The notes under the pieces were generated by a model, which had not been told where the DNA came from, searched no databases, and saw only the letters and a list, made by a program, of their open reading frames with translations. The position numbers were made by a program, and so were the translations under genes. A stretch of 64,000 bases of DNA from Symbiodinium sp. CCMP2592 (lineage: Eukaryota > Sar > Dinophyceae > Suessiales > Symbiodiniaceae): assembly GCA_905221615.1 (NCBI GenBank), contig CAJNDT010000134.1:1-64000 (forward strand), given 5' to 3'. Every line of letters starts with the position of its first letter. Position 1 is the stretch's first letter. Shown here piece after piece: positions 1-64,000 of the stretch.

Positions 1-258
1 GCAAGTGGGCACCACCACCAGAACAGCCGCCTTGGAAAGGCCCTCCGCCCACCCCCCTCCACTGGGCCAGGCACCACCGCCATCCCAAAGCCCACCAGAG
101 CCCAATGTCCCAGAACCAGCACTCCCACCAAAAGCCAAAGCAATGCCGACCCAGCCCCCGTACCCACCGCCGCAACACCTTGCACCACCACACCCAAAGG
201 TTCCCCCTGAGCAACTTTACGGTTTGGAGACGGTGAAGCCGCAAGCCTGGGAGCTCTG
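1..258 (+). CDS. Proline-rich exon, 5'-truncated at window edge
   Basis: An open frame runs from the window edge, rich in Pro, Ala and Gln (repeated PPP, PPEP and PPHP runs), and ends in a more ordinary stretch reading LYGLETVKPQAWELW. A plausible GT donor (GTACAT) follows at about 259, after which the sequence becomes AT-rich and telomere-like. It is probably an upstream exon of the RS-rich gene ending at 1959, because composition and strand agree, but no splice evidence is available. Function not recognised. A low-complexity false frame is possible. Confidence 0.35.
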
Positions 259-477
259 GGTACATGGTGGTCCACGACCCAAAGAATCTTGCATTGCATA
301 GTTCAACAACATGTTTTGTTACACATATCTGCATGTGTTTTTATATATATGTATATATAATCAACATGTGTACAAAGAGCTATAGTGCAGCTAGGGGGGC
401 CAAATCTAAGAATGCTATATGGCATCATGTGAAAACCCCAAACGACCCGCCCTAAAAGATTCATAGTTTCATATTCC

Positions 478-905
478 GACGACAACACCAGCCCCAGGAG
501 GATGCTGCTGCCCCGCTTGCAGAAGGAGCCTTCGATTCGAACACCAAGACCGAGCCCTGTGGGTGTGTGTACCCTTACTTGTGAGAAGAAGAACAAACTC
601 CAGAGCCACACAATGAAGTAGAGCTCCCACAAAAAAGGACAACAAGCAGCTGCCGCTGGAGCCGGCTGGACCAAACTCGGTGGTGGATGACGGTGCAGTA
701 CCCGGGCCGAATCATTTAAGCCATCACCCTGCAAGTAAAAGAAGGCCCTAAATCGGAACTCCACAAACCTATACACAGCAAACGATTGCTTCGGTTGCTT
801 ATATATACTATATATATAGTGAAAGGAAGCTGTGGCCGAGAAAGCCCCCGTCGTCGACGTTAAGCCCTGGAATGAGATGACGGCTGCTCGGTTGGCTGTG
901 GCCCT
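478..905 (+). CDS. Candidate small exons between intron-like blocks
   Basis: Three short stretches look coding on the plus strand. About 480-548 reads QPQEDAAAPLAEGAFDS. About 585-640 reads EEEQTPEPHNEVELP. About 833-905 reads EKAPVVDVKPWNEMTAARLA. Each is followed by AT-rich or CCCTAAA-type sequence that looks intronic. They fit a multi-exon gene joining the proline-rich exon to the RS-rich terminal exon. The exact splice sites and the order of frames are not established. No known domain is recognised. Confidence 0.28.
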
Positions 906-1376
906 ATAAAAACCTTACTTTTCCAGAACCTTCACCCCTAAACCTTGAACCCTAAACCCCTAAAACCTAAACCCTAACCCTAAACCCAGACAACGATTCC
1001 CACCCAAACTTTGTGGTTTTTGAAACCAACAGCTATATCCAGTGAATCCTCCCAACTCCAAGCTCTATCCCCACAGGCCCAAGAGCAATATGACTGGGCT
1101 CTTCTTCACTCTGGCGACCCTTACACGGGACCAATTCCAGAGCCTTTTTCTGCGATAGCAGCAACCTCAAAAAAGCCGCTTTATAAACCGGCACCAAACC
1201 ACTAGAGCCGGTTTAGGGTTTAGGGTTTTTAGGGTTTCTCTCAAAAATAAAGTGTTCTATGAGCCCACAGCCTTATGTTTAGGAGTGTAGATTTTTTTGT
1301 CAACCCTAATTTCTGACCGAGTCTGTGTGTATTTTTACTTGCGAAGAAGAAGAGTGTGTGTTTCTTCGATATATAG
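906..1376 (+). repeat. Intron-like spacers with CCCTAAA/TTTAGGG motifs
   Basis: Sequence around 930-985 and 1205-1240 is made of imperfect telomere-type heptamers (CCCTAAA, then TTTAGGG). The 3' end near 1320-1345 carries a GTGTGT...TTACTTGCGAAGAAGAAG motif that recurs near 565-595. These blocks lie between candidate exons and look like related intron inserts. Confidence 0.5.
1060..1150 (+). CDS. Candidate exon upstream of the RS-rich exon
   Basis: The plus-strand frame reads SPQAQEQYDWALLHSGDPYT and is bounded on both sides by telomere-like CCCTAAA/TTTAGGG sequence. The even amino-acid mix contrasts with the flanking AT-rich DNA and suggests an exon of the gene ending at 1959. Function not recognised. 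Confidence 0.3.
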
Positions 1377-1959
1377 ACAACACAAAACCGAGGAAGAGTT
1401 TGGCACTGGCTTCCCCCCGGAGCCGCCGATCGCCAAGCCGAAGCCGTCTGCGAGGAAAGTGGCCCCGGCCGCCGTGGAGCCGCCCGTGGACCCGCGGCTG
1501 AAGCGGCAGATCGCCGAAGCTGAGCAAGCCAATGAGCCGCCCAGCAGTGTAGATGAAGATGAAGAAGAGAAAGAGAAGAAGAAGAAGAAAAAAAAGAAAA
1601 AAGAGCCCAAAGCCAAGAAGGCAAAAAAGGAGCCGACCCCACCCCCAAAGGAGCCCAGCCCGACTTCCGAGGGTGAAGGTGAAGATGTTGAAGAGAACAG
1701 GGCTCGGAGCTCGGGGCGGGCTCGTAGCTCGGGGCGGGCTCGTAGCTCGGGGCGGGCTCGTAGCTACTCTAGGCGGGCTCGTAGCTACTCTAGGCGGGCC
1801 AGTAGGAGTCGTGCTCGTAGCTACCGGAGCCAAAGGCGAAGGAGCTACCATGGTCGCAGCCGTAGCTACGGTCGTCGGCACAGGAGTGACAGCCGTAGCT
1901 ACCGCAGGTACAGAGGCGACAGTCGCGGCCGATACCATCGTCGTTACTACCGCCGTTGA
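1377..1959 (+). CDS. RS-rich (SR-like) protein, terminal exon
   Basis: The open frame ends at a TGA at 1957-1959. It has a Pro/Lys/Glu-rich part with a run of Glu then about eleven Lys, followed by a C-terminal Arg/Ser/Tyr domain. In that domain a 6-residue unit (RARSSG) repeats in tandem near 1700-1760, then RARSYSR units and Arg-Ser-Tyr dipeptides run to the end. RS domains are typical of splicing factors and other nuclear RNA-binding proteins, but no RRM is visible here, so the role in RNA processing is inferred only from composition. The tandem repeats at DNA level suggest recent unit expansion. It is probably the last exon of a gene starting to the left. Confidence 0.6.
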
Positions 1960-1974
1960 ATATAATGCAGTGCC

Positions 1975-2715
1975 CTATAAACCCTTAAAACCCTAAACCC
2001 TTAAACCCCTGTGCTGTTTGTGTGTCTATAGCATATAGTCTAGAGGGATAAAGCTTTACACAACAGTAACGGCGATGGCAACAGCACAGTGCTGCACGAG
2101 AGACGATGAGACAGGCCGAGCCACTCATTTTTCTCACAATTAAGCACAATGTGCAGCGACCCCATGGATGTAGTATAAAATTGTAGATGCATAGTCTACA
2201 AATAAGCACGTATGTGTGCATATGTATATGTATATGTTTCTTTATACATATATCATATATGTATATACATAGTCGAACTTACACCACACTACATTATATG
2301 TGCCCAGGCAACAAAACCTCGAGGATCCTCAGAAGGTCGTCTGCACATCCGGATAATTGCGAAGCTGTGCGAGACTCCGACAAGCAAGTGAAGCGGGCGA
2401 TTGGAAAGAGTTGTAGTCGCAGAGATTGTGGTGGTGGCTACATACACACGTGCACATGTCTATAGAGTGTATAGAGAACACATGTGAACATGCCTGGGTT
2501 GCTTGAAGGGCCTATCAAGTCACACGATAGGACAAAAAACAGCCCGGCCCGAACCCTAAACCATTTATGAAGATACTGCATACACCACACATGAAGCCCT
2601 GAATCCCCAAACCGAACATGTAGATTGCAGAACCTGTATTCATGCATCTATATATAGAGAGAGGGCTTAGGGGCTCAGGGGTCTCGGGGTTTAGGGGTTT
2701 AGGGTTTCGGGTTTA
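1975..2715 (+). other. Intergenic or intronic AT-rich DNA with telomere-like motifs
   Basis: Imperfect CCCTAAA motifs lie at 1980-2010 and TTTAGGG motifs at 2680-2712, with TATA/TACATATG-rich sequence between. About 2318-2440 is less AT-rich and could hold an exon (one plus frame reads GRLHIRIIAKLCETPTSK), but its boundaries cannot be supported. Confidence 0.4.
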
Positions 2716-2901
2716 GACACACAGTGTGCCGGTCCCCACACACGAAGCGTAGCGCTTGAAGCTGGGAAACCACTTGTGGGGATCCGATGAGATGCGGCTT
2801 AGACCTTACATGCGAGACTCGAACAACACACCGGAAAGGCACCGGTGGGCAGGTTTTGCAACAATCTCCCCCAAATTTTCCATAGATTTTACAAAAATTT
2901 C

Positions 2902-3159
2902 AGCAGATTTTACAAAAAAATCAAGAGGTTTTCCAAAAAATCTCGATGCAGTTTCGATGCAGTTTATATGCAGTTTCGATGCTGTTTCGATGCGGTTTTA
3001 AAACTACATACAAACTGCATAGCTTTTACAGCATTTCGCGATGCAGTTTGTATGTAGTTTTAAAACCGCATCGAAACAGCATCGAAACTGCATACAAACT
3101 GCATCGAAACTGCATCGAGATTTTTTGGAAAACCTGTTGATTTTTTTGTAAAATCTGCT
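2902..3159. repeat. Near-perfect 119-bp inverted repeat (long hairpin)
   Basis: The arm 2902-3020 is the reverse complement of 3041-3159, with two mismatches seen by eye (in the TCAAGAGG/TCAACAGG and TTTATATGC/TTTGTATGC stretches). The spacer is 20 bp at 3021-3040. Pairing extends weakly for a few bases beyond the outer ends. The arms themselves are built from the motif GATGCAGTTTC and close variants. Either strand could extrude a cruciform, and a transcript would fold to one very long hairpin. Such structure fits a foldback or MITE element or a small-RNA precursor; nothing here decides between them. Confidence 0.9.
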
Positions 3160-3179
3160 TAAAATCCATTGACAAACTC

Positions 3180-3478
3180 CCCAGCCCACCCCACCAGCCC
3201 CCACCTCCCCCCCACCCACCCACCACCCCACCCCCCACCCCCATCCCCCACCCCCCACCCCCCAACCACCCACCCACCCCCCACCCCCCACCCAACCACC
3301 CACCCACCCCCCACCCCCCACCACACTCCCCACACCCCCCACCCCCCACACTCACACCCCCCACCCCCCATCTCCCACCCCCCACCCCCACACCCCCCAC
3401 CCCCCACCCCCACCCCCACCCCCCACCCCCCACCCCCACACCCCCCACCCCCACCCCCCCCAACCCACCGCCCCACAT
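3180..3478. repeat. C/A-rich low-complexity tract (G-rich on minus strand)
   Basis: About 300 bp is almost entirely C and A, in runs such as CCCCCCACCCCC, starting about 20 bp outside the long palindrome. The minus strand is GGGGTGGGGG-like and has many G-runs able to form G-quadruplexes. Apparent proteins of Pro/His/Thr or Gly/Val/Trp in this stretch are artefacts of composition. Confidence 0.9.
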
Positions 3479-3696
3479 CCAACACTATATACGGTGCTCT
3501 GCGAGGATCAATCGTATATTGTATAGCTTTTCGGCTCCAAAAAAGTCTGTCCTTCTCCCTCCCTGACTAGACAGAACAAAGCCTCTCTTCGAAGATGCCA
3601 CGACAGGAGACCTGTGTTGTTCTTTTGTTTTTCCGACGAACCACATAGTCACTTTTCTGAATGCAGAAAGGGAATAGCTATATTCTCGTGTTCCAG

Positions 3697-3945
3697 GAAG
3701 ACAGGAGCCGAAGCCGAAGCCGGAGCCGGTCGCCCAAACGAGTGTGGAAATGGGCTTGGCGGACCTGTGTCCATCATGGACGACAGCAACTTGGTTGCAT
3801 TAGATCTATTGTATAGGTTTTGTTTAGGAGAGTAATTTGGCTTTTGAATATTATACATAATCCCCAAGGGTCTGGTACTGGGTCTGGTGGAGCGAAGCAG
3901 CAGCTGAGCAGCAAGACCAGTGAGCTACGACTTGCCAGCACGTTG
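3697..3945 (+). CDS. Candidate exons, RS-type and Ser-rich
   Basis: After a CAG at about 3696 one plus frame reads EDRSRSRSRSRSPKRVWKW, an RS dipeptide run. An alternative frame of the same bases is Ala/Glu/Gly-rich. A second stretch at about 3872-3940 reads GSGGAKQQLSSKTSELRLAS. Both are flanked by AT-rich sequence. They could be exons of another RS-domain gene or of the gene starting at 4457. Frame choice is not secure. Confidence 0.25.
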
Positions 3946-4456
3946 TACAGAAGTGCATGTACATAATTAAATTGTCTCGTTGCTTTTGCAGACGGAGCTA
4001 GATATAAGAGCAGCTGTTTTTCTGCACAGCAGTAACTTCTATACTTTATCGTGCCTGCAAGTGTGAAGCAAAACAATGAGCCGGGCCGACTCCAGGAGAC
4101 TGCCTATAAAAGCCCGAGAACCCAACAACTGATGTCATATAAACCCTGAACCCTAAACTATATACCTTATATACAGAACCCCGAAACCCTTCAACCTCAA
4201 ACCTGTGTGCCAGACCCCACACAGAAGCTTGCATGTGTCTTTACACCAGAGCTGGCGAGAAAATTATATATACTTGTGTGATTCAAGCTATACTATGACT
4301 GTGACGAAACACATTCGGTGTTGTCTGCATGTCAGAGAGAACTTACACTGCGATGACAATTATGTTTACTTCTATCTGCAGCTGTGAGCACTTCAGCGAG
4401 GGGTGCCTTTTTTGTGAGGACAGTATATCATCTTTACTGTTCGTGTTTTCCCTGCG

Positions 4457-5765
4457 ATGGCTGAAGACAGCCAAGCTCCGGAGGCGCTTTTTGGTTTTTG
4501 TGTTTTGTAAAACCAGAGTGTTATATATATATGTATACGAAGGCCGAGGAAGAGCCCCAGGACGAGCAGGCAGAAGAAGAAGAGCAGGAGGTGCCCATGA
4601 AGAAGCCGGCGGCGAAGATCACGATAAAGAAAGAGCCCGGGACCGGGATTTTGAAAAAGCCTGCAGCAGAAGGAACAACGAAAGCAACAGCAGCAAAGAG
4701 CAAGCCCAATCAAAAGCCCACTCCGAAGGCCAACCCAAAGAGCACCCCAAAGGCCAAAGCAAAGGGCAAAGCAAAGGCCGAAGCAAAGGCCCCAGCCAAG
4801 GAGAAGAAGAACAAGAACGAGAACAAGAAGGAGAACAAGGGCAAGGAGCAAGAGAAAGGAAGCAAGCCCAGTAGCAGCAGCAGCAGCAAAAACACTCCCA
4901 AGCAGAATGACAACAACAAGAAGCGGAAGCTGGAGGACAACTGGGCTGATGGATTCGAGGAGGTGGAGGATGCCGCCGAAGAGCAGCCAGAGGAGGAGAC
5001 ACCCACAGACGACGAGGTGCTGGCCATGGAAGACCCGGCGAAGGACTCGGGGAAGATGGACCGCAGCAAGCAGCACAAGTTCATGAGCCTGCTAAAGGAC
5101 GGGTCATTGCCAGAATGGCTCGAAGATGCATGGGAGAAGTCCCAGAAGATGAAAACGGGCAAGCGGCAGAGACAGCGGGAGCTTATCAACAATGCTATCG
5201 ACCGACGATCCGGTGTTGACACCAGCCTGGTTCTCAACTTTGCCAAACCAATGTTCCACTCCATGCAGGTGACGACGAAAAGATGGGTATCGGGGGTGAT
5301 TTCAAGGTGTGCTCGCTTCCTTAAGTGGAGAGGCACTTCGAAGCCGAAGGCGAAGTCGGGGAGTGTATAAAGTATCTATAGTATATATAGGTCCAGCTTA
5401 TAGCTATAGTTTTACAATGAGCAAAACCTTGAAACCCTAATACACCACAACCCTTAAACCTTATATGTAAACTACGAAGCCATGAACCCTAAAGCCTGCA
5501 TAAGCCTTACACCTTTAGAAAATTTAAAACCTTCAACCCCATACACCTTGAACTCTGGACCCCACCGGCTTTTGTTTTGTAGTTCTAACTGTTTATAGAG
5601 GGCTCTACTACATTTATTTTTATTATACCATATATGCATATCTAAAAACACTCTATAAATGCATTCCCATACAATATATATTATATATAATTGCTATACT
5701 ATACGTATAATAATGATGACCACAACCCTTCGTGCACCCCAAACCTTAAACCCTGAACCTGTGCA

Positions 5766-5809
<44 letters not shown>

Positions 5810-6930
5810 CCAAACCCCAAAGCCTCAAACGACGAAGCCCTGAACCCTAAAACCTTCAAGCCTCAAACCCTTAAGCTTGAACCCTAAACCCCTTCGGCTT
5901 GTCTTTTCTTCTGTGGGTGGAGCGAGGAGAACTACACGAAGTCCGAGGCGACCAACAAGAAGAAAACCCTGGGCAAAATCTTGCTTCAGGGGAAATTCAA
6001 TCTTAGCAATGAGCAGTTCGAAGCCGCACTCGAGAGTGGCGAGATCATCGCTGTCCGTTCCAAGAACGGACCCGATCGTTACATGTGGTCCGAGGATGTG
6101 CACAACTCCACTTCAGGGAAGGAGAAGAAGTTTTCCATGGGCTCCGATGCCAAAGCGAAGGATGGCGAGGCCAAGTTCTTCGAGAAGCAGTCCAAGGATT
6201 GGAGGATTGGTTTGTTTGAGGAGAAGAGCGAGGGCAAAGCAAAGCCCCAGAGAGCTCTGACAAATGACTCAGAGCAGCTCGCAATCTGCGATGGTACCGT
6301 GGCCGCCAGCAGGAACATGACGGAGAAGCTGTGGAAGGCAGCAGATGGGCAGCTTACAAAGGCGATCGCGGCCTACAATAAGATCCTTGTCGAGGGCAGA
6401 AAGTTGGTTGCTTCCGTGGATGAGAAGCAGGACAAGGACATGTACCAGAGTGTGCGACTTGGACTGGTTTTGTATTCCTGAAACAACCTTGCCAAAAGCT
6501 TCAACTTTTTTATCCTCGCAAGTAAAGTCACCAATTTAACTCGTAAGTAAATACATGGAGGCTTCAACCTTTGTCTTCGCAAGTAAAGCACAAACTTTAA
6601 CTCGTAAAAGTAGTCTCTTCAACAACAGTCGCATGTAACCAAAGTGTTGTGCTTTCTCTCGCAAGTAAACCCAGTGCCCGAACACCGAAACCTGTGTGAG
6701 ACCCCACAGCTGTAAGGAAGAGCATCGTCCAACAAGCAACAAAATCGAAGCAGGGACTTGAGCACCTTCTCTCGTGGCACGAGTACGAGGATGAGAATGA
6801 GGACGGGCCGATCACGATCTCATCATATTCCAAGACCATGAGAGAGTCCGGGCGAGTAGCAACTCATCTCGAAGAACAAATGGCAGCCGTGAAAGCCAAG
6901 TTGACTGTCCGAGCCAAAAAAGGATGCTAG
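4457..6930 (+). CDS. Lys/Pro/Ala-rich multi-exon gene, function unknown
   Basis: The likely start is ATG 4457 (MAEDSQAPEAL), then a short intron of about 50 bp. A long exon at about 4541-5275 has an acidic start, KKPAAK repeats, a Lys/Pro/Ser-rich linker, and an ordered region reading MSLLKDGSLPEWLEDAWEKS. Then comes an intron of roughly 650 bp with telomere-like motifs. The next exon, about 5925-6470, includes TLGKILLQGKFNLSNEQFEA. The last exon is about 6703-6930 and ends ATHLEEQMAAVKAKLTVRAK before the stop at 6928-6930. KKPAA-rich proteins are frequent in Symbiodiniaceae, but I cannot name a function. The basic linker suggests nuclear location or nucleic-acid contact (inference). Splice sites are approximate. 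Confidence 0.55.
5372..5925 (+). other. Intron with telomere-like and (TA)n sequence
   Basis: This is non-coding sequence between two exons of the Lys/Pro/Ala-rich gene. It carries degenerate CCCTAAA/CCTTAAA motifs at 5430-5475, 5735-5760 and 5830-5890, and a (TA) run of about 38 bp near 5768-5806. It shares style with other introns of the left 9 kb. Confidence 0.5.
6490..6670 (+). repeat. Degenerate local tandem repeats in an intron
   Basis: A unit of about 60 bp is repeated: CTTCAAC, then TTCGCAAGTAAAG, then TTTAACTCGTAA. CTCGCAAGTAAA-like copies start near 6515, 6575 and 6657. TTTAACTCGTAA copies lie at about 6535 and 6596. The stretch lies between the last two exons of the gene ending at 6930. 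Confidence 0.6.
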
Positions 6931-7681
6931 ACAGATTTTGAATGTGTGCAGTTCCGGAGCTGTCGCCTCTATGTGGTGCAAACGGCGATTCTGAGTTTTG
7001 GCGATGAGAGAAAAAAGCAACGGCGATGATGAGAGCTTGAGATTTGGCGCTTTTCTGGTGATTTTTACATGTGAGCAACGACGTGTATAACTATAACCTT
7101 TTGAATCATGTTGGGGTGTTGGTCTTCGTGACTTTCAGCTTCAATTTTAGAGTATATATAACACCGATGGTGTTGTTGTAGCCTGCTTTGCATGTGTGAG
7201 TGCACACATGTGTAAAGCTATACCTCCGAACCTCAAGCATTGAATCAACCATGAAAGTCCATACCTCCAAAACCCTGTGAAGCTCACAACACAACCTTCG
7301 TAACCCCAAACCCTGAACCCTCTATAAACCCTTAAATCCTGAACCTTATATATAAACCCTCACAAGATTTGTTTCGTCCAGATTGAGGGGCAGTGGACCG
7401 TGTGGTTTAGGGGGTTTGGGTTTTGCGGGGTTGGGGCAAAAGCTTTCTGTTGTTGTTTGTATAGTATATTTGGTGCCCACACATATATGTATAACTTGCT
7501 CACAAGCCTCAGCCTCAATGCTCGGTGTGTCTGACCATGTGTGTCCCGTCCTTATAAAATGTTTTATGGCTATAGCGAACAAACCACTGTATGAAATAAG
7601 GCACAAAAGTTCAGCTGGCAACAAACACCAACTTTGCATAAAGGTGCTGTTCTGTTTATTTATATATGGAGAGAAGGTACC
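6931..7681 (+). other. Intergenic region, no supported gene
   Basis: This stretch separates the stop at 6930 from the next start at 7682. Telomere-like CCCTGAACCCT motifs lie at 7285-7375, with otherwise AT-rich sequence. An apparent frame at 7383-7751 on the plus strand has no convincing protein character before 7682. Confidence 0.4.
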
Positions 7682-9969
7682 ATGGAGGATGCAGGGCCCG
7701 AGCGAAAGCGACGAAAGGGTGGGGTCCAACAGAGATTGGGCCAGGCGGTGAGTGAGAAGTCCACCTCAAGTTCTTTGCACGATTTGCTGATGACGTATTT
7801 GGCACAAGGCCTCCTGTCGGCCTCTATGATTCATGCAATTGCAGTTGCAGCGGCTGCCGATATTAGAAATGCAAGGGACGGGAAAATTCTTCCTGATTTG
7901 GACAGGCTCAGCAAGGTGAAGCATGGAAAAAATTTGCAATCTTCTATTGACAACCACTTGGCCCAGCAGTCCAATCTTCCGATGCCGACAGAATTTAATA
8001 TCCCCTTAGCAGGACAAGTCGAAGGCACGGCGACTTCCATGATATTGCTTCCGCACGAGATTATGCACCACCTTTGGAAGACGACGACTGGATGGATTAC
8101 TTCTGTGTTGCCTGATGCGGAGGCTTTGCCTCGGTTTTGGAGATCGTTCAATGGACACCCTTGCATGTCAAATCATGCGGTAAAATCGCGAGCTAATTGG
8201 ATGCAAAGGGCTATTCCCCTTTGCATACACGGCGACGAAGTTCCTGTTTTTGGAGTGGGCAAGATATGGGCTCGCAGTGTTTTGGCTTTTTCATGGGTAT
8301 CGCTGATGGCCACAGCGGCCGGCCGATCTGCTGCCGATTGCAACCTCTACATTTGGGGCGTTTTTGAGAAGTTCATTATTCCGGCTGGCGGCGAGGGGGC
8401 TGGGACAATGGAAACTTTTTGGCAAGTGATGTATTGGTCTTTCAACATTCTTTACACCGGTAAATGGCCTGCTCGGGATTGGCAAGGCAAGAAGCAGCCT
8501 GGTGTGTTGTTGTATATGTACACATGTGCCAGAAATCTGGAAACCCTTACATTTTAGGACCCTGTGGGAACCCTATAAGCTGTAAGCCTTTTTGTCTTTC
8601 TTGATTTTTTATGATGTGGGTCCTGTTTTAGATATGTGACTATATACATACACACCCTATGTATGAGAGCCCTGTTCTCAAATCCAACCCTAACCCAACA
8701 GCTTCCTTGATGGTGATGATATATATATATATATATACACAGTATATAATATCGTATAAACATATATAAGCCACAAAACCACGGACCCGTGGAATCCCAA
8801 AGCAGCACGAACCGGATGTGAGAAAAATCACCACACAGTATACGTAAAAAACCCTCTCACCACATGTAGATATATATATGTAGATATATATGAACCTGTC
8901 TCACAAGTAAGAAAATGTTTGTTACACGGCACAGAGGTATGGGGCCAGTACAAAGGAGGGCGAACGAGCGGGAACCGACCTATGCGGAGGATATTATGGT
9001 GTCCTGGTTCAAATGGCTGGCGACTTGGATTATTATGCGAAATGGCTGGAGGTTCCACGATGGAGCAATCACAGCAAACCTTGTGCTCTTTGTCGGGCCG
9101 CCTTCAAAGGACCACTAACATGGATGGACAATCGTGCAAATTCGCCGTGGCAAGCCTCGTGCCTCACCACCACCAACTGGAGATCCCACTGGAATCCATC
9201 ATGCCAGCTGTATTCTTTACCTGGCTTTTCGGGACTTTGTATCACGATGGACTATATGCATTGTATGTTTTTGGGGTGGATACAGTTTTTTTATGGCTCC
9301 GTGCTCAGCATCGTGGTCCACGATTGTTTGGGTGGGAGTATCTTGGCGAATTTGAAATACTGCGACTCCTTCATCAAGAAGTACCAGCGAGACAACGAAA
9401 CCAGATACACATTCCGCCAGCGACTTCTGAAACTTACAATGATACAACCAAAAAAAGGATTCCCCAAGATGAGAGGAAGAGCTTCCGATATTCAATCTTT
9501 GGACAGTGCAATTCTTGCTCTATTCGAAGAGCAAATGGACGAGGGTATCTATCAACACAAGCAAATCCGGCTCTTTTTGCGGTTGAACCTGCAGCTGGCT
9601 GAAATATTGGAAGCTTATGGGCCACGGTACGGCTTCTTGGCTTTACCTGAGGAGCAAGCAAACCTGGCTTTCAAGCTCGGTTGCCAAATGGCACAGCTCC
9701 ACAGCAGCCTGCAAGCCCACTACAAAGGGACGGGGGAGAAGCTCTTCAATCTCACAAGTAAGACCCACTTCGTTTTGCATAGTCTCCTACTCAGCAGTTT
9801 TATTCATCCGTCGATGGTCTGGTGCTACAAGGGAGAGACGACGATGCATCGCCTGCAGATTCTATGGAAGAGTTGTTTGGCAGGGGTGAAGCACTGGCAT
9901 GCTTCCAAAAAGGCTGCCCTCAAAGAGAGGCACCTTTTGTTTCTGCGGGGCAAAGTTGGGCGATCGTGA
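7682..9969 (+). CDS. Transposase-like protein (tentative Tnp2/En-Spm-like), two exons
   Basis: The ATG at 7682 sits in a good context (ACCATGG) and starts MEDAGPERKRRKGG, a possible nuclear-localisation signal. Exon 1 runs to about 8500. An intron of about 430 bp contains a (TA) run at 8720 and CCTAACCC sequence. Exon 2 starts near 8932 and ends at TGA 9967-9969. Motifs are IPLCIHGDEVPVFGVGK in exon 1, then AGDLDYYAKWLEVPRW, a Cys pair CALCRA, and TMDYMHCMFLGWIQFFYGS. The HGDxxP and DxMHxxFLG motifs recall Tnp2-type transposases of CACTA elements, where they contribute catalytic Asp residues, but the match is by motif only. No terminal inverted repeats were found. It could also be a lineage-specific expanded gene family. 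Confidence 0.5.
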
Positions 9970-10556
9970 GAGCTTCTTTCTTTTCTGTCGCGAAAAAAAA
10001 GAGTGTCTCTCTGCTATATGTGGTGCTCCTGGTCTTTTGTTTGGGCTTTTGAATCACAGTTGTCGTATATACTGGTGTGGATCTTATAAGCAATCTGCAT
10101 GGATTCTCTTTGGTTAGTTTATGGCTTTGGGCCTGCGAATTTTCGGAAAAGTCCTTACTTCTGCTGTGGATCCTTTACATGTGGTGTCTGCGATTGCAGA
10201 GCAAAACAAACTCATGCCGGTGATTTTTTTAAATCCTTTACATGTGGTGTCTAAGTTTGCAGCCGCAAATATGAGTTCCATGTTTGTGTTTGCATAATGT
10301 TTTTATGTGTTTTGTCATGTTTTTAGCTCACCAGAAAATTTACGTAAATTTGGTCATTTTACACTAAATCCTTCGTTTACAGTAAATCAAGCCAAAGTGT
10401 AAAATTAGGTAAACAGCAGACTCAGGGTACGAGACCGGAGCAGAGCTTCCTATGGCAAGTCTGACACATTCAGGGCAGTTAGAAATGCCAACAGAAGTAG
10501 AAGCCCCAACGAAGCATCTGCACGGACTGCCTTCGAACGACAACTGAAAGCTTACT
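9970..10556 (+). other. 3' flank of transposase-like gene, no gene seen
   Basis: This is AT-rich sequence with no supportable reading frame. A motif CCTTTACATGTGGTGTCT(A/G)(C/A)G occurs twice, near 10171 and 10236, suggesting a short duplication. It leads directly to the 13-bp repeat at the left edge of the giant element. Confidence 0.5.
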
Positions 10557-10569
10557 TTACGCCCTAAAC
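10557..10569. repeat. Left copy of 13-bp target-site duplication
   Basis: TTACGCCCTAAAC here matches 30273-30285 exactly, and the two copies bracket the giant retroelement. Joining the flanks would give a continuous telomere-like CGCCCTAAACCCTAAATCC, which supports this as the empty target. Confidence 0.7.
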
Positions 10570-10583
10570 TCACTCACTCACTC
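10570..10583 (-). repeat. (TCAC)n tail at the 3' end of the element
   Basis: TCACTCACTCACTC reads GAGTGAGTGAGTGA on the element's sense strand, directly at the junction with the target repeat. Several non-LTR retrotransposon clades end in short tandem repeats instead of poly(A), so this fits the 3' tail. Confidence 0.6.
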
Positions 10584-10713
10584 GCGCCAGAGGAAAGTCC
10601 TGTGCTAGTCAAGCATGCAGAGGCCGAAAAGCATCCCTGCTGTAGGGATGCGGCCGGAAAGAACTACGAAATGAAAAGGGGCAAATCAGCTGTACAGACG
10701 GGAAGCGAACAGC

Positions 10714-13700
10714 TCACGCAGCAGGGTACGCCCAGAAAGCTCGCACGGAAAGCGAGGGCGGGGCGGAAGAGCCGACGAGGGCCGAACGCACAGAAGAGGC
10801 CAAGGAGGCCGAGCTGGCTGCGAGAAAGATGCGACCAGCAGAAGACCAAAAGTCCAAGAAGACAGCCGCGGGGAGCAGGCGGCGGAGCAAGGCAAGACCC
10901 AGGTGCCCGGGGTGCCCAGAAATCCACATGGCGCCCCTCAGGTGGACGGTCTTGCAGACCATGCGGAAAGAAACAAGGGCGGCGGCCAGCTCCAGCAGAG
11001 ACCGGCGGCCAGCAGTGGCGTCAGCCAGCGACACAGGGGCACCCAAACCACAAGACGAGGCCGAACGAAGTACCCCAAAGCGGCGAACGGCACGGTGCTC
11101 CCAAGGCGAGAAGAGCTCCAATGCCGACCACATGGACCAAAGCCGGTGCCAGGAAGAAGGCAGGCGGAAGACCCCACCGAGGGCAAGAAGCCCAGGCCAC
11201 CAAGGCGAAGGCAGCGCCCAGTCGGCACAAGCAGCCGCACCTTCAACAAACGAGTACCACTGGGGCAGCGTGGTACCGAGTGAACCAACCAGAGATGACG
11301 CGGGGCTCTGTAACAAGGGAGAAGAGGCGGCGTCCTCACCAAGAGAACTGAGGACAGCCACCGGCGCCGAAGCAGACGCAGACCCCGCGGCAACACGGTG
11401 AAGATTGCCGGGAACCAGGTCCGAGAGGGCTGGCGAGCGTTGAACGGCATCCCACTCCTCCTGTAACTCAGCCTCGGTAACTGGCACCCCGAGACGCGCA
11501 GCGCGCCGTTGTGCTGGGGTGGCATTACACGGACCGCAGAGACGCTGCGGTGGAACTCCCCGGTGGGCCGCGCGGCCTTTGCGCTTAGTGCCGGACCCGT
11601 ACTGGTACACCGGGCCGACAGTGACCCGGAGCCCGTGCAAACAGGGCCGCTGCGTTTGCAGGTGGTACTTCAAGCGGTCTGAGGAGTGGAAGTCCTGCAT
11701 GCACCAGAGGCACACAGAACCCGCCATGTATGCAGTGACGTCGGAAAGGACACCATGCTTTCGGTGAAGGTGAGCCCGGACGGCATGGAGGCTCGGAAAG
11801 ATGTCCTGGCAGACAGGGCCGCGATAGGACTGAGCGGCACCGAGCACGTGGGTGGTTCTCCGAGCTGAGAGATCGTCCCACAGCTGGGCGCAGGCAGCAT
11901 AGCGGTGGCCGAACTTGCTCAGGGACTTGCAGGCTCGGAGCAGGGCACGCCCGTGCCTCTGCACGAAGAGAACCGTAATAGCAGGAGGCTGCTCCGGATC
12001 CCAGAGATCAAGGGACGCACCAACACGCATGCATGCCGAGACCAGAGCTTGGCACCACGGGAGCGCCCGATTCCAGGCGGCATCGACAATGTCGCGGACA
12101 GCCGCTGGCGCCTTGCAAAACAGTTGCACACACAGCCGACATTGGCTGATCACGGTCGCAAGGTCAGGTGGAGGGACATCAGCAAAGAGCCGGAGAAGCG
12201 GCGTGGTGAGCTTGTGCCCCACTTGCCATGAGGACAAGAGAATGCGGGCCGTGCGCTCAAAAAGGCCTGCCAGCGGCGCGGTCGCTCTGCCCGACTCCGC
12301 AAGAGACATAGCGAGCGAGGAGTACGCCGAAGGGAGAACTCTGCCCGCAACCCAAGCACGCTTGAGCTCCCACGGAAGGCAGTTGCTGCACAGGAGGGTG
12401 CGAGCCATTGAGGCCGCAGCGGAGCCCCGTTGCGCCGCGAGCTCGCAGTCTCGGCGTCCAGTATCCCGGGGCAGTTGAGCAACTCCCAAATATTTGTACT
12501 CCGGGCAGAGACGGATGGAGTCTGAGTCGGAGACCTGCAGGAGGGCGTCTCCGCTCAGCAGGGCCCCACGGGCCGCCCGAGCCCCCTCACCTCGAATGTC
12601 AACCAAGGCTTCAGTTTTCCCCGCGCCGAGATTGACCCGGAAACGAAGGAGTCGAAGGGTCTCCAGAATGACACGGACGAGCTGGGGAAGCTGAGCCTGC
12701 AAATCAGCAGGGCAGTCAAAGTCAGCTAGGACCGCGAGGTCATCAGCCCATCCAATGGGCTTGACACCGGGCGGTAGGCCAACTTCAACGCCAGCACTGG
12801 TATGAGTAATGCCGAGCTGCGCGGTGGCACGCTGGATGTGCTGCAATCCAACCGCGAAGAGCGCGCCGAACAGGATGTCAGCTAAGCCATCCCCGGGACG
12901 AGAGCCACGGGAGGCAAGGAAAATGTTGGAGGAGCCCGACAAGGACCAGTGGGACAGCGCAACACAGTCACGAAGCAGGGCGGCGACATCGTCCGCGACC
13001 CCCAGGGCAGCAAGAGCTCCTTGTTGCTGAAGCTTCAAGACAAGACCTGCGAGGTGATGGTGCTCTGGCACCTGGGCATCAGCCGCGAAGCCGTCAAAGA
13101 GCAAGTCCCGACTGGCCTCATAGTAGGCGGCTTGGATGTCAACAAAGACAACGGCCAAACAGCGCCCAGCTGAGACAGAGAGGTCCCACGCGCACCGAAA
13201 AGCGGCGAGAGCAAACCCCGTGTGAACCCCTTTACGCCCTCCCAACTGCATGGGCTCATAGCGAGAGAGGATGTGCCCTCCTATGGTCGACCGAAGGTGC
13301 GAGTGCCATAGCTTGGCAACGCCATTAAGAAGGGCAATGGAGCGGTAGTTGGCCGGCAGGGATGCGGGCCCTTTTTTGTAAAGGGCGCATACAATGGCGG
13401 CCTTGAAGTCAAAAGGCTCTCGGCCTTGAAGGGCAATCCTGGCGCACAGGGGCCAAAGCCAGCGGCCTGCATGGGCACCCTGCGACCGCCAGAGCTCGTT
13501 ACGCAGTCCATCCGGTCCAGGGGCTTTAGCCGGAGCTTGGCGGATGCAGAGCTGCTCAAGCTGGAGCAGAGAGGGGACCGCTTCAAAGCAAGGGAGGCAG
13601 GGCGAGGACATCCAGCTGACCGCCGCCTGAGACAATTGCGCGGCCTCGACCTTGCTGGCTCCTTCTTGAGCGCGAAATTGATCTTCAAGCTCCGGGTCAA

Positions 13701-16700
13701 TGTCATATCCCCCAGCCGCGTGGACGGCTCGCCTTTCGTGGGACTTACGGGAGGCCCAACGGAGATGCCGGATGGACTCAAGAGGGACTCCAGTAGACTC
13801 CCAATGCCGAGCGGCCGCAAGAGTGAGGGAGCGAAAGTGGGCTTGTTTATCAGCGCGGGCGAGATAGTGTGCCTTTTGCTGCAGGCCACGCACATGCAGG
13901 TTACAAGCTTGAAGCAAGAGCCTAGCGTGCTGAAGGCCCGTAGGGTCGGGGCGAGCTGTGCTGGCATCGGGGCGCGCACAACAGTGGCGCCAGACCTGCA
14001 AAAGAAAACGCCGCTGTTGCCACTCGACATTGGCTCGCAAAGCGGGAAGCTGTTCCCGACCCTGCCTGACCTTCTCGAGAGCAGCCACAGAGGAGGAAGA
14101 AATATATGGCTGGCGGATGGGTCGCCTCGGCGGGCTGGGGAGAGCTCGCAGGAGACGGAGGTGCCGCCGCTTAAGGGCTTGGACCTCATGGCCGACACTC
14201 ACGATAGCGCCAATGGATGGGGAGAGTCCTTGCCAGAGATCAGCCGCAAGAGTTTGAGCCTGCAAGGCGGTTGCCCGTGGAGGGGGGCGCAAGCGCGCGG
14301 CAGGGGCCGGTCGGCCCCGAAGCTCACATTCAACAAGCAAGGGCATATGGTCGCGCCGACCGTTCAGAATATCAAATTCAGGGAGCTGGCAGGAGCGGCG
14401 ATACTGCCAGGAACCCGCCTGAAGCAGAATGTGATCAAGACGCTTGCGGGTACCGCCAGTGTGCTCCCAAGACCAGCCCGGGCCAACCTGGATATCAGAG
14501 AAGGAGGCTGGGGCCGTCAGCCGAAAGCGTTGCATGGTATCGAACAGGCCTTGCTCGCCAGCCCCTTCTTCACCACACCCTAGGCCGTCCCCGATGAAGG
14601 CATGATCCTCATCGGCCCACAGAAGGTCGGCATTGGCATCAAGGCCAATAACAAGTGTTAGGGTCCGAGGCAACTGGCACAGCGAGGCCTGCAGTGAAGA
14701 CCAAAATTGATGAATCTCCGCGGCCGGCCTGTCAGCGTGGGGTGCATGCGCCACCGCGATGGCCAGCGGGAAGTCTGCTCGTTTGCACACAATGATGAGG
14801 CTGCGGGGGGTGGCGTTTGTAATGCGCCAATCGTCAAGGCGCAGTGGCGGGTTCGTGAGATGTGGTCTCACCCAAATTTCGCAGCCATAGCTGCCCTTGG
14901 CGGCCCCGGACCTCCAGGTGAGCAAACCGGCAGTATCCCAGCGTCCCCCTTTGCTGCGGGTCTCTTGCAGACAAACAATGTCGAGGCTCAGTTTAGCCAC
15001 TTGGGAGTACAGGTACTGGCGGCGTTGACCGTGTCCCGACGGATTGAAGAAGGAGGCACGGGAATCATGCATCGTCTGGACATTAGCCGTAACGATGCGA
15101 AGAGGGACGGGGGAAGTCATGGTTGGCTGGCGAGGCTCATCCAGCACCGGGGCTTCTGAGGGGCCAGCCGGCGGGGATTCTTGGGCATACGGCTCTTTCG
15201 CCTGAGGCGCTGGAGGAAGGGAGTCTGAGACAAGCTGAAGGCAAGGCCGCCCTTGTTGAACCCGCGCTCCGGGAACAGCCCATAGCCAAGGCCCGGCCTG
15301 GCGGAAGAGGGCAGGCAGAGTGGGGTCAGTTTGTTTCCAGGGCCGCCACCCGCGTTGCCCCACCCAACCAGCAAGAAAGTCAGCAAGCGTATTCGGCATG
15401 ATGCCGACATGGCTGTGCACATGCTGAAAGCGGGTGGTGAGGCGAGACTGGACAGCCTGCCACACGTAACGAGTGTCAGTGGTGACATTCTCGCCGGCTT
15501 GCGCCTGCCCAGCGGCGATCTGGAGGGCGGCGGCATTATCCACTGCAATAGTGACCCGAGTAGGCGCGGAAGAGGTGAGCAGCAAGAATCGGTCGACCCA
15601 TGCAACAAGCCACAGGCCAGCAGCCTGGAGGGCCCACAGCTCCGCATGGAAAGAGAGGCCGGCGGGGGGCTGCCCTTGGGGCGACCACGGGAGGTCAGCG
15701 CCAGTAGCTCCGAACCAGCCGAGGCGATACCAGCGGCTGCGCCACCACGCCCAGGCACAGAAGGCCCAAGCTCCACCGTGCTCACCACTGCCATCCGTAG
15801 CGATAAAGATCTGTTCCGGAACGCCGCCTGGCCAGAGCGGGTAACTGGAGAACTCCCGGTGGTAAGAGGCCGGGGCAGAGGCAGGGAGACAGGGAAACAA
15901 GTCATGCGACCACCAGAGCTGGTGCAGAGACGCTTGCGCCACACACTCCTCATGAAGGTCGGCTGTCCAGGAGATACCGTCCGAGCTGGACCATGAGGGG
16001 GCGCCCCAGGCTCGAAGGTAACAGCGGGTACGTGCCAAAAGACCACTATCCAGGTTGGGCGGGTTTGCGGCCCGATACTCCGGAGGGGTGGAGCCAGACT
16101 GCGCTTCAGGCGGGCGCAACTGACAGCGCAGCGTCCAAAGACCCAAAGCTCCGAACCAGGACCACCTAGACATCCTAGGGAACAACAAACCGCCTATGAG
16201 ACCGAAAAGGAGAGGGGAGGGAGCGCTGCAACAGGGAGAGCTGCTATCACCATCCCTCAGCAACCCGCCGGATCCGTATCGAGGAACAGTGCGAGCATGC
16301 AGCGGCTGTCGTCGGGACAAGACATTGGCCCATAGGAGGTTGGGGCTTTCAGGTACCAGATGAAGACCGAGATCATCACTGCGGTCTGCGGGTATCCAGC
16401 GTCCCACACTAAACCTTGCGAGCGTGGGCCGGAAGGTACAATGGTCGGGGTCCCATTGCTCGTTGCGGTCCGTGGGCACAGTGAGCGGTGCCGGTTCCCC
16501 AGGAGACCATGCGAAGAGCAAACCGGGTTGCCGAATTCTGAACGGGCTCCCCCAGAAGGCAAACTGCCGGGCTTGTTGGAGAGTCTCCCAGAAGCGCCCA
16601 ACAGGCGAACGCAGGCGGGGAACCCATTCAGCCCCAGCGAGTGTGAGGACGTCACCCGAGCGTAGAAAGAGGGTCGGGTGAGAGGAGTGGGCGGACCCGC

Positions 16701-18410
16701 ACCACATCTCAGGCGGGGCAAGAACCTGGGGGAGGTCCGGCGCCGAGCGCCTGCACGCCCCAGTGAGATCAGCAGCCGCACATGTGGCCGGTAACAGCGC
16801 TGCCCGGGTGGCTGGCGGACATTGAAGAAGAACAGTGGCAAATAAGGGATCCGAGGGGATCGGGACCCAGTCCACAACACGGTGGTCTTGTGGCGGTCGC
16901 ACCTGGGTAAAGGAGGACCACGCCGGTGCAGCGTCCTGCAGGGCTGGAGGGGGCACGGCAGCAGGTCCCCAAAAGGGCCCGAGGATGCTACCGGCAGGGT
17001 CCCAGAGACGGTGGCACGTGCCCTGAGGGTGCATAGTGCTGACTTGTGCTGGGGCATCCGGAGTGCGTTTGTGGCAATCCGCAGTATCCCCAGAAAGGCG
17101 CATCCCAGTGGCAAACGGGGGTGCCAGGGGACTAGCAAGCAGAAGGGCAGGGGCTAAGATGCCTACACTGTCCCGGAGAGCGTGTAGCATTGCGAGGCCA
17201 AAGGCCCAGCGAGCAACCCTGAGGGAAAAGGCAGGCTCCGTACCAGAAACAATGTCCCCGCTACGCAGGGTGGTCCCTTGCCGTAGCTCTTGGTGAGGGA
17301 CCCCTAGGACACGAGGCTGACTAGAAACCGTGGGCAGGTCCGTCCAAAGCTGCCACGCATCTGTGACGGCGGTAACTGTAGCGCACCAGCAGTGCCCGTC
17401 AGCTTCCACAACAACATTGACACTCGAGGGGTCATCCGGGAGCACAACTAAGTGAGCAAATTCTTGCGCAATCCAGGGGACCGGCACCCATCGACCCGGG
17501 TAGTGGAGGCTAAAGTCGCCAGCAAATGTATAGTCGAGAGCTCTCCATTGGGATCCGGCGGGCGCGTGACCACGAATAGCGCGTTGGCCAGGCCGCCAGA
17601 GTATGAAAGACACTCGGGTCGTGACCGAAAAGTCCACGGCCCAGATCGCACAGTGACGAACTTGCTCGTCTGTGTGGAAGCAGGGCGGTTGGTAGTCCGG
17701 CGCGAAGGCAGTGGGTGGCAGAGCAACAACAAGGTCACCCGAGCGCCATCGGACCGCCTGATCAGCGGTGGAATCCGCAGAGAGTGAGCTAGGCGCCCTT
17801 AAAGACAACGTGTGCATGGGCTGCAGTGCCCGTAACGCAGAGCTGAGCCACGAGACTGACGTGGAGCAAGGCACCAGAATCGAAAAGTGCCGATCCAAGG
17901 AAGTGACAGCCAGGCAGACAAGGTCAGGGGTAAGTGGCCGCGGTACCACCAACAGGGCCGGGGTGGCTGCAGTCGGCCACACAGGTACCACGTCGGCGCC
18001 CCATACCGGGTCACAGGCCCGGGTCAAAGCACTGAGTTCGGAGATGGGGGCTGCGGCTGGGAGGCGGCCAGCTTCCTGCGGCCCCGTAAAGGGGCTAAGA
18101 TAGACGATATCAAGCTCGGTGCCGGAGGACACATTAACCAGATCCGCTTCTCTCGGCGACATACGCCAGGGGTAGAGGCCAGCCCGGATGGGTTGCTCCG
18201 GGACCTCGGCAACCGGGACCATACTCAAACCCACGTGCAGAGAGAGAGCGAGCACCGTCCATCGAGGGCAATGGGCGAGAAGCGCAATCAGAGGCGCCCA
18301 AAGAGCAGAACGAGCAGCAGCCGGAGATGCGGCAGGAGGTGTCCCTGGTTCCGGTTCAGCAGGACCTAATGGGGGTGGCCCAAAGGATCCCAGACAAGGT
18401 CGGCAGTAGG
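10714..18410 (-). CDS. Giant ORF2, segment 5: modules, RNase H, endonuclease, RT, zinc fingers
   Basis: About 2,550 codons are uninterrupted. In order: a hydrophobic pair (18230-18350); a module pair ending at 17230; a hydrophobic stretch; a module pair ending at 16240; hydrophobic segments to 16120; RNase H at 15340-15820; APE-like endonuclease at 14320-15105; RT at 12690-13590 with the catalytic Asp pair in GWADDLAVL; a thumb motif (YKYLG); zinc-finger region 11630-11840; and a C-terminal domain of about 300 residues. The first apparent start near 18255 is a GTG and the frame is open upstream, so it is not a real initiation site. Cleavage of this chain into functional proteins is plausible, but no protease is visible. 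Confidence 0.8.
11630..11840 (-). other. C-terminal zinc-finger region of the element
   Basis: Two finger-like units lie here. The first (about 11765-11835) reads GPVCQDIFPSLHAVRAHLHR with the His pair kept, but the first expected Cys is Gly (GGC; one base from TGC). The second (about 11635-11730) reads CLWCMQDFHSSDRLKYHLQ then Cys, a C2HC arrangement. Such fingers in telomere- or rDNA-targeted LINEs contact DNA or RNA. The first finger is probably impaired in this copy. Confidence 0.6.
12690..13590 (-). other. Reverse transcriptase domain of the element
   Basis: Motifs: APGPDGLRNELW, VCALYKKGPASLPANYRSIA (fingers), VVFVDIQAAYYEA (motif A, first catalytic Asp), GSRPGDGLADILFG (motif B), IGWADDLAVLAD (motif C with the Asp pair), KTEALVDIRG, and EYKYLG (thumb). 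Motif C has Trp-Ala-Asp-Asp where LINE RTs usually have Tyr/Phe-Ala-Asp-Asp. Catalytic residues are intact. Confidence 0.9.
14320..15105 (-). other. APE-type endonuclease domain of the element
   Basis: Exonuclease-endonuclease-phosphatase fold motifs run in order: RIVTANVQTM (Asn), DIVCLQETRSKGG (Glu), VIGLDANADL (Asp and Asn), RKRLDHILL (Asp-His) and RRDHMPLLV (terminal Asp-His). This enzyme nicks target DNA to prime reverse transcription in LINEs. All expected catalytic residues appear present. Confidence 0.85.
15340..15820 (-). other. RNase H domain of the element
   Basis: Ordered motifs of a type I RNase H are all present: IFIATDGSGEHGG (first Asp), SFHAELWALQAAG (Glu), TIAVDNAAAL (second Asp), HVHSHVG (His) and NTLADFLAGW (last Asp). 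It would remove RNA from the RNA-DNA hybrid during reverse transcription. It lies N-terminal to the endonuclease and RT. In most RNase H-bearing non-LTR elements it is C-terminal to RT, so the position is unusual. Confidence 0.85.
16120..17080 (-). other. Module cassette 6
   Basis: First module ends FLRSGDVLTLAG (16640-16675). Second has LLFAWSPGEPAPL and SVGRWIPADR, ending LLRDGDSSS (16240-16270), then hydrophobic LLFGLIGGLLF and WFGALGLWTL. RNase H follows after about 300 bp. Confidence 0.6.
17100..18200 (-). other. Module cassette 5
   Basis: Starts YPWRMSPREADLV, like FPWGVDPANRDF in cassette 2. First module ends RWRSGDLVVALPP (17705-17750). Second has DFSLHYPGRWVPVPW and VNVVVEADGHCW, ending LRSGDIVSG (17230-17275). 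Then hydrophobic FGLAMLHAL and ILAPALLLAS. Confidence 0.65.
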
Positions 18411-19420
18411 GTTGATCACCAGAACATCGCCATCTCGAAGCGAGCTGTCAGCACGAACACATTGCAGGGCTGGTAGGAGACGCCACCCCGGCGGGGTGCG
18501 AAAAACGTTGCAGCCGGCAAGAAGTCTTCCTACTGGCTCCAAATCAGGGGGAAACAGGAAAAGCACATGCGCCTTGCCAATCGAGGTCCGATGCATAAGA
18601 TGGAGGCTGGAGAGGTCACCGATGAGGACCGGTACCCAAGATCCCGAAAGCGCCTCACCATTAAGGCTCCAGAAGGTGGGTCCGTCCGGATTCCAATAGC
18701 CAGCATCGCGGATGCGAAGGCAATGGCCAACTTTGCGATTAGTGTACCAAAGAAAAACTGACCCCCCAACATCAAACCGGAAGGGAAGGGACCAACTAGC
18801 GACTTGCCTGGCCCTCTCCAGGGAAGTGTATTGGAGGAGGGGAAATCTAGTGGCTTCCGGCTGGGAGTTCTCTGGCACTAGACTAAAAGCATCCCCATTA
18901 CGCAACCGTACATGAGTGTGGGGGTTGGCGGCACTCAGCACCGGAGGGGCGACCACCCGCCAGAAACGGGTATGTGGGAAAACCCGAGTGGCCAGGCGGT
19001 GAATATCAGCTAGGCTCGAGTCAACCGGTGCGAGGGCAACAGCGGAGCAGCTCTCCAGGTGAAAGACCACAGTATAGCCAGCCCGTAGGGCGCAACAGGT
19101 GCAACTGTAATTTGAGAGAGCGGTAGGACCGACCGTACAGGGAAAAACTTGCGCGCCCAGCCTCCGCAGTGCCGAGATCCAACGAGTTCTATAGCCTTCC
19201 ACGTAGCAGTAAGGTCAGCAAAGAAAACCTCACTCCAACCTCGAAAGGGGCAAAGCACCCTGGCCGTTTGCGGGCGCGGCCCAGGGAAGCAGCGCGCAAG
19301 AGGGCAATCGGGCGAGTCCGGTTGCCAGCCACCTTGAATGACAAAGGGCTCGCCGTCATTGAAGTCAACCCTGGGCGGGAAGAATCGGCCGGGCCATGAC
19401 GAGGCCGGGGATCGGCTGCG
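18230..19420 (-). other. Module cassette 4
   Basis: Starts near RFFPPRVDFNDGEP. First module ends LRNGDAFSLVPE (18870-18920), second ends LRDGDVLVINP (18400-18450), then a hydrophobic pair (ALWAPLIALLA; VLALSLHVGLSM). It spans two frame changes, yet the cassette order is intact. Confidence 0.6.
18366..19202 (-). CDS. Giant ORF2, segment 4
   Basis: This is one module pair: VRLRNGDAFSLVPE at about 18870-18920 and SLRDGDVLVINPTAD at about 18400-18450, with FLWYTN and a GSWVPVL stretch between, matching the other copies. The frame stops at 18366 just after the second motif. The next frame (-1) is open across this point and continues directly into a hydrophobic pair, so the stop is most easily read as a small indel near the C-run at 18366-18385. 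Confidence 0.6.
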   Translation of the reverse strand: MEGYRTRWISALRRLGAQVFPCTVGPTALSNYSCTCCALRAGYTVVFHLESCSAVALAPVDSSLADIHRLATRVFPHTRFWRVVAPPVLSAANPHTHVRLRNGDAFSLVPENSQPEATRFPLLQYTSLERARQVASWSLPFRFDVGGSVFLWYTNRKVGHCLRIRDAGYWNPDGPTFWSLNGEALSGSWVPVLIGDLSSLHLMHRTSIGKAHVLFLFPPDLEPVGRLLAGCNVFRTPPGWRLLPALQCVRADSSLRDGDVLVINPTADLVWDPLGHPH

Positions 19421-20683
19421 GCTCGGGCGCCGCCTCGTGCGGATGGTGCGAGCCTCGGAAGAGTCGACGCTTGGACAACCGCTCGAGGCACCGGAAGACA
19501 CAGCCCAGCCCTGGGTGGTGAAGCTGTAAACAAACCAGGCGAGCTGAACAAACAAGGAACCCCGCTGGGCGAATAGGCCGGTAGCGGTTGAAAGCACCCA
19601 CCAGTCGCCATCACGCACATTGGCAACAGAGCAGGCACGACTAGTGGCGGGCCGGAGCGAAAACCCATCGATATAAAGATCATGGGCAGCATCCCGTGCT
19701 ATTTCCATACAACGAGTAGAGTCACGAGATTGAATGATATTGGCTCTCCCCTCAGCGGCGGACTGTTCCACAAGCCAAGGAGGGGCCCCAAGATGGCCGT
19801 GGCAGGGGGCCCAACGGTGAGAGCCGAGCTCGTGCTCGTGGCGTTGCACGGTGGCCGCGGCCGCATCCCATCTGGCCTGATGACCCAGGAGAGCGATTCG
19901 CGCAGGGCGGCAGGGGGACCACAGGAGAACGCAAGAGGCTTGGGCCACAACGAAGTCGGAGTGCCACGCCGCGGCCGTATGAGCAGCGCCCCATGTGAGA
20001 AAAACAGGCGGCTCACGTGGGCCAGCAAGGGGGTCAAGCTGAGGGGGGTGGACAGCAACAACATCCCCTGACCGGAGTGCCAGAACCGGGCGGGCGGACC
20101 GAGCGGCAGTTGCCAAACCAGGGGGCAGGCTAACACAAACGCGGCGACCAAGGCGCATCTGGATCGCCTGCATCAGGTCTCTGGGGGTAAGAAAGGCGGG
20201 CAGAATAACACATAGTAACTGCCCGAGACCCGCAACAATGATGCAGACCAGGCGACTTCCTGGGAGCGGCACCACGACTTGGGCTCCATCAAGGACAAGC
20301 CCCGTAGCAGCGAAACCCTTATGCCATGATGTGAGGGTGTGGTGCGCATCAGATGACGGCATCGAACAGGTGTTGGGGGTCCACTTCCGCCCGGGCCCAC
20401 GAGGCAAAGGGATTGGCAACAGTGACGGTGAGGCGGGGGGGAGCTGCAACAGGAATCGGGGCTGAAGAGGCAGAGGCCTGCATGTGCATGGCATGGGCCG
20501 CAGGCAGGCACATAGAGGCGGCCAAGAGATAAGGCCCGAGGGCTGCCGGCAGGGAGGAGGCTCGCAACCCCAGAGCACCGAAAAGAAGGACGGCAGGGTG
20601 GGATCGCCTGGACAGGAGACTGGCAAGTGCAAGACCCCAAAAGTGCGACCGGCCAAAGCAGGTGCTGCGAGCAAAGTGACCAA
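19010..20683 (-). CDS. Giant ORF2, segment 3
   Basis: The part that continues the array is about 19195-20350; the ends of this frame beyond that overlap the neighbours and are probably not used. It carries ALRSGDVVAVHPP at about 20041-20090 and NVRDGDWWVLS at about 19590-19630, an LLW(S/R)PxxPA stretch between them as in the other copies, and one hydrophobic segment (SLFVQLAWFVYSF) near 19515-19560. The switch to the next frame falls near 19200, where VEGYRTRWISALRRLG resembles AEGYPTRWLRDLMRRL in segment 2. That match supports continuity across the shift. Confidence 0.6.
   Translation of the reverse strand: MVTLLAAPALAGRTFGVLHLPVSCPGDPTLPSFFSVLWGCEPPPCRQPSGLISWPPLCACLRPMPCTCRPLPLQPRFLLQLPPASPSLLPIPLPRGPGRKWTPNTCSMPSSDAHHTLTSWHKGFAATGLVLDGAQVVVPLPGSRLVCIIVAGLGQLLCVILPAFLTPRDLMQAIQMRLGRRVCVSLPPGLATAARSARPVLALRSGDVVAVHPPQLDPLAGPREPPVFLTWGAAHTAAAWHSDFVVAQASCVLLWSPCRPARIALLGHQARWDAAAATVQRHEHELGSHRWAPCHGHLGAPPWLVEQSAAEGRANIIQSRDSTRCMEIARDAAHDLYIDGFSLRPATSRACSVANVRDGDWWVLSTATGLFAQRGSLFVQLAWFVYSFTTQGWAVSSGASSGCPSVDSSEARTIRTRRRPSRSRSPASSWPGRFFPPRVDFNDGEPFVIQGGWQPDSPDCPLARCFPGPRPQTARVLCPFRGWSEVFFADLTATWKAIELVGSRHCGGWARKFFPVRSVLPLSQITVAPVAPYGLAILWSFTWRAAPLLPSHRLTRA
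19510..20480 (-). other. Module cassette 3
   Basis: First module ends ALRSGDVVAVHPP (20041-20090). Second contains VLLWSPCRPARIALLGHQ and ends NVRDGDWW (19590-19630), followed by one hydrophobic segment. Confidence 0.6.
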
Positions 20684-23600
20684 AAATTACATCGCCGTTC
20701 CGAAGCTCACACGCTTGGTCGATGGCATATGAGGGCACTCCTCCCACACAAATGGTGGCGGGGAGAAAGTTAAGCTGGGAGGCAATATGGTCACGAGAGG
20801 TGATGCGGTCAACTGAACGACATAACCGGCCTTCCGGAGTGGCAGCGACGACGTTGACCTTAGCTGCAACCCCATTAACCTCGATCAGCTGCAGGGCGCG
20901 GGCTCGGGTCCATTGGACCGGCGTCCACATGCCGGGGAAGTGGTTTTGGAACGTGCCCGAAAAAGTGAAAGTCTCTGGACACCAGGCTTCGCCGGCAGCA
21001 ATGGAGGCCAGGAGCGGTGGCCGCTCGGGTCGAAGTAGATGTACAGAAATGCCGAACATGAGCTGAAATCCGACGGCCCACGGAGCGTGATGTGCCGCAA
21101 GTCCGTCCTGAAGGTGCCACGGCTCGACAAACTCCAGTGGTTCGGAAGGATCCTCGGGTGGATCATGGACATGGACCACGTCACCGTTGCGGAAGCGGAA
21201 AGCCGCTGGTGGGACATCAAAAAGCTCGCTAACAGCAAGGCCATGGGGAAGTGAGATGCCACCAACCGGGTGATTAATGTGACGGGCAATGAAGGCCGTG
21301 AGCCAGTCCACCGTCATGGTCCGTGGCGCCAGGGTGGCCCTGTGGTGGCCACGCCACACCAACATGATGGTGACAAGCGCGGCATCCTGTCCAACCGGAA
21401 CGATCGACAGCTCGTTGAAAGCAGGTCCTGGCCAGACCGGGAAGAACTCTGAAGCCCAACCCGGATCGTCGTTAAGGAACTGCGCCCAAACTTGTGAGTG
21501 CCGGGTCTCTTGCGAGGCAGTATAGGGGGGGAAGACTCCCTGGAAAGGGCTATGCAGGACGACGTAAACAGGATCGTCGGCCGTGATGCCTGAAAAGTCA
21601 CGGTTGGCCGGGTCAACACCCCATGGGAACCCTCCTGGACGATGCATGCCCGATACCAGGGCGGCTCCGAAGAAGAGACCGAAGGTGAAGAGAGGAGAGG
21701 CGCCTCGACCCTGTAGTCCGAAACCTAAAAGACCCCACCAAAGGTTAACCCGAGACCAGCAAGCGGAAGAAGCAGCGGTGTCGGCCTCGCTTGCTGCAGC
21801 CGTGGCAGAAGGGTGGGAAGCAGTGGCAGTGTCAGGAAGAAGATGGCTCGCAGCCGTGCGAGCAGTGCAGCGGCGGGCAGCCAAGCAGTCGCCGTTGCGG
21901 AATTGGACCACAGCAGAGCCTTCTTGGAACTCCGGGGGGTTAAGGTTACAAGCGTGGCCTTCCAGCACAAGCGCCCCGAGGGCGGTAACAGGGACGCAAT
22001 TTGGCAGGCAGCAGGGAATGAGGCGGTCATCAAAAACGATCCCTACCGCTGCATTTCCCGGAGCAACTGGGCAGCCGATAAGGTGCACCGCGGAGGAATC
22101 TGGCTGAGGCTGAAGGAGAACAAGACCAGCCCACCCGCGATGTCTGGCATGGCTGGCAAAGAGCGTGAGTGGATTTATCGCAGGGCCGGCCGCGTACTCG
22201 ACCATCTCACATTGAGGCCTAGCCGTGAAGGGGTTATGAATGCAGAAGGGCGTGCCTAGCGGAATAGCCGCTGCAAAAGTGCGCAAGCCCCGCTGGCGGT
22301 TCAGGAGACCGGATTGAACTCTGCGGACGGCGTCTTCATCGGCCGCCGGCTCCCGGTCGACAGGAGAGGGCCACAGGCCCAAGGCATAGTCCTCCAGTGG
22401 ACGGGCCGCGCGCAGAAAGAGGAGCCGGGGCTGAAAGGGAGCGTTGACAGGCTCAGGAGGTGGTGGCCCTGCAGGTTGGGAGAATGGTGTCGGAGCAGAG
22501 CTAGCAGACGACATATTCACCGCGACATCCATGTCGGAGTTAGAGGCATTAGGGGCAGGCTCTTCATCGGAGCTAGCCGACCCCGGGAGGATATATGACC
22601 CTCGACACAGAGGGGAGACATGCAGAAGGCTGAAGAGGAGGCCAAGGCGGGGGTGACCAAGCGTCCCCAGTAGCACGAAGATGGCCCAGGAGCTCGCTGC
22701 TCCCCGCTGACAACCGGAGGGACTACCCATATCCAATAGGTCGACGTCGGGTGGCAAGGCCGCAGCAGCAGCAGTGACCTCGGGGGGCCGAGAGACTGGC
22801 CCGGCGCAATCAGCGGGCTCTGCGTCGGGCTCGGCAAGGCCAGCCCATAGCCTGGAGGTGTGGAAGGTGAGTTCTTGGGCGAGAGAGTGAGTGCCCTGGT
22901 CAACCAATGTAGTGGGCACGTAGCCGTCGGGCCGCCTGCTGCCCCCAGCATCAATGAGAATTGCGGGCTCAAGTGCAGGTCCCTTGCTGGGGACATGTTG
23001 GAACCACGGGCCATCCACAACATAAGGTTCGGGATGCCAAGGATCGTCTTCACTGGGGACACGAGCCAGAGCTCCGATTAGAAGCTGGATAATTGCCCCA
23101 GACGGGAGGTCTGGCAAAGCAGCGCCCGGGGGGTAAAAGGCACCGGCGTAGGCGATGGCTGGGCAACGGTCGGGGACTTGGCCCCCCGGAAAGAGCGTGC
23201 GCAAATGTGCCGAAACGACATCCCAACTAAAGGGGGTGTGACCAAAGGCAACGACGGCCGCCTCACCCCAGTGCAAGAGCCAAAAGCGATTGCGCGGCAC
23301 AGTGGGGGGCACGAATGGGACAAACAGAACATGCTGGACGCCGCTGTCCCGGGGGCCACACGTGGACCGAAACTCACCGGGATCGTCGATGCTGTGCAAA
23401 CGGCGCATGAGATCACGCAACCACCTGGTGGGGTAACCTTCGGCCCGCCATGGTAGATCCACAGGCTGGCGGACATTGAGGGTCCAGATGCGCATGATCG
23501 CAGGTAGAGCGGGCGGCTCAACGGCTGGTACCAGGGGCAGCTCCGGAACGGTTTGCATCGAGGCGGCTTGGCCACTAAGCAAGAGAAGAGCCAAGCCTCC

Positions 23601-24536
23601 CGCGAGCGACATTGAGCCCGCCTTGGCGGCTACAACCTGAAGGACCCCGTCAACCACCCTACCCACGAGACCAGGAAGGACCTTGGCAACAAGGGCTCGG
23701 GCTCCATGCGGGCTTGGGGTCATGAACCTCACTTCTGCTGATGGCTCAACGCTGTAGACGGCACCGTCGGGCTCGATGGCGCAGAAGAAAAAGGAGCAAT
23801 GCGAGACGTAGTGTTGTACCACGGGACGTAACAGTTCGCACCCAATCGTATCTTTCACAATCCACCACGCAGCTGCGCCAGGAGGGGCAATGATAAGATC
23901 AAGAACCTGAGGGTTAGAGTCGAAGGCGACGTGGAGACCGTATTCACAGGCCGGCAAGAAACCCCCTAAGTAGGCTCCTAAGTGGGCACCTAGGTGCTGC
24001 GCCGCCACACGCAGATGAATAGGGCCCTGTCCGGGAAGCCATAGGTGCATTTGGACCTCGGAGGAAGGGCAAGTTCGGGCGATGTAGGCCCCAAGATGTG
24101 GGGAGGCTACCGCGAAGCCATAGGTCTGTCGGCTCAGCTCATGCGTCCACGACATCGTGCAAGGCCTGGCGAAGTCCCTGCGCAGCTGTAGGCAGCCATC
24201 CGGCAAGGTCCTAGGCTGCAGGGTAGTGGACGGGAGAGAGAGTTGCACCGCATTGACAACCGAAGCTAAAACAACCATTAGGCACCCAACCCTAGTGCTG
24301 CGCAGCCCGGCGAGACGCAGTGCCGCCGACGCCAAGCTCGGGGGGGTGGGCGACGGGCTCGGGCTGCTGTGCTGACACTGTTTCCAGAGTTGGGCAACTC
24401 CTTCATGCGAGTCGTAGCCGACGCTGACACAGAGTCGCAACGGCAGAGAGTTCACTTGGATACGGCCAGACCCGCTGGTTATCCGAGAGGAACGTGTGCG
24501 GAAGCTCCCACAGCGAGATATCAAGAGCGGTGGCAA
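20349..24536 (-). CDS. Giant ORF2, segment 2: repeated modules and membrane segments
   Basis: This segment continues segment 1 after a frame change within 24403-24536. It contains a hydrophobic stretch near 23570-23640 (SLAGGLALLLLSG) and a module with WLLHWGEAAVVAFGHTPF near 23230-23290. Arg-x-Gly-Asp motifs lie at about 21890 (QFRNGDCLAARR), 21180 (RFRNGDVVHVHDPP) and 20690 (ELRNGDVIFGHF). Hydrophobic pairs lie near 21650-21800 and 20545-20660. The segment ends FDAVI then a stop at 20349, where the next frame takes over within a few codons. That close hand-over argues for an indel, not a natural terminus. Confidence 0.65.
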   Translation of the reverse strand: MPPLLISRCGSFRTRSSRITSGSGRIQVNSLPLRLCVSVGYDSHEGVAQLWKQCQHSSPSPSPTPPSLASAALRLAGLRSTRVGCLMVVLASVVNAVQLSLPSTTLQPRTLPDGCLQLRRDFARPCTMSWTHELSRQTYGFAVASPHLGAYIARTCPSSEVQMHLWLPGQGPIHLRVAAQHLGAHLGAYLGGFLPACEYGLHVAFDSNPQVLDLIIAPPGAAAWWIVKDTIGCELLRPVVQHYVSHCSFFFCAIEPDGAVYSVEPSAEVRFMTPSPHGARALVAKVLPGLVGRVVDGVLQVVAAKAGSMSLAGGLALLLLSGQAASMQTVPELPLVPAVEPPALPAIMRIWTLNVRQPVDLPWRAEGYPTRWLRDLMRRLHSIDDPGEFRSTCGPRDSGVQHVLFVPFVPPTVPRNRFWLLHWGEAAVVAFGHTPFSWDVVSAHLRTLFPGGQVPDRCPAIAYAGAFYPPGAALPDLPSGAIIQLLIGALARVPSEDDPWHPEPYVVDGPWFQHVPSKGPALEPAILIDAGGSRRPDGYVPTTLVDQGTHSLAQELTFHTSRLWAGLAEPDAEPADCAGPVSRPPEVTAAAAALPPDVDLLDMGSPSGCQRGAASSWAIFVLLGTLGHPRLGLLFSLLHVSPLCRGSYILPGSASSDEEPAPNASNSDMDVAVNMSSASSAPTPFSQPAGPPPPEPVNAPFQPRLLFLRAARPLEDYALGLWPSPVDREPAADEDAVRRVQSGLLNRQRGLRTFAAAIPLGTPFCIHNPFTARPQCEMVEYAAGPAINPLTLFASHARHRGWAGLVLLQPQPDSSAVHLIGCPVAPGNAAVGIVFDDRLIPCCLPNCVPVTALGALVLEGHACNLNPPEFQEGSAVVQFRNGDCLAARRCTARTAASHLLPDTATASHPSATAAASEADTAASSACWSRVNLWWGLLGFGLQGRGASPLFTFGLFFGAALVSGMHRPGGFPWGVDPANRDFSGITADDPVYVVLHSPFQGVFPPYTASQETRHSQVWAQFLNDDPGWASEFFPVWPGPAFNELSIVPVGQDAALVTIMLVWRGHHRATLAPRTMTVDWLTAFIARHINHPVGGISLPHGLAVSELFDVPPAAFRFRNGDVVHVHDPPEDPSEPLEFVEPWHLQDGLAAHHAPWAVGFQLMFGISVHLLRPERPPLLASIAAGEAWCPETFTFSGTFQNHFPGMWTPVQWTRARALQLIEVNGVAAKVNVVAATPEGRLCRSVDRITSRDHIASQLNFLPATICVGGVPSYAIDQACELRNGDVIFGHFARSTCFGRSHFWGLALASLLSRRSHPAVLLFGALGLRASSLPAALGPYLLAASMCLPAAHAMHMQASASSAPIPVAAPPRLTVTVANPFASWARAEVDPQHLFDAVI
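20540..21620 (-). other. Module cassette 2
   Basis: Starts FPWGVDPANRDF. First module ends RFRNGDVVHVHDPP (21145-21205). Second module has GTFQNHFPGMWTPVQW and AKVNVVAATPEG, ending ELRNGDVIFG (20670-20715). Then a hydrophobic pair (FWGLALASLL; LLFGALGLRAS). This is the clearest copy. Confidence 0.65.
21650..22260 (-). other. Module cassette 1 (partial) with hydrophobic tail
   Basis: This is a module ending VVQFRNGDCLAARR at about 21865-21915, preceded by GIVFDDRLIPCCLPN. It is followed, after an Ala/Ser/Thr-rich linker, by a hydrophobic pair (LWWGLLGFGL and FTFGLFFGAALVSG). Only the second module of the pair is clear. Confidence 0.5.
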
Positions 24537-27500
24537 CAGCTTCCCACGAAGGGGCCGGAGTGCACATACCCAGGAGGCTGCTGCCCTCTCGAAGGGCCCA
24601 TGCAGTGAAGCCCGGGATGCAAGTTATCAAGCACTTGACGTGCCTCGCGTCGCACCAGAGACTGACAAGGTCGGTGGCCGAATCTGGAACGACCCCGACG
24701 CTGCATGCAGACGGGGGTGCTTGGAGGATGGAGGTTTGGGTATTAGTAACCAAAAAGGGGGCACTAGTCTGGACCCCAACACTATGGGCAGTCTTAATGC
24801 GGGGCACAGGCAGGAAGTCTGGGGATCGCCGTATTAAGGGGGGTTGCCAGTGCAAATGTATCGAGTGTCGTCGTGCACGCCCGAAGTCAGCTTGGGCGTG
24901 CACTACCCAGAAATGGCAGTCCTCCCGTCCTGGAAAGGGGGAAGACTCCCAAGACAGCACAGACAGCCCAAAAGGCTGGACCGTCCGCAGTAGAAGGGCA
25001 GCAGGCCCTGAATTCCGGAGGAGACTCTCGAGAAACACTGGGAAGGACGAGAACACACCCGCAAAGGCCATGAAGAGCCCAACCGCGGAGGGGTCGTGGA
25101 CATCGGTGAGCCTGTAAATGATACAGTCCTGCCCCGGGCGCACCGCAGCAAAGGTGGAGTGGGGCAGGGCGTCGGCCCCTGGCACTTCAAGGAAAACATG
25201 CCTCCCAGGGATACTGGTGCCAAGCAGGGCCCGAAGTAACGGGGTGGTCAGATCGGCCGAGCGCGGGACCTCAAAGGTGAGTACTCCGTCGCTAGGATGA
25301 AGGATGGAGACAAGCCGAGAAGTCTGTAACCAGCGGGAAGCCGTCTCAGAGTCGGAAGGGAGAACAAAGGCTGACACGTCCAGTGTGCGAGCTGGGGCAC
25401 CAGCTGCGATCCGGACAACATCGCCGTGTCGGAGGCGATGAGCAAAGCCCTTCAAGATCTGCACCTCTTCCGCCTCGGCAGCCTGTTGCGCAATGCGCAA
25501 AACCTGAACGGCAGTGTAATCAGACGGTAACTCCGCACAGACAACCTGAGAGCCGGCATCAAATAACACTGTCAGCATCCGTGGGTGCTGAGGGAGAGTG
25601 ACCAAATTAATAGCGTCGCTGGTGGGACCTGCAGACGCAGCAACAACCTGGGGGCGCCCCAGGCGGATGGCCTGGCGGTAAATCTCAGCAGCAGCCTCAC
25701 GGGCGGAGCCCAAACCGGAGAATTCAAGCCTGACGGACGTGCCCGGCGACCACAGCCGACATGTAATCAGATAGCCCCTCTCTTGCACCGGAAGCGACTT
25801 CCACAAGGGACCTTCGCCGAAGTCCCCTTCCTGAAGCCAAACAGCTTGGAGAGAAGCGTGAATACTGGCTGGCGCAGCAACCCTTCTATCCGTAGCTCTA
25901 GCAGCGGAGACGACAACCTCACGCGGAGAAGCTGGTTCGCTGTGCAGGTGAACGGTGCAGGAGGGCACAAAACCAAGCAATGCTATGAGGATGTAGCTGC
26001 GGGCGCAGCACGGCATGCTAAGAGCTCCGCCATGAGCCAAGACAAGAAGGAGGCTGGAGAAGCAGAGGCGCCGAGGTCGCGCGTGGGAAGGCGCCGGACC
26101 ATCATCAAAGGCAGACCCAGGCGTCTCATCAGCCTGAGGCGCAGGTGTTTCTGGGAGGGCTGCAGGCGGGTCAAGAAAGGCAGCCGGGGAGATCCCGGTA
26201 CAAGCCGGCATGGCTGTGGCTGTTTGAGATCTAGCTGGAGACGGCAGTAAAGTGTGCTGCATCGAAATGACAGTATCGGTAGCACCAGAGGCAGCAGGTT
26301 CGTCCCAGCCCCCTACCTGTTCCTCAGAGGAGGACGAGGAGTCCTGTCGGAAGACATGTGGGAAGAACATTAAGACTAGCGGGAAGTTGCCGGTGAGGAC
26401 CTGGTCAGGCAAAACCACTAACTCCCGATGTAGCAACCCGAAACCCCCTCTAGAGCATTGCTCAACCCATTCCAACGGAATGCAATTGCGCTCTCTCCTG
26501 GAAGCAGCACCGATGGCGGCGACGGCGGTGACCGGCGGAACCACACACACAGTGGTAAGACGCCAGCCAACTGGACGAAAGTCCAGGATGCACGGTACCT
26601 CATCCCCTATGCAGTGGACTTCCAGAAACTGGACTAAAGGGAGGGAAGGCAGCGGCTGCCAGATGCGCATGGTCCCCCCAGTGGCATGGGGAGAGGCTTG
26701 CGTAGCAACGATGCGACGAAAAGTGGCCGCGTCGGCGAAGACCGGAGCTTCAACATATACTAGGCCATTGGGGGTTATTAGCACTGCCTGGTTGTGAGAG
26801 CGGCCGTGGAAAACCTCGGGGCCTGTAGGATAGGTGGGGAGGCTGACCTGCATAGCCGAGAAAAGAGAAATGGGAGGGTCAAGGGAGGCTCCAACAGGGC
26901 CTTGCAGGGACTCCAGCGCTGGCCCAATCTGAAACTGCAAAGTGTCAACATCTTGCAGAAAAAGAGGCTGGGAAGTTAGCGTAAGCCACCCCCATTGGCA
27001 TCGCGCAAGAAGGCGATCCAGGTCAGCACGAACCTCCTGGGCTGTCATGGCAAGCTGAGCAATAGACCTGCAAGTGGAGTCGCGAGAGCAGAGCAGCATG
27101 CAAACACGGCCTCCAAGCTGCCTGAGGTCAACCGGGAGCCACACCTGGCGCCAGGTGCAGGTAACAGGGGACAACAGGAGCTGCTCACCTGGGAGCCCAG
27201 GCAGTACCCCACGAATTGGGCAAACCGAGAAGGTGTTCGCCATGAAGCCAAGGGAGGCAGACAACCGAGCGTGCAGGAGAGGGCCATGGAGCCACTCATC
27301 CACAAGGAACGGGACGGGGCAAGGCTCGAGAACAGGCGCTCCCGGAGGAGTGCCGACGAAGACAGCCAAGTGTCGGCGGTTGCGGTCTGTGCGGGGAAGA
27401 AGAAGATTACCAGTCCGGCCGACTGGATAAACCTCACACATAGCATCCACAGAGGGAGTGGGCAAGACAGGACCTGTGCTGAGAACGGGACGTCCTTCAT

Positions 27501-28240
27501 GAAACCCATGTGCATGCAGTTGCACCGCCTCCGGAGACCGCGAGCAGGAGGCTGCGAGGAGGACACCAAGGTGCAAAGACGAGCCATCCACAACCGAGAG
27601 GTAGCCAAGGAAAAGGGCCGTTCCCAGGCGACGGCAGCCAGATACACGAGCACCCAGTCGGCTTTTGCAACGGCTGCTGCCAACACGACGGCACGGAGTC
27701 CCATTCCGGGTGCACGACCAAGCATCCTCGACCTCAGAAAGACAAAGGGTAACCCAGCGGGTCACAAAGGACAGCCGAAGGGGTTTCCGCCACATGCAGG
27801 TCCGGTGGAGGAGGGAACGGCACCGGGAAGCGAAGCCGCCAGGACAAGCACAAGTGCAAAGATGGCCAAGGCGCGTAGAGCCCAAGTCCAGGGCAAGACC
27901 GGGAAGGAAGGCCAAAAGTTCGCTGATGCAAGCGCAGGCAAACATGGAAGTAGGAGGCCCAAAAAGAGCTGCCACCCACCAAGCTGTCGCTGACAGGGTA
28001 CAGCTAAGCTGCCACGAGCGGCGCCACGGGAGCTGAGGTCCGTATGTGGCCAGGAAACGCTCACTGACGACGGCTACTCTGTACAGAGCTATGTACAAGA
28101 TGAGGCACCGCCCTAGGAAAAGGCTGAGAGTGGTCAAAGAAAGAGGCGATTTAACGCCGCCTTCTTGAGCACTGACAGCTGGGCTGAGTGCGACAACGCC
28201 GTTGCAGCAGAGCAGACTCGACGAAACATAGTCCAGTATC
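24403..28240 (-). CDS. Giant ORF2, segment 1: hydrophobic module-rich N-terminal part
   Basis: This frame is open from well upstream (overlapping ORF1 out of frame) to the stop at 24403. The likely genuine part starts near the ORF1 stop. It contains hydrophobic stretches near 28060-28150 (LSLFLGRCLILYIALYRVAVV), 27880-27990 and 25950-26060 (SYILIALLGFVPSC), separated by soluble-looking regions. A beta-grasp-like end motif RLRHGDVVRIAAG lies at about 25391-25445, and a Ser/Glu-rich acidic linker near 26310-26340. No in-frame ATG is close to the ORF1 stop, so translation may need -1 frameshifting or reinitiation. No known family is recognised over its length. Confidence 0.6.
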
Positions 28241-29735
28241 ACTCGAGTTCTTTGTCCAGTTCCTCGGCCAGCGCTGCACCAAGGAACGGGGAAGGCAGAC
28301 GCAGTAGGACCTGAACACGTGGGTCCTGTGAGGCATCCCGGGCGACGAAGCCGCGCAATTGCACCTCGGCCTCCAGCAAGAGGCTGGGGAACAGCCATTC
28401 CTGAGCCGTAGAGGGTGCAAATGAGAAGGGATCCAGCAGGCCTCCTGTGGTCAGCAAGCTGGCAACCAGAAGTCCTTGCCGGACCCGCGGCAAGACGTCC
28501 GTACACTTCCGCAAGCAGTGCAAAGCCGTTTGCAGGAGTCGATGTAGCTCCTGCAGATCCGCCTGGGTGGGGTCGCTGACTGCATTCACCAGGGCCGTCC
28601 ACGTGGACTCCGCAGTTTGCAGAGTCGCATCCTGTGCTTGTGCATCCAAAGTGAGCGGCAGGCAGGCGTCTTGCTGAGGGCACTGTGCCACATCGCCCAC
28701 CATGTCGGAGCCACTGTCGACACAGAAACGGAGCATGGCCATCCAAGCCTCCACCCATGGACCAGCAGATGCAGCCAACGCCCCAGGGAGGAGCTCGGGG
28801 CCTTCGTCTGCCACCACAGTGACCGGAGCTCGCGGAGGTGCCTCCGGTGTACGGCCTGTAGATTCCCGCGGCCATGGAGGCCCTGGCAGATCGCGCCGGG
28901 GGCTCTTGGATGGCCGCTCGACGCCGCCACCACTGCGTTTGCGCCATCTGCCACCGCGCGCCTCCGACTCGCCGACGCCTGTCGAGCGTTCTGGGGTCCC
29001 GAAGCTGGCCTCCGATCCACCGCTCCCAAAACCACCAGGATGTGCTGCAGGTGGGCCAAGCGGGACCGGTGACATCAGAGTTGCCGACATAGCAGTGGCC
29101 GGCTGCAGGTGGGCCCCAAGGGTGCCACGTGGCACAAGAGGCACAGAGCCCCCAGGGCCAGGATGCATGTCCAGCGATGAAGGGTTCGTAGTAGCAAACG
29201 CCTTGAGGGCAGCAGCAAGCCGGTGTACCTCCTGCACCTGCGGATCCGTCCAGACAGGACCCAAGGACTGTTCCGCTCTCGCCAGCTGCTCGTTGGTGGT
29301 TGCCGACGGTTGTGCCGCCGAGACATGACGGAGCTCCTCGGCTGCAGCGATTGTGTCCTCGTCCACCTTGCGAGACAGGGCATCCACACGATGCGTCAGG
29401 CCCAACAAATGTTGGCTGAGCATAGAAACCCAGGCTGTCAGCGCATCTTGTAGGTCCTTCTTGGCGCGCATGTTGCCATTGAGTCTTTTGGAAAGGCGGC
29501 CCAGGGTGTTGGCTGTTCGCTGTGCCAACTGTTCCACTGTTGCACCATCTGTCGTAAAGGATCCTTGTCCCCAAAGGTCCTGTGTTGCCCTCGATGAAAT
29601 TGATTGCAACGTCTGGACCATGGAAGACGGCAAACCAAAATCGACACGCGTGACCTGGGCTTCGGTGCGATCCTTCCCTTTCCCAGCTCCACCTTTGGTG
29701 GAGGGTTGATCGTTGGCTCCCTTTTTCGGGGGCAT
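28239..29735 (-). CDS. Element ORF1: coiled-coil, basic gag-like protein (498 aa)
   Basis: The frame starts MPPKKGANDQPSTKGGAGKG with a Lys-rich N-terminus suited to nucleic-acid binding. Residues about 50-150 are Gln/Leu/Arg-rich and helical, likely a coiled coil. A Pro/Gly/Ser-rich linker then holds a basic patch (RWRKRSGGGVERPSKSPRR) near residues 250-275, followed by a Leu-rich helical C-terminus ending LAEELDKELE. No CCHC knuckle or RRM is visible, unlike many ORF1 proteins. Its position as the first ORF of a non-LTR element suggests an RNA-packaging role (inference). The stop lies inside the open frame of the next coding segment, which is shifted by -1. Confidence 0.7.
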   Translation of the reverse strand: MPPKKGANDQPSTKGGAGKGKDRTEAQVTRVDFGLPSSMVQTLQSISSRATQDLWGQGSFTTDGATVEQLAQRTANTLGRLSKRLNGNMRAKKDLQDALTAWVSMLSQHLLGLTHRVDALSRKVDEDTIAAAEELRHVSAAQPSATTNEQLARAEQSLGPVWTDPQVQEVHRLAAALKAFATTNPSSLDMHPGPGGSVPLVPRGTLGAHLQPATAMSATLMSPVPLGPPAAHPGGFGSGGSEASFGTPERSTGVGESEARGGRWRKRSGGGVERPSKSPRRDLPGPPWPRESTGRTPEAPPRAPVTVVADEGPELLPGALAASAGPWVEAWMAMLRFCVDSGSDMVGDVAQCPQQDACLPLTLDAQAQDATLQTAESTWTALVNAVSDPTQADLQELHRLLQTALHCLRKCTDVLPRVRQGLLVASLLTTGGLLDPFSFAPSTAQEWLFPSLLLEAEVQLRGFVARDASQDPRVQVLLRLPSPFLGAALAEELDKELE

Positions 29736-30272
29736 GCTTCCGTGGTGGACCTGAAGTAGGGCCCGATCTCCCGGTTGTCCGCGTCCACGATGGAGACGAC
29801 GGCGTGCCTGTGCCCGCTGTTTGCGGGCTCGGCGATGCCACGCGGGGCTCCGCGGGCGGCGCCCTGTCAGATTGGCCGCTTCCCCAGAATATCAGCAAAA
29901 ACCCAACCAAGGCCAGTGGCAGAATGGGAGTGTAGATGCGCCGAGCAGTCATACACCCCGGAGGGCAGAATAAAATACACCAAATACACCAAAGGCAGCA
30001 AGCCCCGGCTTATTGAAAAACAGCGGGGCGAGGCCCTTGAAGGGAGAGGCGCGCCCTCTCCAAAACTGACCCCTGTCAGTGGCTGACCACCAGCCAGCAA
30101 ATAACGGCCAATTAAATGGCAGCGTTATAGGAGGGCCGCAGGCCCAAAAGCGAGCGCACCACGGCGCAGCACAAGCGCAATGCGGGATTGCTGGGGTTGG
30201 GTATATACAGGCGGGGAAGGTCACACCAAATTGGTGACACCTAACTCGCAACTGTACTCGGGCCACAACGCC
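29736..30272 (-). promoter_or_regulatory. 5' untranslated region of the giant element
   Basis: About 540 bp lies between the right target repeat and the ORF1 start. It includes an imperfect palindrome near 30219-30242 (GGTGTCACCAATTTGGTGTG on the minus strand) that could fold as a hairpin. LINE promoters are internal and 5'-located, so promoter activity would be expected here, but no motif proves it. A hydrophobic-start frame beginning at 29952 overlaps this region and may be a shadow. Confidence 0.4.
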
Positions 30273-30285
30273 TTACGCCCTAAAC
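30273..30285. repeat. Right copy of 13-bp target-site duplication
   Basis: TTACGCCCTAAAC here is identical to 10557-10569 and continues into CCTAAATCCTTAACCC, a degenerate telomere-type tract. Confidence 0.7.
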
Positions 30286-30565
30286 CCTAAATCCTTAACC
30301 CTAGACCCTGAAAAACCCTAAACCCTTCACCCTGAAAAAGAACCGGCGCCTCGATCTCTTGCTCCAGACGTCGGCGGCCCTCATTGCACTTTGCTGCTTT
30401 TGATTTCCCGTCACAAAATGTGTGAAAGCTGATAGAAGTTTCAGTCTCCAGGCAGAGCCAGCGCCAAAGACATCTGAGACTTTGCAGTCCCAAAGATATG
30501 TAGTACATCATATATAGTATGTAATAAACAAGAAATAGTCTATAGCCTATAGTCTATAGCATATC

Positions 30566-30604
<39 letters not shown>

Positions 30605-31540
30605 TATAGTATATACTAAGCCTGAGGCTTTGGGTTTTCCGACTTCCGCCCTCTGAAGGCGCCTGCGCTTCGGTCTCGGCGCGCCGCCGCTCCGCGGCCA
30701 GAGCATCTTCAAGGCGACGTCTGGCCTTCGCCGAGGGGATTCGGGTTTAGTGTTCAGGGATTAGGTCTTTTTTTTGAACGCCTTTCCTTTCGCCTGCTGA
30801 AGGCTAGGGATTAGGGTTTAGGGTTTACGGTTTGGGGTTTAGGGTTTCGGATTCAATCTGTCTAGTAGTGCCAACTGCTTGTAGCGGAAGCATATGGGGG
30901 AATGCTGACTATCGGCAATCACCCAAGACCATGGCTTGTAGACGAAGCTTCAACTCTTAGAGGGGCTGAGTTTCGGAAGCCTGAAACCTTCAGGCCATGC
31001 TCCAGGGGCTCATGCACCCCGTCCTTTTTCTAAGCGAGATCGGCCGACTGCAGGATTTGACAAATCATCCAATCTGCTGAGCTGCTAGAGCGTGTTGTGA
31101 CCTGACTCGGTAAAAAGACCTAGCCCCGAGGAAAAAGCCTGTAGGAGCCGTGAGCAAGATGAGGATATTTGACCCGCCAATGGCCGAATTCGCGACACAA
31201 GTCTCATCGGGGTGTGGGGTGGCAGCCCAAATGCCCCCTCAAACTTCGCCGATGTTCATTCCACGTTGCAACCCAATGACAGAGAAATTAGAATTGTGGT
31301 TTTGGGCCCTTTATACTATATTTGTATTAAGGAACCCCAAGGTAGTATGTTTTAAAATCGAAAAGCCTGGAGCCAGAGCAACCCGGCCTCCGCTTCTCGG
31401 GCAACGAGATCTCGGTGTGCCTGGAGCTCCGACTCGATTGACCTGAGAGCCAGGGCGGCCCTGCTTGAAGGGATCTTTTTAGGGTTTAGGGTTTAGGGTT
31501 TGGGGTTTAAGGTTTAGGGTGGGCGTCCAACCCGAAACTC
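30286..31540. other. Non-coding region with telomere-like tracts and (TA)n
   Basis: Contains degenerate CCCTAAA at 30286-30330, a (TA) run at about 30570-30602, TTTAGGG tracts at 30795-30850 and a further one at 31478-31522. No reading frame with protein character is supported. An open frame at 31150-31446 shows no recognisable features. Confidence 0.5.
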
Positions 31541-31654
31541 CGCAAAAAGCCCTTGTGTGTGGAAACAAGGATCCCTGAGTAGGGCACTGGAGGTGCTCGG
31601 TGGCCAGAGCCAGAGCGGTGAACTGCCAGGCATGCAAAGGCAAGGCCAAGAACT

Positions 31655-31712
31655 CTGGCCTTTTCTGTGTGAGAGAGAGACAGAGAAAGAGGGAGAGAGA
31701 GAGACAGATAAA
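31655..31712. repeat. GA-rich simple repeat
   Basis: A purine-rich GAGAGACAGAGA tract of about 55 bp, probably intronic on the minus strand. Confidence 0.7.
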
Positions 31713-31744
31713 ATCCCGTCGGACGTAGAGAAGACCCGCATTCT

Positions 31745-32353
31745 CCCACCAGCCAGCAATCGACCTGATCCTCGATGTCAGGCTCCTCATCCACCGCCAG
31801 GGCATCATCTACAACGATGTCCTCGGCCTGCCAAAATCTGAGCAAGGAGTACAGTTCAGTGAACATGCGCTCGCCTGGCTCGTGCAGCATACAACACGAG
31901 AAACACTGCACCCAAGCCCTCCTCCTCGCGCACTGTGCTGGAAACGCCGAAACCGAAGCCATCGAAATCCTTCGGCAGGAGTGCGCACAAACTGAGTCCC
32001 AACCGTCATGTACCTTCTAATTCCTGCAGCGACTGCAACATCTTGCATGTAGGATTGCGAGAAAGGCACACGCATCACATCTCACATGAGTTCAAGAAAA
32101 CCCCCTTTCTGACAGGCCTGCGCTCTGGGCATCGAGCTTAGACCCAACCCGAAGGACGGAGCTTGTGCCTCATGAGCCGACAAATGCTCTTGACAACAAA
32201 CGCCACAACTTGCGCTGGACCATGAAATTCCTGTTGTGACAAAGGAAGCCCGAAAAAACCCTTGCCCTGCCCTGCTGTGCCCTGCCAAGGCACAATCACA
32301 TCGTTCTCTGTGACCAGCACGGCCTCATCCACAAGGTCCTTCACAAGACTCAA
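31745..32353 (-). CDS. Candidate exons of an unidentified minus-strand gene
   Basis: Two stretches look coding. About 32145-32353 includes SLVKDLVDEAVLVTENDVIV and VVAFVVKSICRLMRHKLRP. About 31745-31890 includes LYSLLRFWQAEDIVVDDAL and an acidic end DEEPDIEDQVDCW. The first could begin with a Met at 32353. Family unknown. Linking them into one gene is an inference from strand and spacing. Confidence 0.4.
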
Positions 32354-32359
32354 ACAAAC

Positions 32360-33170
32360 TCAGACTCCTGCATCATGAAACACGGCTGTGGCATGCCACG
32401 TCCTCCGCTGGGTGCATCTCTTCGGCGCCGACTTCCACTTCTGCCGGGACCTTAGTACAATCTCCGGCATCAGAAAAGTTACTGTGACCTGTGTGACCTG
32501 TTTCGTTAGTTTAGTTATTCATTGTCCATCTGATAGTTCTGTTTCAGTTATTCATCGCTTATTATATAATTCCATAATAAATGACCATATTAAACATACT
32601 ACTTATCTATCGACAAGCTCGTCGAGCATCTGCACATCTCCCCTTGCGCTGTCGGACCAGAACTTGGCCCTTCACAGAAGGCTCCTCGAGGAAGCCGGCC
32701 TGGAGGCCGTGGCCTCAAGACAAAGTGGCGATAAATCCTGTTTAGGATTTAGGTTCGGGATGTAGTTTTGGGCTAAATCCTATTTAGGATGTTGGTTTGG
32801 GACGTGGATTTGGGGTCAAGAGTTCAGGGTTCCGAGTTTCTTTGAGTGCTTATGATTCCCAGGCTTAGAGTTTAGGGCTTACGCAGGATACAGTGGATTG
32901 CAAATCACTGGAAGGATCTGGACTTTCGGTCGGGTCTCGGATGAGTCTTATGACCCTGGTCCAAAATCTCCACCCATAAATCCAACCAGCAATACACAGA
33001 GCGCTGTGACTGGGCCAAACGTCGAGGTCTGCACTTATCGTGGTAGTGGGTGGCAGCGTCAAACCGCCTCGAGCTGAATCCGTCAGCTGTATGACAATTT
33101 TGCACCAACGACTGACCGGAAGCGGACTGCATAGATCTGAAATGCAGTCAGGTTGCTGCCATAGCCACTA
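32360..33170. other. No supported gene
   Basis: AT-richer sequence with short ATCCTGTTTAGGATTTAGG-type repeats near 32735-32800 (TCCTATTTAGGAT and variants). I saw no convincing coding frame. Confidence 0.4.
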
Positions 33171-33300
33171 GGCATCTCCTAACACTTGCGGTTTAGGGTT
33201 TAGGTTTTAGTGTTTAGGGCTTCGTTTTTTGTGTTAGGTTTGGGGTTTAGGGCCCTAAACCCTAAACCCTAAACCGGGGTTTAGGGTCTGGGCATCTCCT
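33171..33300. mobile_element. Telomere-like insert flanked by a 10-bp direct repeat
   Basis: GGCATCTCCT at 33171-33180 is repeated at 33291-33300. The 110 bp between consists of degenerate TTTAGGG units that invert twice: a perfect 20-bp palindrome GGGTTTAGGGCCCTAAACCC at 33243-33262, then CCCTAAACC and GGTTTAGGG at 33267-33286. The flanking repeat suggests a discrete insertion event with target duplication, not gradual expansion. Confidence 0.65.
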
Positions 33301-33383
33301 GGCAACACAATCCACACTACGGGGGCTCAGAGAGTCGCAGCTATGCGCAACCGAGCGCCTCGCAACTCGACAATGTCAAGTAT

Positions 33384-33565
33384 AATGGTCATAGTAGTAG
33401 TAATAATAGTAATAGTAGTAATAATAATAATAATAATAGTAGTAATAGTAATAGTAGTAATAATAGTAATAGTAATAATAGTAATAGTAGTAATAATAGT
33501 AATAATAGTAATAATAGTAATAATAGTAATAATAGTAATAATAGTTATAATACTAAAGTTACTAA
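33384..33565. repeat. (AGTAAT)n-type trinucleotide tract
   Basis: Interleaved AGT and AAT triplets run for about 180 bp. Apparent proteins of Ile and Val here are artefacts. A shorter related tract lies at about 33868-33925. Confidence 0.9.
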
Positions 33566-33589
33566 AAGTAACAATAGTAATAATATGGT

Positions 33590-33840
33590 GCCTGTCCTTG
33601 ACTGACCGCCATGCGCTGTTCAAGAACTGCGCAAGGGTCGCGCTTGGACTTTTCGGTGACTCTGCATCATCATCCAGGAAGAGCTCCTGGTGCTTGGGTA
33701 CCCACTCCGGATAACACAACTCGACAGCACAAAGTGGAAATTGGATGACAGACGAGGCTCGCAGGCTTCTTTTGCAACAGCAGTTCCAAACTGGCAATGC
33801 AACGCTGTCCTCGTGCTCAGGTTCCATGGCATCCACTCTG
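33590..33840 (-). CDS. Candidate exon, unidentified
   Basis: The minus frame reads VELCYPEWVPKHQELFLDDD and SPSATLAQFLNSAWRSVKD, with normal protein character between two trinucleotide tracts. It could be an exon of the minus-strand gene set at 31.7-36.1 kb. No domain recognised. Confidence 0.4.
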
Positions 33841-33949
33841 CAAGCAGCCTAAGTATTGACAACATCATAGTAATAATAGTAATAATAGTAGTAGTAATAA
33901 TAATAATAATAATAGTAAAAGTAATAATAGCTACTTCACACTCCTCGGC

Positions 33950-34200
33950 TCTCAGTCTCTTTTGGACGTTGCAGCCGCATGTGCCTTCACTACGTCATGG
34001 CCCCCATGCCTCCTGTCGCAATCGGCATGGCAAATTTCTTTCAGCGTTGTGTTCCGGGAGGACATCAACTCTGCGCAAGTCATGCCAGTCGAGAACCTGT
34101 TTGCTGAGGGTGTGCTTGGGAAGATGTCATGCTTTCGTTTCTTCTCGTCGAGACATGTTGGGTTGCCCCGGTTCATGGAGCTGTGATTCCATGGCGGACT
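33950..34200 (-). CDS. Possible exon, strand uncertain
   Basis: The minus frame includes HDIFPSTPSANRFSTGMTCA. A plus frame over the same bases also looks plausible (REDINSAQVMPVENLFAEG). Neighbouring genes are on minus, so minus is preferred. Confidence 0.25.
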
Positions 34201-34584
34201 CCGCTCCTGTTACGGTTTCCCCTCTCTTTAGATTACCAGCTGCATCGCTCTACACTGCACTTATCGGAAGCACGACGCATCCCTTGCGACGACAGCTCGG
34301 TCGGCCTCTCTCCAGTTTGTGCAGGCTCAAAAACAGTCCCTGTGCTGTCTGAGCAGTTTGCAGAATGGGCTGCCGAAATCTGAGTGCAGGTTGTACTTTC
34401 TCTGCCTCCTTCGGACAATCATGCAAAAGGTGGCTCTTTCCACGTCTTTCCCCTGACCGAGCTACACCGCGCCTCTGTCCACCTCCTCTGGCGATAAAGG
34501 CTCGGCGCAGGCCAGGGAGCTGAGGTGAACCTCCTCGTCGCCCGGGCCGCCCGGAGCACCAGTCCCCAAGAAGCGAAAGCGATA

Positions 34585-34667
34585 ATACTAATACTACTAA
34601 TACTACCAATACTACTACTGCTACTGCTACTGCTACTGCTACTGCTACTACTACTACTACTACAACA

Positions 34668-34705
<38 letters not shown>

Positions 34706-34712
34706 CTAACAG
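34585..34712. repeat. (TAC)n/(TGC)n trinucleotide tract
   Basis: About 125 bp of ACTACTACT and GCTACTGCTACTG. Poly-Leu and similar frames are artefacts. Confidence 0.9.
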
Positions 34713-34829
34713 TCGCTGAAAGAGGCACAGGGAGACTCAGGGAAACGAGTGATTACAGTCTTAGTCACTCACAAAGTCCCAGAAGTGAGAAGAACAGGCG
34801 GCGCTCTCCTCAACTGCCATGGCTGCCGC

Positions 34830-35195
34830 TGCAGCAGACACAGAAGGCAGGCAGCTGAATGGTTCGGACTCTTTGTCGCTTCTTGGGACAGTCTTGGACT
34901 TGGCGAGATCCTGCAGCAAGAGCAAGAAACCAGCAAGAAATAGACTTGGCTCGCCCCCTCGCATCTGAACATGTCTCCTTCGCATCCACGGCCCCAGTTG
35001 GGCAGGGTTCTGCCTCGGAGACTCTCAAGGAGCATCGGTGCAAAACAATCATGAATCGCCCCAGCCCAGTGGCGGTGGGTCCGCAGTACGGAAAGGACAT
35101 CAGACCCATGGAGCTGAGCAGGTTTGAAGCCTCGACGGCTCGAAGCGCACAACTCGCTGACAGGGGGCATTTTAGTCCTTGGGCCCGGGCCATGC
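34830..35195 (-). CDS. Candidate exon, unidentified
   Basis: The minus frame includes LSSMGLMSFPYCGPTATGLG and RFMIVLHRCSLRVSEAEPCP. No family recognised. It belongs by strand to the minus block. Confidence 0.3.
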
Positions 35196-35531
35196 ACGGC
35201 GAGTCACACCCGGACCTTACGACGCTCGTAAGTCTGCGAGGACCCTGGTTGAAAGGACTCTGGGCTTCCGACTCGCTCCAGGGTCACCGGCGGCGCTTGG
35301 CGTCCCCTTTACCCCTCTCCCAACTGAAGCGGCAAAAGCTACCAAACCACGCTTCAGCACAGACACACAGAGACGCAAACCATCACCTGCATCCTAGTGT
35401 GCCACTGGAACTGCTGCGATCACGCCGGGCCCGGCGCACCACACCGTACCTGTGATGTTCTCGCCCAGGTGACGGTGCTTGAAGGTCACAAAGAGCCGTG
35501 CGCTCGTGATCGGATGTATCTGCGCTAGTCT

Positions 35532-36130
35532 TCACCAAGAACGGGATTCAGTCTTCACAGAGTGGCAGTCTGGCACGTGGCCTGACATGTTGAAGGCACG
35601 AGGTTGTCGCAGAGAGTGCAGGTGCCCACGTCGGTCATCTGCCAGGCAGGATGCGTCATGAACTGGCATCAAGCATAGCTTCTCCATGATTCCGAACTCG
35701 ATCACAACTCCCACCTCTGTTCTGACGATGGTGCAGGGGCTGCTAAGAACGTGGGTTGAAAGCCTCATGGCCTCAAACATGCCAATGCCTCAGCACAAGC
35801 ATTCAAGCTTCTCGACCCAGCACTCGTTGCTCTAACTTGGTAAGAAGGGTAGTCCTCTTGCGGGAGTCTCTGTCGAACTTGAAAAAACAACATAGACAGT
35901 GAGGCCAGCACAGACCACGGAGAGGCAGATCAGAACGGCCATGGGGCACCACACATGCAATCTCTGCCTGGCTAATGTAGAACAGATGTCGCTGCTTGCG
36001 CTCGAACCCCTCAAGCGGGCTAAAACAGATAAGGGCACCCAGCGATGCAGTCGAAGCAGCCAAACGGGCCTGTCGGGTGGAGCTCTGCAGCAAGATTGAT
36101 TGCATAGCCCGGATCTGCGGGGCACAACGG
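35532..36130 (-). CDS. Candidate exons upstream in the minus block
   Basis: About 35660-35780 reads EAMRLSTHVLSSPCTIVRTE and VVIEFGIMEKLCLMPVHDA. About 35950-36105 reads ARLAASTASLGALICFSPL and FERKQRHLFYISQAEI. Both look like genuine coding pieces separated by intron-like DNA. They may form one gene with exons further left. Function unknown. Confidence 0.4.
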
Positions 36131-36520
36131 GGCGGAGGCATGGGTGGCATCTTGGCAGCTTTGCACCGGCACCAAATCAACGCGAATCGAAGAGGCCGAA
36201 GCCGAGGCCGACTGATGCCTTTAGCAACAGACGGAGATGCAGAAGATGCATCTCTCCTGCCACTGCCTGCAAAACTAAAATACATAAAACACTACAACCT
36301 AACTCTACCAGCAAGACTTCCTGCAACGACCCGAGGTTGTACCCATAAGTCGGCCGTGATCCAACCTGTTCGCAGGTTCAGATCGCCCAAGAGCCTTATC
36401 TAGAGTCACAAGGCCGAGGGGTCGAGAGCAGATGAAATCTCAAAGCTCATCGGAAAATCAGCGCCCGCTCTGTCAACAAGCTGCGAAGTACATTATCCAA
36501 GCAACAACTGAGGAGCAGAA

Positions 36521-39223
36521 CTACTCTGTGTCCTGTATGCCCTTGCCCAGTTTGTCGCCGATAGCTTCAGCATCCAGGTTCGATATCTCCAGCAGTTTGG
36601 TGGACTTGTTCTTGGGACTCAGCACGGACATGCAGACAGGGAGGAAGATCAGCCCGTGCGAGCCGCCCGCCACCACAATCCCAAAGAACATCTGAAAGAA
36701 GACGCGGAAGGCCTGGCTCGAGGAGAAGGCCAGAGGCAAGATGGCCAAGAAGGTCGTGGAGACGCCCAGGAAGATGGGTTGTCCCATCTCCTTCATGGCC
36801 AGCTCCGCCCTTTTGGGCCCTGGCAGCGTTCCATCTTGCAGCCCGAAGCTGTGTGCCATGTGCATGGAGTAATCCACAACCAAGCCAACTGCCATGATGA
36901 GGTTGATCATAGAGATGGAGTTGAGAGCCAGGGACCACAGCACGATGTTGCCCATTAGGTCCATGAAGACCAGCGCAAGGACGAGAAGCACCACCAGAAC
37001 AGAAAGAGGATGGGCCAAGACAAGGGCGCTAATGAGCAGCACCGCACCCAAACAGAGCCCAATACTAATTGTCATCTGCTGCACAATAATACGGTACTGG
37101 TCAAAGAAGATATACACCTGCGAGCTCATGAAGCTTCCAGGTAGCGCGCTTTGCCACTGCTCCGTGAAAGCCTCCATTTCTTCCAGCAAGGCAATCTGCT
37201 GCTTGCTGTTGAACGTGTCGATATGATTCGCCCGGAGCCGAATCACTTTAATCTGTCCGTTCTGGATCACCACATCATCTTCGAAGGCCCTGCCCCGAGG
37301 CGTTGCGAGGAACTCCTGAAGTGCGGTCAAGAAAGTGGTGCCTGTGACCAGGTGGCTGGTGCAGGTTGTGACGCCGGAAGGCAAGCCGGCCTCGCAGCCG
37401 GTACGGTTGGTCTCGACTGCGGTAAAGGCACTGTCAGGCAGGGAAGCAAGGACACCCTTGTTCTGCACTGCCCAAACTGTAAAGATGGTGTGCCATGATT
37501 GAAGGCCCCGGACAGAGTTGATGTTGCTGAGAGCCATCAACCCGGCCCCGGCCTCTTCCAGATGCCGCTGCACTGCCAGCGAGCTGAAGTCCTTGTCTGC
37601 GACATAAAAGGCGGTTGGCAAAGCCAAGCCACCCGTTGAGAGGCCGCCGAAGTGGAGGTTTTCCATGTTGTAGAAATCCCGCAGGAAGCTCTGGTCGGGT
37701 GACAGGTCCATGATGTCAAAGTCGGTACTGAGGCCCAGGCTCACCTGCCAGGCAGACACCGCAGCTACCACGAGGAAAAGGATGATGGTGGTGAACGAGA
37801 TGGCTGGGTGGCTGGTCAGGAACTTGATCATGGCCACGAGGGCCGTCTCAAGAATCGACGTGCCCTCCGAACTCTTGTTGCTGGGCATACATGATGGACC
37901 GGCCGCAAGACAGAAGCAAGGGTCCAGGCGAGGGGGGTCTGCTTCGGCACGCCTTGCATCAAGGGCGAGTAGGGCACAGAAGGTGGTGCAGTGAAGAAGC
38001 CAAATGTAGAAGCAGGAGATGGCGGCATAGGCGCAGAAATACTGCACCGAAGGGAAGATACCGGTTGCACCCAGCAGGAAAGAGGAGATGGAGGTCACCT
38101 TCGTCAACGTGATGGAGACTCCCACGCGCTGCATAGCTTTCTCGATCCGATCAGGGATGCTCAGGGACGGGTCGATCGCATCGAAGGCCCCAGAGATGAC
38201 GAAAGCATCGTCGATGCCAATGCCCACAAGAATGAAAGGGAGGATCTGCTGCAGCACAGTGAATGGAATCCCGATGAGCATGGAGGTGCCGTAGCCAGCG
38301 ATGCAACCAAACAGTACCAAGTAGAACTCGACTGCGCCCAGCAGCCTTCTGCTCTGTGTCCACGATGCTGTCTTGCCAAGGAAAACCGAGCAGAATGTGG
38401 CCATCAGCACAAAGGCTACGGCGAAAAGCGGAATGTCGGCCCGCACCGTTCTGTTCAGCTCGTCGTCCTGGGAGCGCTGCGCCTGCACAAAAGCATCCAC
38501 ATGCACATAGCGTTGATTGGAGAGCTGGTCCTTGGTGAAATGCTCCACCAGAGCCTCCTCCCACTTCGTCATCCTGTCCTCGCTGTCGGCACTCAAGATG
38601 AAGTCGACACGGGCAGCAGTGGCACTCGTGATGCTGCCGTTGCCATCGCGCTCGATGCCACCCAGTGAGTCATCGGCGAATGCTGGAGCACCGTCGGGGA
38701 AGTTGGCCTTGTTCACAGCAACCAGGATGTCGGCTTGAGTCTGGACTGTCTGATTGAAGTCGGCTGTGGTACCGGTCCCAAAGTAACGGCGGACCCCAGG
38801 ATTCAAGCAACCGGAGGTCACCCGCAGGCACAAGTCGGCGAAAGTCGTGCCATCACCATCAGAAAGTGCTTTCACATCATCTGCAAGTCGGAAAATCTCG
38901 GCCATCGTCTCCAGTCGCAGGATGTTGCCACCATCCTTCGAAGTGACCAGGACACGATTCATGCGGCCGCGGCTGACGAAGTACTGCTCGGTCCACTCCA
39001 AGTCCTTCATGGCCTTTGAACCTTGATCCACCCAAAGCTCACGCGCTTCGCTCACGGCCGTGAAGCGCAAAACGCCCACGGCACAGAGCAAGCATCCCAG
39101 CACCGTTAGGAGAATGCACCTCCAAGGACTGCCTGCACAGGCCTTGGCCACCCTACCCAGCCCATGGGCCGCTCTCTCCTCCGCACGCGCAGTGCAGGAG
39201 AGCCAGGCTTGCAGGGGCGACAT
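36521..39223 (-). CDS. Patched/RND-family membrane protein (900 aa), intronless
   Basis: This is a full-length member of the Patched-related RND family, whose members move sterols or lipids across membranes using ion gradients. TM1 lies near residues 35-55 (LLTVLGCLLCAVGVL). A large luminal loop follows to about 265. A sterol-sensing-domain-like block of five helices carries the signature LVGIGIDDAFVISGAFDA. A second single helix near 485-505 (ILFLVVAAVSAW) precedes a second loop, then a second block with VGLVVDYSMHMAHSF and LAILPLAFSSSQAFRVFFQM. The Asp residues in both signatures, expected for proton or cation relay, are present. The length suits Patched-domain proteins. The start at 39223 precedes TM1 by about 35 residues. 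It lacks introns, unlike its neighbours. Confidence 0.88.
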   Translation of the reverse strand: MSPLQAWLSCTARAEERAAHGLGRVAKACAGSPWRCILLTVLGCLLCAVGVLRFTAVSEARELWVDQGSKAMKDLEWTEQYFVSRGRMNRVLVTSKDGGNILRLETMAEIFRLADDVKALSDGDGTTFADLCLRVTSGCLNPGVRRYFGTGTTADFNQTVQTQADILVAVNKANFPDGAPAFADDSLGGIERDGNGSITSATAARVDFILSADSEDRMTKWEEALVEHFTKDQLSNQRYVHVDAFVQAQRSQDDELNRTVRADIPLFAVAFVLMATFCSVFLGKTASWTQSRRLLGAVEFYLVLFGCIAGYGTSMLIGIPFTVLQQILPFILVGIGIDDAFVISGAFDAIDPSLSIPDRIEKAMQRVGVSITLTKVTSISSFLLGATGIFPSVQYFCAYAAISCFYIWLLHCTTFCALLALDARRAEADPPRLDPCFCLAAGPSCMPSNKSSEGTSILETALVAMIKFLTSHPAISFTTIILFLVVAAVSAWQVSLGLSTDFDIMDLSPDQSFLRDFYNMENLHFGGLSTGGLALPTAFYVADKDFSSLAVQRHLEEAGAGLMALSNINSVRGLQSWHTIFTVWAVQNKGVLASLPDSAFTAVETNRTGCEAGLPSGVTTCTSHLVTGTTFLTALQEFLATPRGRAFEDDVVIQNGQIKVIRLRANHIDTFNSKQQIALLEEMEAFTEQWQSALPGSFMSSQVYIFFDQYRIIVQQMTISIGLCLGAVLLISALVLAHPLSVLVVLLVLALVFMDLMGNIVLWSLALNSISMINLIMAVGLVVDYSMHMAHSFGLQDGTLPGPKRAELAMKEMGQPIFLGVSTTFLAILPLAFSSSQAFRVFFQMFFGIVVAGGSHGLIFLPVCMSVLSPKNKSTKLLEISNLDAEAIGDKLGKGIQDTE

Positions 39224-39299
39224 CGAAACTACGCGGAGCCCGCTTGTGCCCAGGCTTGCTGCAGAATACCGCTGAATATAGTCGTCTCTGTCTCGATAG

Positions 39300-40100
39300 C
39301 AGATAGCAGATGCTCTACAGCTCTACACAATACAAGTTCTGAGTGGGAATGCGAAAAGCACGATCTCGTCAACGGAGCCAGCTCGGCAGCCCTGTCGCGA
39401 AGATCGATTGGCTCTTTGTCCATCTTCTGGAGACCTGCAGCGCAGCAGTGCAGGATGCCGAATATGCGGGCCCCTGTCTGAGACTCCTGAGACCTCGCCT
39501 ACTGCGAGAGGCGAGATGGTAGCGTATCGCTTGTGGGAGGTGCATCCTGAAATCCTGCGGCTCAAGACTCAGCAACAGGTGCCGCTTCTTCCGTACCCAT
39601 CGAACCCTAGTCTCCAGCCGTGCTTAGGCCCAGGCACTGTCCTTGGAGTCTTGTCGGCCAAAGCTTCGGCTCTTGCGAAACCTCAGCTCCGCAGCGATGA
39701 GATCAGATTCTGATGATCAGATCTTTGGCTCGGAGCCTTTTTTCTCGCAGCCTCGTCGCTTTGGCCCGAGGGGCAAGAGCTCTCTCAAAGGGAGAGCTCC
39801 CAGCTCCGCTGCGGTTGGAGCACTGTGGCTACAGCTAGGGTGAGGCGCCTCACCTGGGCCTTCGGCCATCTTCTGCCTTGACTTTCAACTAGCACTCAGC
39901 TTTCCTTCCAGGGCCTGAGTCTCAGTGGCACGGGTCAGAGTTGGAGCGCCTTGGGAGCCCGGCCTCTTGCACGCTGGACTCCCCGCGGAAGGCGGATGGG
40001 AACATCCTTTCTTGGGGCGCTGGAAACTTCGCGAAACCGGGGAGGACCAGAAGCCACAAGCTGAGGGTCGTGCTGGCCTGTCTTGCGCAGGTATGAGCGG
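39300..40100. other. No supported gene
   Basis: 5' flank of the Patched-like gene on the minus strand. Short frames occur on both strands without recognisable motifs. No spliced-leader relic was seen upstream of 39223. Confidence 0.4.
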
Positions 40101-40109
40101 TTGAGGAGG

Positions 40110-41352
40110 GCGTAGTACGAAACCAAGGAATGATACCAGATCTTGGTCACAGCAACTGACTTACGAGCACTGACTCTGACCGGAGCATCATGCAGCCTAG
40201 CTTCACTGTCTCGTGCCGGAAGGATGTGCCGCATCGCCCAAGACATCACAAAAGTAAGCTCCTTATAGTTGCAAGGTCCGACACAGCACTTTTCCGCAGG
40301 CACAAACAAAAAGGCGGCCTCCCAAGATCTGCCCGCCGAGACGAGTCTGCGTCAGGCTAACAAGCCAAGCGTCGCCGGCGTCGTCCACCCAAACTTCTCG
40401 ACCCAGCTGCCTAGCGAGGAAGAAAGCGGCTGGCGGCTGCATGCAGCTCATGTGAACAGTTCAGCGCACGGTGGCCTGTAAGCGATGCTGGGTGGAAGAG
40501 TTGGCACGATATCCCGTGATCCCACGATGCGGAAGGTCTGGGCACAAGAAGGCCGAAGGGCTTGCTAAGTACACAGCCCTTCTTCCAATCCGGCCTGTGG
40601 CACCAAGGAGTTGTAAAGACTCCGGAAAGATGCGTTGCCTCTCTCAAGGCTGGGTGAAAAACTAAGGGTAAAGATGTGTGGCCTGCACGTGGGCTGCCAA
40701 AGGTGTAGACCTCAACCGGGTCTCTGAAAGGGAAACGCCTGCAGGTGTTCAGCGCCGAAACAAGAACGGCGCGGTGATGCTTTAAACACTTGCCTTGCAC
40801 TGTCATGTTGGGGAGCTGCACTGAGATCCAACCTGGGAAAACACTCCGTCGAGTCAAATCTGCCTGTCACTCACCCAACCAAGGCTAGTGCGCGAACAGG
40901 TTGGCGATGGCACCACCAAGGGAATGTCCTGTTGCCTGGTACTGAGTTTGCGTGTGCCTCCCACACAGCGCATCCCTGCGCTTCAGAGTTGCATCTGAGT
41001 GACATATACTCGCACCGGAACGTCCTTCTCGGCCCAATATCGCAATCGTTCCTGAGAATACGCGGGCCGAGGCCTGCATCGCTCTGACGTGCTCCCATGG
41101 CGCCTTGAGCTGTGCCAAGACATCCGTGCGCACGGCACCGTAGGCCTTCCCGAAAATCGCAGGAGTTCAATCAGCTCCTGTGACAACACTAAAACGGAGG
41201 GAGCTGCGAGGCCTCTGCGAAACCCTTGTGCACGCGGACTTTGTCCAAGGCCTGCCAGAAAAAGGATGACGAGGCCGAGGCCTATCCTTGCCGTAGAGCT
41301 GCCAAGACACTTCCAAGCTCAGCTCTTCATCGTCGTCTTCGAAGTCCGAGGG
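40110..41352 (-). CDS. Class 3 (Lipase_3) lipase in several small exons
   Basis: The signature pieces of an alpha/beta-hydrolase class 3 lipase occur in order on the minus strand but in separate short frames. QYQATGHSLGGAIANLF (nucleophile Ser, about 40895-40950). PVEVYTFGSPRAG (about 40690-40725). TFRIVGSRDIVPTLPP (catalytic Asp, about 40500-40553). LGREVWVDDAGDAW (about 40370-40410). IWYHSLVSYYALLN (probable catalytic His, about 40110-40150). Upstream, FEDDDEELSLEVSWQLYG (about 41290-41350) and ERLRYWAEKDVPVRVYVTQ (about 41000-41055) are likely exons. Exons are only 50-130 bp, with GT or GC donors possible. The enzyme would hydrolyse acylglycerols. Start not located. Confidence 0.72.
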
Positions 41353-41589
41353 AAGGAACGGGAAAAAGACCCGCGAGCAGCATCTGGGCTTCCACAGAGA
41401 AACCGAACTTTGAAGAGAACAGATGTTCCGCACGGTTCGTCAAGACAAGCCACCCGGCCAGTACACGGCAGCAGCCGGACAGCCATGAGTCCGAGTCAGA
41501 ATCTTGTTCGTCTGCAGAATCACTAGCCCGACTGTCTTGGCGCCCACTTCGCAGAGGTGCCTGGGCTTTGCTGAGTCCACGGCCAAGCA

Positions 41590-41935
41590 AGACTGCTGAA
41601 AACCACACGTTCCACTGCTTGCGACCGACAGAACCCGCGCTTGTGCTTGAGCGTGAGTTGGCGAGAACGGATTCGTTGATCTCGCTTGCATCTCCTCTTG
41701 GCTGGAAAGTCTGGCCTTCACCTGCCCAAGAGAGGCTCCCACTCTCTAGCATTCGCGGTTGAAACGTGAGAGAGCACCTTGTCTTTGAGATCGAAACAAA
41801 CTGGTTGCCTCAAGGTCGCCAGGAACGGGCAATGCTGGCGATGCGAACTTTCCGAGTGATGCTGTGTCAGTTGAGTTTACACGCACGAAAGCCCTGCGAC
41901 GCTTGAAGACTTCCAGGCTGCAGGCGTTCAACTAA
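41590..41935 (-). CDS. Candidate exons upstream of the lipase
   Basis: Minus frames read RAFVRVNSTDTASLGKFASP (about 41800-41890) and GDASEINESVLANSRSSTS (about 41640-41700). They may be 5' exons of the lipase gene or of a separate one. No domain recognised. Confidence 0.25.
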
Positions 41936-42880
41936 AATCAGCCAAAGTGGCTGGCCGTGCGCGGAGCCGAAGGGTCCCGTCTTGGATTCCTCCGCTAAAG
42001 GCCTGCGAACCATCCAAAGCCGGGGTTCCAGCCGAGTTGGCCGCGCTGCATTACGTCAGGAAAGCGCGACGGTGATCCGGCAGTGACACAGACACAACTT
42101 CTTAGATTCTTGTCTGTGGTGACCACGGTACGGCTCTATACACAGCACATTCGAGATGCTGTAGAAGATTGTAGAAGCGGGGGCGGCGGGATGCCTTCCG
42201 TCTCCTTTAGAGAGATCTGTTTGTAGTACGTAAAAAGCACTTGAGAGGATGATGAAGGCGACGAAGATAAGAGTGCCTCCCAGCCATCATGATGATGATG
42301 ATGAGGAGGATGATGATGATGATGATACTGATACTGATGATGCTCGGAAGATAACGGAAATGAAGACGATGATGACGATGACGACTACGATGGCTTGGAT
42401 TCGATGCTTTGATGAAAGCCTTAAAGGCGGCGCGTGGCGCCGCATGTCTTGGACTTCTCAGCTAAGGGGCGTCAACGAGATGCGCACGTCTGTCGCCACG
42501 TTGGTCACCTGGTGATGGCAGCCATGATGTTTGCTCGCTTGGGGATAAAACGGTGCCAAAACCCATGCACTGTGCTGCGTGATGAAACGAAACATGTCGG
42601 CGCGACGCTATTCGTGCCGCGGAAGGCCACAACCAAAGCGACTTCGTCCGGTCTCTCTGCTGTGCCTCAGTCGCAGCCTTGCTCTGCAGCAAACCAGCGG
42701 CCAGCGGAACTTCTAGGCCCAGGCTGGTGGAAGGGTCTGAAGGGTCTGCGGGGCTGGCCGGAGCCTCCTCATCCAGTGGACCCTGATCCTGCGAGCACTT
42801 CACGACACACATCAATGCTTGCCATTCATCGCTTTGTTAAGATTGCGGAAGCAAGGCTCGATGCCCGTGGAGCTGCTATC
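41936..42880. other. Mostly non-coding, with a GAT simple repeat
   Basis: GAT/GAC repeats lie at about 42285-42385. No secure gene; a minus frame at 42462-42815 is Ala/Ser/Pro-rich without motifs. Confidence 0.4.
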
Positions 42881-42885
42881 TGCCT

Positions 42886-43110
42886 TCATTGGCATGGTGG
42901 GGCCTCCGTTGCCTCATCGGCAAGACGCCCACGATGCTCGGCGATCCTGGGTTCCGTCAGTATCACACAAAGCTGCATAGCCTCAAAGTGGGCTTGGGCA
43001 TGTTTATGGGATGCGAGCAGCAGCCACTGCACGTCAAGCTGATCGCAGCTGCCGGACGTCGCGAACCAGACGTTGCGGCGGAGCTCGCCGCGGAGCTCGA
43101 CACACCTAAA
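42886..43110 (-). CDS. Possible exon, unidentified
   Basis: The minus frame reads SCDQLDVQWLLLASHKHAQA and MQLCVILTEPRIAEHRGRL. Protein-like, but unsupported by any known motif. Confidence 0.25.
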   Translation of the reverse strand, partial: FRCVELRGELRRNVWFATSGSCDQLDVQWLLLASHKHAQAHFEAMQLCVILTEPRIAEHRGRLADEATEAPPCQ

Positions 43111-43527
43111 ATCGACTGCTGTGCAATACTCTGTGCATCTGCAAACCACTGCGTCCGGAGCTCCCAGGGGCATTCTTGCGTAGATGGGGCCGCAGCCCAT
43201 TTCACTTATACTTTGCACCATGCCGCTTACCGTTGACGGTGTAGAAACAGCCCCACACTTGATGCTTCGAGTGGCATGTTGGTGTTCGCTGTGTGCTCCT
43301 CTGCAAGCGAGTCGAGATTCGCCCAGCATCGACAAATCGGAGGTTCGCTACACCGACAGCACACGCAGCCATCGGAGCCCCTCGCAGTCCTCACCATGGA
43401 CTTCGAACCACAGGCTCTCCACCTCTCTATGCAACATCACTGGGGGCTCTGCTCTTTTACAGCCCGAGATTTCGGCACCTGGTCCGGTGACCGTGCCGCA
43501 TCTTGCGCATACGCCCGCCTCGATCTC

Positions 43528-43947
43528 TCAAATTCCCCTTGGAAGCCCTGCGTGTCCCTGCCGCTTGTGCTGGGAGCAGGGCAGCTTCAAATCCGGATCC
43601 GAGGCATTCCCGGGGGTCCAAGTAACCTTTGCCAAGTGCTTCTGAAGAATTGCCACGAGGGAACTGATCCCGCCTCCCAAGTGCCATCGGAGAACAGCAA
43701 CCGAGCCTGCAACAGATGACCAAGGGAAGCCGTCGCAAGTGCAGAAAGGGCAGATGTTGGGCACAAGAACCTCACCGGAGGTCTGGACGTATTCTGGATG
43801 ATCATCTTTGTCACGCCCTTCCTGTCCGTTCCATGACTGAGCTTCTCTCCAGGCCCTGTTGAGTTTCAGCGAAACTGAGCCCTCCCATCTCTCCTGGCGG
43901 TATTCGCCATTCAGTCGGGCATGACCGCAACCGGTCACGTGGACCAC
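43528..43947 (-). CDS. Exon with a GxGxxxxNGxY-type motif
   Basis: The minus frame starts VHVTGCGHARLNGEYRQERW, then an Asp/Glu-rich stretch and a Cys-containing part (VPNICPFCTCDGFPW). Small domains of the style V-x-G-x-G-x4-NG-x-Y are, from memory, common in dinoflagellate predicted proteins, with no assigned function. This is probably one exon of a longer gene on minus. Boundaries unknown. Confidence 0.4.
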   Translation of the reverse strand: MVHVTGCGHARLNGEYRQERWEGSVSLKLNRAWREAQSWNGQEGRDKDDHPEYVQTSGEVLVPNICPFCTCDGFPWSSVAGSVAVLRWHLGGGISSLVAILQKHLAKVTWTPGNASDPDLKLPCSQHKRQGHAGLPRGI

Positions 43948-44017
43948 CGCCGGAAACGGGCAACCAAGATAGGTCTCCTCTTACGAATGCTTGGAGGCTT
44001 TAACCCGAGGCGTTGTC

Positions 44018-44200
44018 AGGCGAACTGCGCAAACTCATCTGCGACTGCAAGCTGTAAGCCCTCTACCATCGAGAAGTCGCAAAGTCGGAGAGCCAGGAGG
44101 AGGTCAAACTTGCCACGAGTCTCGATTTCGACGTCATGCTCCTTCGCCTCGGCTGAAATCTCGGCATCGCATAGTAGACATAGCATCGATTTCCTGCAAC
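44018..44200 (-). CDS. Candidate exon, unidentified
   Basis: The minus frame reads MLCLLCDAEISAEAKEHDVE and LLLALRLCDFSMVEGLQLAV, a good coding composition. It may belong with the exon at 43528-43947. Family unknown. Confidence 0.4.
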
Positions 44201-44964
44201 CACGTGGCTGCAGGGGCCGGGCGAAGGGCGATGGCGACGAGCAGCACGAGGCCGCAGCGAAGAACCAGGGCGAAGGAGGCCAAGAAGGCGAGAGGATATC
44301 CTTTCTTGGGGATGTATCTGCTTTTAGGAAAACCGGTGGACAACAAGCACGAATAGCCCAACCCCCCGTGTGTCCTATCGGAAGGTTCATGATGATCAGA
44401 AACGGTGGTCTGGTCAAGAGGTAGTAGAGGAGATATCGCAGACGCGCTCGACCTGAGGCTTGAATTCTGAAAAGTCCTTCCTCCCCCTTCTGAGTTCTGA
44501 ATCTGTGAGCCGGCCTGGTGTGCAGGGCAGATTTTCCAAGCATCTCCAATCATCTCGACAGAGTGCGCAGCAGCCGCAAACGCAATGACAATGCCGAGTG
44601 CACTTCCTGCACACTTGTCCGACGATCAGCATCGCGCTGCTACAGTGTTCATTGACCAGCCATGCTTTGTCAGTCCTGCATGCTCGCGTAATGCAATAAA
44701 AGAAAAGAATGAGGCGCGCGGAATAGCCTGTGCAAGCATATTATGTGCATAGAGAACATGCATGCATATAGTCGACAAAGCAGGAACTACCAGCAGCGGG
44801 CCTGCAAAAACAATGGCATGGTCGGAGGCGAGAGGAAGCCTCAGCCAGCGAAGGTCATATCCGAACCACCAGATGTGAATTCTTTGAGTGGCACGCGCAG
44901 CTTCCTTCTCATTCATGAAACGGACGAACGGACTATATTCTAACACGAGCCAATGGACGCGAGA

Positions 44965-45298
44965 AAGTGGAACGGTAGCAGTAGCAGTGGCAGTAGCTGT
45001 AGCAGGGGCAGTAGCAGTAGCACCATATGTAGTAGGAGTAGCGGTAACGGTAGCGGTAGCCGTAGCGGCAGCCGCAGCGGCGGCGGCAGCGGTAGCCGCA
45101 GCAGTAGCAGTAGCAGTAGCAGAAGCAGAAGCAACGCAGTACAAGCAGGAGTAGGAGTAGGCGTCGGAGTCGGAGTCGGAGTAGGAGGAGGAGCAGCAGC
45201 AGCAGCAGTAGTTGTTGTTGTTGGTGTTTCAGTAGTAGCAGTAGTAGCAGTAGCAGCAGCAGTAGCAGTAGCAGCAGCCGTAGTAGCAGTCGTAGCAG

Positions 45299-45373
<75 letters not shown>

Positions 45374-45392
45374 TAGGAGTAGGTGATAAACG
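44965..45392. repeat. (GTAGCA)n-type trinucleotide tract, about 430 bp
   Basis: GTA, GCA, GGA and CGT triplets are interleaved over about 430 bp, ending in runs of pure GTA and GCA. In the three plus frames it reads Ser/Gly, Val/Ala or stop-rich, and on minus mostly Leu, so no protein is inferred. It is the longest simple repeat in the window. Confidence 0.92.
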
Positions 45393-45759
45393 TAGAAAGT
45401 GTGACAGAGGGAGTAAAAGTAACGATCAGCTGCTGCACGTCGGCTTCTCAGACAGTGGCGTGTGCTCATCGGTTGGGCCCCACCAGGTGAGCATCCAGAG
45501 AAGCGTCAACAGAAAGTAGCTCCAGCCTGAAATCATGGATTCTATGGCAGATCTGGCAACCGTGGCCGCGCAAGCGACAGTTTTACGTAGTCAGTACAGT
45601 TCCACAGCTGTCACTCAGGAGCGAGTATGCGCACAAGGTACAGTAAGACTGATCTCGGCAGCCGACGCCGCCAGCGAGGTACTCGGGTACCTTCTTCACA
45701 GCGGAGGCCTGCTTGCTTCAGAGGTGAGGCTTCTAAGGCGGACGGCCCATGGTTGGCAG

Positions 45760-45920
45760 CAAGCCTGCGGCCGCCCAAAGCCAGGCGATTTGCAGCAGGA
45801 ACTCCACCGTGGCCCCTGCTCGAAAGGCCACCGACCCGTGGACGAAGGTTATCCTGCTCAAGGAAGTCGAAGACTTGCCACACTGGAAAGATGCCCTGCT
45901 ACACCAGTCACAGGAAACCC
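45760..45920 (+). CDS. Possible exon on plus strand
   Basis: The plus frame reads NSTVAPARKATDPWTKVILL and EVEDLPHWKDALLHQSQE. A minus frame further right (about 45990-46130, KLILGNRFCVQAVRQFMSL) is also protein-like. Strand for this area is unresolved. Confidence 0.3.
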
Positions 45921-46589
45921 CCCGCTTTTCTCGGAGACCTCACCCGGTGCCTCCAACAACCACGAACACCAGCTCGACTTGTTGTAATGCTTTGACTGGC
46001 GACTAGGGCCTACGAAGTGGAACCGCGTGATCCAACAGCAAATCCATATCAAATTCATGAGACTCATGAACTGTCGAACGGCCTGTACACAAAACCGGTT
46101 GCCCAGGATTAGCTTCTGTACGTAACCCTTTGCGCGAACTGAACTCCACACACTGGTGCCGGCACTTGCGAGGCTCCTACACAAACACTTGACCTGCGAT
46201 CTGCATCTTTGCCTTGTTCCAATTATTTCGGGTAGTAAGCCAACCCTTCCCTTGCCTCTGCGAGCGGTCCGGGAGGGTGTGGAAGCTCCGCGCGTAGGTC
46301 AGCGCCACACCGGCGCAGGCCAAGACGGCGAGCAAGGAGAGCCAGCCCTGAAAGTTTCGACTCCCAACAGAATTTCGGGCCGTTTAGGGCTTTGGGATGC
46401 TTCTTTCTTAGATTTAAGGGATGTCTTTGTTTTTTTAAGGGCCTTTTTCCGCCTTGCAGTTAAGGGATGTTTTGGTGCGTATGGTGCGTCTTCCTCGAAG
46501 GCGGTGCCTCTGGCGGTCTGCGCGGGCCGCTGGCCCAGCAACAGGAGCTGGGCCGCTCCACGAGCAAAGCCACCTGCGACTCAGCTGAC

Positions 46590-46685
46590 TGGTTTTAGGG
46601 TTTAGGGTTTATTTGGGTTTAGGGTTTCGGGTTTAGTGCTTAGGGTTTAGGGTTTAGGGTTTAAGGTTTAGGGTTTAAGGAATTG
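46590..46685. repeat. Interstitial TTTAGGG tract
   Basis: About 12 degenerate TTTAGGG units (variants TTTCGGG, CTTAGGG, TTAAGG) over about 95 bp. Confidence 0.85.
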
Positions 46686-46989
46686 GTTTGGTTATGGCCG
46701 CCCGGTGACTTCTAGTGTCGAACTCCTCTGAAACTTAGTCCTGCCCTGTGAGTTACGACCAATAGAATCCGAGTCGATATCCCTACTGCGAAACCTTGCC
46801 TCCGAAAAGGCATTGTCCCTCTCCCATTCTGCCAAGGATCTGGAAGATAGAGGGCGGCGCAGAGGGCAACGAGGTACTGCAGTATTCCGACGACCTCAGG
46901 TCCGCATCTTTGCTTTGAGGAGCTTGGGCTGCAGTGGCTTCTGCTTGTTGCAATCCGCGTGGCTCCCTCCAGGGGCCGCAGCAAGGAAG

Positions 46990-48673
46990 GCAAACTGACC
47001 TGCAGGGACCCAGTCAAGAATTGCTACCGTAAATTTGCTGAAGCTCCAGCACAGTGCCTCAACGGCGTAGATCGCTATGAAGAATGTCAGGGACACTGCT
47101 AGCAGCGACCATGGTACGGCAATCAGCATCGCCTGTCTACATCTCGGACTGGTCACAACACGCAAGACCTGAATCCTGCCATGTCCTGCCTGCGCATCCC
47201 ACTTCGAGAATGCCTGGCACAAGGCGGCACACCGCCCGGCAAGCACCGAGTGACTGCTGAAAGTGCAGCGAGGTACTGAAACTCACGTGCTCGCCCGCCT
47301 CCAACCAAGCCCCGCTCGCTGCGTGCATGCGTGGAGTCCGGAAGAGGGTAGTTGCAGGATGCCCATCCTGCGACACGGTGTTTTTCGAGCAAACCTTGGC
47401 AGGAAGCACGACGAGCGACGCCTTTGTCATGGCAGGCCTGCCTCAGATGCACGTTCCAGATCTGGTAAAAACCCAATAGGAAGGAAGAGGGCAAGTCTTT
47501 AACAAACGCTTTGACTAACCCAGCCGCTGGATCGCGGACTTGCCCGGGCCCCAAAGCATCAAGGCACCATGAGGCATCCGAGGTGCGAATGACTCTGATA
47601 TAGGGTTACACTTCCTTGGGACGAATACATACTGCCAAATCTCAACCCTAAACCCGAATGCATTGAGATGATATCGGTTCTGGCCTCTCGTAGCGGTGCT
47701 TCTGTGCCGACATGGCAGCTGTTGGCAGCACGACGTGCAGTCGGAAGCATGCAAGCTGAACTGCGTCTCAGACACTGCAGAAACTGAGGCCAGATGCTCG
47801 CCGACTACGATTCAGATGGCTGGTACATTACCTGGCAAGACCCGCTTTGAAGAGTCTCACCAACCCGGGTTGGCCACTCCGGCCTGACTGATGGTAAGCT
47901 GTGCCCTTCAAGGTAGGAAGGGCTCGGGAAGCGTGAAGGCTCGAGCCATCGAAGCAGGATGTCCAGTCTGTGGCGATGCAGATGTAGAGTCTTAGCAGCC
48001 TACGCTACAGTAGTATGTGGCTTCGAGTTTTCTTTGCAAGCGCTGAAACGATGGGAAAATCAACAGAAGTCTGTGAAAGCAGCAACTACTGGTGACTGTG
48101 ACTCCATCGGCAGCCACTCATGTGAAGCGGGTTCCTGGCATCGCCATGATGCGTCTTGAAATAATCCGAGAGCCGTCCCTCCCCGTTCTGGGCCAGGCCT
48201 GGAAGGAGCTGCGGATTGTTGATCACTGTTGTCGGCCAGGTCGGCTGCTGATAGCTGCCCCTGTCGACGACATACTGCGCGGGGATTGAAGTCATCTGCG
48301 GCGCAGAGATCAGCCTGGTACCTCGGCATCAACGCAACATTTTGACTATCCGGTTCCTCCACACGGCTTCGGCTTCCCGACCTTGCACCGTGGATGCCAG
48401 GGCCCCACCGGGGGGAGCCTGGGCCGACCTCGAAAGTTGCATCTTGAAAACCGCCACCCCGCATCCCCTCGCTGACACTCGGGGCCCCGCCACGTAAAGG
48501 CTGGTCGAGCAAAGGGAGCGGGCCTGTGAAACGGGACACGGGACCCCGAATCCCCGTCGTAAAGGGAGCCACGAGAGCCCTGAGATCTTGGCGTATACGC
48601 CATGTTCGAGGCCTTCGGGTGCGAAGGACGTCACAACAGCCGCAACAACCAGCAAAGTCTGCTTTGCAAGCAT
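46990..48673 (-). CDS. Minus-strand exon set: secreted/membrane protein, unidentified
   Basis: Several coding pieces lie on minus in order. From Met 48673 there is a signal-peptide-like start, MLAKQTLLVVAAVVTS, then EGLEHGVYAKISGLSWLPL. About 48115-48290 reads QYVVDRGSYQQPTWPTTVIN and LSDYFKTHHGDARNPL. About 47600-47680 reads FGFRVEIWQYVFVPRKCNP. About 47440-47550 reads GLVKAFVKDLPSSFLLGFYQ. About 47000-47145 reads VPWSLLAVSLTFFIAIYAVE, a likely membrane helix. They may be exons of one gene with a signal peptide and C-terminal helix, but more than one gene is possible. No family recognised. Confidence 0.4.
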
Positions 48674-48679
48674 CTTTCT

Positions 48680-50520
48680 GCCAGCCGGCGTGGTCTACTG
48701 CCAGAAATAATGCCAGCTATACGAACTTCTGCACTGTCACTTCTGTAAAGTAGGTAGCTTATCAACATCTGTGCTTCAGCGATTTCTGGCAACCGTTTTC
48801 TGCAGCCACCGCGGCTGAACACCGCACCATACGGAAGACAAGAAGAGTGACTAAGGCTTCCAACAAGCAGGGACGTTGCATCACTCTCTATTTGCCATTG
48901 AAGATCACGAACTCGCGGTGGTTCAAGTAGTCTGCCTTTGCAAGGCAGGTGAAGGTACAGGCACGAGCCTTGCAAAGCTGACCATGCCTCGTACAGAGTG
49001 TGTCCGAAAGCGCCCCACTTCACTTCCTCCAACCACTCGTCCTCACTGTGCAGCAGCAACTAACAGGTCCCTCAGAAAGGCTGCGACCCCGTAGGCCCCA
49101 GATGCACATGATGTACATGCATCCAGTCCAAGAGCATGGTGACTGATTTTATGCTGTATGATAACTTATGCCCTTATCGTAGACTATCTTATAGTCGATC
49201 GTATGTCTGCCCCCCTTTTTGCTCCCCTGGGCCTGGAGCTCTCCACAAACCAAAGCCTCGGAGCCGTCGATTTTCAGCTCGGCCAGGGTCCGGTCCTCAC
49301 AGGCTGCCATGCTACCCTTTAGGCCTCAGGGTGCCGGTTTATGGTTACCTTTTGGCCTTCGGGCAGGTTTTGAGGGGTGCCCTTAGGGTGTTTCAGGAAT
49401 GGTTTTAGAGGGTATGCTTCGGGATTGTTGGCAGTTTAGGGTTTAAGTCTGTCGCAGGTACGTTTTCCACATGTTTCAAGCACAAAAGCTGGTGCTGCAC
49501 TGCAGCACCAGCATGGCACGCGTGCGAAGGTGAGGGACCCCTGAAAGCTGTGAAGATCAATCGAACTCCGGCGGCATGAGCGAATTTCGAATCACCCCGC
49601 CCAAGTAACTTACGGAGATGCTCACAACACTCTTTGCACTCTCCCGACCCCCTCGGCACGCGCAGCAAGCACGCACCGCAGGTCGACTGGTTCGGTCACG
49701 TCGGATGTGAGACCACCGCCAGAAGTCACAAGCACACTGTATAAGTGGAGTGACAAGCTCGGCAAGCACGAAAGGAGCACAAAGCTCGGGCTCACGCACC
49801 GAAAGATAAGCACAAGCTGCATACCCAAACGGTGTAGAACTCAAGGTCCTGGGTTTCCAGGAAGTCTAAGCCAGTGGTGACAAGAAAACGCACCATCTGC
49901 GGGCAGTAAGGCTTGCCACAGAAACACAAACTAATTACAGTACCGCGGATTTCTTAGAAGGCCTCGTCGTGAGATTTCCGTGGGGCGTTGCCGAAGCTCG
50001 CCGCTCGCTGCCCAGAGGGATGCCCGCGTCCTCAGCACGCGCGTTCAGGCCGACAGCCCCCCCGGAGCCAGACGAAAGACATAGCCTCTCACAAGCCAGC
50101 TGCCCGCCCTGGCAGCACCGAAGGTTGCACAGAGTCAGGTTGAGAAGTCGTCAGGTGGACACCAAAGTGCACAAAGCAGGTGTCCCTAAGAGTCGTCAGC
50201 ACCTTCTTAATACTAGCTCCCTCCAGCCGCACTGGCCCCGAACTGTCTGGTCACTTTTGTTGACACATTGGCCCCGAATAGCTCGCACGCCTTGGCTGCC
50301 GCGAAGATGGCCTGCTCCTCCCATTGGCTGGTCTGAGTAGCCAACTCCCGTCACCGAGCACGAAGGGAACCACCACGGCGCCGCTCCATGGCCCTCTTGG
50401 CTTGAACGTCGGCCTCGTCGTTCAGAAGCCGACAAGCTCCGGCTCGATCAACATTTCAACTGCCAATGCTCAAACTTCCCCTCTCCACCAAAGGCGCCGG
50501 GTGGCTTCCGGTCAGCTCAG
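48680..50520. other. No secure gene
   Basis: Mixed sequence with short frames on both strands. Degenerate TTTAGGG sequence near 49300-49445. An 18-bp match to the DNA beside the spliced-leader relic lies at about 49612-49629. Confidence 0.4.
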
Positions 50521-50526
50521 ACAAGG

Positions 50527-52216
50527 TCATGGATCCAAGTACTCGCCTCCAAGAGCTGCCCAAGCCTCGCTGAAGATGCTGTTGAGCGAAGATTCACTGA
50601 ATCCATGTCGATTGCGATCCTGGTGGCACCACTTCTCCAGCCGCGCCCGGGAGCATAGGTTGCCATTGTACCGCGTGACATTGCTATGAGCGGGCAAATC
50701 AGAGCGGGTTTTGAAGCACCGGGTACAGCGCCTGCAGGAGCAAGCAGTGCGGAACTTGACACCGATGATCTTCGTTGAGTTCTTGACGCAACGATGCACG
50801 GGCCACGTGAACTTGCGAAAGCCCTCGGCCTGACGATGCATGTCATCCCGAAGATGTTTGGCAACTTCACTGTTGAGCTTCGTCACCCGCTGCGCAACAC
50901 TTCCCTGGCCTCCGGGATTGCAGGGTTGCTTCCACATCTCGATGGTGACCTTCGGGCGGCTCTCCTTCTTGTGCCTCTGCTTAGCGAGAACGACAGTGCT
51001 AGAACTCAGTGCCGAGCGGAGTTTGCTTGGAAGGCCGTGGGGAGACAAAGGACAAACCCAAAGCGTAATGAGCACGAAGACCCTTGACCGGAACAATGCA
51101 GTCAGTGGCCCAGTGGCCCAACTCCTTATCCCGGGCAGTCCTTCCCCACCATGGTTAGCGTCGACAATAGTTGCCACGCTTCCAACAAAGGTCAGTGTGG
51201 TGTCCTTGACGGCGACAACATAGGGGCATAGCTCACAAAGTACTTGGCCGCCTTGCCTTTAAGACCATGCCACTGGCAGCGAAACGCCTGAGAGACCGCC
51301 ACGTCCACACAGTGCCGGGCTGGGAACGCCAAGTCGAAGAAGCCGGGGGGTAAGTAACTCAGGATTGGCTGCTAGAAGACATTGCTGGCATGGAGGGGCG
51401 GCCTCAGAAAAGGAAAAAGTATCCAAAAAAATGCAACTAGAGACAACTAGCCCTGCTACCTTGGCAGGAGCACCCAAGGTCTCAGCCGGCGTAGTATAAG
51501 GGCCAGTCAGAACAGCAACCGGCGTGGCAGATCGGAAGGTCTTATTGGCCCCAAAACAGAAGTCACAGGAAGCTGCTTTTCAGTGAGGCAGTGGCGACCC
51601 CATCTCCAGTGTCGGGGTTGATGGGCACGAGGTCAGCATCGGCGTTGGCGGCGTGCGCCCCCTTAAAGAAGAAGGCGCGCCCGCCATCGGAACCACGAAC
51701 CCTCATCGTGGTGACGTCAACAAACGACGCCTGTCAAATCTGCTTGGCCTGCTCCGGGTCAACCGTCATGGGCCCATGCTCGAAGGACCAGATTTTAGGC
51801 ACTCTGTCATCGCCTCGTGTTGGGGGCAGCCAAACGGTTGCCTTTGACAATCAGCCCGAGATCACCTGCGCACTTGACCGCCCGCGCATGGTAGTCGGCA
51901 TGATTTTTGTTGCTTGCTCCGGCGCTCGACCCACTCGATCCGGCCCTTGATCTGCATGGATCGCGTCGGGTCTAAAAAACCCATCTTGGCCGGATGTATT
52001 GAGGACAACCTCGGCCTCAGGCTTGAGCAGCCGCACCAGGCCATAAAGCTGATGCCCTTGAGCATCTCCCTTCTCGGCTTTCCAAGCAAAGCTATCGAGA
52101 GCATGAACATGACGATCAGCAAGCCACTACACGATGCACTTCTGTGGCACCTTCTCGGAGGATTCCCACAACTCCTTGGAAGCAAAAGTCTTGGAGACCC
52201 GCGCAATCGCTCGAGC
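50527..52216 (-). pseudogene. Spliced-leader-tagged retrocopy, interrupted by stops and a frameshift
   Basis: Directly 3' of the leader relic the minus strand reads ARAIARVSKTFASKELWESS, an in-frame TAG, then DSFAWKAEKGDAQGHQLYGL and TMRGRSSAQVISG with a further stop. Later pieces are FVDVTTMRVRGSDGGRAFFF (about 51650-51725), NKTFRSATPVAVLTGPYTT in another frame (about 51490-51550), and an uninterrupted frame 50527-51177 with Cys pairs and CFKTRSDLPAHS, which looks like a C2H2 finger. No introns are apparent. An mRNA with a trans-spliced leader, reverse-transcribed and inserted, explains this. The parent gene is unknown, and a poly(A) relic was not found. The right-hand frame could be a separate gene. 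Confidence 0.5.
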
Positions 52217-52238
52217 CTTGAGCCAAAATGGCTACGGA
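52217..52238 (-). other. Dinoflagellate spliced-leader relic (22 nt)
   Basis: The minus strand matches the dinoflagellate trans-spliced leader exactly over 22 nt (core CCGTAGCCATTTTGGCTC). The leader is added to mRNA 5' ends and is not normally encoded at protein genes, so a genomic copy marks retroposition of a mature mRNA. Position, strand and the downstream coding-like sequence agree. Confidence 0.92.
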
Positions 52239-52394
52239 GATGCTCACAACGTTGCGAGGGCGAGGACGATTTTGGCCACACGTACTGTATGTGCGTCCCA
52301 ACCTTTAGAAAGCTTCACAAAGATTTTAGGCTTCAACAACCTCCTTGCAGTAGGGTTGGTTAGACCTCCGGACAGATATAATCTATAAGATGCT

Positions 52395-52660
52395 CTATAT
52401 ATATATATATATAATCTAATGTTTCAAACACCATGCGACGCTTAAGAAAACAGCCCTCTCTCATCTCTTGTTGACGATGTAAAACACAGAGCCAGGCCAC
52501 CTCCGTAACCTCCCTTTGCTCGCCGTCGTAGATCACGAGCTTGCCTTCGCAGAAATCGCACACAGGAAAAGGCGGAGGGGGAAAGCGGCGGCGTAGAAGT
52601 CTCGGGGTTTCGGGCTTTAGGGCTTTGGGGGTTTAAGGGTCTAGCCGTTTAAGGTTTCGG
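52395..52660. repeat. (TA)n and degenerate telomere-like tract
   Basis: A short (TA) run lies at about 52397-52413 and TTTAGGG-like sequence (TTTCGGG, TTTAGGGC, TTTAAGG) at about 52605-52660. Confidence 0.6.
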
Positions 52661-52798
52661 GCCTCGGGCCGAGGGTTTATGAGGCAATCTGCGGCCTTGC
52701 TCGTATGGCGGCATGCGGAATTCCTTGCACTGGTACAGGATGACTTGCCTTGTAGGGCCCGGGGACACCAGGAGCAAGCTTGGATAATAAGAAGGCTT

Positions 52799-53209
52799 TC
52801 ATGCAAGCGCATAAGACTTGCGTACGGGGAGCTTTGACACATCAATGCCATGGTCGGTAAAGAGCCGCTTCATGAGGTCCCCAAAGGTGGCATTCCCCCC
52901 GAGGGACAAGGATGCTGTCGTCTTCTTGACAACCACCTTCGACAGAGTAAAGAGCTCTTTGCATGCACAAGTCTGAAAGCCAGGCCACCTCAACAGTGAC
53001 CATGGCTCCGAGGCTTGTTGGTTGCGAATGTTCTGTCTAAATTCTCTGTTTTGGCCGGAGAGAGTGGATTCATGCCGTCCTTGCCACTCGCTACGTACAT
53101 CTAACAACATTTGACAATACCGCATTAGGTTTCTGGTTTCGCTGCAAGCAGCCTCTGTAGTTCCCCTGTCCAGCCAAAACGGTCCGGCAGATGCAGCTCC
53201 GTAAATCAA
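52799..53209 (-). CDS. Candidate terminal exon(s), unidentified
   Basis: The minus frame is open over 136 codons. The best part is near the 3' end, about 52799-52945: LSKVVVKKTTASLSLGGNAT and FGDLMKRLFTDHGIDVSKLP, ending at a stop. It reads as a C-terminal exon. The 5' portion may include intron. Function unknown. Confidence 0.4.
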   Translation of the reverse strand: MIYGAASAGPFWLDRGTTEAACSETRNLMRYCQMLLDVRSEWQGRHESTLSGQNREFRQNIRNQQASEPWSLLRWPGFQTCACKELFTLSKVVVKKTTASLSLGGNATFGDLMKRLFTDHGIDVSKLPVRKSYALA

Positions 53210-53574
53210 GTGTCACCCCGTCATGCCAAACAAACAATGTCACAACCAGCATGCACCACGAGAATACCCAGCCTGCCCTATTGTGGCACCGCCTGCAACT
53301 CAGCAGACAGAACATCTTTGTCAAACATCCTGAAAGGCTCCGAGGCAGCCACTTCCAGCTCCAGGCAGCGAAGACGTAGAAGGGTTCAAAGGCATCGCCA
53401 CGCTCGTGCTCGGTATGGAGACAGGTCGGCTGGGAGTCATTGCAGCTGACCTCTCTCCAGTATTCGCGGGAAACACAGTTTGGATTCCATGCCATCTTCC
53501 CTGCAAGTACCGTGACTACCTAGCACGAGTCCAAGCAAGAGTCTTCTGGCCTGCAATCATCCTAGACACCTGGG

Positions 53575-53669
53575 GGTTTCCGAAAATAGGGACCTTAATA
53601 TAGTTCCCCAAATAGTAGGATCCTTATCAAAAGGACCCTAAAATAAGGTACCCCCATTTTCGGAAACTC
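53575..53669. mobile_element. Short palindromic MITE-like element, family 1
   Basis: Terminal inverted repeats: left GGTTTCCGAAAATAGGGACC, right ending CCATTTTCGGAAAC, with an interior containing AATAGTAGGATCCTTAT. About 95 bp. A second, partial copy lies at 55637-55693. Confidence 0.65.
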
Positions 53670-54289
53670 TCACCTAATTATTGTCGTCTCTGGGCTGCAC
53701 GGGCCTCCGTACCGTTCGCGTCACAGCTTACCGGTTCACAACCAATGCGTAGCTTGTACTATGACACAAAGCCCGCGTCCAGAAGAATGGTGAAGACTGG
53801 TTCTAGCATAGGTTGTCTGGTGCACAACTCCTGCAGCCGATGGCTGGTGGATGTGGGCGGGCCGACTACTGGAGAGAAAAATGACGACCCGATGATGCTC
53901 ATGATGGTCACTGAAACGGGCAACTAGATCGGCCACCGACGCTCATGATGCGTGCTGCAACTTGGCGTCACAGTCTCAGCTGCTCATGATGCAAGGGTTC
54001 TCGTCGCATCGAAGTGTCCTTTCTGCATCCACCTTGAGTCTCCCGTGTGGGTTCCTTGCTTCTTGTTCCTGGCTTTTCCCGCTTCCAGCACCTTTCCCTG
54101 AATACTTTGAAGGATGCTAGAGGTTGCAAGAGCAAAGACTAGAGCTTGGACAACAACTAATGAGCCACACGTACACCACCTTGTTGGTGTCCTCTGGTTT
54201 CCGCCCCTATCCCTGCCGACCTCGGAGTCTTCGTAGGACTGACCTGCTCCAGCCGGCGCACCTGCTTTGAGGTATCTCTGCGTGAGCAT

Positions 54290-54655
54290 GCGTGTGTTGT
54301 GGTTTGTCTACGTATGTGCGTGCAGTATGTGAGCGCGCACCTGTGCGCTTGCACATGTACATGATGTATGTATATATGTATGTACGTATGTATGTATGCA
54401 TGCATGTGTATATACATAGGTATGTGCCCCTACATATGTATATGTATATCTACATCTATATCAATATCTATATGTATAGCAATATCTGTAGCTATATCTA
54501 TATCTGTATCTATATGTATGGTTATATGTACATGTACATGTATATGTATATGTATATCTGTACGTACATCTACATCTAGATGTATGTTTTCTGTATAGGT
54601 GTATGTGTATGTTTAGGTAAATGTATGTATATGTACATATGCATGCATGTAGACG
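54290..54655. repeat. Alternating purine-pyrimidine TATG/TACA/TATC tract
   Basis: About 365 bp of TATGTATGTACG, GCATGCATGTG and ATCTATATCTGT units. The mostly alternating purine-pyrimidine pattern could adopt unusual helices. No gene. Confidence 0.85.
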
Positions 54656-54864
54656 TGACGTTTAGCTAAGCAGCTCTGGACCTTACCTGTTTGGCTGGCC
54701 CATGCTCGATCTACCGGCAAGTACATGCGGTCATCTTGCATTCACCCTCAAATGCACCCGCTTGTTCTTATGCCATAGTCTCAAAGCCGGGTACATTGAA
54801 ATAGACCTAATGCAGTCGTCTGCAGATTGATCAACACGCACTGCCCGAAAGAACTGGCACACGC

Positions 54865-55600
54865 TCATAGTGCCCTCCCCCCGTCCCGCCCCGCATCCCC
54901 CGGGCCACGCCCCAATGCCCAGGTTGCCTCCTCCTGAAGCTGCAGCTTTTGCTGCTGTAGAGACATCTGCTCATCCAGACCTTCCTTCACCTGCACTGGG
55001 CTCACTTGTGCGCTCAAATCTATGCCCCGGGCTTCCGCTGCCAAGCTTCTAAAGCGAACAGCGAAGTCACCCAGCCTTCGCGGTGGCATTGTCGAGCATC
55101 TGCTGCAGCTGCCTGTTCTCTGCCTGATGCTTCAAGAGACAGCTGCCCAAGACTCTGCCACTGCTCGACGACTGCTCTTTACAAACATCTTGCAGCAGCG
55201 ATTAGATCCGCTTGGCGGTAGCAACTCTGAACTTCTCGTCTCTGCAGGATTGCCTGCAGCTTGGCAACAACATCCTGGCACTGGGCATAAGCTGCATGAA
55301 GAAAGGAGCATGAGCTGCAAGCCGGGTCCTGGCCCGTACTGTCTGCCTGAAGCTGCCTCCGAGAATTTAAAGAAACCGACGTGGCAGTCTTCTGCTTTCT
55401 TTCTGCCTCAGCTCGCGGTCTCGCTCGGTGGCCACCGCTGACATGTGGTCAATCTCCGAAGCCTTCTGCACCTGTCAACATCACAGAGAAGCTGAGATCC
55501 ACCCCAAAGCCAGATTCCCAGACGGGCCTTCAGAGTCTCAAGCTGCTTCTCGCGGAGGCGCAAAGATGCCTCACGCTTTCGGAAGGCACAGGGTCGGCGG
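54865..55600 (-). CDS. Coiled-coil protein gene in small exons
   Basis: Minus-strand pieces are rich in Glu, Gln, Leu and Arg with heptad-like spacing. LREKQLETLKARL (about 55530-55570). VQKASEIDHMSAVATERDRE (about 55405-55475). YAQCQDVVAKLQAILQRREV (about 55235-55300). LKHQAENRQLQQMLDNATAK (about 55085-55145). Then a longer exon, FAVRFRSLAAEARGIDLSAQ and LDEQMSLQQQKLQLQEEAT (54880-55075). They lie in different frames separated by short non-coding spacers, so several introns of a few tens of bases are implied. Role unknown; structural or scaffolding by composition. Confidence 0.5.
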
Positions 55601-55636
55601 ATGCTTGGAACTTCCCCTTTGAAACATGCAAACTGG

Positions 55637-55693
55637 GAGTTTCCGGAAAACAGGGGACCCTAATATAGTACCCGAAATAGTAGGATCCTTATT
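55637..55693. mobile_element. MITE-like family 1, partial second copy
   Basis: GAGTTTCCGGAAAACAGGG, then CCTAATATAGTACCC and AATAGTAGGATCCTTAT match the left two thirds of the copy at 53575-53669. The right end is missing or diverged. It lies within or beside the first exons of the coiled-coil gene. Confidence 0.6.
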
Positions 55694-55699
55694 ATATTA

Positions 55700-57750
55700 C
55701 CATATAACCATACTACAAGTTCACTCTATTTGTAGACGACTATGTTATTCTATTTCGTTGTTACTGTGCTACTGTATTACTACATTGCTGTATTACCAGA
55801 TCACCTTGCCAGTATATTATTGCTATACTATCATACTATCATATGATCACTATTACCAGTATGTTAGTACATGGCTTGGGCGGGATCCGACCCCAGCGTT
55901 TTGAAGCATTTCCAGGGCAGGTATGGTCCTTGCAAATGCCATCCTCTATGATGCCATTACAAATACAATGTAGAAACTTTTTCTCTGCCAGAGCTATGGT
56001 TTGATTGCTGAATGATCTTGCAGTGGAGCCAAAAATGTGTGTGCGTACATATGCAGCTATAGCTATAAACATATACATATGTATGCACGATTTGAGAACA
56101 AAAACCAGATTCGTACGTGAGGGAACACGGCACACCTCTACCTATCTGCCTGTACTTGATTAACATCATCTTGTGTTCTTCATTCCCAGTGTTTCGCAAA
56201 AGAAACAAGATTTTCGCTCGTTTACACTCATCGCATGTCTCTTTCACTTGACACCTAAAGCTGAAACTTCAAATTACACCTAAGCAAACCCTCAACATAA
56301 AGCGGGTAAAATCGAAATGCACCCATATGCTGAAAAGAAACAATAAGCCCATGAGAGGAAAGCGCGCAAACATTGAGTCTAGAAACGTAACCTACTGGTT
56401 GTTGATTTCGTCATTGTATGCCCAATAGGGAAGGAATTCGAGATGAAACTTGAATTGTATGGTCAAACTAAAACAGTTTGTCTGACTATAACACCTGCGA
56501 GAAGACATAAAATAACTCCAATATGAGGTTGTCCTGCCAAAGAAAGCTGGCGAGCCGATATACCCTTTCATTGTATGTATATAACCAGCTTTGTAAATTC
56601 AGCGTCAAAACTGAAAAGTCGAACACTCAATCCAGGTAACCTTCGTACTGTGACCTGATACAAAATATGCGATTCTATCCTTATCACAACCACTAAAGCC
56701 AGACTTGGCTAATTTAGAAAACCATTTACACTGTAGTTCAGGCTTCATACATGACACAGGATGATGTCAGCTGTGTATGAATACGTGTGTATGTATGTGT
56801 GTATATATATATATATATAACTACCTTTGAATATCTGTATTTATGTAAATATTACGGCCGGGAAACATTGTCTTCCTCTGGTAGGCAAGTCAAACCCAAT
56901 CACAACTTATTATAGAAAGATGCAAACAGTAAACAGTAAGCGGCATGGATGATTTCATGGAGTTGCGTGTCTTCACAGATTCAAAGCTTGCCGTTCGGGA
57001 TTTTTGTCGAAAAATTGGAGGTTAAAACACGACGGCCCGAACGCACGGCAGAAACCAGTTCAGCAAAACCAATGAAAGCCCAGGTCAGTATTACCGCAGG
57101 CCAAAAGGCCACATAATCGAAAGCAAAAACAAAATTTATGGAAGTTAACCGGAATCGGTGGTCAAGTACTCTGGACTAAAACTTGCTGAACATTTGCTTG
57201 TGGTCGGTTGTGGTACTTTTTGGGCTGCGTTTTTTTTGTTGTGGGCAATTTCGTGTTTTTTCTTTAGCATGGGTGTCTTTAGTGTTTGCTGCTTGCGTAT
57301 TTGCTGTTTAGATCTTCCGTCTTAATTTTCGTTTGTGTCACGGGAGAAGCTTCAAAGACACTGGGGTCGTGATTATGCTTAGAACCCATGATATTATCAT
57401 CTTGCTATGTAGCTATGTTCATATATCACTGCATGGATATCTTGATCCATTATCTTATTGTGGATGTTCCATATTACTGTTAGTATATTAGTGTATCATA
57501 ATGCTATGTTATTACGTATTCTGTGCACTTCTATGTATTGCAATGTTTTGATGTGTGTATATTATTTCGGTGTGCTTGTTTGATGTACAGTTCTTATGTC
57601 TTATATATATATATGTCATTCTACGACTATTTCGATACATTATGATGAGATTAGCATGTTGGGCTGAGCATGCAAACCAGGCATGCCTCCAAATCAGCAG
57701 AGCGTTGCGCCTCATGTCAGCATGCTTGCCATCGTCTTAATCGTTTCGAA
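55700..57750. other. AT-rich region of about 2 kb without genes
   Basis: Low-GC sequence with short (TA)n (about 56800-56818) and many stops in all frames. The only open frames (for example 55957-56247 minus) lack protein character. A junction between gene clusters is possible. Confidence 0.55.
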
Positions 57751-57755
57751 CTCAA

Positions 57756-57797
57756 CACACACACACACACACACGCACACACACACACACACACCTC
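57756..57797. repeat. (CA)n microsatellite
   Basis: About 40 bp of ACACAC with one interruption. Confidence 0.95.
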
Positions 57798-57849
57798 CGC
57801 AGTTGCTCTTTGCTCCCACTTCTGGGCAGCGGCCTGCATTGACTCATGA

Positions 57850-58155
57850 AGTCTATGCAAGCATCTCCGAAAAATGCCCCGATACGACAACATGCCAGCT
57901 GCAGAGCAACGGTGCCTCGCTGTCGACGATCCTCACTTGGGCCTCACAATCCAGCCCAATGCACAATCAGCTTTACGGCCCGAGGTGCAGTACTGGACAT
58001 TCTCCCTTGATCACAACCTCAGTCGAAGCTGGGGCAACGGGGACAAGACCTTCGTCATTTCCTGCTCTCGCTGCTCGTCCAACATCTTCAGCTTGGTCGC
58101 GTGTTCGCTGACGGCCTGGCTACATCTCGTCCCACAGAAGGCTTTGTCTGCTTAG
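57850..58155 (+). CDS. Possible exon, strand uncertain
   Basis: The plus frame reads CLAVDDPHLGLTIQPNAQSA and QYWTFSLDHNLSRSWGNGDK. A minus frame also looks partly coding (DEQREQEMTKVLSPLPQLRL). Neighbours are minus. Confidence 0.3.
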   Translation, partial: SLCKHLRKMPRYDNMPAAEQRCLAVDDPHLGLTIQPNAQSALRPEVQYWTFSLDHNLSRSWGNGDKTFVISCSRCSSNIFSLVACSLTAWLHLVPQKALSA

Positions 58156-58649
58156 GCTGGGCAAATCTTCGGCTATGAATATGTTTTTTTCGCCGCAGGT
58201 GGGACCGCCAACTCATGGCGCTGCAGAGTCCGTGGAGCCATAGGCATGTGCCCTGTGGTCCGAGTCCTTGTGGTGCGTCAAGTGGGGCCTCCGGCAGCAG
58301 AGGCACCAGCCCAAACGACACAGCACAAAGGGACGTAAGGCCCCGGCTGCAGAACGATTCTGGTGTAGTTTGACCTAGGCTTCACATCTCATCTCAGCAC
58401 ATCTCAGCATGTCAGGCACCAGCGACAGACATCGAACTCACTGACTTGCAACAAAGTCGCGAGAGAAATACCATCAGCAACGTCTGTCCCAGGACTAAGA
58501 GGCAGGTGCCCGTGGCCAGGCGAGTGAAGCCCGCAGTGGCGTTCGAACTGCAGGGAACAGGAACAGCATACTCTAGGCTCTAGGCAACTGGGGCAAGCAA
58601 AGGACAAGGACAACCCACGCGTCTGTTGGGCTCTTCCTGAACCCTCCTC

Positions 58650-59555
58650 TTTCTCTCCTAGTTGGCCCTCCCTTGGCCTGCAAATTTGGTCGAAGGCTTC
58701 CAGCGAAATCTTGGTGCCCGTCAGCAGCGAGACTGCCTCGATGACGGAACCCATCACAGACCTCAGGCCGCAAGCTGCATCGACCTGCAAGACCAACGAG
58801 GAGGCGCTGGCAACGCCGAAGAGGAGCACCGTGTCCTGAGCTTCCACGCATTGCTCTGAGGAGGGAGGAGGCCACTGAAGCTCACAGCGTTTTCTTACAG
58901 ACTTCACCAGCCACGAACGTTGTGAGATCATTAAATCGATCTGCTTTGCAAACCCAGAACATGCGATGCGGCTGAGCCGCGATCATCAACATCGCCAGGC
59001 TTCCGGCCAGTATCAGGCTAAGTGCGCAGCGCCCCAGCAAAAACTGAAAGCACGCGGTGCAGCAGTAGTCGGCACGACTAAAGATCGTCTCCCTTGTCTT
59101 GCCGGACGCCAGGAATGCTGCCAGCACAGAGAGAATGTTGAAAATCTTAGCAAACGAGCAGCATCAATCCGAGTGTCTGTTTCGGACGGCCTATGAAGGA
59201 AGTACGGGGTGACTGAGCTGCAGACCAAAGCCAAGAAGAAGCCGATGCCGAGATCACCCAGCAGACCCGTCAGGGTGATCAAGCCCATCTGGTCCAATGC
59301 CACGATGGACTGTGTTCTCCCGGAGACTGCAAGGCCATAACCGGTGAGGAAAAGAAAGAATGCGGCAATGCTCGGGACAGGAATACTTCTGAACATATCA
59401 TACAAGCATTTGAAGCAGCCGCCAAGTAGATCCAGGCAGCAGCCACAGTCGCACATGGCGCCGCCGGCAAGGACTGCCAAGACGGACGGTTCGGTCTCGG
59501 ATTTAGTTGGAACTGCTGTTGACGGCCTCGACCTCAACTGCAGGTCTCGAGCCAA
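58650..59555 (-). CDS. Multi-pass membrane protein, about three exons, unidentified
   Basis: Exon 1 is probably from Met 59555: a short polar start, Cys-rich CDCGCCLDLLGGCFKCLYD, then helices IAAFFLFLTGYGLAVSG and LLGDLGIGFFLALVCSS, to about 59130. Exon 2, about 58890-59100 in another frame: CFQFLLGRCALSLILAGSL and AMLMIAAQPHRMFWVCKAD. Exon 3, about 58650-58860: FGVASASSLVLQVDAACGLR and EAVSLLTGTKISLEAFDQIC. At least four membrane segments alternate with Cys-rich loops. The family was not recognised. Joining of exons is inferred from strand, order and shared hydrophobic character. Confidence 0.5.
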
Positions 59556-59727
59556 CAGCTACGGCTCTAGCTCCTGTGACCTGTTCATCACAGAACATCA
59601 TGTACTTTGACTTGGCAGTAGCCCTGTGTTTGACCTCGCCCGCCCACGCCCCAGAAGAAGGAGACTTGGCCTGGAGCTTGTTGGTCAAAGCAGCCTGTTC
59701 ACCTGACCCGCTTTGCTAGCTAATGGC

Positions 59728-59830
59728 GAAAGGCACGGGACGCTCGTTCGCTTGGTCCGGCGCCGGTTGACTTCTGAAGCCGGGCCACTTCAGCGTTGAG
59801 CCTCTTGGCGTCTTCCTGGCAGAGGGCGTG
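59728..59830 (-). CDS. Terminal exon of an unidentified coiled-coil-like protein
   Basis: The minus frame reads CQEDAKRLNAEVARLQKST then a polar tail ending SRAFRH and TAG near 59730. The helix has heptad spacing. Upstream exons are not identified; it lies between the GT31 gene and the membrane-protein gene. Confidence 0.35.
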
Positions 59831-60061
59831 TGGAGAGCCACAGTTGCAGGATTTGCCCCACTCCGACATCTACGGTACAAGCCAACCCGTACCGGATGCG
59901 CGGGTTGTCGCAGCAGCCTAAGGAAAGCCAACTCCACCTGTACATGTTTGCTTCGGGACGGACACAACCAGCACACGGTCACATCAAACATCAACATCTG
60001 CAGACCTCTTGTCACGACGGCGCAGCCAACAACTTGTGAGTCGACATGGATTTCTGGCAAG

Positions 60062-60341
60062 AACAGCTTTGCCTCCCTTTAGAGTCCACTCAGGCATCTT
60101 GATAGAACTCTTTTTTGGATCACGGGTATGCACACTGGACGGAAAATCCTGCTGCTACATGACATTTTGGGCAAAACACCTTGGGCAAAAAGCAAACTAA
60201 ACAGGGTCACACATGAAAAATGCACCGATGACCGAGATCCTGCTCAACGCCACAAGCACCTGATGAGTAGGGTCATATGACCAACATACCCCCCCCAATC
60301 AAATGATCATGCGATGCCAACTCAGCACCCAACAAGCAGGG
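60062..60341. other. Intergenic, no gene seen
   Basis: Just downstream of the glycosyltransferase stop on minus. A motif TTTTGGGCAAAACACCTTGGGC repeats in part near 60163-60190. No other signal. Confidence 0.4.
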
Positions 60342-61520
60342 CTACGAAGATGGACACGGCGTATGCCCATATGACAGACAGCGAAGTAGCACATGCGGCA
60401 TAGCAGCGCAAGCACTTGATTTCTCCTCTGCAAACAGCTCCAGCACGTCTTCAGCAGTAACGGGATGGCGAGTCAACGAGCTTCCCAGGCCCTCCAGTAA
60501 CGCCAGGCCAACGTTTGCAAATCGTGCCAAACATGCCGCCACACGCATATCGCCTGGTCCACAACGGAGCTTCTCAACACATTCGCGCCACTCTGCCCCA
60601 CGCAGAGCCCGCACCACACCGGCCGAGACGATCATGCCAAGCCCACCGACCGGCCAAACTGCCAGCGGAAACTCGGCTTCTCCCCAGGGTATCGGTGCGG
60701 CAATGCGTTCTTGGAGCAAGGCCCCTCTCACCTCCTTAGGGCTCGGCTGCTCTGCATGTCCGATGCCGGCGCGAAGTAAAGCTTCTCGTGCCTCTGGCAA
60801 GAAGCCGCCAGTGACTCTGTAATGATATGGCATGGACTCGTCTTTCACCACCTTGCACCAGGTACCCACACCCTCCAGAGTTGCAACGCCGCAGTAATGC
60901 CCTGGTCGTGCCAAACACCACCTTGCAGTCAGTGGCCACCGCACGATGCCTTCAGGCATCTTCAGGGGAACCCAGCACTTCTCATGGGATGTCTTCGGAG
61001 AGGCTTTCGAGTCAGAAGCGCAGCTGGCAAAGGGAATCTGTGACGGTTGGCCGAGAAAGTATCTTGCATCCGAGTCGAAACCGGACAGGACTTCTTTCAG
61101 CTCGCGCAGGAACACATAGGTGTCGTCATCCACTAACATGTACCACTTTGCCAGTACTGCCTGCGACAAGTAGAGGAGTGCTGGTACGAATCTAGCTTCA
61201 CCATGGTTGTTGTGCAGCGGATCATCTGCATGCTGGGAATCATCCGGCACATACACGGTGCTCAGGGTCGGATCCGAGCTATTGCTGAAGAACATGACTG
61301 ACTCGTTTGCCAGCCAAGTCTTTCGTGACAGCTCTAACCTGTCATGATTGAAGGCATGTGAAACGACTCCCACGGCCAAGATATCTTCCGCCTGCATCAA
61401 GCTCATGCTCAAGCTGAGCAAAAACGTCCATCTTGCAGGCACTCTCTCATGATGAGAAAGCGAAAGGACACATGGAAGGCAAGCCAGGGGAACAGCAACA
61501 GCAGACTGCGCAACCGCCAT
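60342..61520 (-). CDS. GT31-family (Fringe/core 1 galactosyltransferase-like) enzyme, 392 aa, intronless
   Basis: Glycosyltransferases of family 31 add galactose, GlcNAc or GalNAc in beta-1,3 linkage to glycans in the secretory pathway. The N-terminus has hydrophobic stretches (VAVPLACLPCVLSL; FLLSLSMSL) that could act as a signal anchor for a Golgi type II protein. Family motifs follow in order: VGVVSHAFNHDRLELSRKTW near residue 55, KWYMLVDDDTYVFLRE with the metal-binding DxD near 128, VTGGFLPEA, VWPVGGLGMIVSAG (acceptor/donor loop), and CGPGDMRVAACLARF (base-containing region). Length matches typical Fringe-like enzymes (300-400 aa). The exact sugar specificity cannot be read. Single uninterrupted frame, unlike its neighbours. 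Confidence 0.82.
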   Translation of the reverse strand: MAVAQSAVAVPLACLPCVLSLSHHERVPARWTFLLSLSMSLMQAEDILAVGVVSHAFNHDRLELSRKTWLANESVMFFSNSSDPTLSTVYVPDDSQHADDPLHNNHGEARFVPALLYLSQAVLAKWYMLVDDDTYVFLRELKEVLSGFDSDARYFLGQPSQIPFASCASDSKASPKTSHEKCWVPLKMPEGIVRWPLTARWCLARPGHYCGVATLEGVGTWCKVVKDESMPYHYRVTGGFLPEAREALLRAGIGHAEQPSPKEVRGALLQERIAAPIPWGEAEFPLAVWPVGGLGMIVSAGVVRALRGAEWRECVEKLRCGPGDMRVAACLARFANVGLALLEGLGSSLTRHPVTAEDVLELFAEEKSSACAAMPHVLLRCLSYGHTPCPSS

Positions 61521-61659
61521 ATTTTCGTGCGGGTGCCAGTGTCATGTGAGGCTCCTGTCAACTAGGGTGCTGCTGATCCAGAAAGCATATCAACGTTGCC
61601 AGGGCACTGCGTGAAACTGAAGGGTTCATCATCGCGGCATGCTCTTGGCTTCTTTTCTT

Positions 61660-61690
61660 AGAGTCTTAGCGTTGAACCCTAAACCCCTTT
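61660..61690. repeat. Short telomere-like motif
   Basis: TTGAACCCTAAACCCC near 61672-61687, a single degenerate unit. Confidence 0.4.
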
Positions 61691-61829
61691 GTTTTACTGT
61701 CAGCGCCTTCGGAGTTGGGTCTCCAAGGCTCTCCGAGCGAAAGCGGAACACAGTCCCAGGGCTTGGATAAACGGCGGCATCGGGCCCTAGCGCCTATGCC
61801 TATGCCGGGAACCCTCCCAGAAACCGAAG

Positions 61830-62610
61830 CCGAAGCCCAAAAACGAAGGTGGCCTGCAAGGTTGCCGCTTCGGTTGTTCTCTGTTGCAGGGCCTTGTCTT
61901 TCTCCTGGGCGTGGGCCACTTGAAGCAACTTGAAGCTTCCTGTTCGTGTCTGGTCGTGCTCCTGCAGGGAGCCCTCGAGCTGGACAGCGCGATCTGCCTG
62001 GAAAAAAGGAAAAAAGAAGTGGCACAACTACGACGCAGAGGGGCTGAGCTCGGGGCATGGAGCCTCGCTCCTGGCTGGGCAACTCACAGCTTCAGCGCTC
62101 AGAACTAGCAAACATCCCGGCATTTCGACCAGATCTCCTGCATGCGCCTTTTCACAAGCTGCTGCGAGGTCGATGTGTTTCCGCTCCGCCTGCCAAAGCG
62201 AGCACACCCTCGCGATGATCATACAGTATCACTTGCTTTCCGGTGCCTTTTCGCAGGTCTCCTTGAGAGCCAGACTCGATCGACGGGCCTCCGGGGCTTT
62301 CACGAAGTCTCGCCGGAGCTCGGAGGAGACATGAGGAGACGCAGGACAGGCGGCCTCCTGGACCTCCTGCTCCTTCGCAGCCAGGGCAGCTTGCAGCTCC
62401 GCCAGTTGCTTTGCTTGAGCCTCAGACATCTCTTAGTGCAAGATGTCACATAATCTTACTGGAACGAAGACGACGCCAAAGTGCGCGCCTCCAGCCGCTT
62501 CTGAGCCTCGTCTTTGCCCTGCGAAGACCTCCGGCGAGCAGGCAACGCCCCGGACGTTTCCACACGCGCGACGTTCATCGGACTGAGGCGAAGTCTGCAC
62601 GATCACGTCT
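61830..62610 (-). CDS. Coiled-coil protein gene in small exons
   Basis: Minus pieces in order: GKDEAQKRLEARTLASSSF (about 62460-62520), followed by a GTAAG donor; MSEAQAKQLAELQAALAAKE with QEVQEAAC (about 62355-62430); QAERKHIDLAAACEKAHAGD (about 62130-62195); and DRAVQLEGSLQEHDQTRTGS with VAHAQEKDKALQQRTTEA (about 61870-62000). All show Glu/Gln/Ala/Leu heptads. The gap between the first two is only about 28 bp, very short for an intron. Similar in design to the gene at 54865-55600 and may be related to it. Function unknown. Confidence 0.5.
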
Positions 62611-62902
62611 GGCTCGCCCTCTCGGAAGCTCACTTCCTCACGATCGCTTGGAGAAGTGCATTTTTTGTCATCTCCAAGCCTAAAGCCTGGGTCTCGGAAG
62701 GTCTCGGACCTTCTTGCCCGTCAGCAGGGGCTGGGACCTCAGCGGGTCGAGGCTTCGGAAACATCCAGGCATCGCAGACCCTGCAAACACAAACGCCATT
62801 ATATAGGTTAGCCTGTTATAGCGAGACCACTCACTCCGGGAACCCCGGCAAGTCGGCACTCTGCGAGGGAGCCTCCTGCACAGAGTCAGTCCAGGGTTGC
62901 GC

Positions 62903-63028
62903 GTGCAGACATGTGGGTGGTTGTCAGAATTATGGCCCCTTTTCGGGTACCCTAAATATTAGGTGTCCTATTATAATAAGGACCCAAAAAGGGACCAGAA
63001 TTTTGACAACCGCCCATGTGCAGACATG
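62903..63028. mobile_element. Short palindromic MITE-like element, family 2, with flanking repeat
   Basis: Inverted ends TGGGTGGTTGTCA (62914-62926) and TGACAACCGCCCA (63004-63016) enclose an interior (CCCTAAATATTAGG, AATAAGGACCC) that is itself partly palindromic and resembles family 1. An 11-bp direct repeat GTGCAGACATG flanks it at 62903-62913 and 63018-63028. Length about 104 bp. Confidence 0.7.
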
Positions 63029-63039
63029 AGAGTGAAGTC

Positions 63040-63246
63040 ACAATGACTGCGTATTGCGTGCAGAACATGCAAGCTTGTGTTGGTGACTGTGGGGCGGACC
63101 GCATCATGAAGCTCACGGTGCTCCGTCGAACCGTTCTCGTGATCATTGTGGCTGGCGTGATGGGCTTCCTGCGGGAAAAGATCGGAAGATCAGCTTGCAC
63201 TGCCAAGGGCCTATGTCTTAAGCATAACAGAAGCATTCCGACCTAA
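63040..63246 (+). other. Short frame, uncertain
   Basis: A plus frame includes MKLTVLRRTVLVIIVAGVMG, which looks like a membrane helix or signal anchor, but it is short and on the opposite strand from neighbours. Not supported as a gene. Confidence 0.15.
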
Positions 63247-63389
63247 TGACTTTCTCAAGTGTCTCCAAGAATCCCGTGCTCGAAATTAAAAGGCACAGAG
63301 TGCAACAGCGTCAACAATGCAGGCTTTAGCAGACTTGGTGGCTGGTCCTTAGGATCAGGGGTGGAGGATCCGCTCGACTGCCCGGTCAA

Positions 63390-63867
63390 AACTGTTCGAG
63401 CTTTGGTGGGTCCTTCTTGTACTGCAGCGTGGTCGGAAGGATGTACCACTTCCATGCTGGAACCACCTGAAAGGTGCATTCGCCTTGAAAGGGATCTTTA
63501 GCTTCTCTGCTTGGGCCCTCTGCCATGCTCGCCAGGATGATGGCAAGCAGCAGCGTGATCACCGGCGGAGCGAGGCCGAAGGCCCGCTGCTCCGCAAGGC
63601 CTCGAAAGAGCAGCCCGAGTCCACCCCAAACGCGCACAGGAAGACCGGCGCAAGATGCGAGGGTTTTGCTCAGTCATGCAAAGAGTATACATCGATTGTT
63701 CCACACAACTTGAAGGATGATGTTACCGTTCTGTCGTCGCTTGGTTTCTCCTCGCTAGAAGCGAGACTATGCTCAACGAAGTCGTTTGCAAACTGCGAGT
63801 CATCAAGGGGAGTGAACTTTATACCGTGCTTAACAAGAATCAAGGATCCATCTGCCGTACCCGGCAA
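63390..63867 (-). CDS. Candidate exons of a membrane-associated protein at window edge
   Basis: About 63670-63860 on minus: GSLILVKHGIKFTPLDDSQF and RTVTSSFKLCGTIDVYSL. About 63395-63590: PPVITLLLAIILASMAEGPS (hydrophobic helix) and VVPAWKWYILPTTLQYKKDP. Two exons of one gene are likely, cut off or starting near the right edge. Family not recognised. Confidence 0.4.
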
Positions 63868-64000
63868 AAGTACCCGGCATGGTCGGAACGTCCAGGGAGA
63901 CGTCCAAGCAACATTCGGACATTCGCTATTCGCTGCATAAACCGGGAGGCCGGACCTCCGACGGCTGCATCGAAGCTGCGCTCCCAGGAGAATCCAATCA

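Follow-up and report, generated by a model that had tools for sequence, protein, structure and literature searches.

What is the long chain of repeated modules that precedes the catalytic domains of a retroelement in Symbiodinium sp. CCMP2592, and what might it do? LINEs are usually viewed as compact: their ORF1 binds RNA and their ORF2 is enzymatic. The DNA studied here, the window, is a stretch of 64,000 nucleotides (positions 1 to 64,000 of contig CAJNDT010000134.1). A first-pass annotation had read part of it as a retroelement polyprotein of paired modules, each pair followed by two hydrophobic segments, and had proposed beta-grasp folds, membrane helices and several possible roles for this array.

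Extent and coding layout of the element

The element is a giant LINE of the APE type in the Symbiodinium genome. It is a full-length non-LTR retrotransposon of 19.7 kb on the minus strand (10569..30272), with a 3' tail of GTGA repeats; all coding features given below lie on the same strand. Two copies of a 12-base target-site duplication, TTTAGGGCGTAA, adjoin its ends (3' copy, 10557..10568; 5' copy, 30273..30284); the flank is TTTAGGG-rich, which lowers the specificity of the duplication. The 5' boundary was set by this duplication. Similarity of the window copy to the copies C5019 and C26 stops at 30079; that to C3757 extends to 30337, into TTTAGGG-type repeats. A GTGA- or GTGAAG-type tail is the common 3' stop of the window copy and five other copies. 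Among these six copies with a located tail, four have duplication candidates of at least 12 bases at the tail (the window copy, C5019, C3757 and, less certainly, C391); none adjoining the tail was found in C26 and C632. In the stretches that were read, the two ends of the element differ. The RT motifs, the APE-type endonuclease, the 3' tail and the duplication candidates all agree with the earlier assignment to a LINE-type retroelement.

ORF1 (28239..29779), which lies on the coding path, encodes about 500 amino acids with a basic N-terminus, and its dN/dS is 0.24-0.37 against C3757, C5019 and C26. No Pfam family above the cut-off was found for ORF1, and no DNA methylase match appeared in searches at E up to 1 and E up to 0.1. 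Another copy, C2112, carries an ORF1 that is 40% identical to that of the window.

ORF2 has about 5,900 residues and forms one polyprotein in the open copies. The module chain fills its first two thirds, followed by an RNase H, an APE-type endonuclease, the RT and a zinc-finger region. It starts with a hydrophobic, Cys-rich N-terminal block (27000..28241; dN/dS 0.11-0.21 against C3757, C5019 and C26), and the N-terminus of the C2112 ORF2 is likewise hydrophobic. The RNase H domain (15200..16050) contains the D/E/D/(H-N-AD) pattern. The endonuclease (14200..15087) was identified by its motifs and by Exo_endo_phos (PF03372, E 4.6e-9), the only Pfam match in the ORF2 frames searched. The RT (12200..13720) has motifs A, B and C (FVDIQAAYY, GSRPGDGLAD and WADDL). 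It has no Pfam match, and among PDB sequences it matched LINE-1 ORF2p and a second RT, with E no better than 0.03-0.09. A zinc-finger-like region and a C-terminal domain follow (10764..12200). This architecture is solid. In the window copy, ORF2 has four breaks, with reading frame shifts near 24.43, 20.35, 19.08 and 18.37 kb; there is also a frame step between ORF1 and ORF2, and the coding path was traced by codon usage. Long spurious frames arise on both strands, the DNA being GC-rich.

The repeated modules

The twelve Arg-x-Gly-Asp positions listed in the first-pass annotation were recovered on the minus strand, at 25431, 21899, 21191, 20702, 20074, 19615, 18902, 18437, 17745, 17265, 16662 and 16257, and all twelve fall in the coding path. 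The spacings from 21191 onwards are 489, 628, 459, 713, 465, 692, 480, 603 and 405 bases, and the alternation and the period of about 1.1 kb are thereby confirmed. Chance origin of these repeats was ruled out by residue shuffling: 12 sites were observed, whereas 2,000 shuffles of the 3,348 residues gave 0.72 on average and never more than 5. The 12 segments could be aligned with one another, and a profile built from them found all 12 again in the first two rounds and 11 in the last two. An RGD-type integrin ligand was rejected: the motif reads R-x-G-D and stands in register across the modules, ahead of their last strand.

The module chain begins near 28.2 kb, further upstream than had been noticed before; the first-pass annotation had also missed the 19.7-kb length of the element and the existence of a fully open copy. 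The upstream chain (24431..27000) includes module m0, with the R-x-G-D at 25431, and the divergent blocks m0b and n24.9; two more divergent blocks, n24.0 and n23.5 (22800..24190), and module m1 (21870..22400; R-x-G-D at 21899) follow. Five units, each with an A and a B module and the remaining sites in pairs, then continue towards the RNase H: unit 2 (20690..21620; 21191 and 20702), unit 3 (19600..20430; 20074 and 19615), unit 4 (18420..19400; 18902 and 18437), unit 5 (17245..18189; 17745 and 17265), and unit 6 (16245..17005; 16662 and 16257). The WxPxxW and LLWxP features ascribed to every second module are only partly present in the translations. B2 and B5 have the whole WxPxxW, of which B3, B4 and B6 keep W-x-P; an exact LLWxP occurs in B3 and a near one in B5.

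Selection and intact copies

Codon comparisons indicate that purifying selection acts on the module chain with about the same strength as on the RT. Against C3757, C5019 and C26, dN/dS of modules A2-B6 was mostly 0.00-0.15, and that of the RT was 0.03-0.04. Two values lie outside this module range: A3 against C26 (0.30; 76 of 126 codons) and A6 against C3757 (0.34; 63 of 122 codons). A2 and B2 against C26 were dropped because C26 lacks both and another unit was matched. The dS values of C632, C391 and C835 are saturated or nearly so, and these copies were therefore not used for dN/dS ranges except where named.

In the same genome, C2112 has a stop-free frame of 6,547 codons with every block in its place; its first 580 or so codons overlap ORF1. 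At least eight distinct array-bearing open frames of 5,600 codons or more were found in this genome. Could the upstream region still be a decayed or chance frame in GC-rich DNA, or unrelated sequence beside the RT? The frame breaks of the window copy and the tendency of GC-rich DNA to yield long spurious frames would fit such an artefact. However, the low dN/dS of the chain, its colinear homologues in dozens of elements and the fully open copy make it scarcely credible. A pseudogene or spurious frame was ruled out by dN/dS, the long open frames and the fully open C2112; an array confined to one copy was ruled out by the relatives and the other array-bearing frames.

Predicted fold of the modules

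The modules are predicted to have ubiquitin-like beta-grasp folds, a prediction that comes from structural models. AlphaFold models covered part of the chain: units 2, 5 and 6, module m1 and the two blocks n24.0 and n23.5. The modelled modules have a beta-grasp-like order of strands and helix, which in unit 5 is strand-strand-helix-strand. In model 1, pLDDT was mostly 80-95 for the modules of units 5 and 6. The structure matches of the two models were RNase H, RT and otherwise tandem ubiquitin-like proteins. Foldseek gave a match to linear tetra-ubiquitin (E 1.1e-5, 379 columns); the structural matches were obtained with predicted models and have low global TM-scores. In VIA, all 50 matches listed for model 2 were ubiquitin-like or contained such a domain; the list for model 1 was uninformative on the modules because it was filled by RNase H. 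The best ubiquitin match was residues 299-375 of model 2, in block n23.5, where pLDDT is about 60-67. Three viral structure matches were obtained at E up to 0.001: two were named ubiquitin, and one was a pestivirus polyprotein fragment. Counting two folds per A and per B module plus the upstream ones, the chain may, by estimate, hold two dozen or so ubiquitin-like domains.

The beta-grasp reading of the first-pass annotation is thus supported by the models for the modelled modules, through strand and helix order and the tandem ubiquitin-like matches. A common fold among the modules, which had been set beforehand as a test, is what the models predict. Searches of nine units at E up to 5 returned no Pfam family and no match among PDB sequences. 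None of the aligned units has a Gly-Gly end; the modules end in strands of the R-x-G-D-V-V type, followed by linkers. The proportion K/(K+R) is 0.01-0.12 in the chain versus 0.12-0.25 in the catalytic and C-terminal domains, and the GC content of these regions is similar in the window copy.

Hydrophobic linkers and signs of luminal exposure

Hydrophobic stretches lie at 24190..24430 (dN/dS 0.13 and 0.35) and 22400..22800 (0.16 and 0.37), and a linker with a hydrophobic pair connects m1 to A2 (21650..21870; 0.18-0.19). Hairpins were found after B2 (20450..20690; 0.10-0.19), B4 (18210..18368; 0.14-0.38; two short low-confidence helices in model 1) and B5 (17010..17245), the last being weakly constrained (0.49-0.83). 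The pair after B3 is weak (19430..19600; 0.19-0.27). The stretch after B6 is variable (16060..16245); its dN/dS of 0.88-1.92 against three copies, and 0.71 against C632, gave no sign of constraint. The hydrophobic pair described after each second module is therefore present, but it is weak after B3, and variable and unconstrained after B6. The z of the hydrophobic pair is above 2 in only 44 of 102 linkers. Hydropathy over 19 residues marks core strands besides hairpins, and was therefore not used as proof of transmembrane segments.

Topology might be inferred from three other signs. The loop between the hydrophobic segments is positively charged (K/R to D/E, 99 to 24 in the 97 linkers outside B3; background 0.46, a rough composition value). 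Signal-peptidase-like ends follow segment 2 in 39 of 74 linkers, versus 15 of 74 after segment 1 and 16.9 on shuffling. N-x-S/T sequons are avoided in the array blocks (5 observed versus about 39.7 expected) and are close to expectation in the catalytic part (24 versus 27.5), the contexts having been collapsed by similarity and yet not being independent. Control motifs with Q, D, H, E or G showed no dip in the array blocks. In 24 hand-picked divergent members, the array has 5 sequons versus 52 reversed motifs, and the catalytic part has 40 versus 23. Of the 42 proteins whose array part has at least 500 residues, 37 are sequon-free there. This avoidance is limited to the module blocks; the linkers tolerate sequons. 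A literature search on sequon avoidance yielded no paper. No cysteine enrichment was found. The proposal of membrane hairpins thus gains indirect support, also for luminal ectodomains, from charge bias, segment-2 ends and sequon avoidance, which agree; hairpins 5 and 6 and the linkers add none.

Possible functions of the chain

We put at about even chances that this giant LINE encodes a selected beta-grasp chain in the ER lumen, which serves as a membrane scaffold for RNA, the ORF1 protein and the RT. The hydrophobic N-terminus of ORF2 would direct the nascent chain to the ER, and each A-B unit would fold in the lumen. Of the two hydrophobic segments that come after a unit, the first would act as a stop-transfer, with the arginine loop remaining cytosolic; the second would be the internal signal sequence of the unit that follows, often with a signal-peptidase-like end. 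The product might be a row of membrane-anchored beta-grasp ectodomains, as a single chain or cut. Beyond the last hydrophobic stretch, the odd one, the catalytic part would lie on the cytosolic and nuclear side. The scaffold would lie at the continuum of the ER and the nuclear envelope, much as Gag holds a particle to the membrane. It is proposed that the modules are glycan-free because they are packed against each other or a partner. A more tentative version has the ER-inserted polyprotein cut by signal peptidase into membrane-anchored ectodomains that would form a glycan-free luminal lattice, with the RT complex carried on it at the nuclear envelope or taken into vesicles. With similar reserve, such a lattice could provide the LINE with an envelope or membrane compartment of its own that does not depend on retroviral Env.

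It is also conceivable, though less likely, that the modules form a scaffold in the cytosol or nucleus, packaging RNA or recruiting host factors, and that the hydrophobic stretches are flexible linkers or module-to-module contacts instead of membrane segments. Catalytic domains that require the nucleus share the same chain, and other LINE proteins reside in the cytosol or nucleus. Hairpins 5 and 6 change with almost no constraint, many linkers fall below the z threshold, and the cysteine and linker-sequon results fit as well. However, this reading leaves unexplained the sequon avoidance confined to module blocks, the positive loop kept across families, and the purifying selection on hairpins 2-4 (0.10-0.38). 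An envelope-like role, with ER-inserted ectodomains going to the cell surface or vesicles for cell-to-cell or virus-like transfer, shares the evidence of loop charge, signal-peptidase-like ends and sequon avoidance with the ER topology; its internal cleavage-like sites and several ectodomains also recall the structural polyproteins of enveloped RNA viruses. It appears improbable, since surface glycoproteins rarely avoid N-glycans, Pfam gives the endonuclease only in the ORF2 frames searched, and the two models, which lie downstream of 24.2 kb, match ubiquitin-like proteins, RNase H and RT.

Mimicry of ubiquitin, ISG15 or another host modifier, disturbing conjugation or degradation, had also been suggested. 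The fold match speaks for it, and the strong lysine shortage would spare the chain from ubiquitination. It is quite improbable, and the earlier suggestion is not supported, given the missing Gly-Gly ends of the aligned units and the lack of sequence relation to ubiquitin and modifier families; the signs of exposure also point to the ER lumen, where the ubiquitin system is inactive.

Comparison with known systems

APE-type non-LTR retrotransposons with an RNase H include the I, R1 and Jockey-like groups. The present element resembles them in the upstream ORF1, the APE-type endonuclease and RT on ORF2, the RNase H, the tail and the target-site duplication. However, its RNase H precedes the endonuclease, its ORF2 has about 5,900 residues, and a predicted ubiquitin-like chain with hydrophobic hairpins fills the first two thirds. 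Linear polyubiquitin, the USP7 Ubl repeats, FAT10, ISG15 and OASL, which gave the best structural matches, share the predicted tandem beta-grasp arrangement; here, in contrast, there is no detectable sequence similarity and no Gly-Gly end, a hairpin follows each A-B pair, and the chain is retrotransposon-encoded. Structural polyproteins of enveloped RNA viruses are cut by signal peptidase. By analogy, the chain might work like them, with ectodomain, stop-transfer, internal signal and next ectodomain in one chain; however, no homology was found, the ectodomains here are predicted to be beta-grasp, and processing is only predicted.

SymbioLINE-Dnmt is reported to be a Symbiodinium LINE that captured a DNA methyltransferase in ORF1, under purifying selection (PMC5890265). 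Host group, Exo_endo_phos with RT (both named in its domain figure), and an extra domain kept by selection are common to both; here, however, ORF1 has no methyltransferase match, and what is added is the module chain within ORF2. The passages on SymbioLINE-Dnmt and other Symbiodinium LINEs make no mention of a module chain (PMC5890265). The ZfL2-1 esterase ORF1 protein is a membrane-binding LINE protein with a proposed Gag-like membrane targeting; its esterase and coiled coil are in ORF1, and the abstract names neither transmembrane hairpins nor a beta-grasp chain (PMC3905857). The titles and abstract openings of the open-licence papers listed did not mention a LINE with such a chain.

In this element, a modular region without a recognised enzyme makes up about two thirds of a selected protein that approaches 6,000 residues, and it is apparently aimed at a membrane. 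If the ER topology is true, the life cycle of a LINE would run partly through the endomembrane system, with a non-Gag, non-Env way of holding a retroelement particle at the membrane. If confirmed, it would be a new mode of cell membrane use by such an element, and, if the predicted fold is true, a large beta-grasp expansion without detectable sequence link to ubiquitin.

Distribution and possible origin of the chain

The RT has 81 relatives, split into near and far by an identity drop from 52% to 24%. Modules are present in all 43 close relatives that have 500 or more residues upstream, and in none of 26 distant relatives by a block test. A consistent lack of the region in RT homologues, which would have spoken against the first-pass reading, was not seen among close relatives. 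In the RT tree, the array-bearing RTs fall to one side of a branch with 100/100 support. In the same genome, 37 of 53 RT loci have a same-strand array unit within 25 kb upstream, among the scored candidates (53 of 1,136 for RT loci; 128 of 395 for array units); the loci come from 54 rows, one locus being split over two of them. The other 16 include divergent copies, and may include truncated ones or ones at contig ends; C835 carries the array by dN/dS comparison, yet is missing from the array-unit table.

Two groups of distant RT relatives were compared by profile, with no convincing result (probability 3.4 and 0.1%). One weak module match was found in P0077 (17.8 bits), and fainter ones in P0086 and P0079 (E about 0.03); in view of these sequence matches, the chain may have an older origin. 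A profile search for short relatives gave P0094 (434 residues) as the sole match among the best 8,000 word-sharing candidates; on reading, its sequence shows an A/B-like module together with a hydrophobic stretch.

The element and its coding content

The window contains a 19.7 kb full-length non-LTR retrotransposon (30272 to 10569, minus strand), the core of which is a LINE. Its GTGA- or GTGAAG-type tail is the common 3' end of five further copies in the same genome. The 5' boundary was placed by a candidate target-site duplication of 12 bases (TTTAGGGCGTAA) at both element ends, since similarity between copies gives differing ends; the flank of the element is TTTAGGG-rich, a caveat on this duplication. 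Such candidates were found in four of the six copies with a located tail, one of the four being uncertain. Similarity to the copies on contigs C5019 (96-97%) and C26 stops at 30079; similarity to the C3757 copy extends as far as 30337. In the first ~190 bases of the element (upstream of 30079, minus orientation), the C5019 and C26 copies are alike but the window copy differs from both; from this difference, 5' ends seem to have been exchanged between element subfamilies. The C26 copy (plus strand) has a single internal gap, corresponding to about 20.25-27.3 kb of the window.

Codon usage analysis showed a single coding path on the minus strand: ORF1, with its stop at 28239, and then ORF2, stop-free from about 28241 to 10764 (5,821 residues along the path). 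ORF2 of the window copy shifts frame near 24.43, 20.35, 19.08, and 18.37 kb. The C2112 copy has one stop-free frame of 6,547 codons, containing all the labelled blocks in unchanged order; its first ~580 codons overlap ORF1, and the ORF1 sequences of C2112 and the window share 40% identity. At least eight distinct array-bearing open frames of 5,600 codons or more were present among the scored matches to unit 2 in this genome.

A chain of modules under selection

The first two thirds of ORF2 encode a chain of predicted ubiquitin-like modules, among them m0, m1, and the A-B units 2 to 6. The first-pass annotation had described 12 R-x-G-D sites, from about 25.42 to 16.25 kb, and their alternating spacing; motif search and spacing count bore this out. 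The number is far beyond chance (shuffled mean 0.72, maximum 5 in 2,000 shuffles), and all 12 modules could be mutually aligned.

The dN/dS ratios were calculated against C3757, C5019, and C26 (dS mostly <0.5). Modules A2 to B6 gave mostly 0.00-0.15, with two partial matches above this range (0.30 and 0.34); A2 and B2 are absent from the C26 copy and were left out of that comparison. The RT gave 0.03-0.04, the endonuclease 0.04-0.05, and ORF1 0.24-0.37. The low module values show that the chain is a protein under selection. The ratios of the hydrophobic hairpins were 0.10-0.38 (hairpins 2 to 4), 0.49-0.83 (hairpin 5), and 0.88-1.92 (hairpin 6; 0.71 against C632). Sequence constraint is thus weaker on the hydrophobic stretches, and on the last two it is almost nil.

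For this accessory region we could find no described counterpart; among the LINE papers listed, titles and abstract openings yielded no report of such a chain. A methyltransferase in ORF1 is already known from Symbiodinium LINEs (PMC5890265), and for the esterase ORF1 proteins a link between a LINE protein and membranes is proposed (PMC3905857).

Distribution of the chain

Relatives were searched with the RNase H-endonuclease-RT part of the distant member P0018, and 81 proteins were identified among the 8,000 scored candidates with the most shared words. In the RT tree (73 rows), a 100/100 branch separates 53 close from 20 distant relatives. The named sources of the close relatives are Symbiodinium sp. 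CCMP2592, S. microadriaticum, S. natans, and Symbiodinium sp. KB8. With the labelled window blocks as queries, at least one module was found in 47 of 55 close relatives, including every one of the 43 whose upstream part reaches 500 residues; the other eight are gene models with at most 348 upstream residues. Members seem to differ in how many A-B units they have, as judged by a block search that can miss diverged units. No labelled module was found in the 26 distant relatives, 22 of which have 500 or more upstream residues. Profile search of these gave one weak match in P0077; those in P0086 and P0079 were fainter still. The single module-like match in P0077 (residues 1694-1784) lies with hydrophobic stretches upstream of the distant RT; the chain may therefore predate the close clade.

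In five distant relatives (P0078, P0080, P0082, P0085, and P0091), the majority line of the alignment has a GPPCNTWSRAR stretch in the C-terminal part. We take this to resemble a cytosine methyltransferase motif, and a methyltransferase perhaps lies behind the RT in these proteins.

In the Symbiodinium sp. CCMP2592 genome (1.098 Gb, 5,383 contigs), 128 of 395 candidate matches to unit 2 were scored. An array unit lies within 25 kb upstream at 37 of the 53 scored RT loci.

Sequon avoidance, linkers, and proposed topology

The array blocks contain N-x-S/T at 5 of 343 distinct N contexts, against ~40 from other offsets; no such dip was observed there for Q, D, H, E, or G. The catalytic part has 24 sequons against 27.5 expected. 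Among 24 divergent members, N-x-S/T and the reversed motif occur 5 and 52 times in the array blocks, and 40 and 23 times in the catalytic part. Avoidance is little or nil in the linkers (51 against ~61); upstream of the RT in distant relatives, sequons are slightly scarce (63, against 83 for the reversed motif). Confinement of the avoidance to the module blocks has no easy explanation other than contact of these blocks with the ER oligosaccharyl transferase. No cysteine enrichment was observed.

The linkers were scored for two hydrophobic windows of 15 residues each, and 44 of 102 had a pair with z >2 over shuffled linkers. Across 97 non-redundant linkers that follow m1, B2, B4, B5, and B6, the loops between the segments total 99 K/R against 24 D/E; the five linkers after B3 have seven of each in all. 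Sequon avoidance and positive loops together argue for luminal modules and cytosolic loops. The catalytic part would return to the cytosol after the last hydrophobic stretch; here the model is weakest, because that stretch is variable and unconstrained. We infer that the chain might serve as a scaffold.

A small-x-A-(M,V,T,R,A) end, a pattern picked post hoc on inspection of the linkers, follows segment 2 in 39 of 74 linkers and segment 1 in 15 (shuffled expectation 16.9). Plain A-x-A occurs 22 times after segment 2 and 14 times after segment 1, against 14.6 by shuffling. Signal peptidase might plausibly cut the chain internally.

Lysine is nearly absent and arginine normal in the chain (28241-16245), as in relatives P0001-P0067. 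The chain has a K/(K+R) of 0.01-0.12. The catalytic and C-terminal domains have 0.12-0.25, ORF1 has 0.29, and the regions ahead of distant RTs have 0.21; GC content is alike across these parts in the window copy. The shortage possibly reflects escape from ubiquitination or ER-associated degradation.

Other features of the window

A 933-residue open frame (36521-39322, minus strand) matches Sterol-sensing (E 3e-34) and Patched (E 4e-28) domains, and is probably a host gene of RND/Patched type. A 399-residue open frame (60342-61541, minus strand) has a Fringe-like domain (E 2.3e-14). Long low-complexity arrays outside the element occupy 3179-3481, 33398-33585, 44975-45382, and 54355-54635; their types are CCCACCC, TAGTAATAA, GTAGCA, and ATATGT. 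TTTAGGG telomere-type repeats are also dispersed outside the element.
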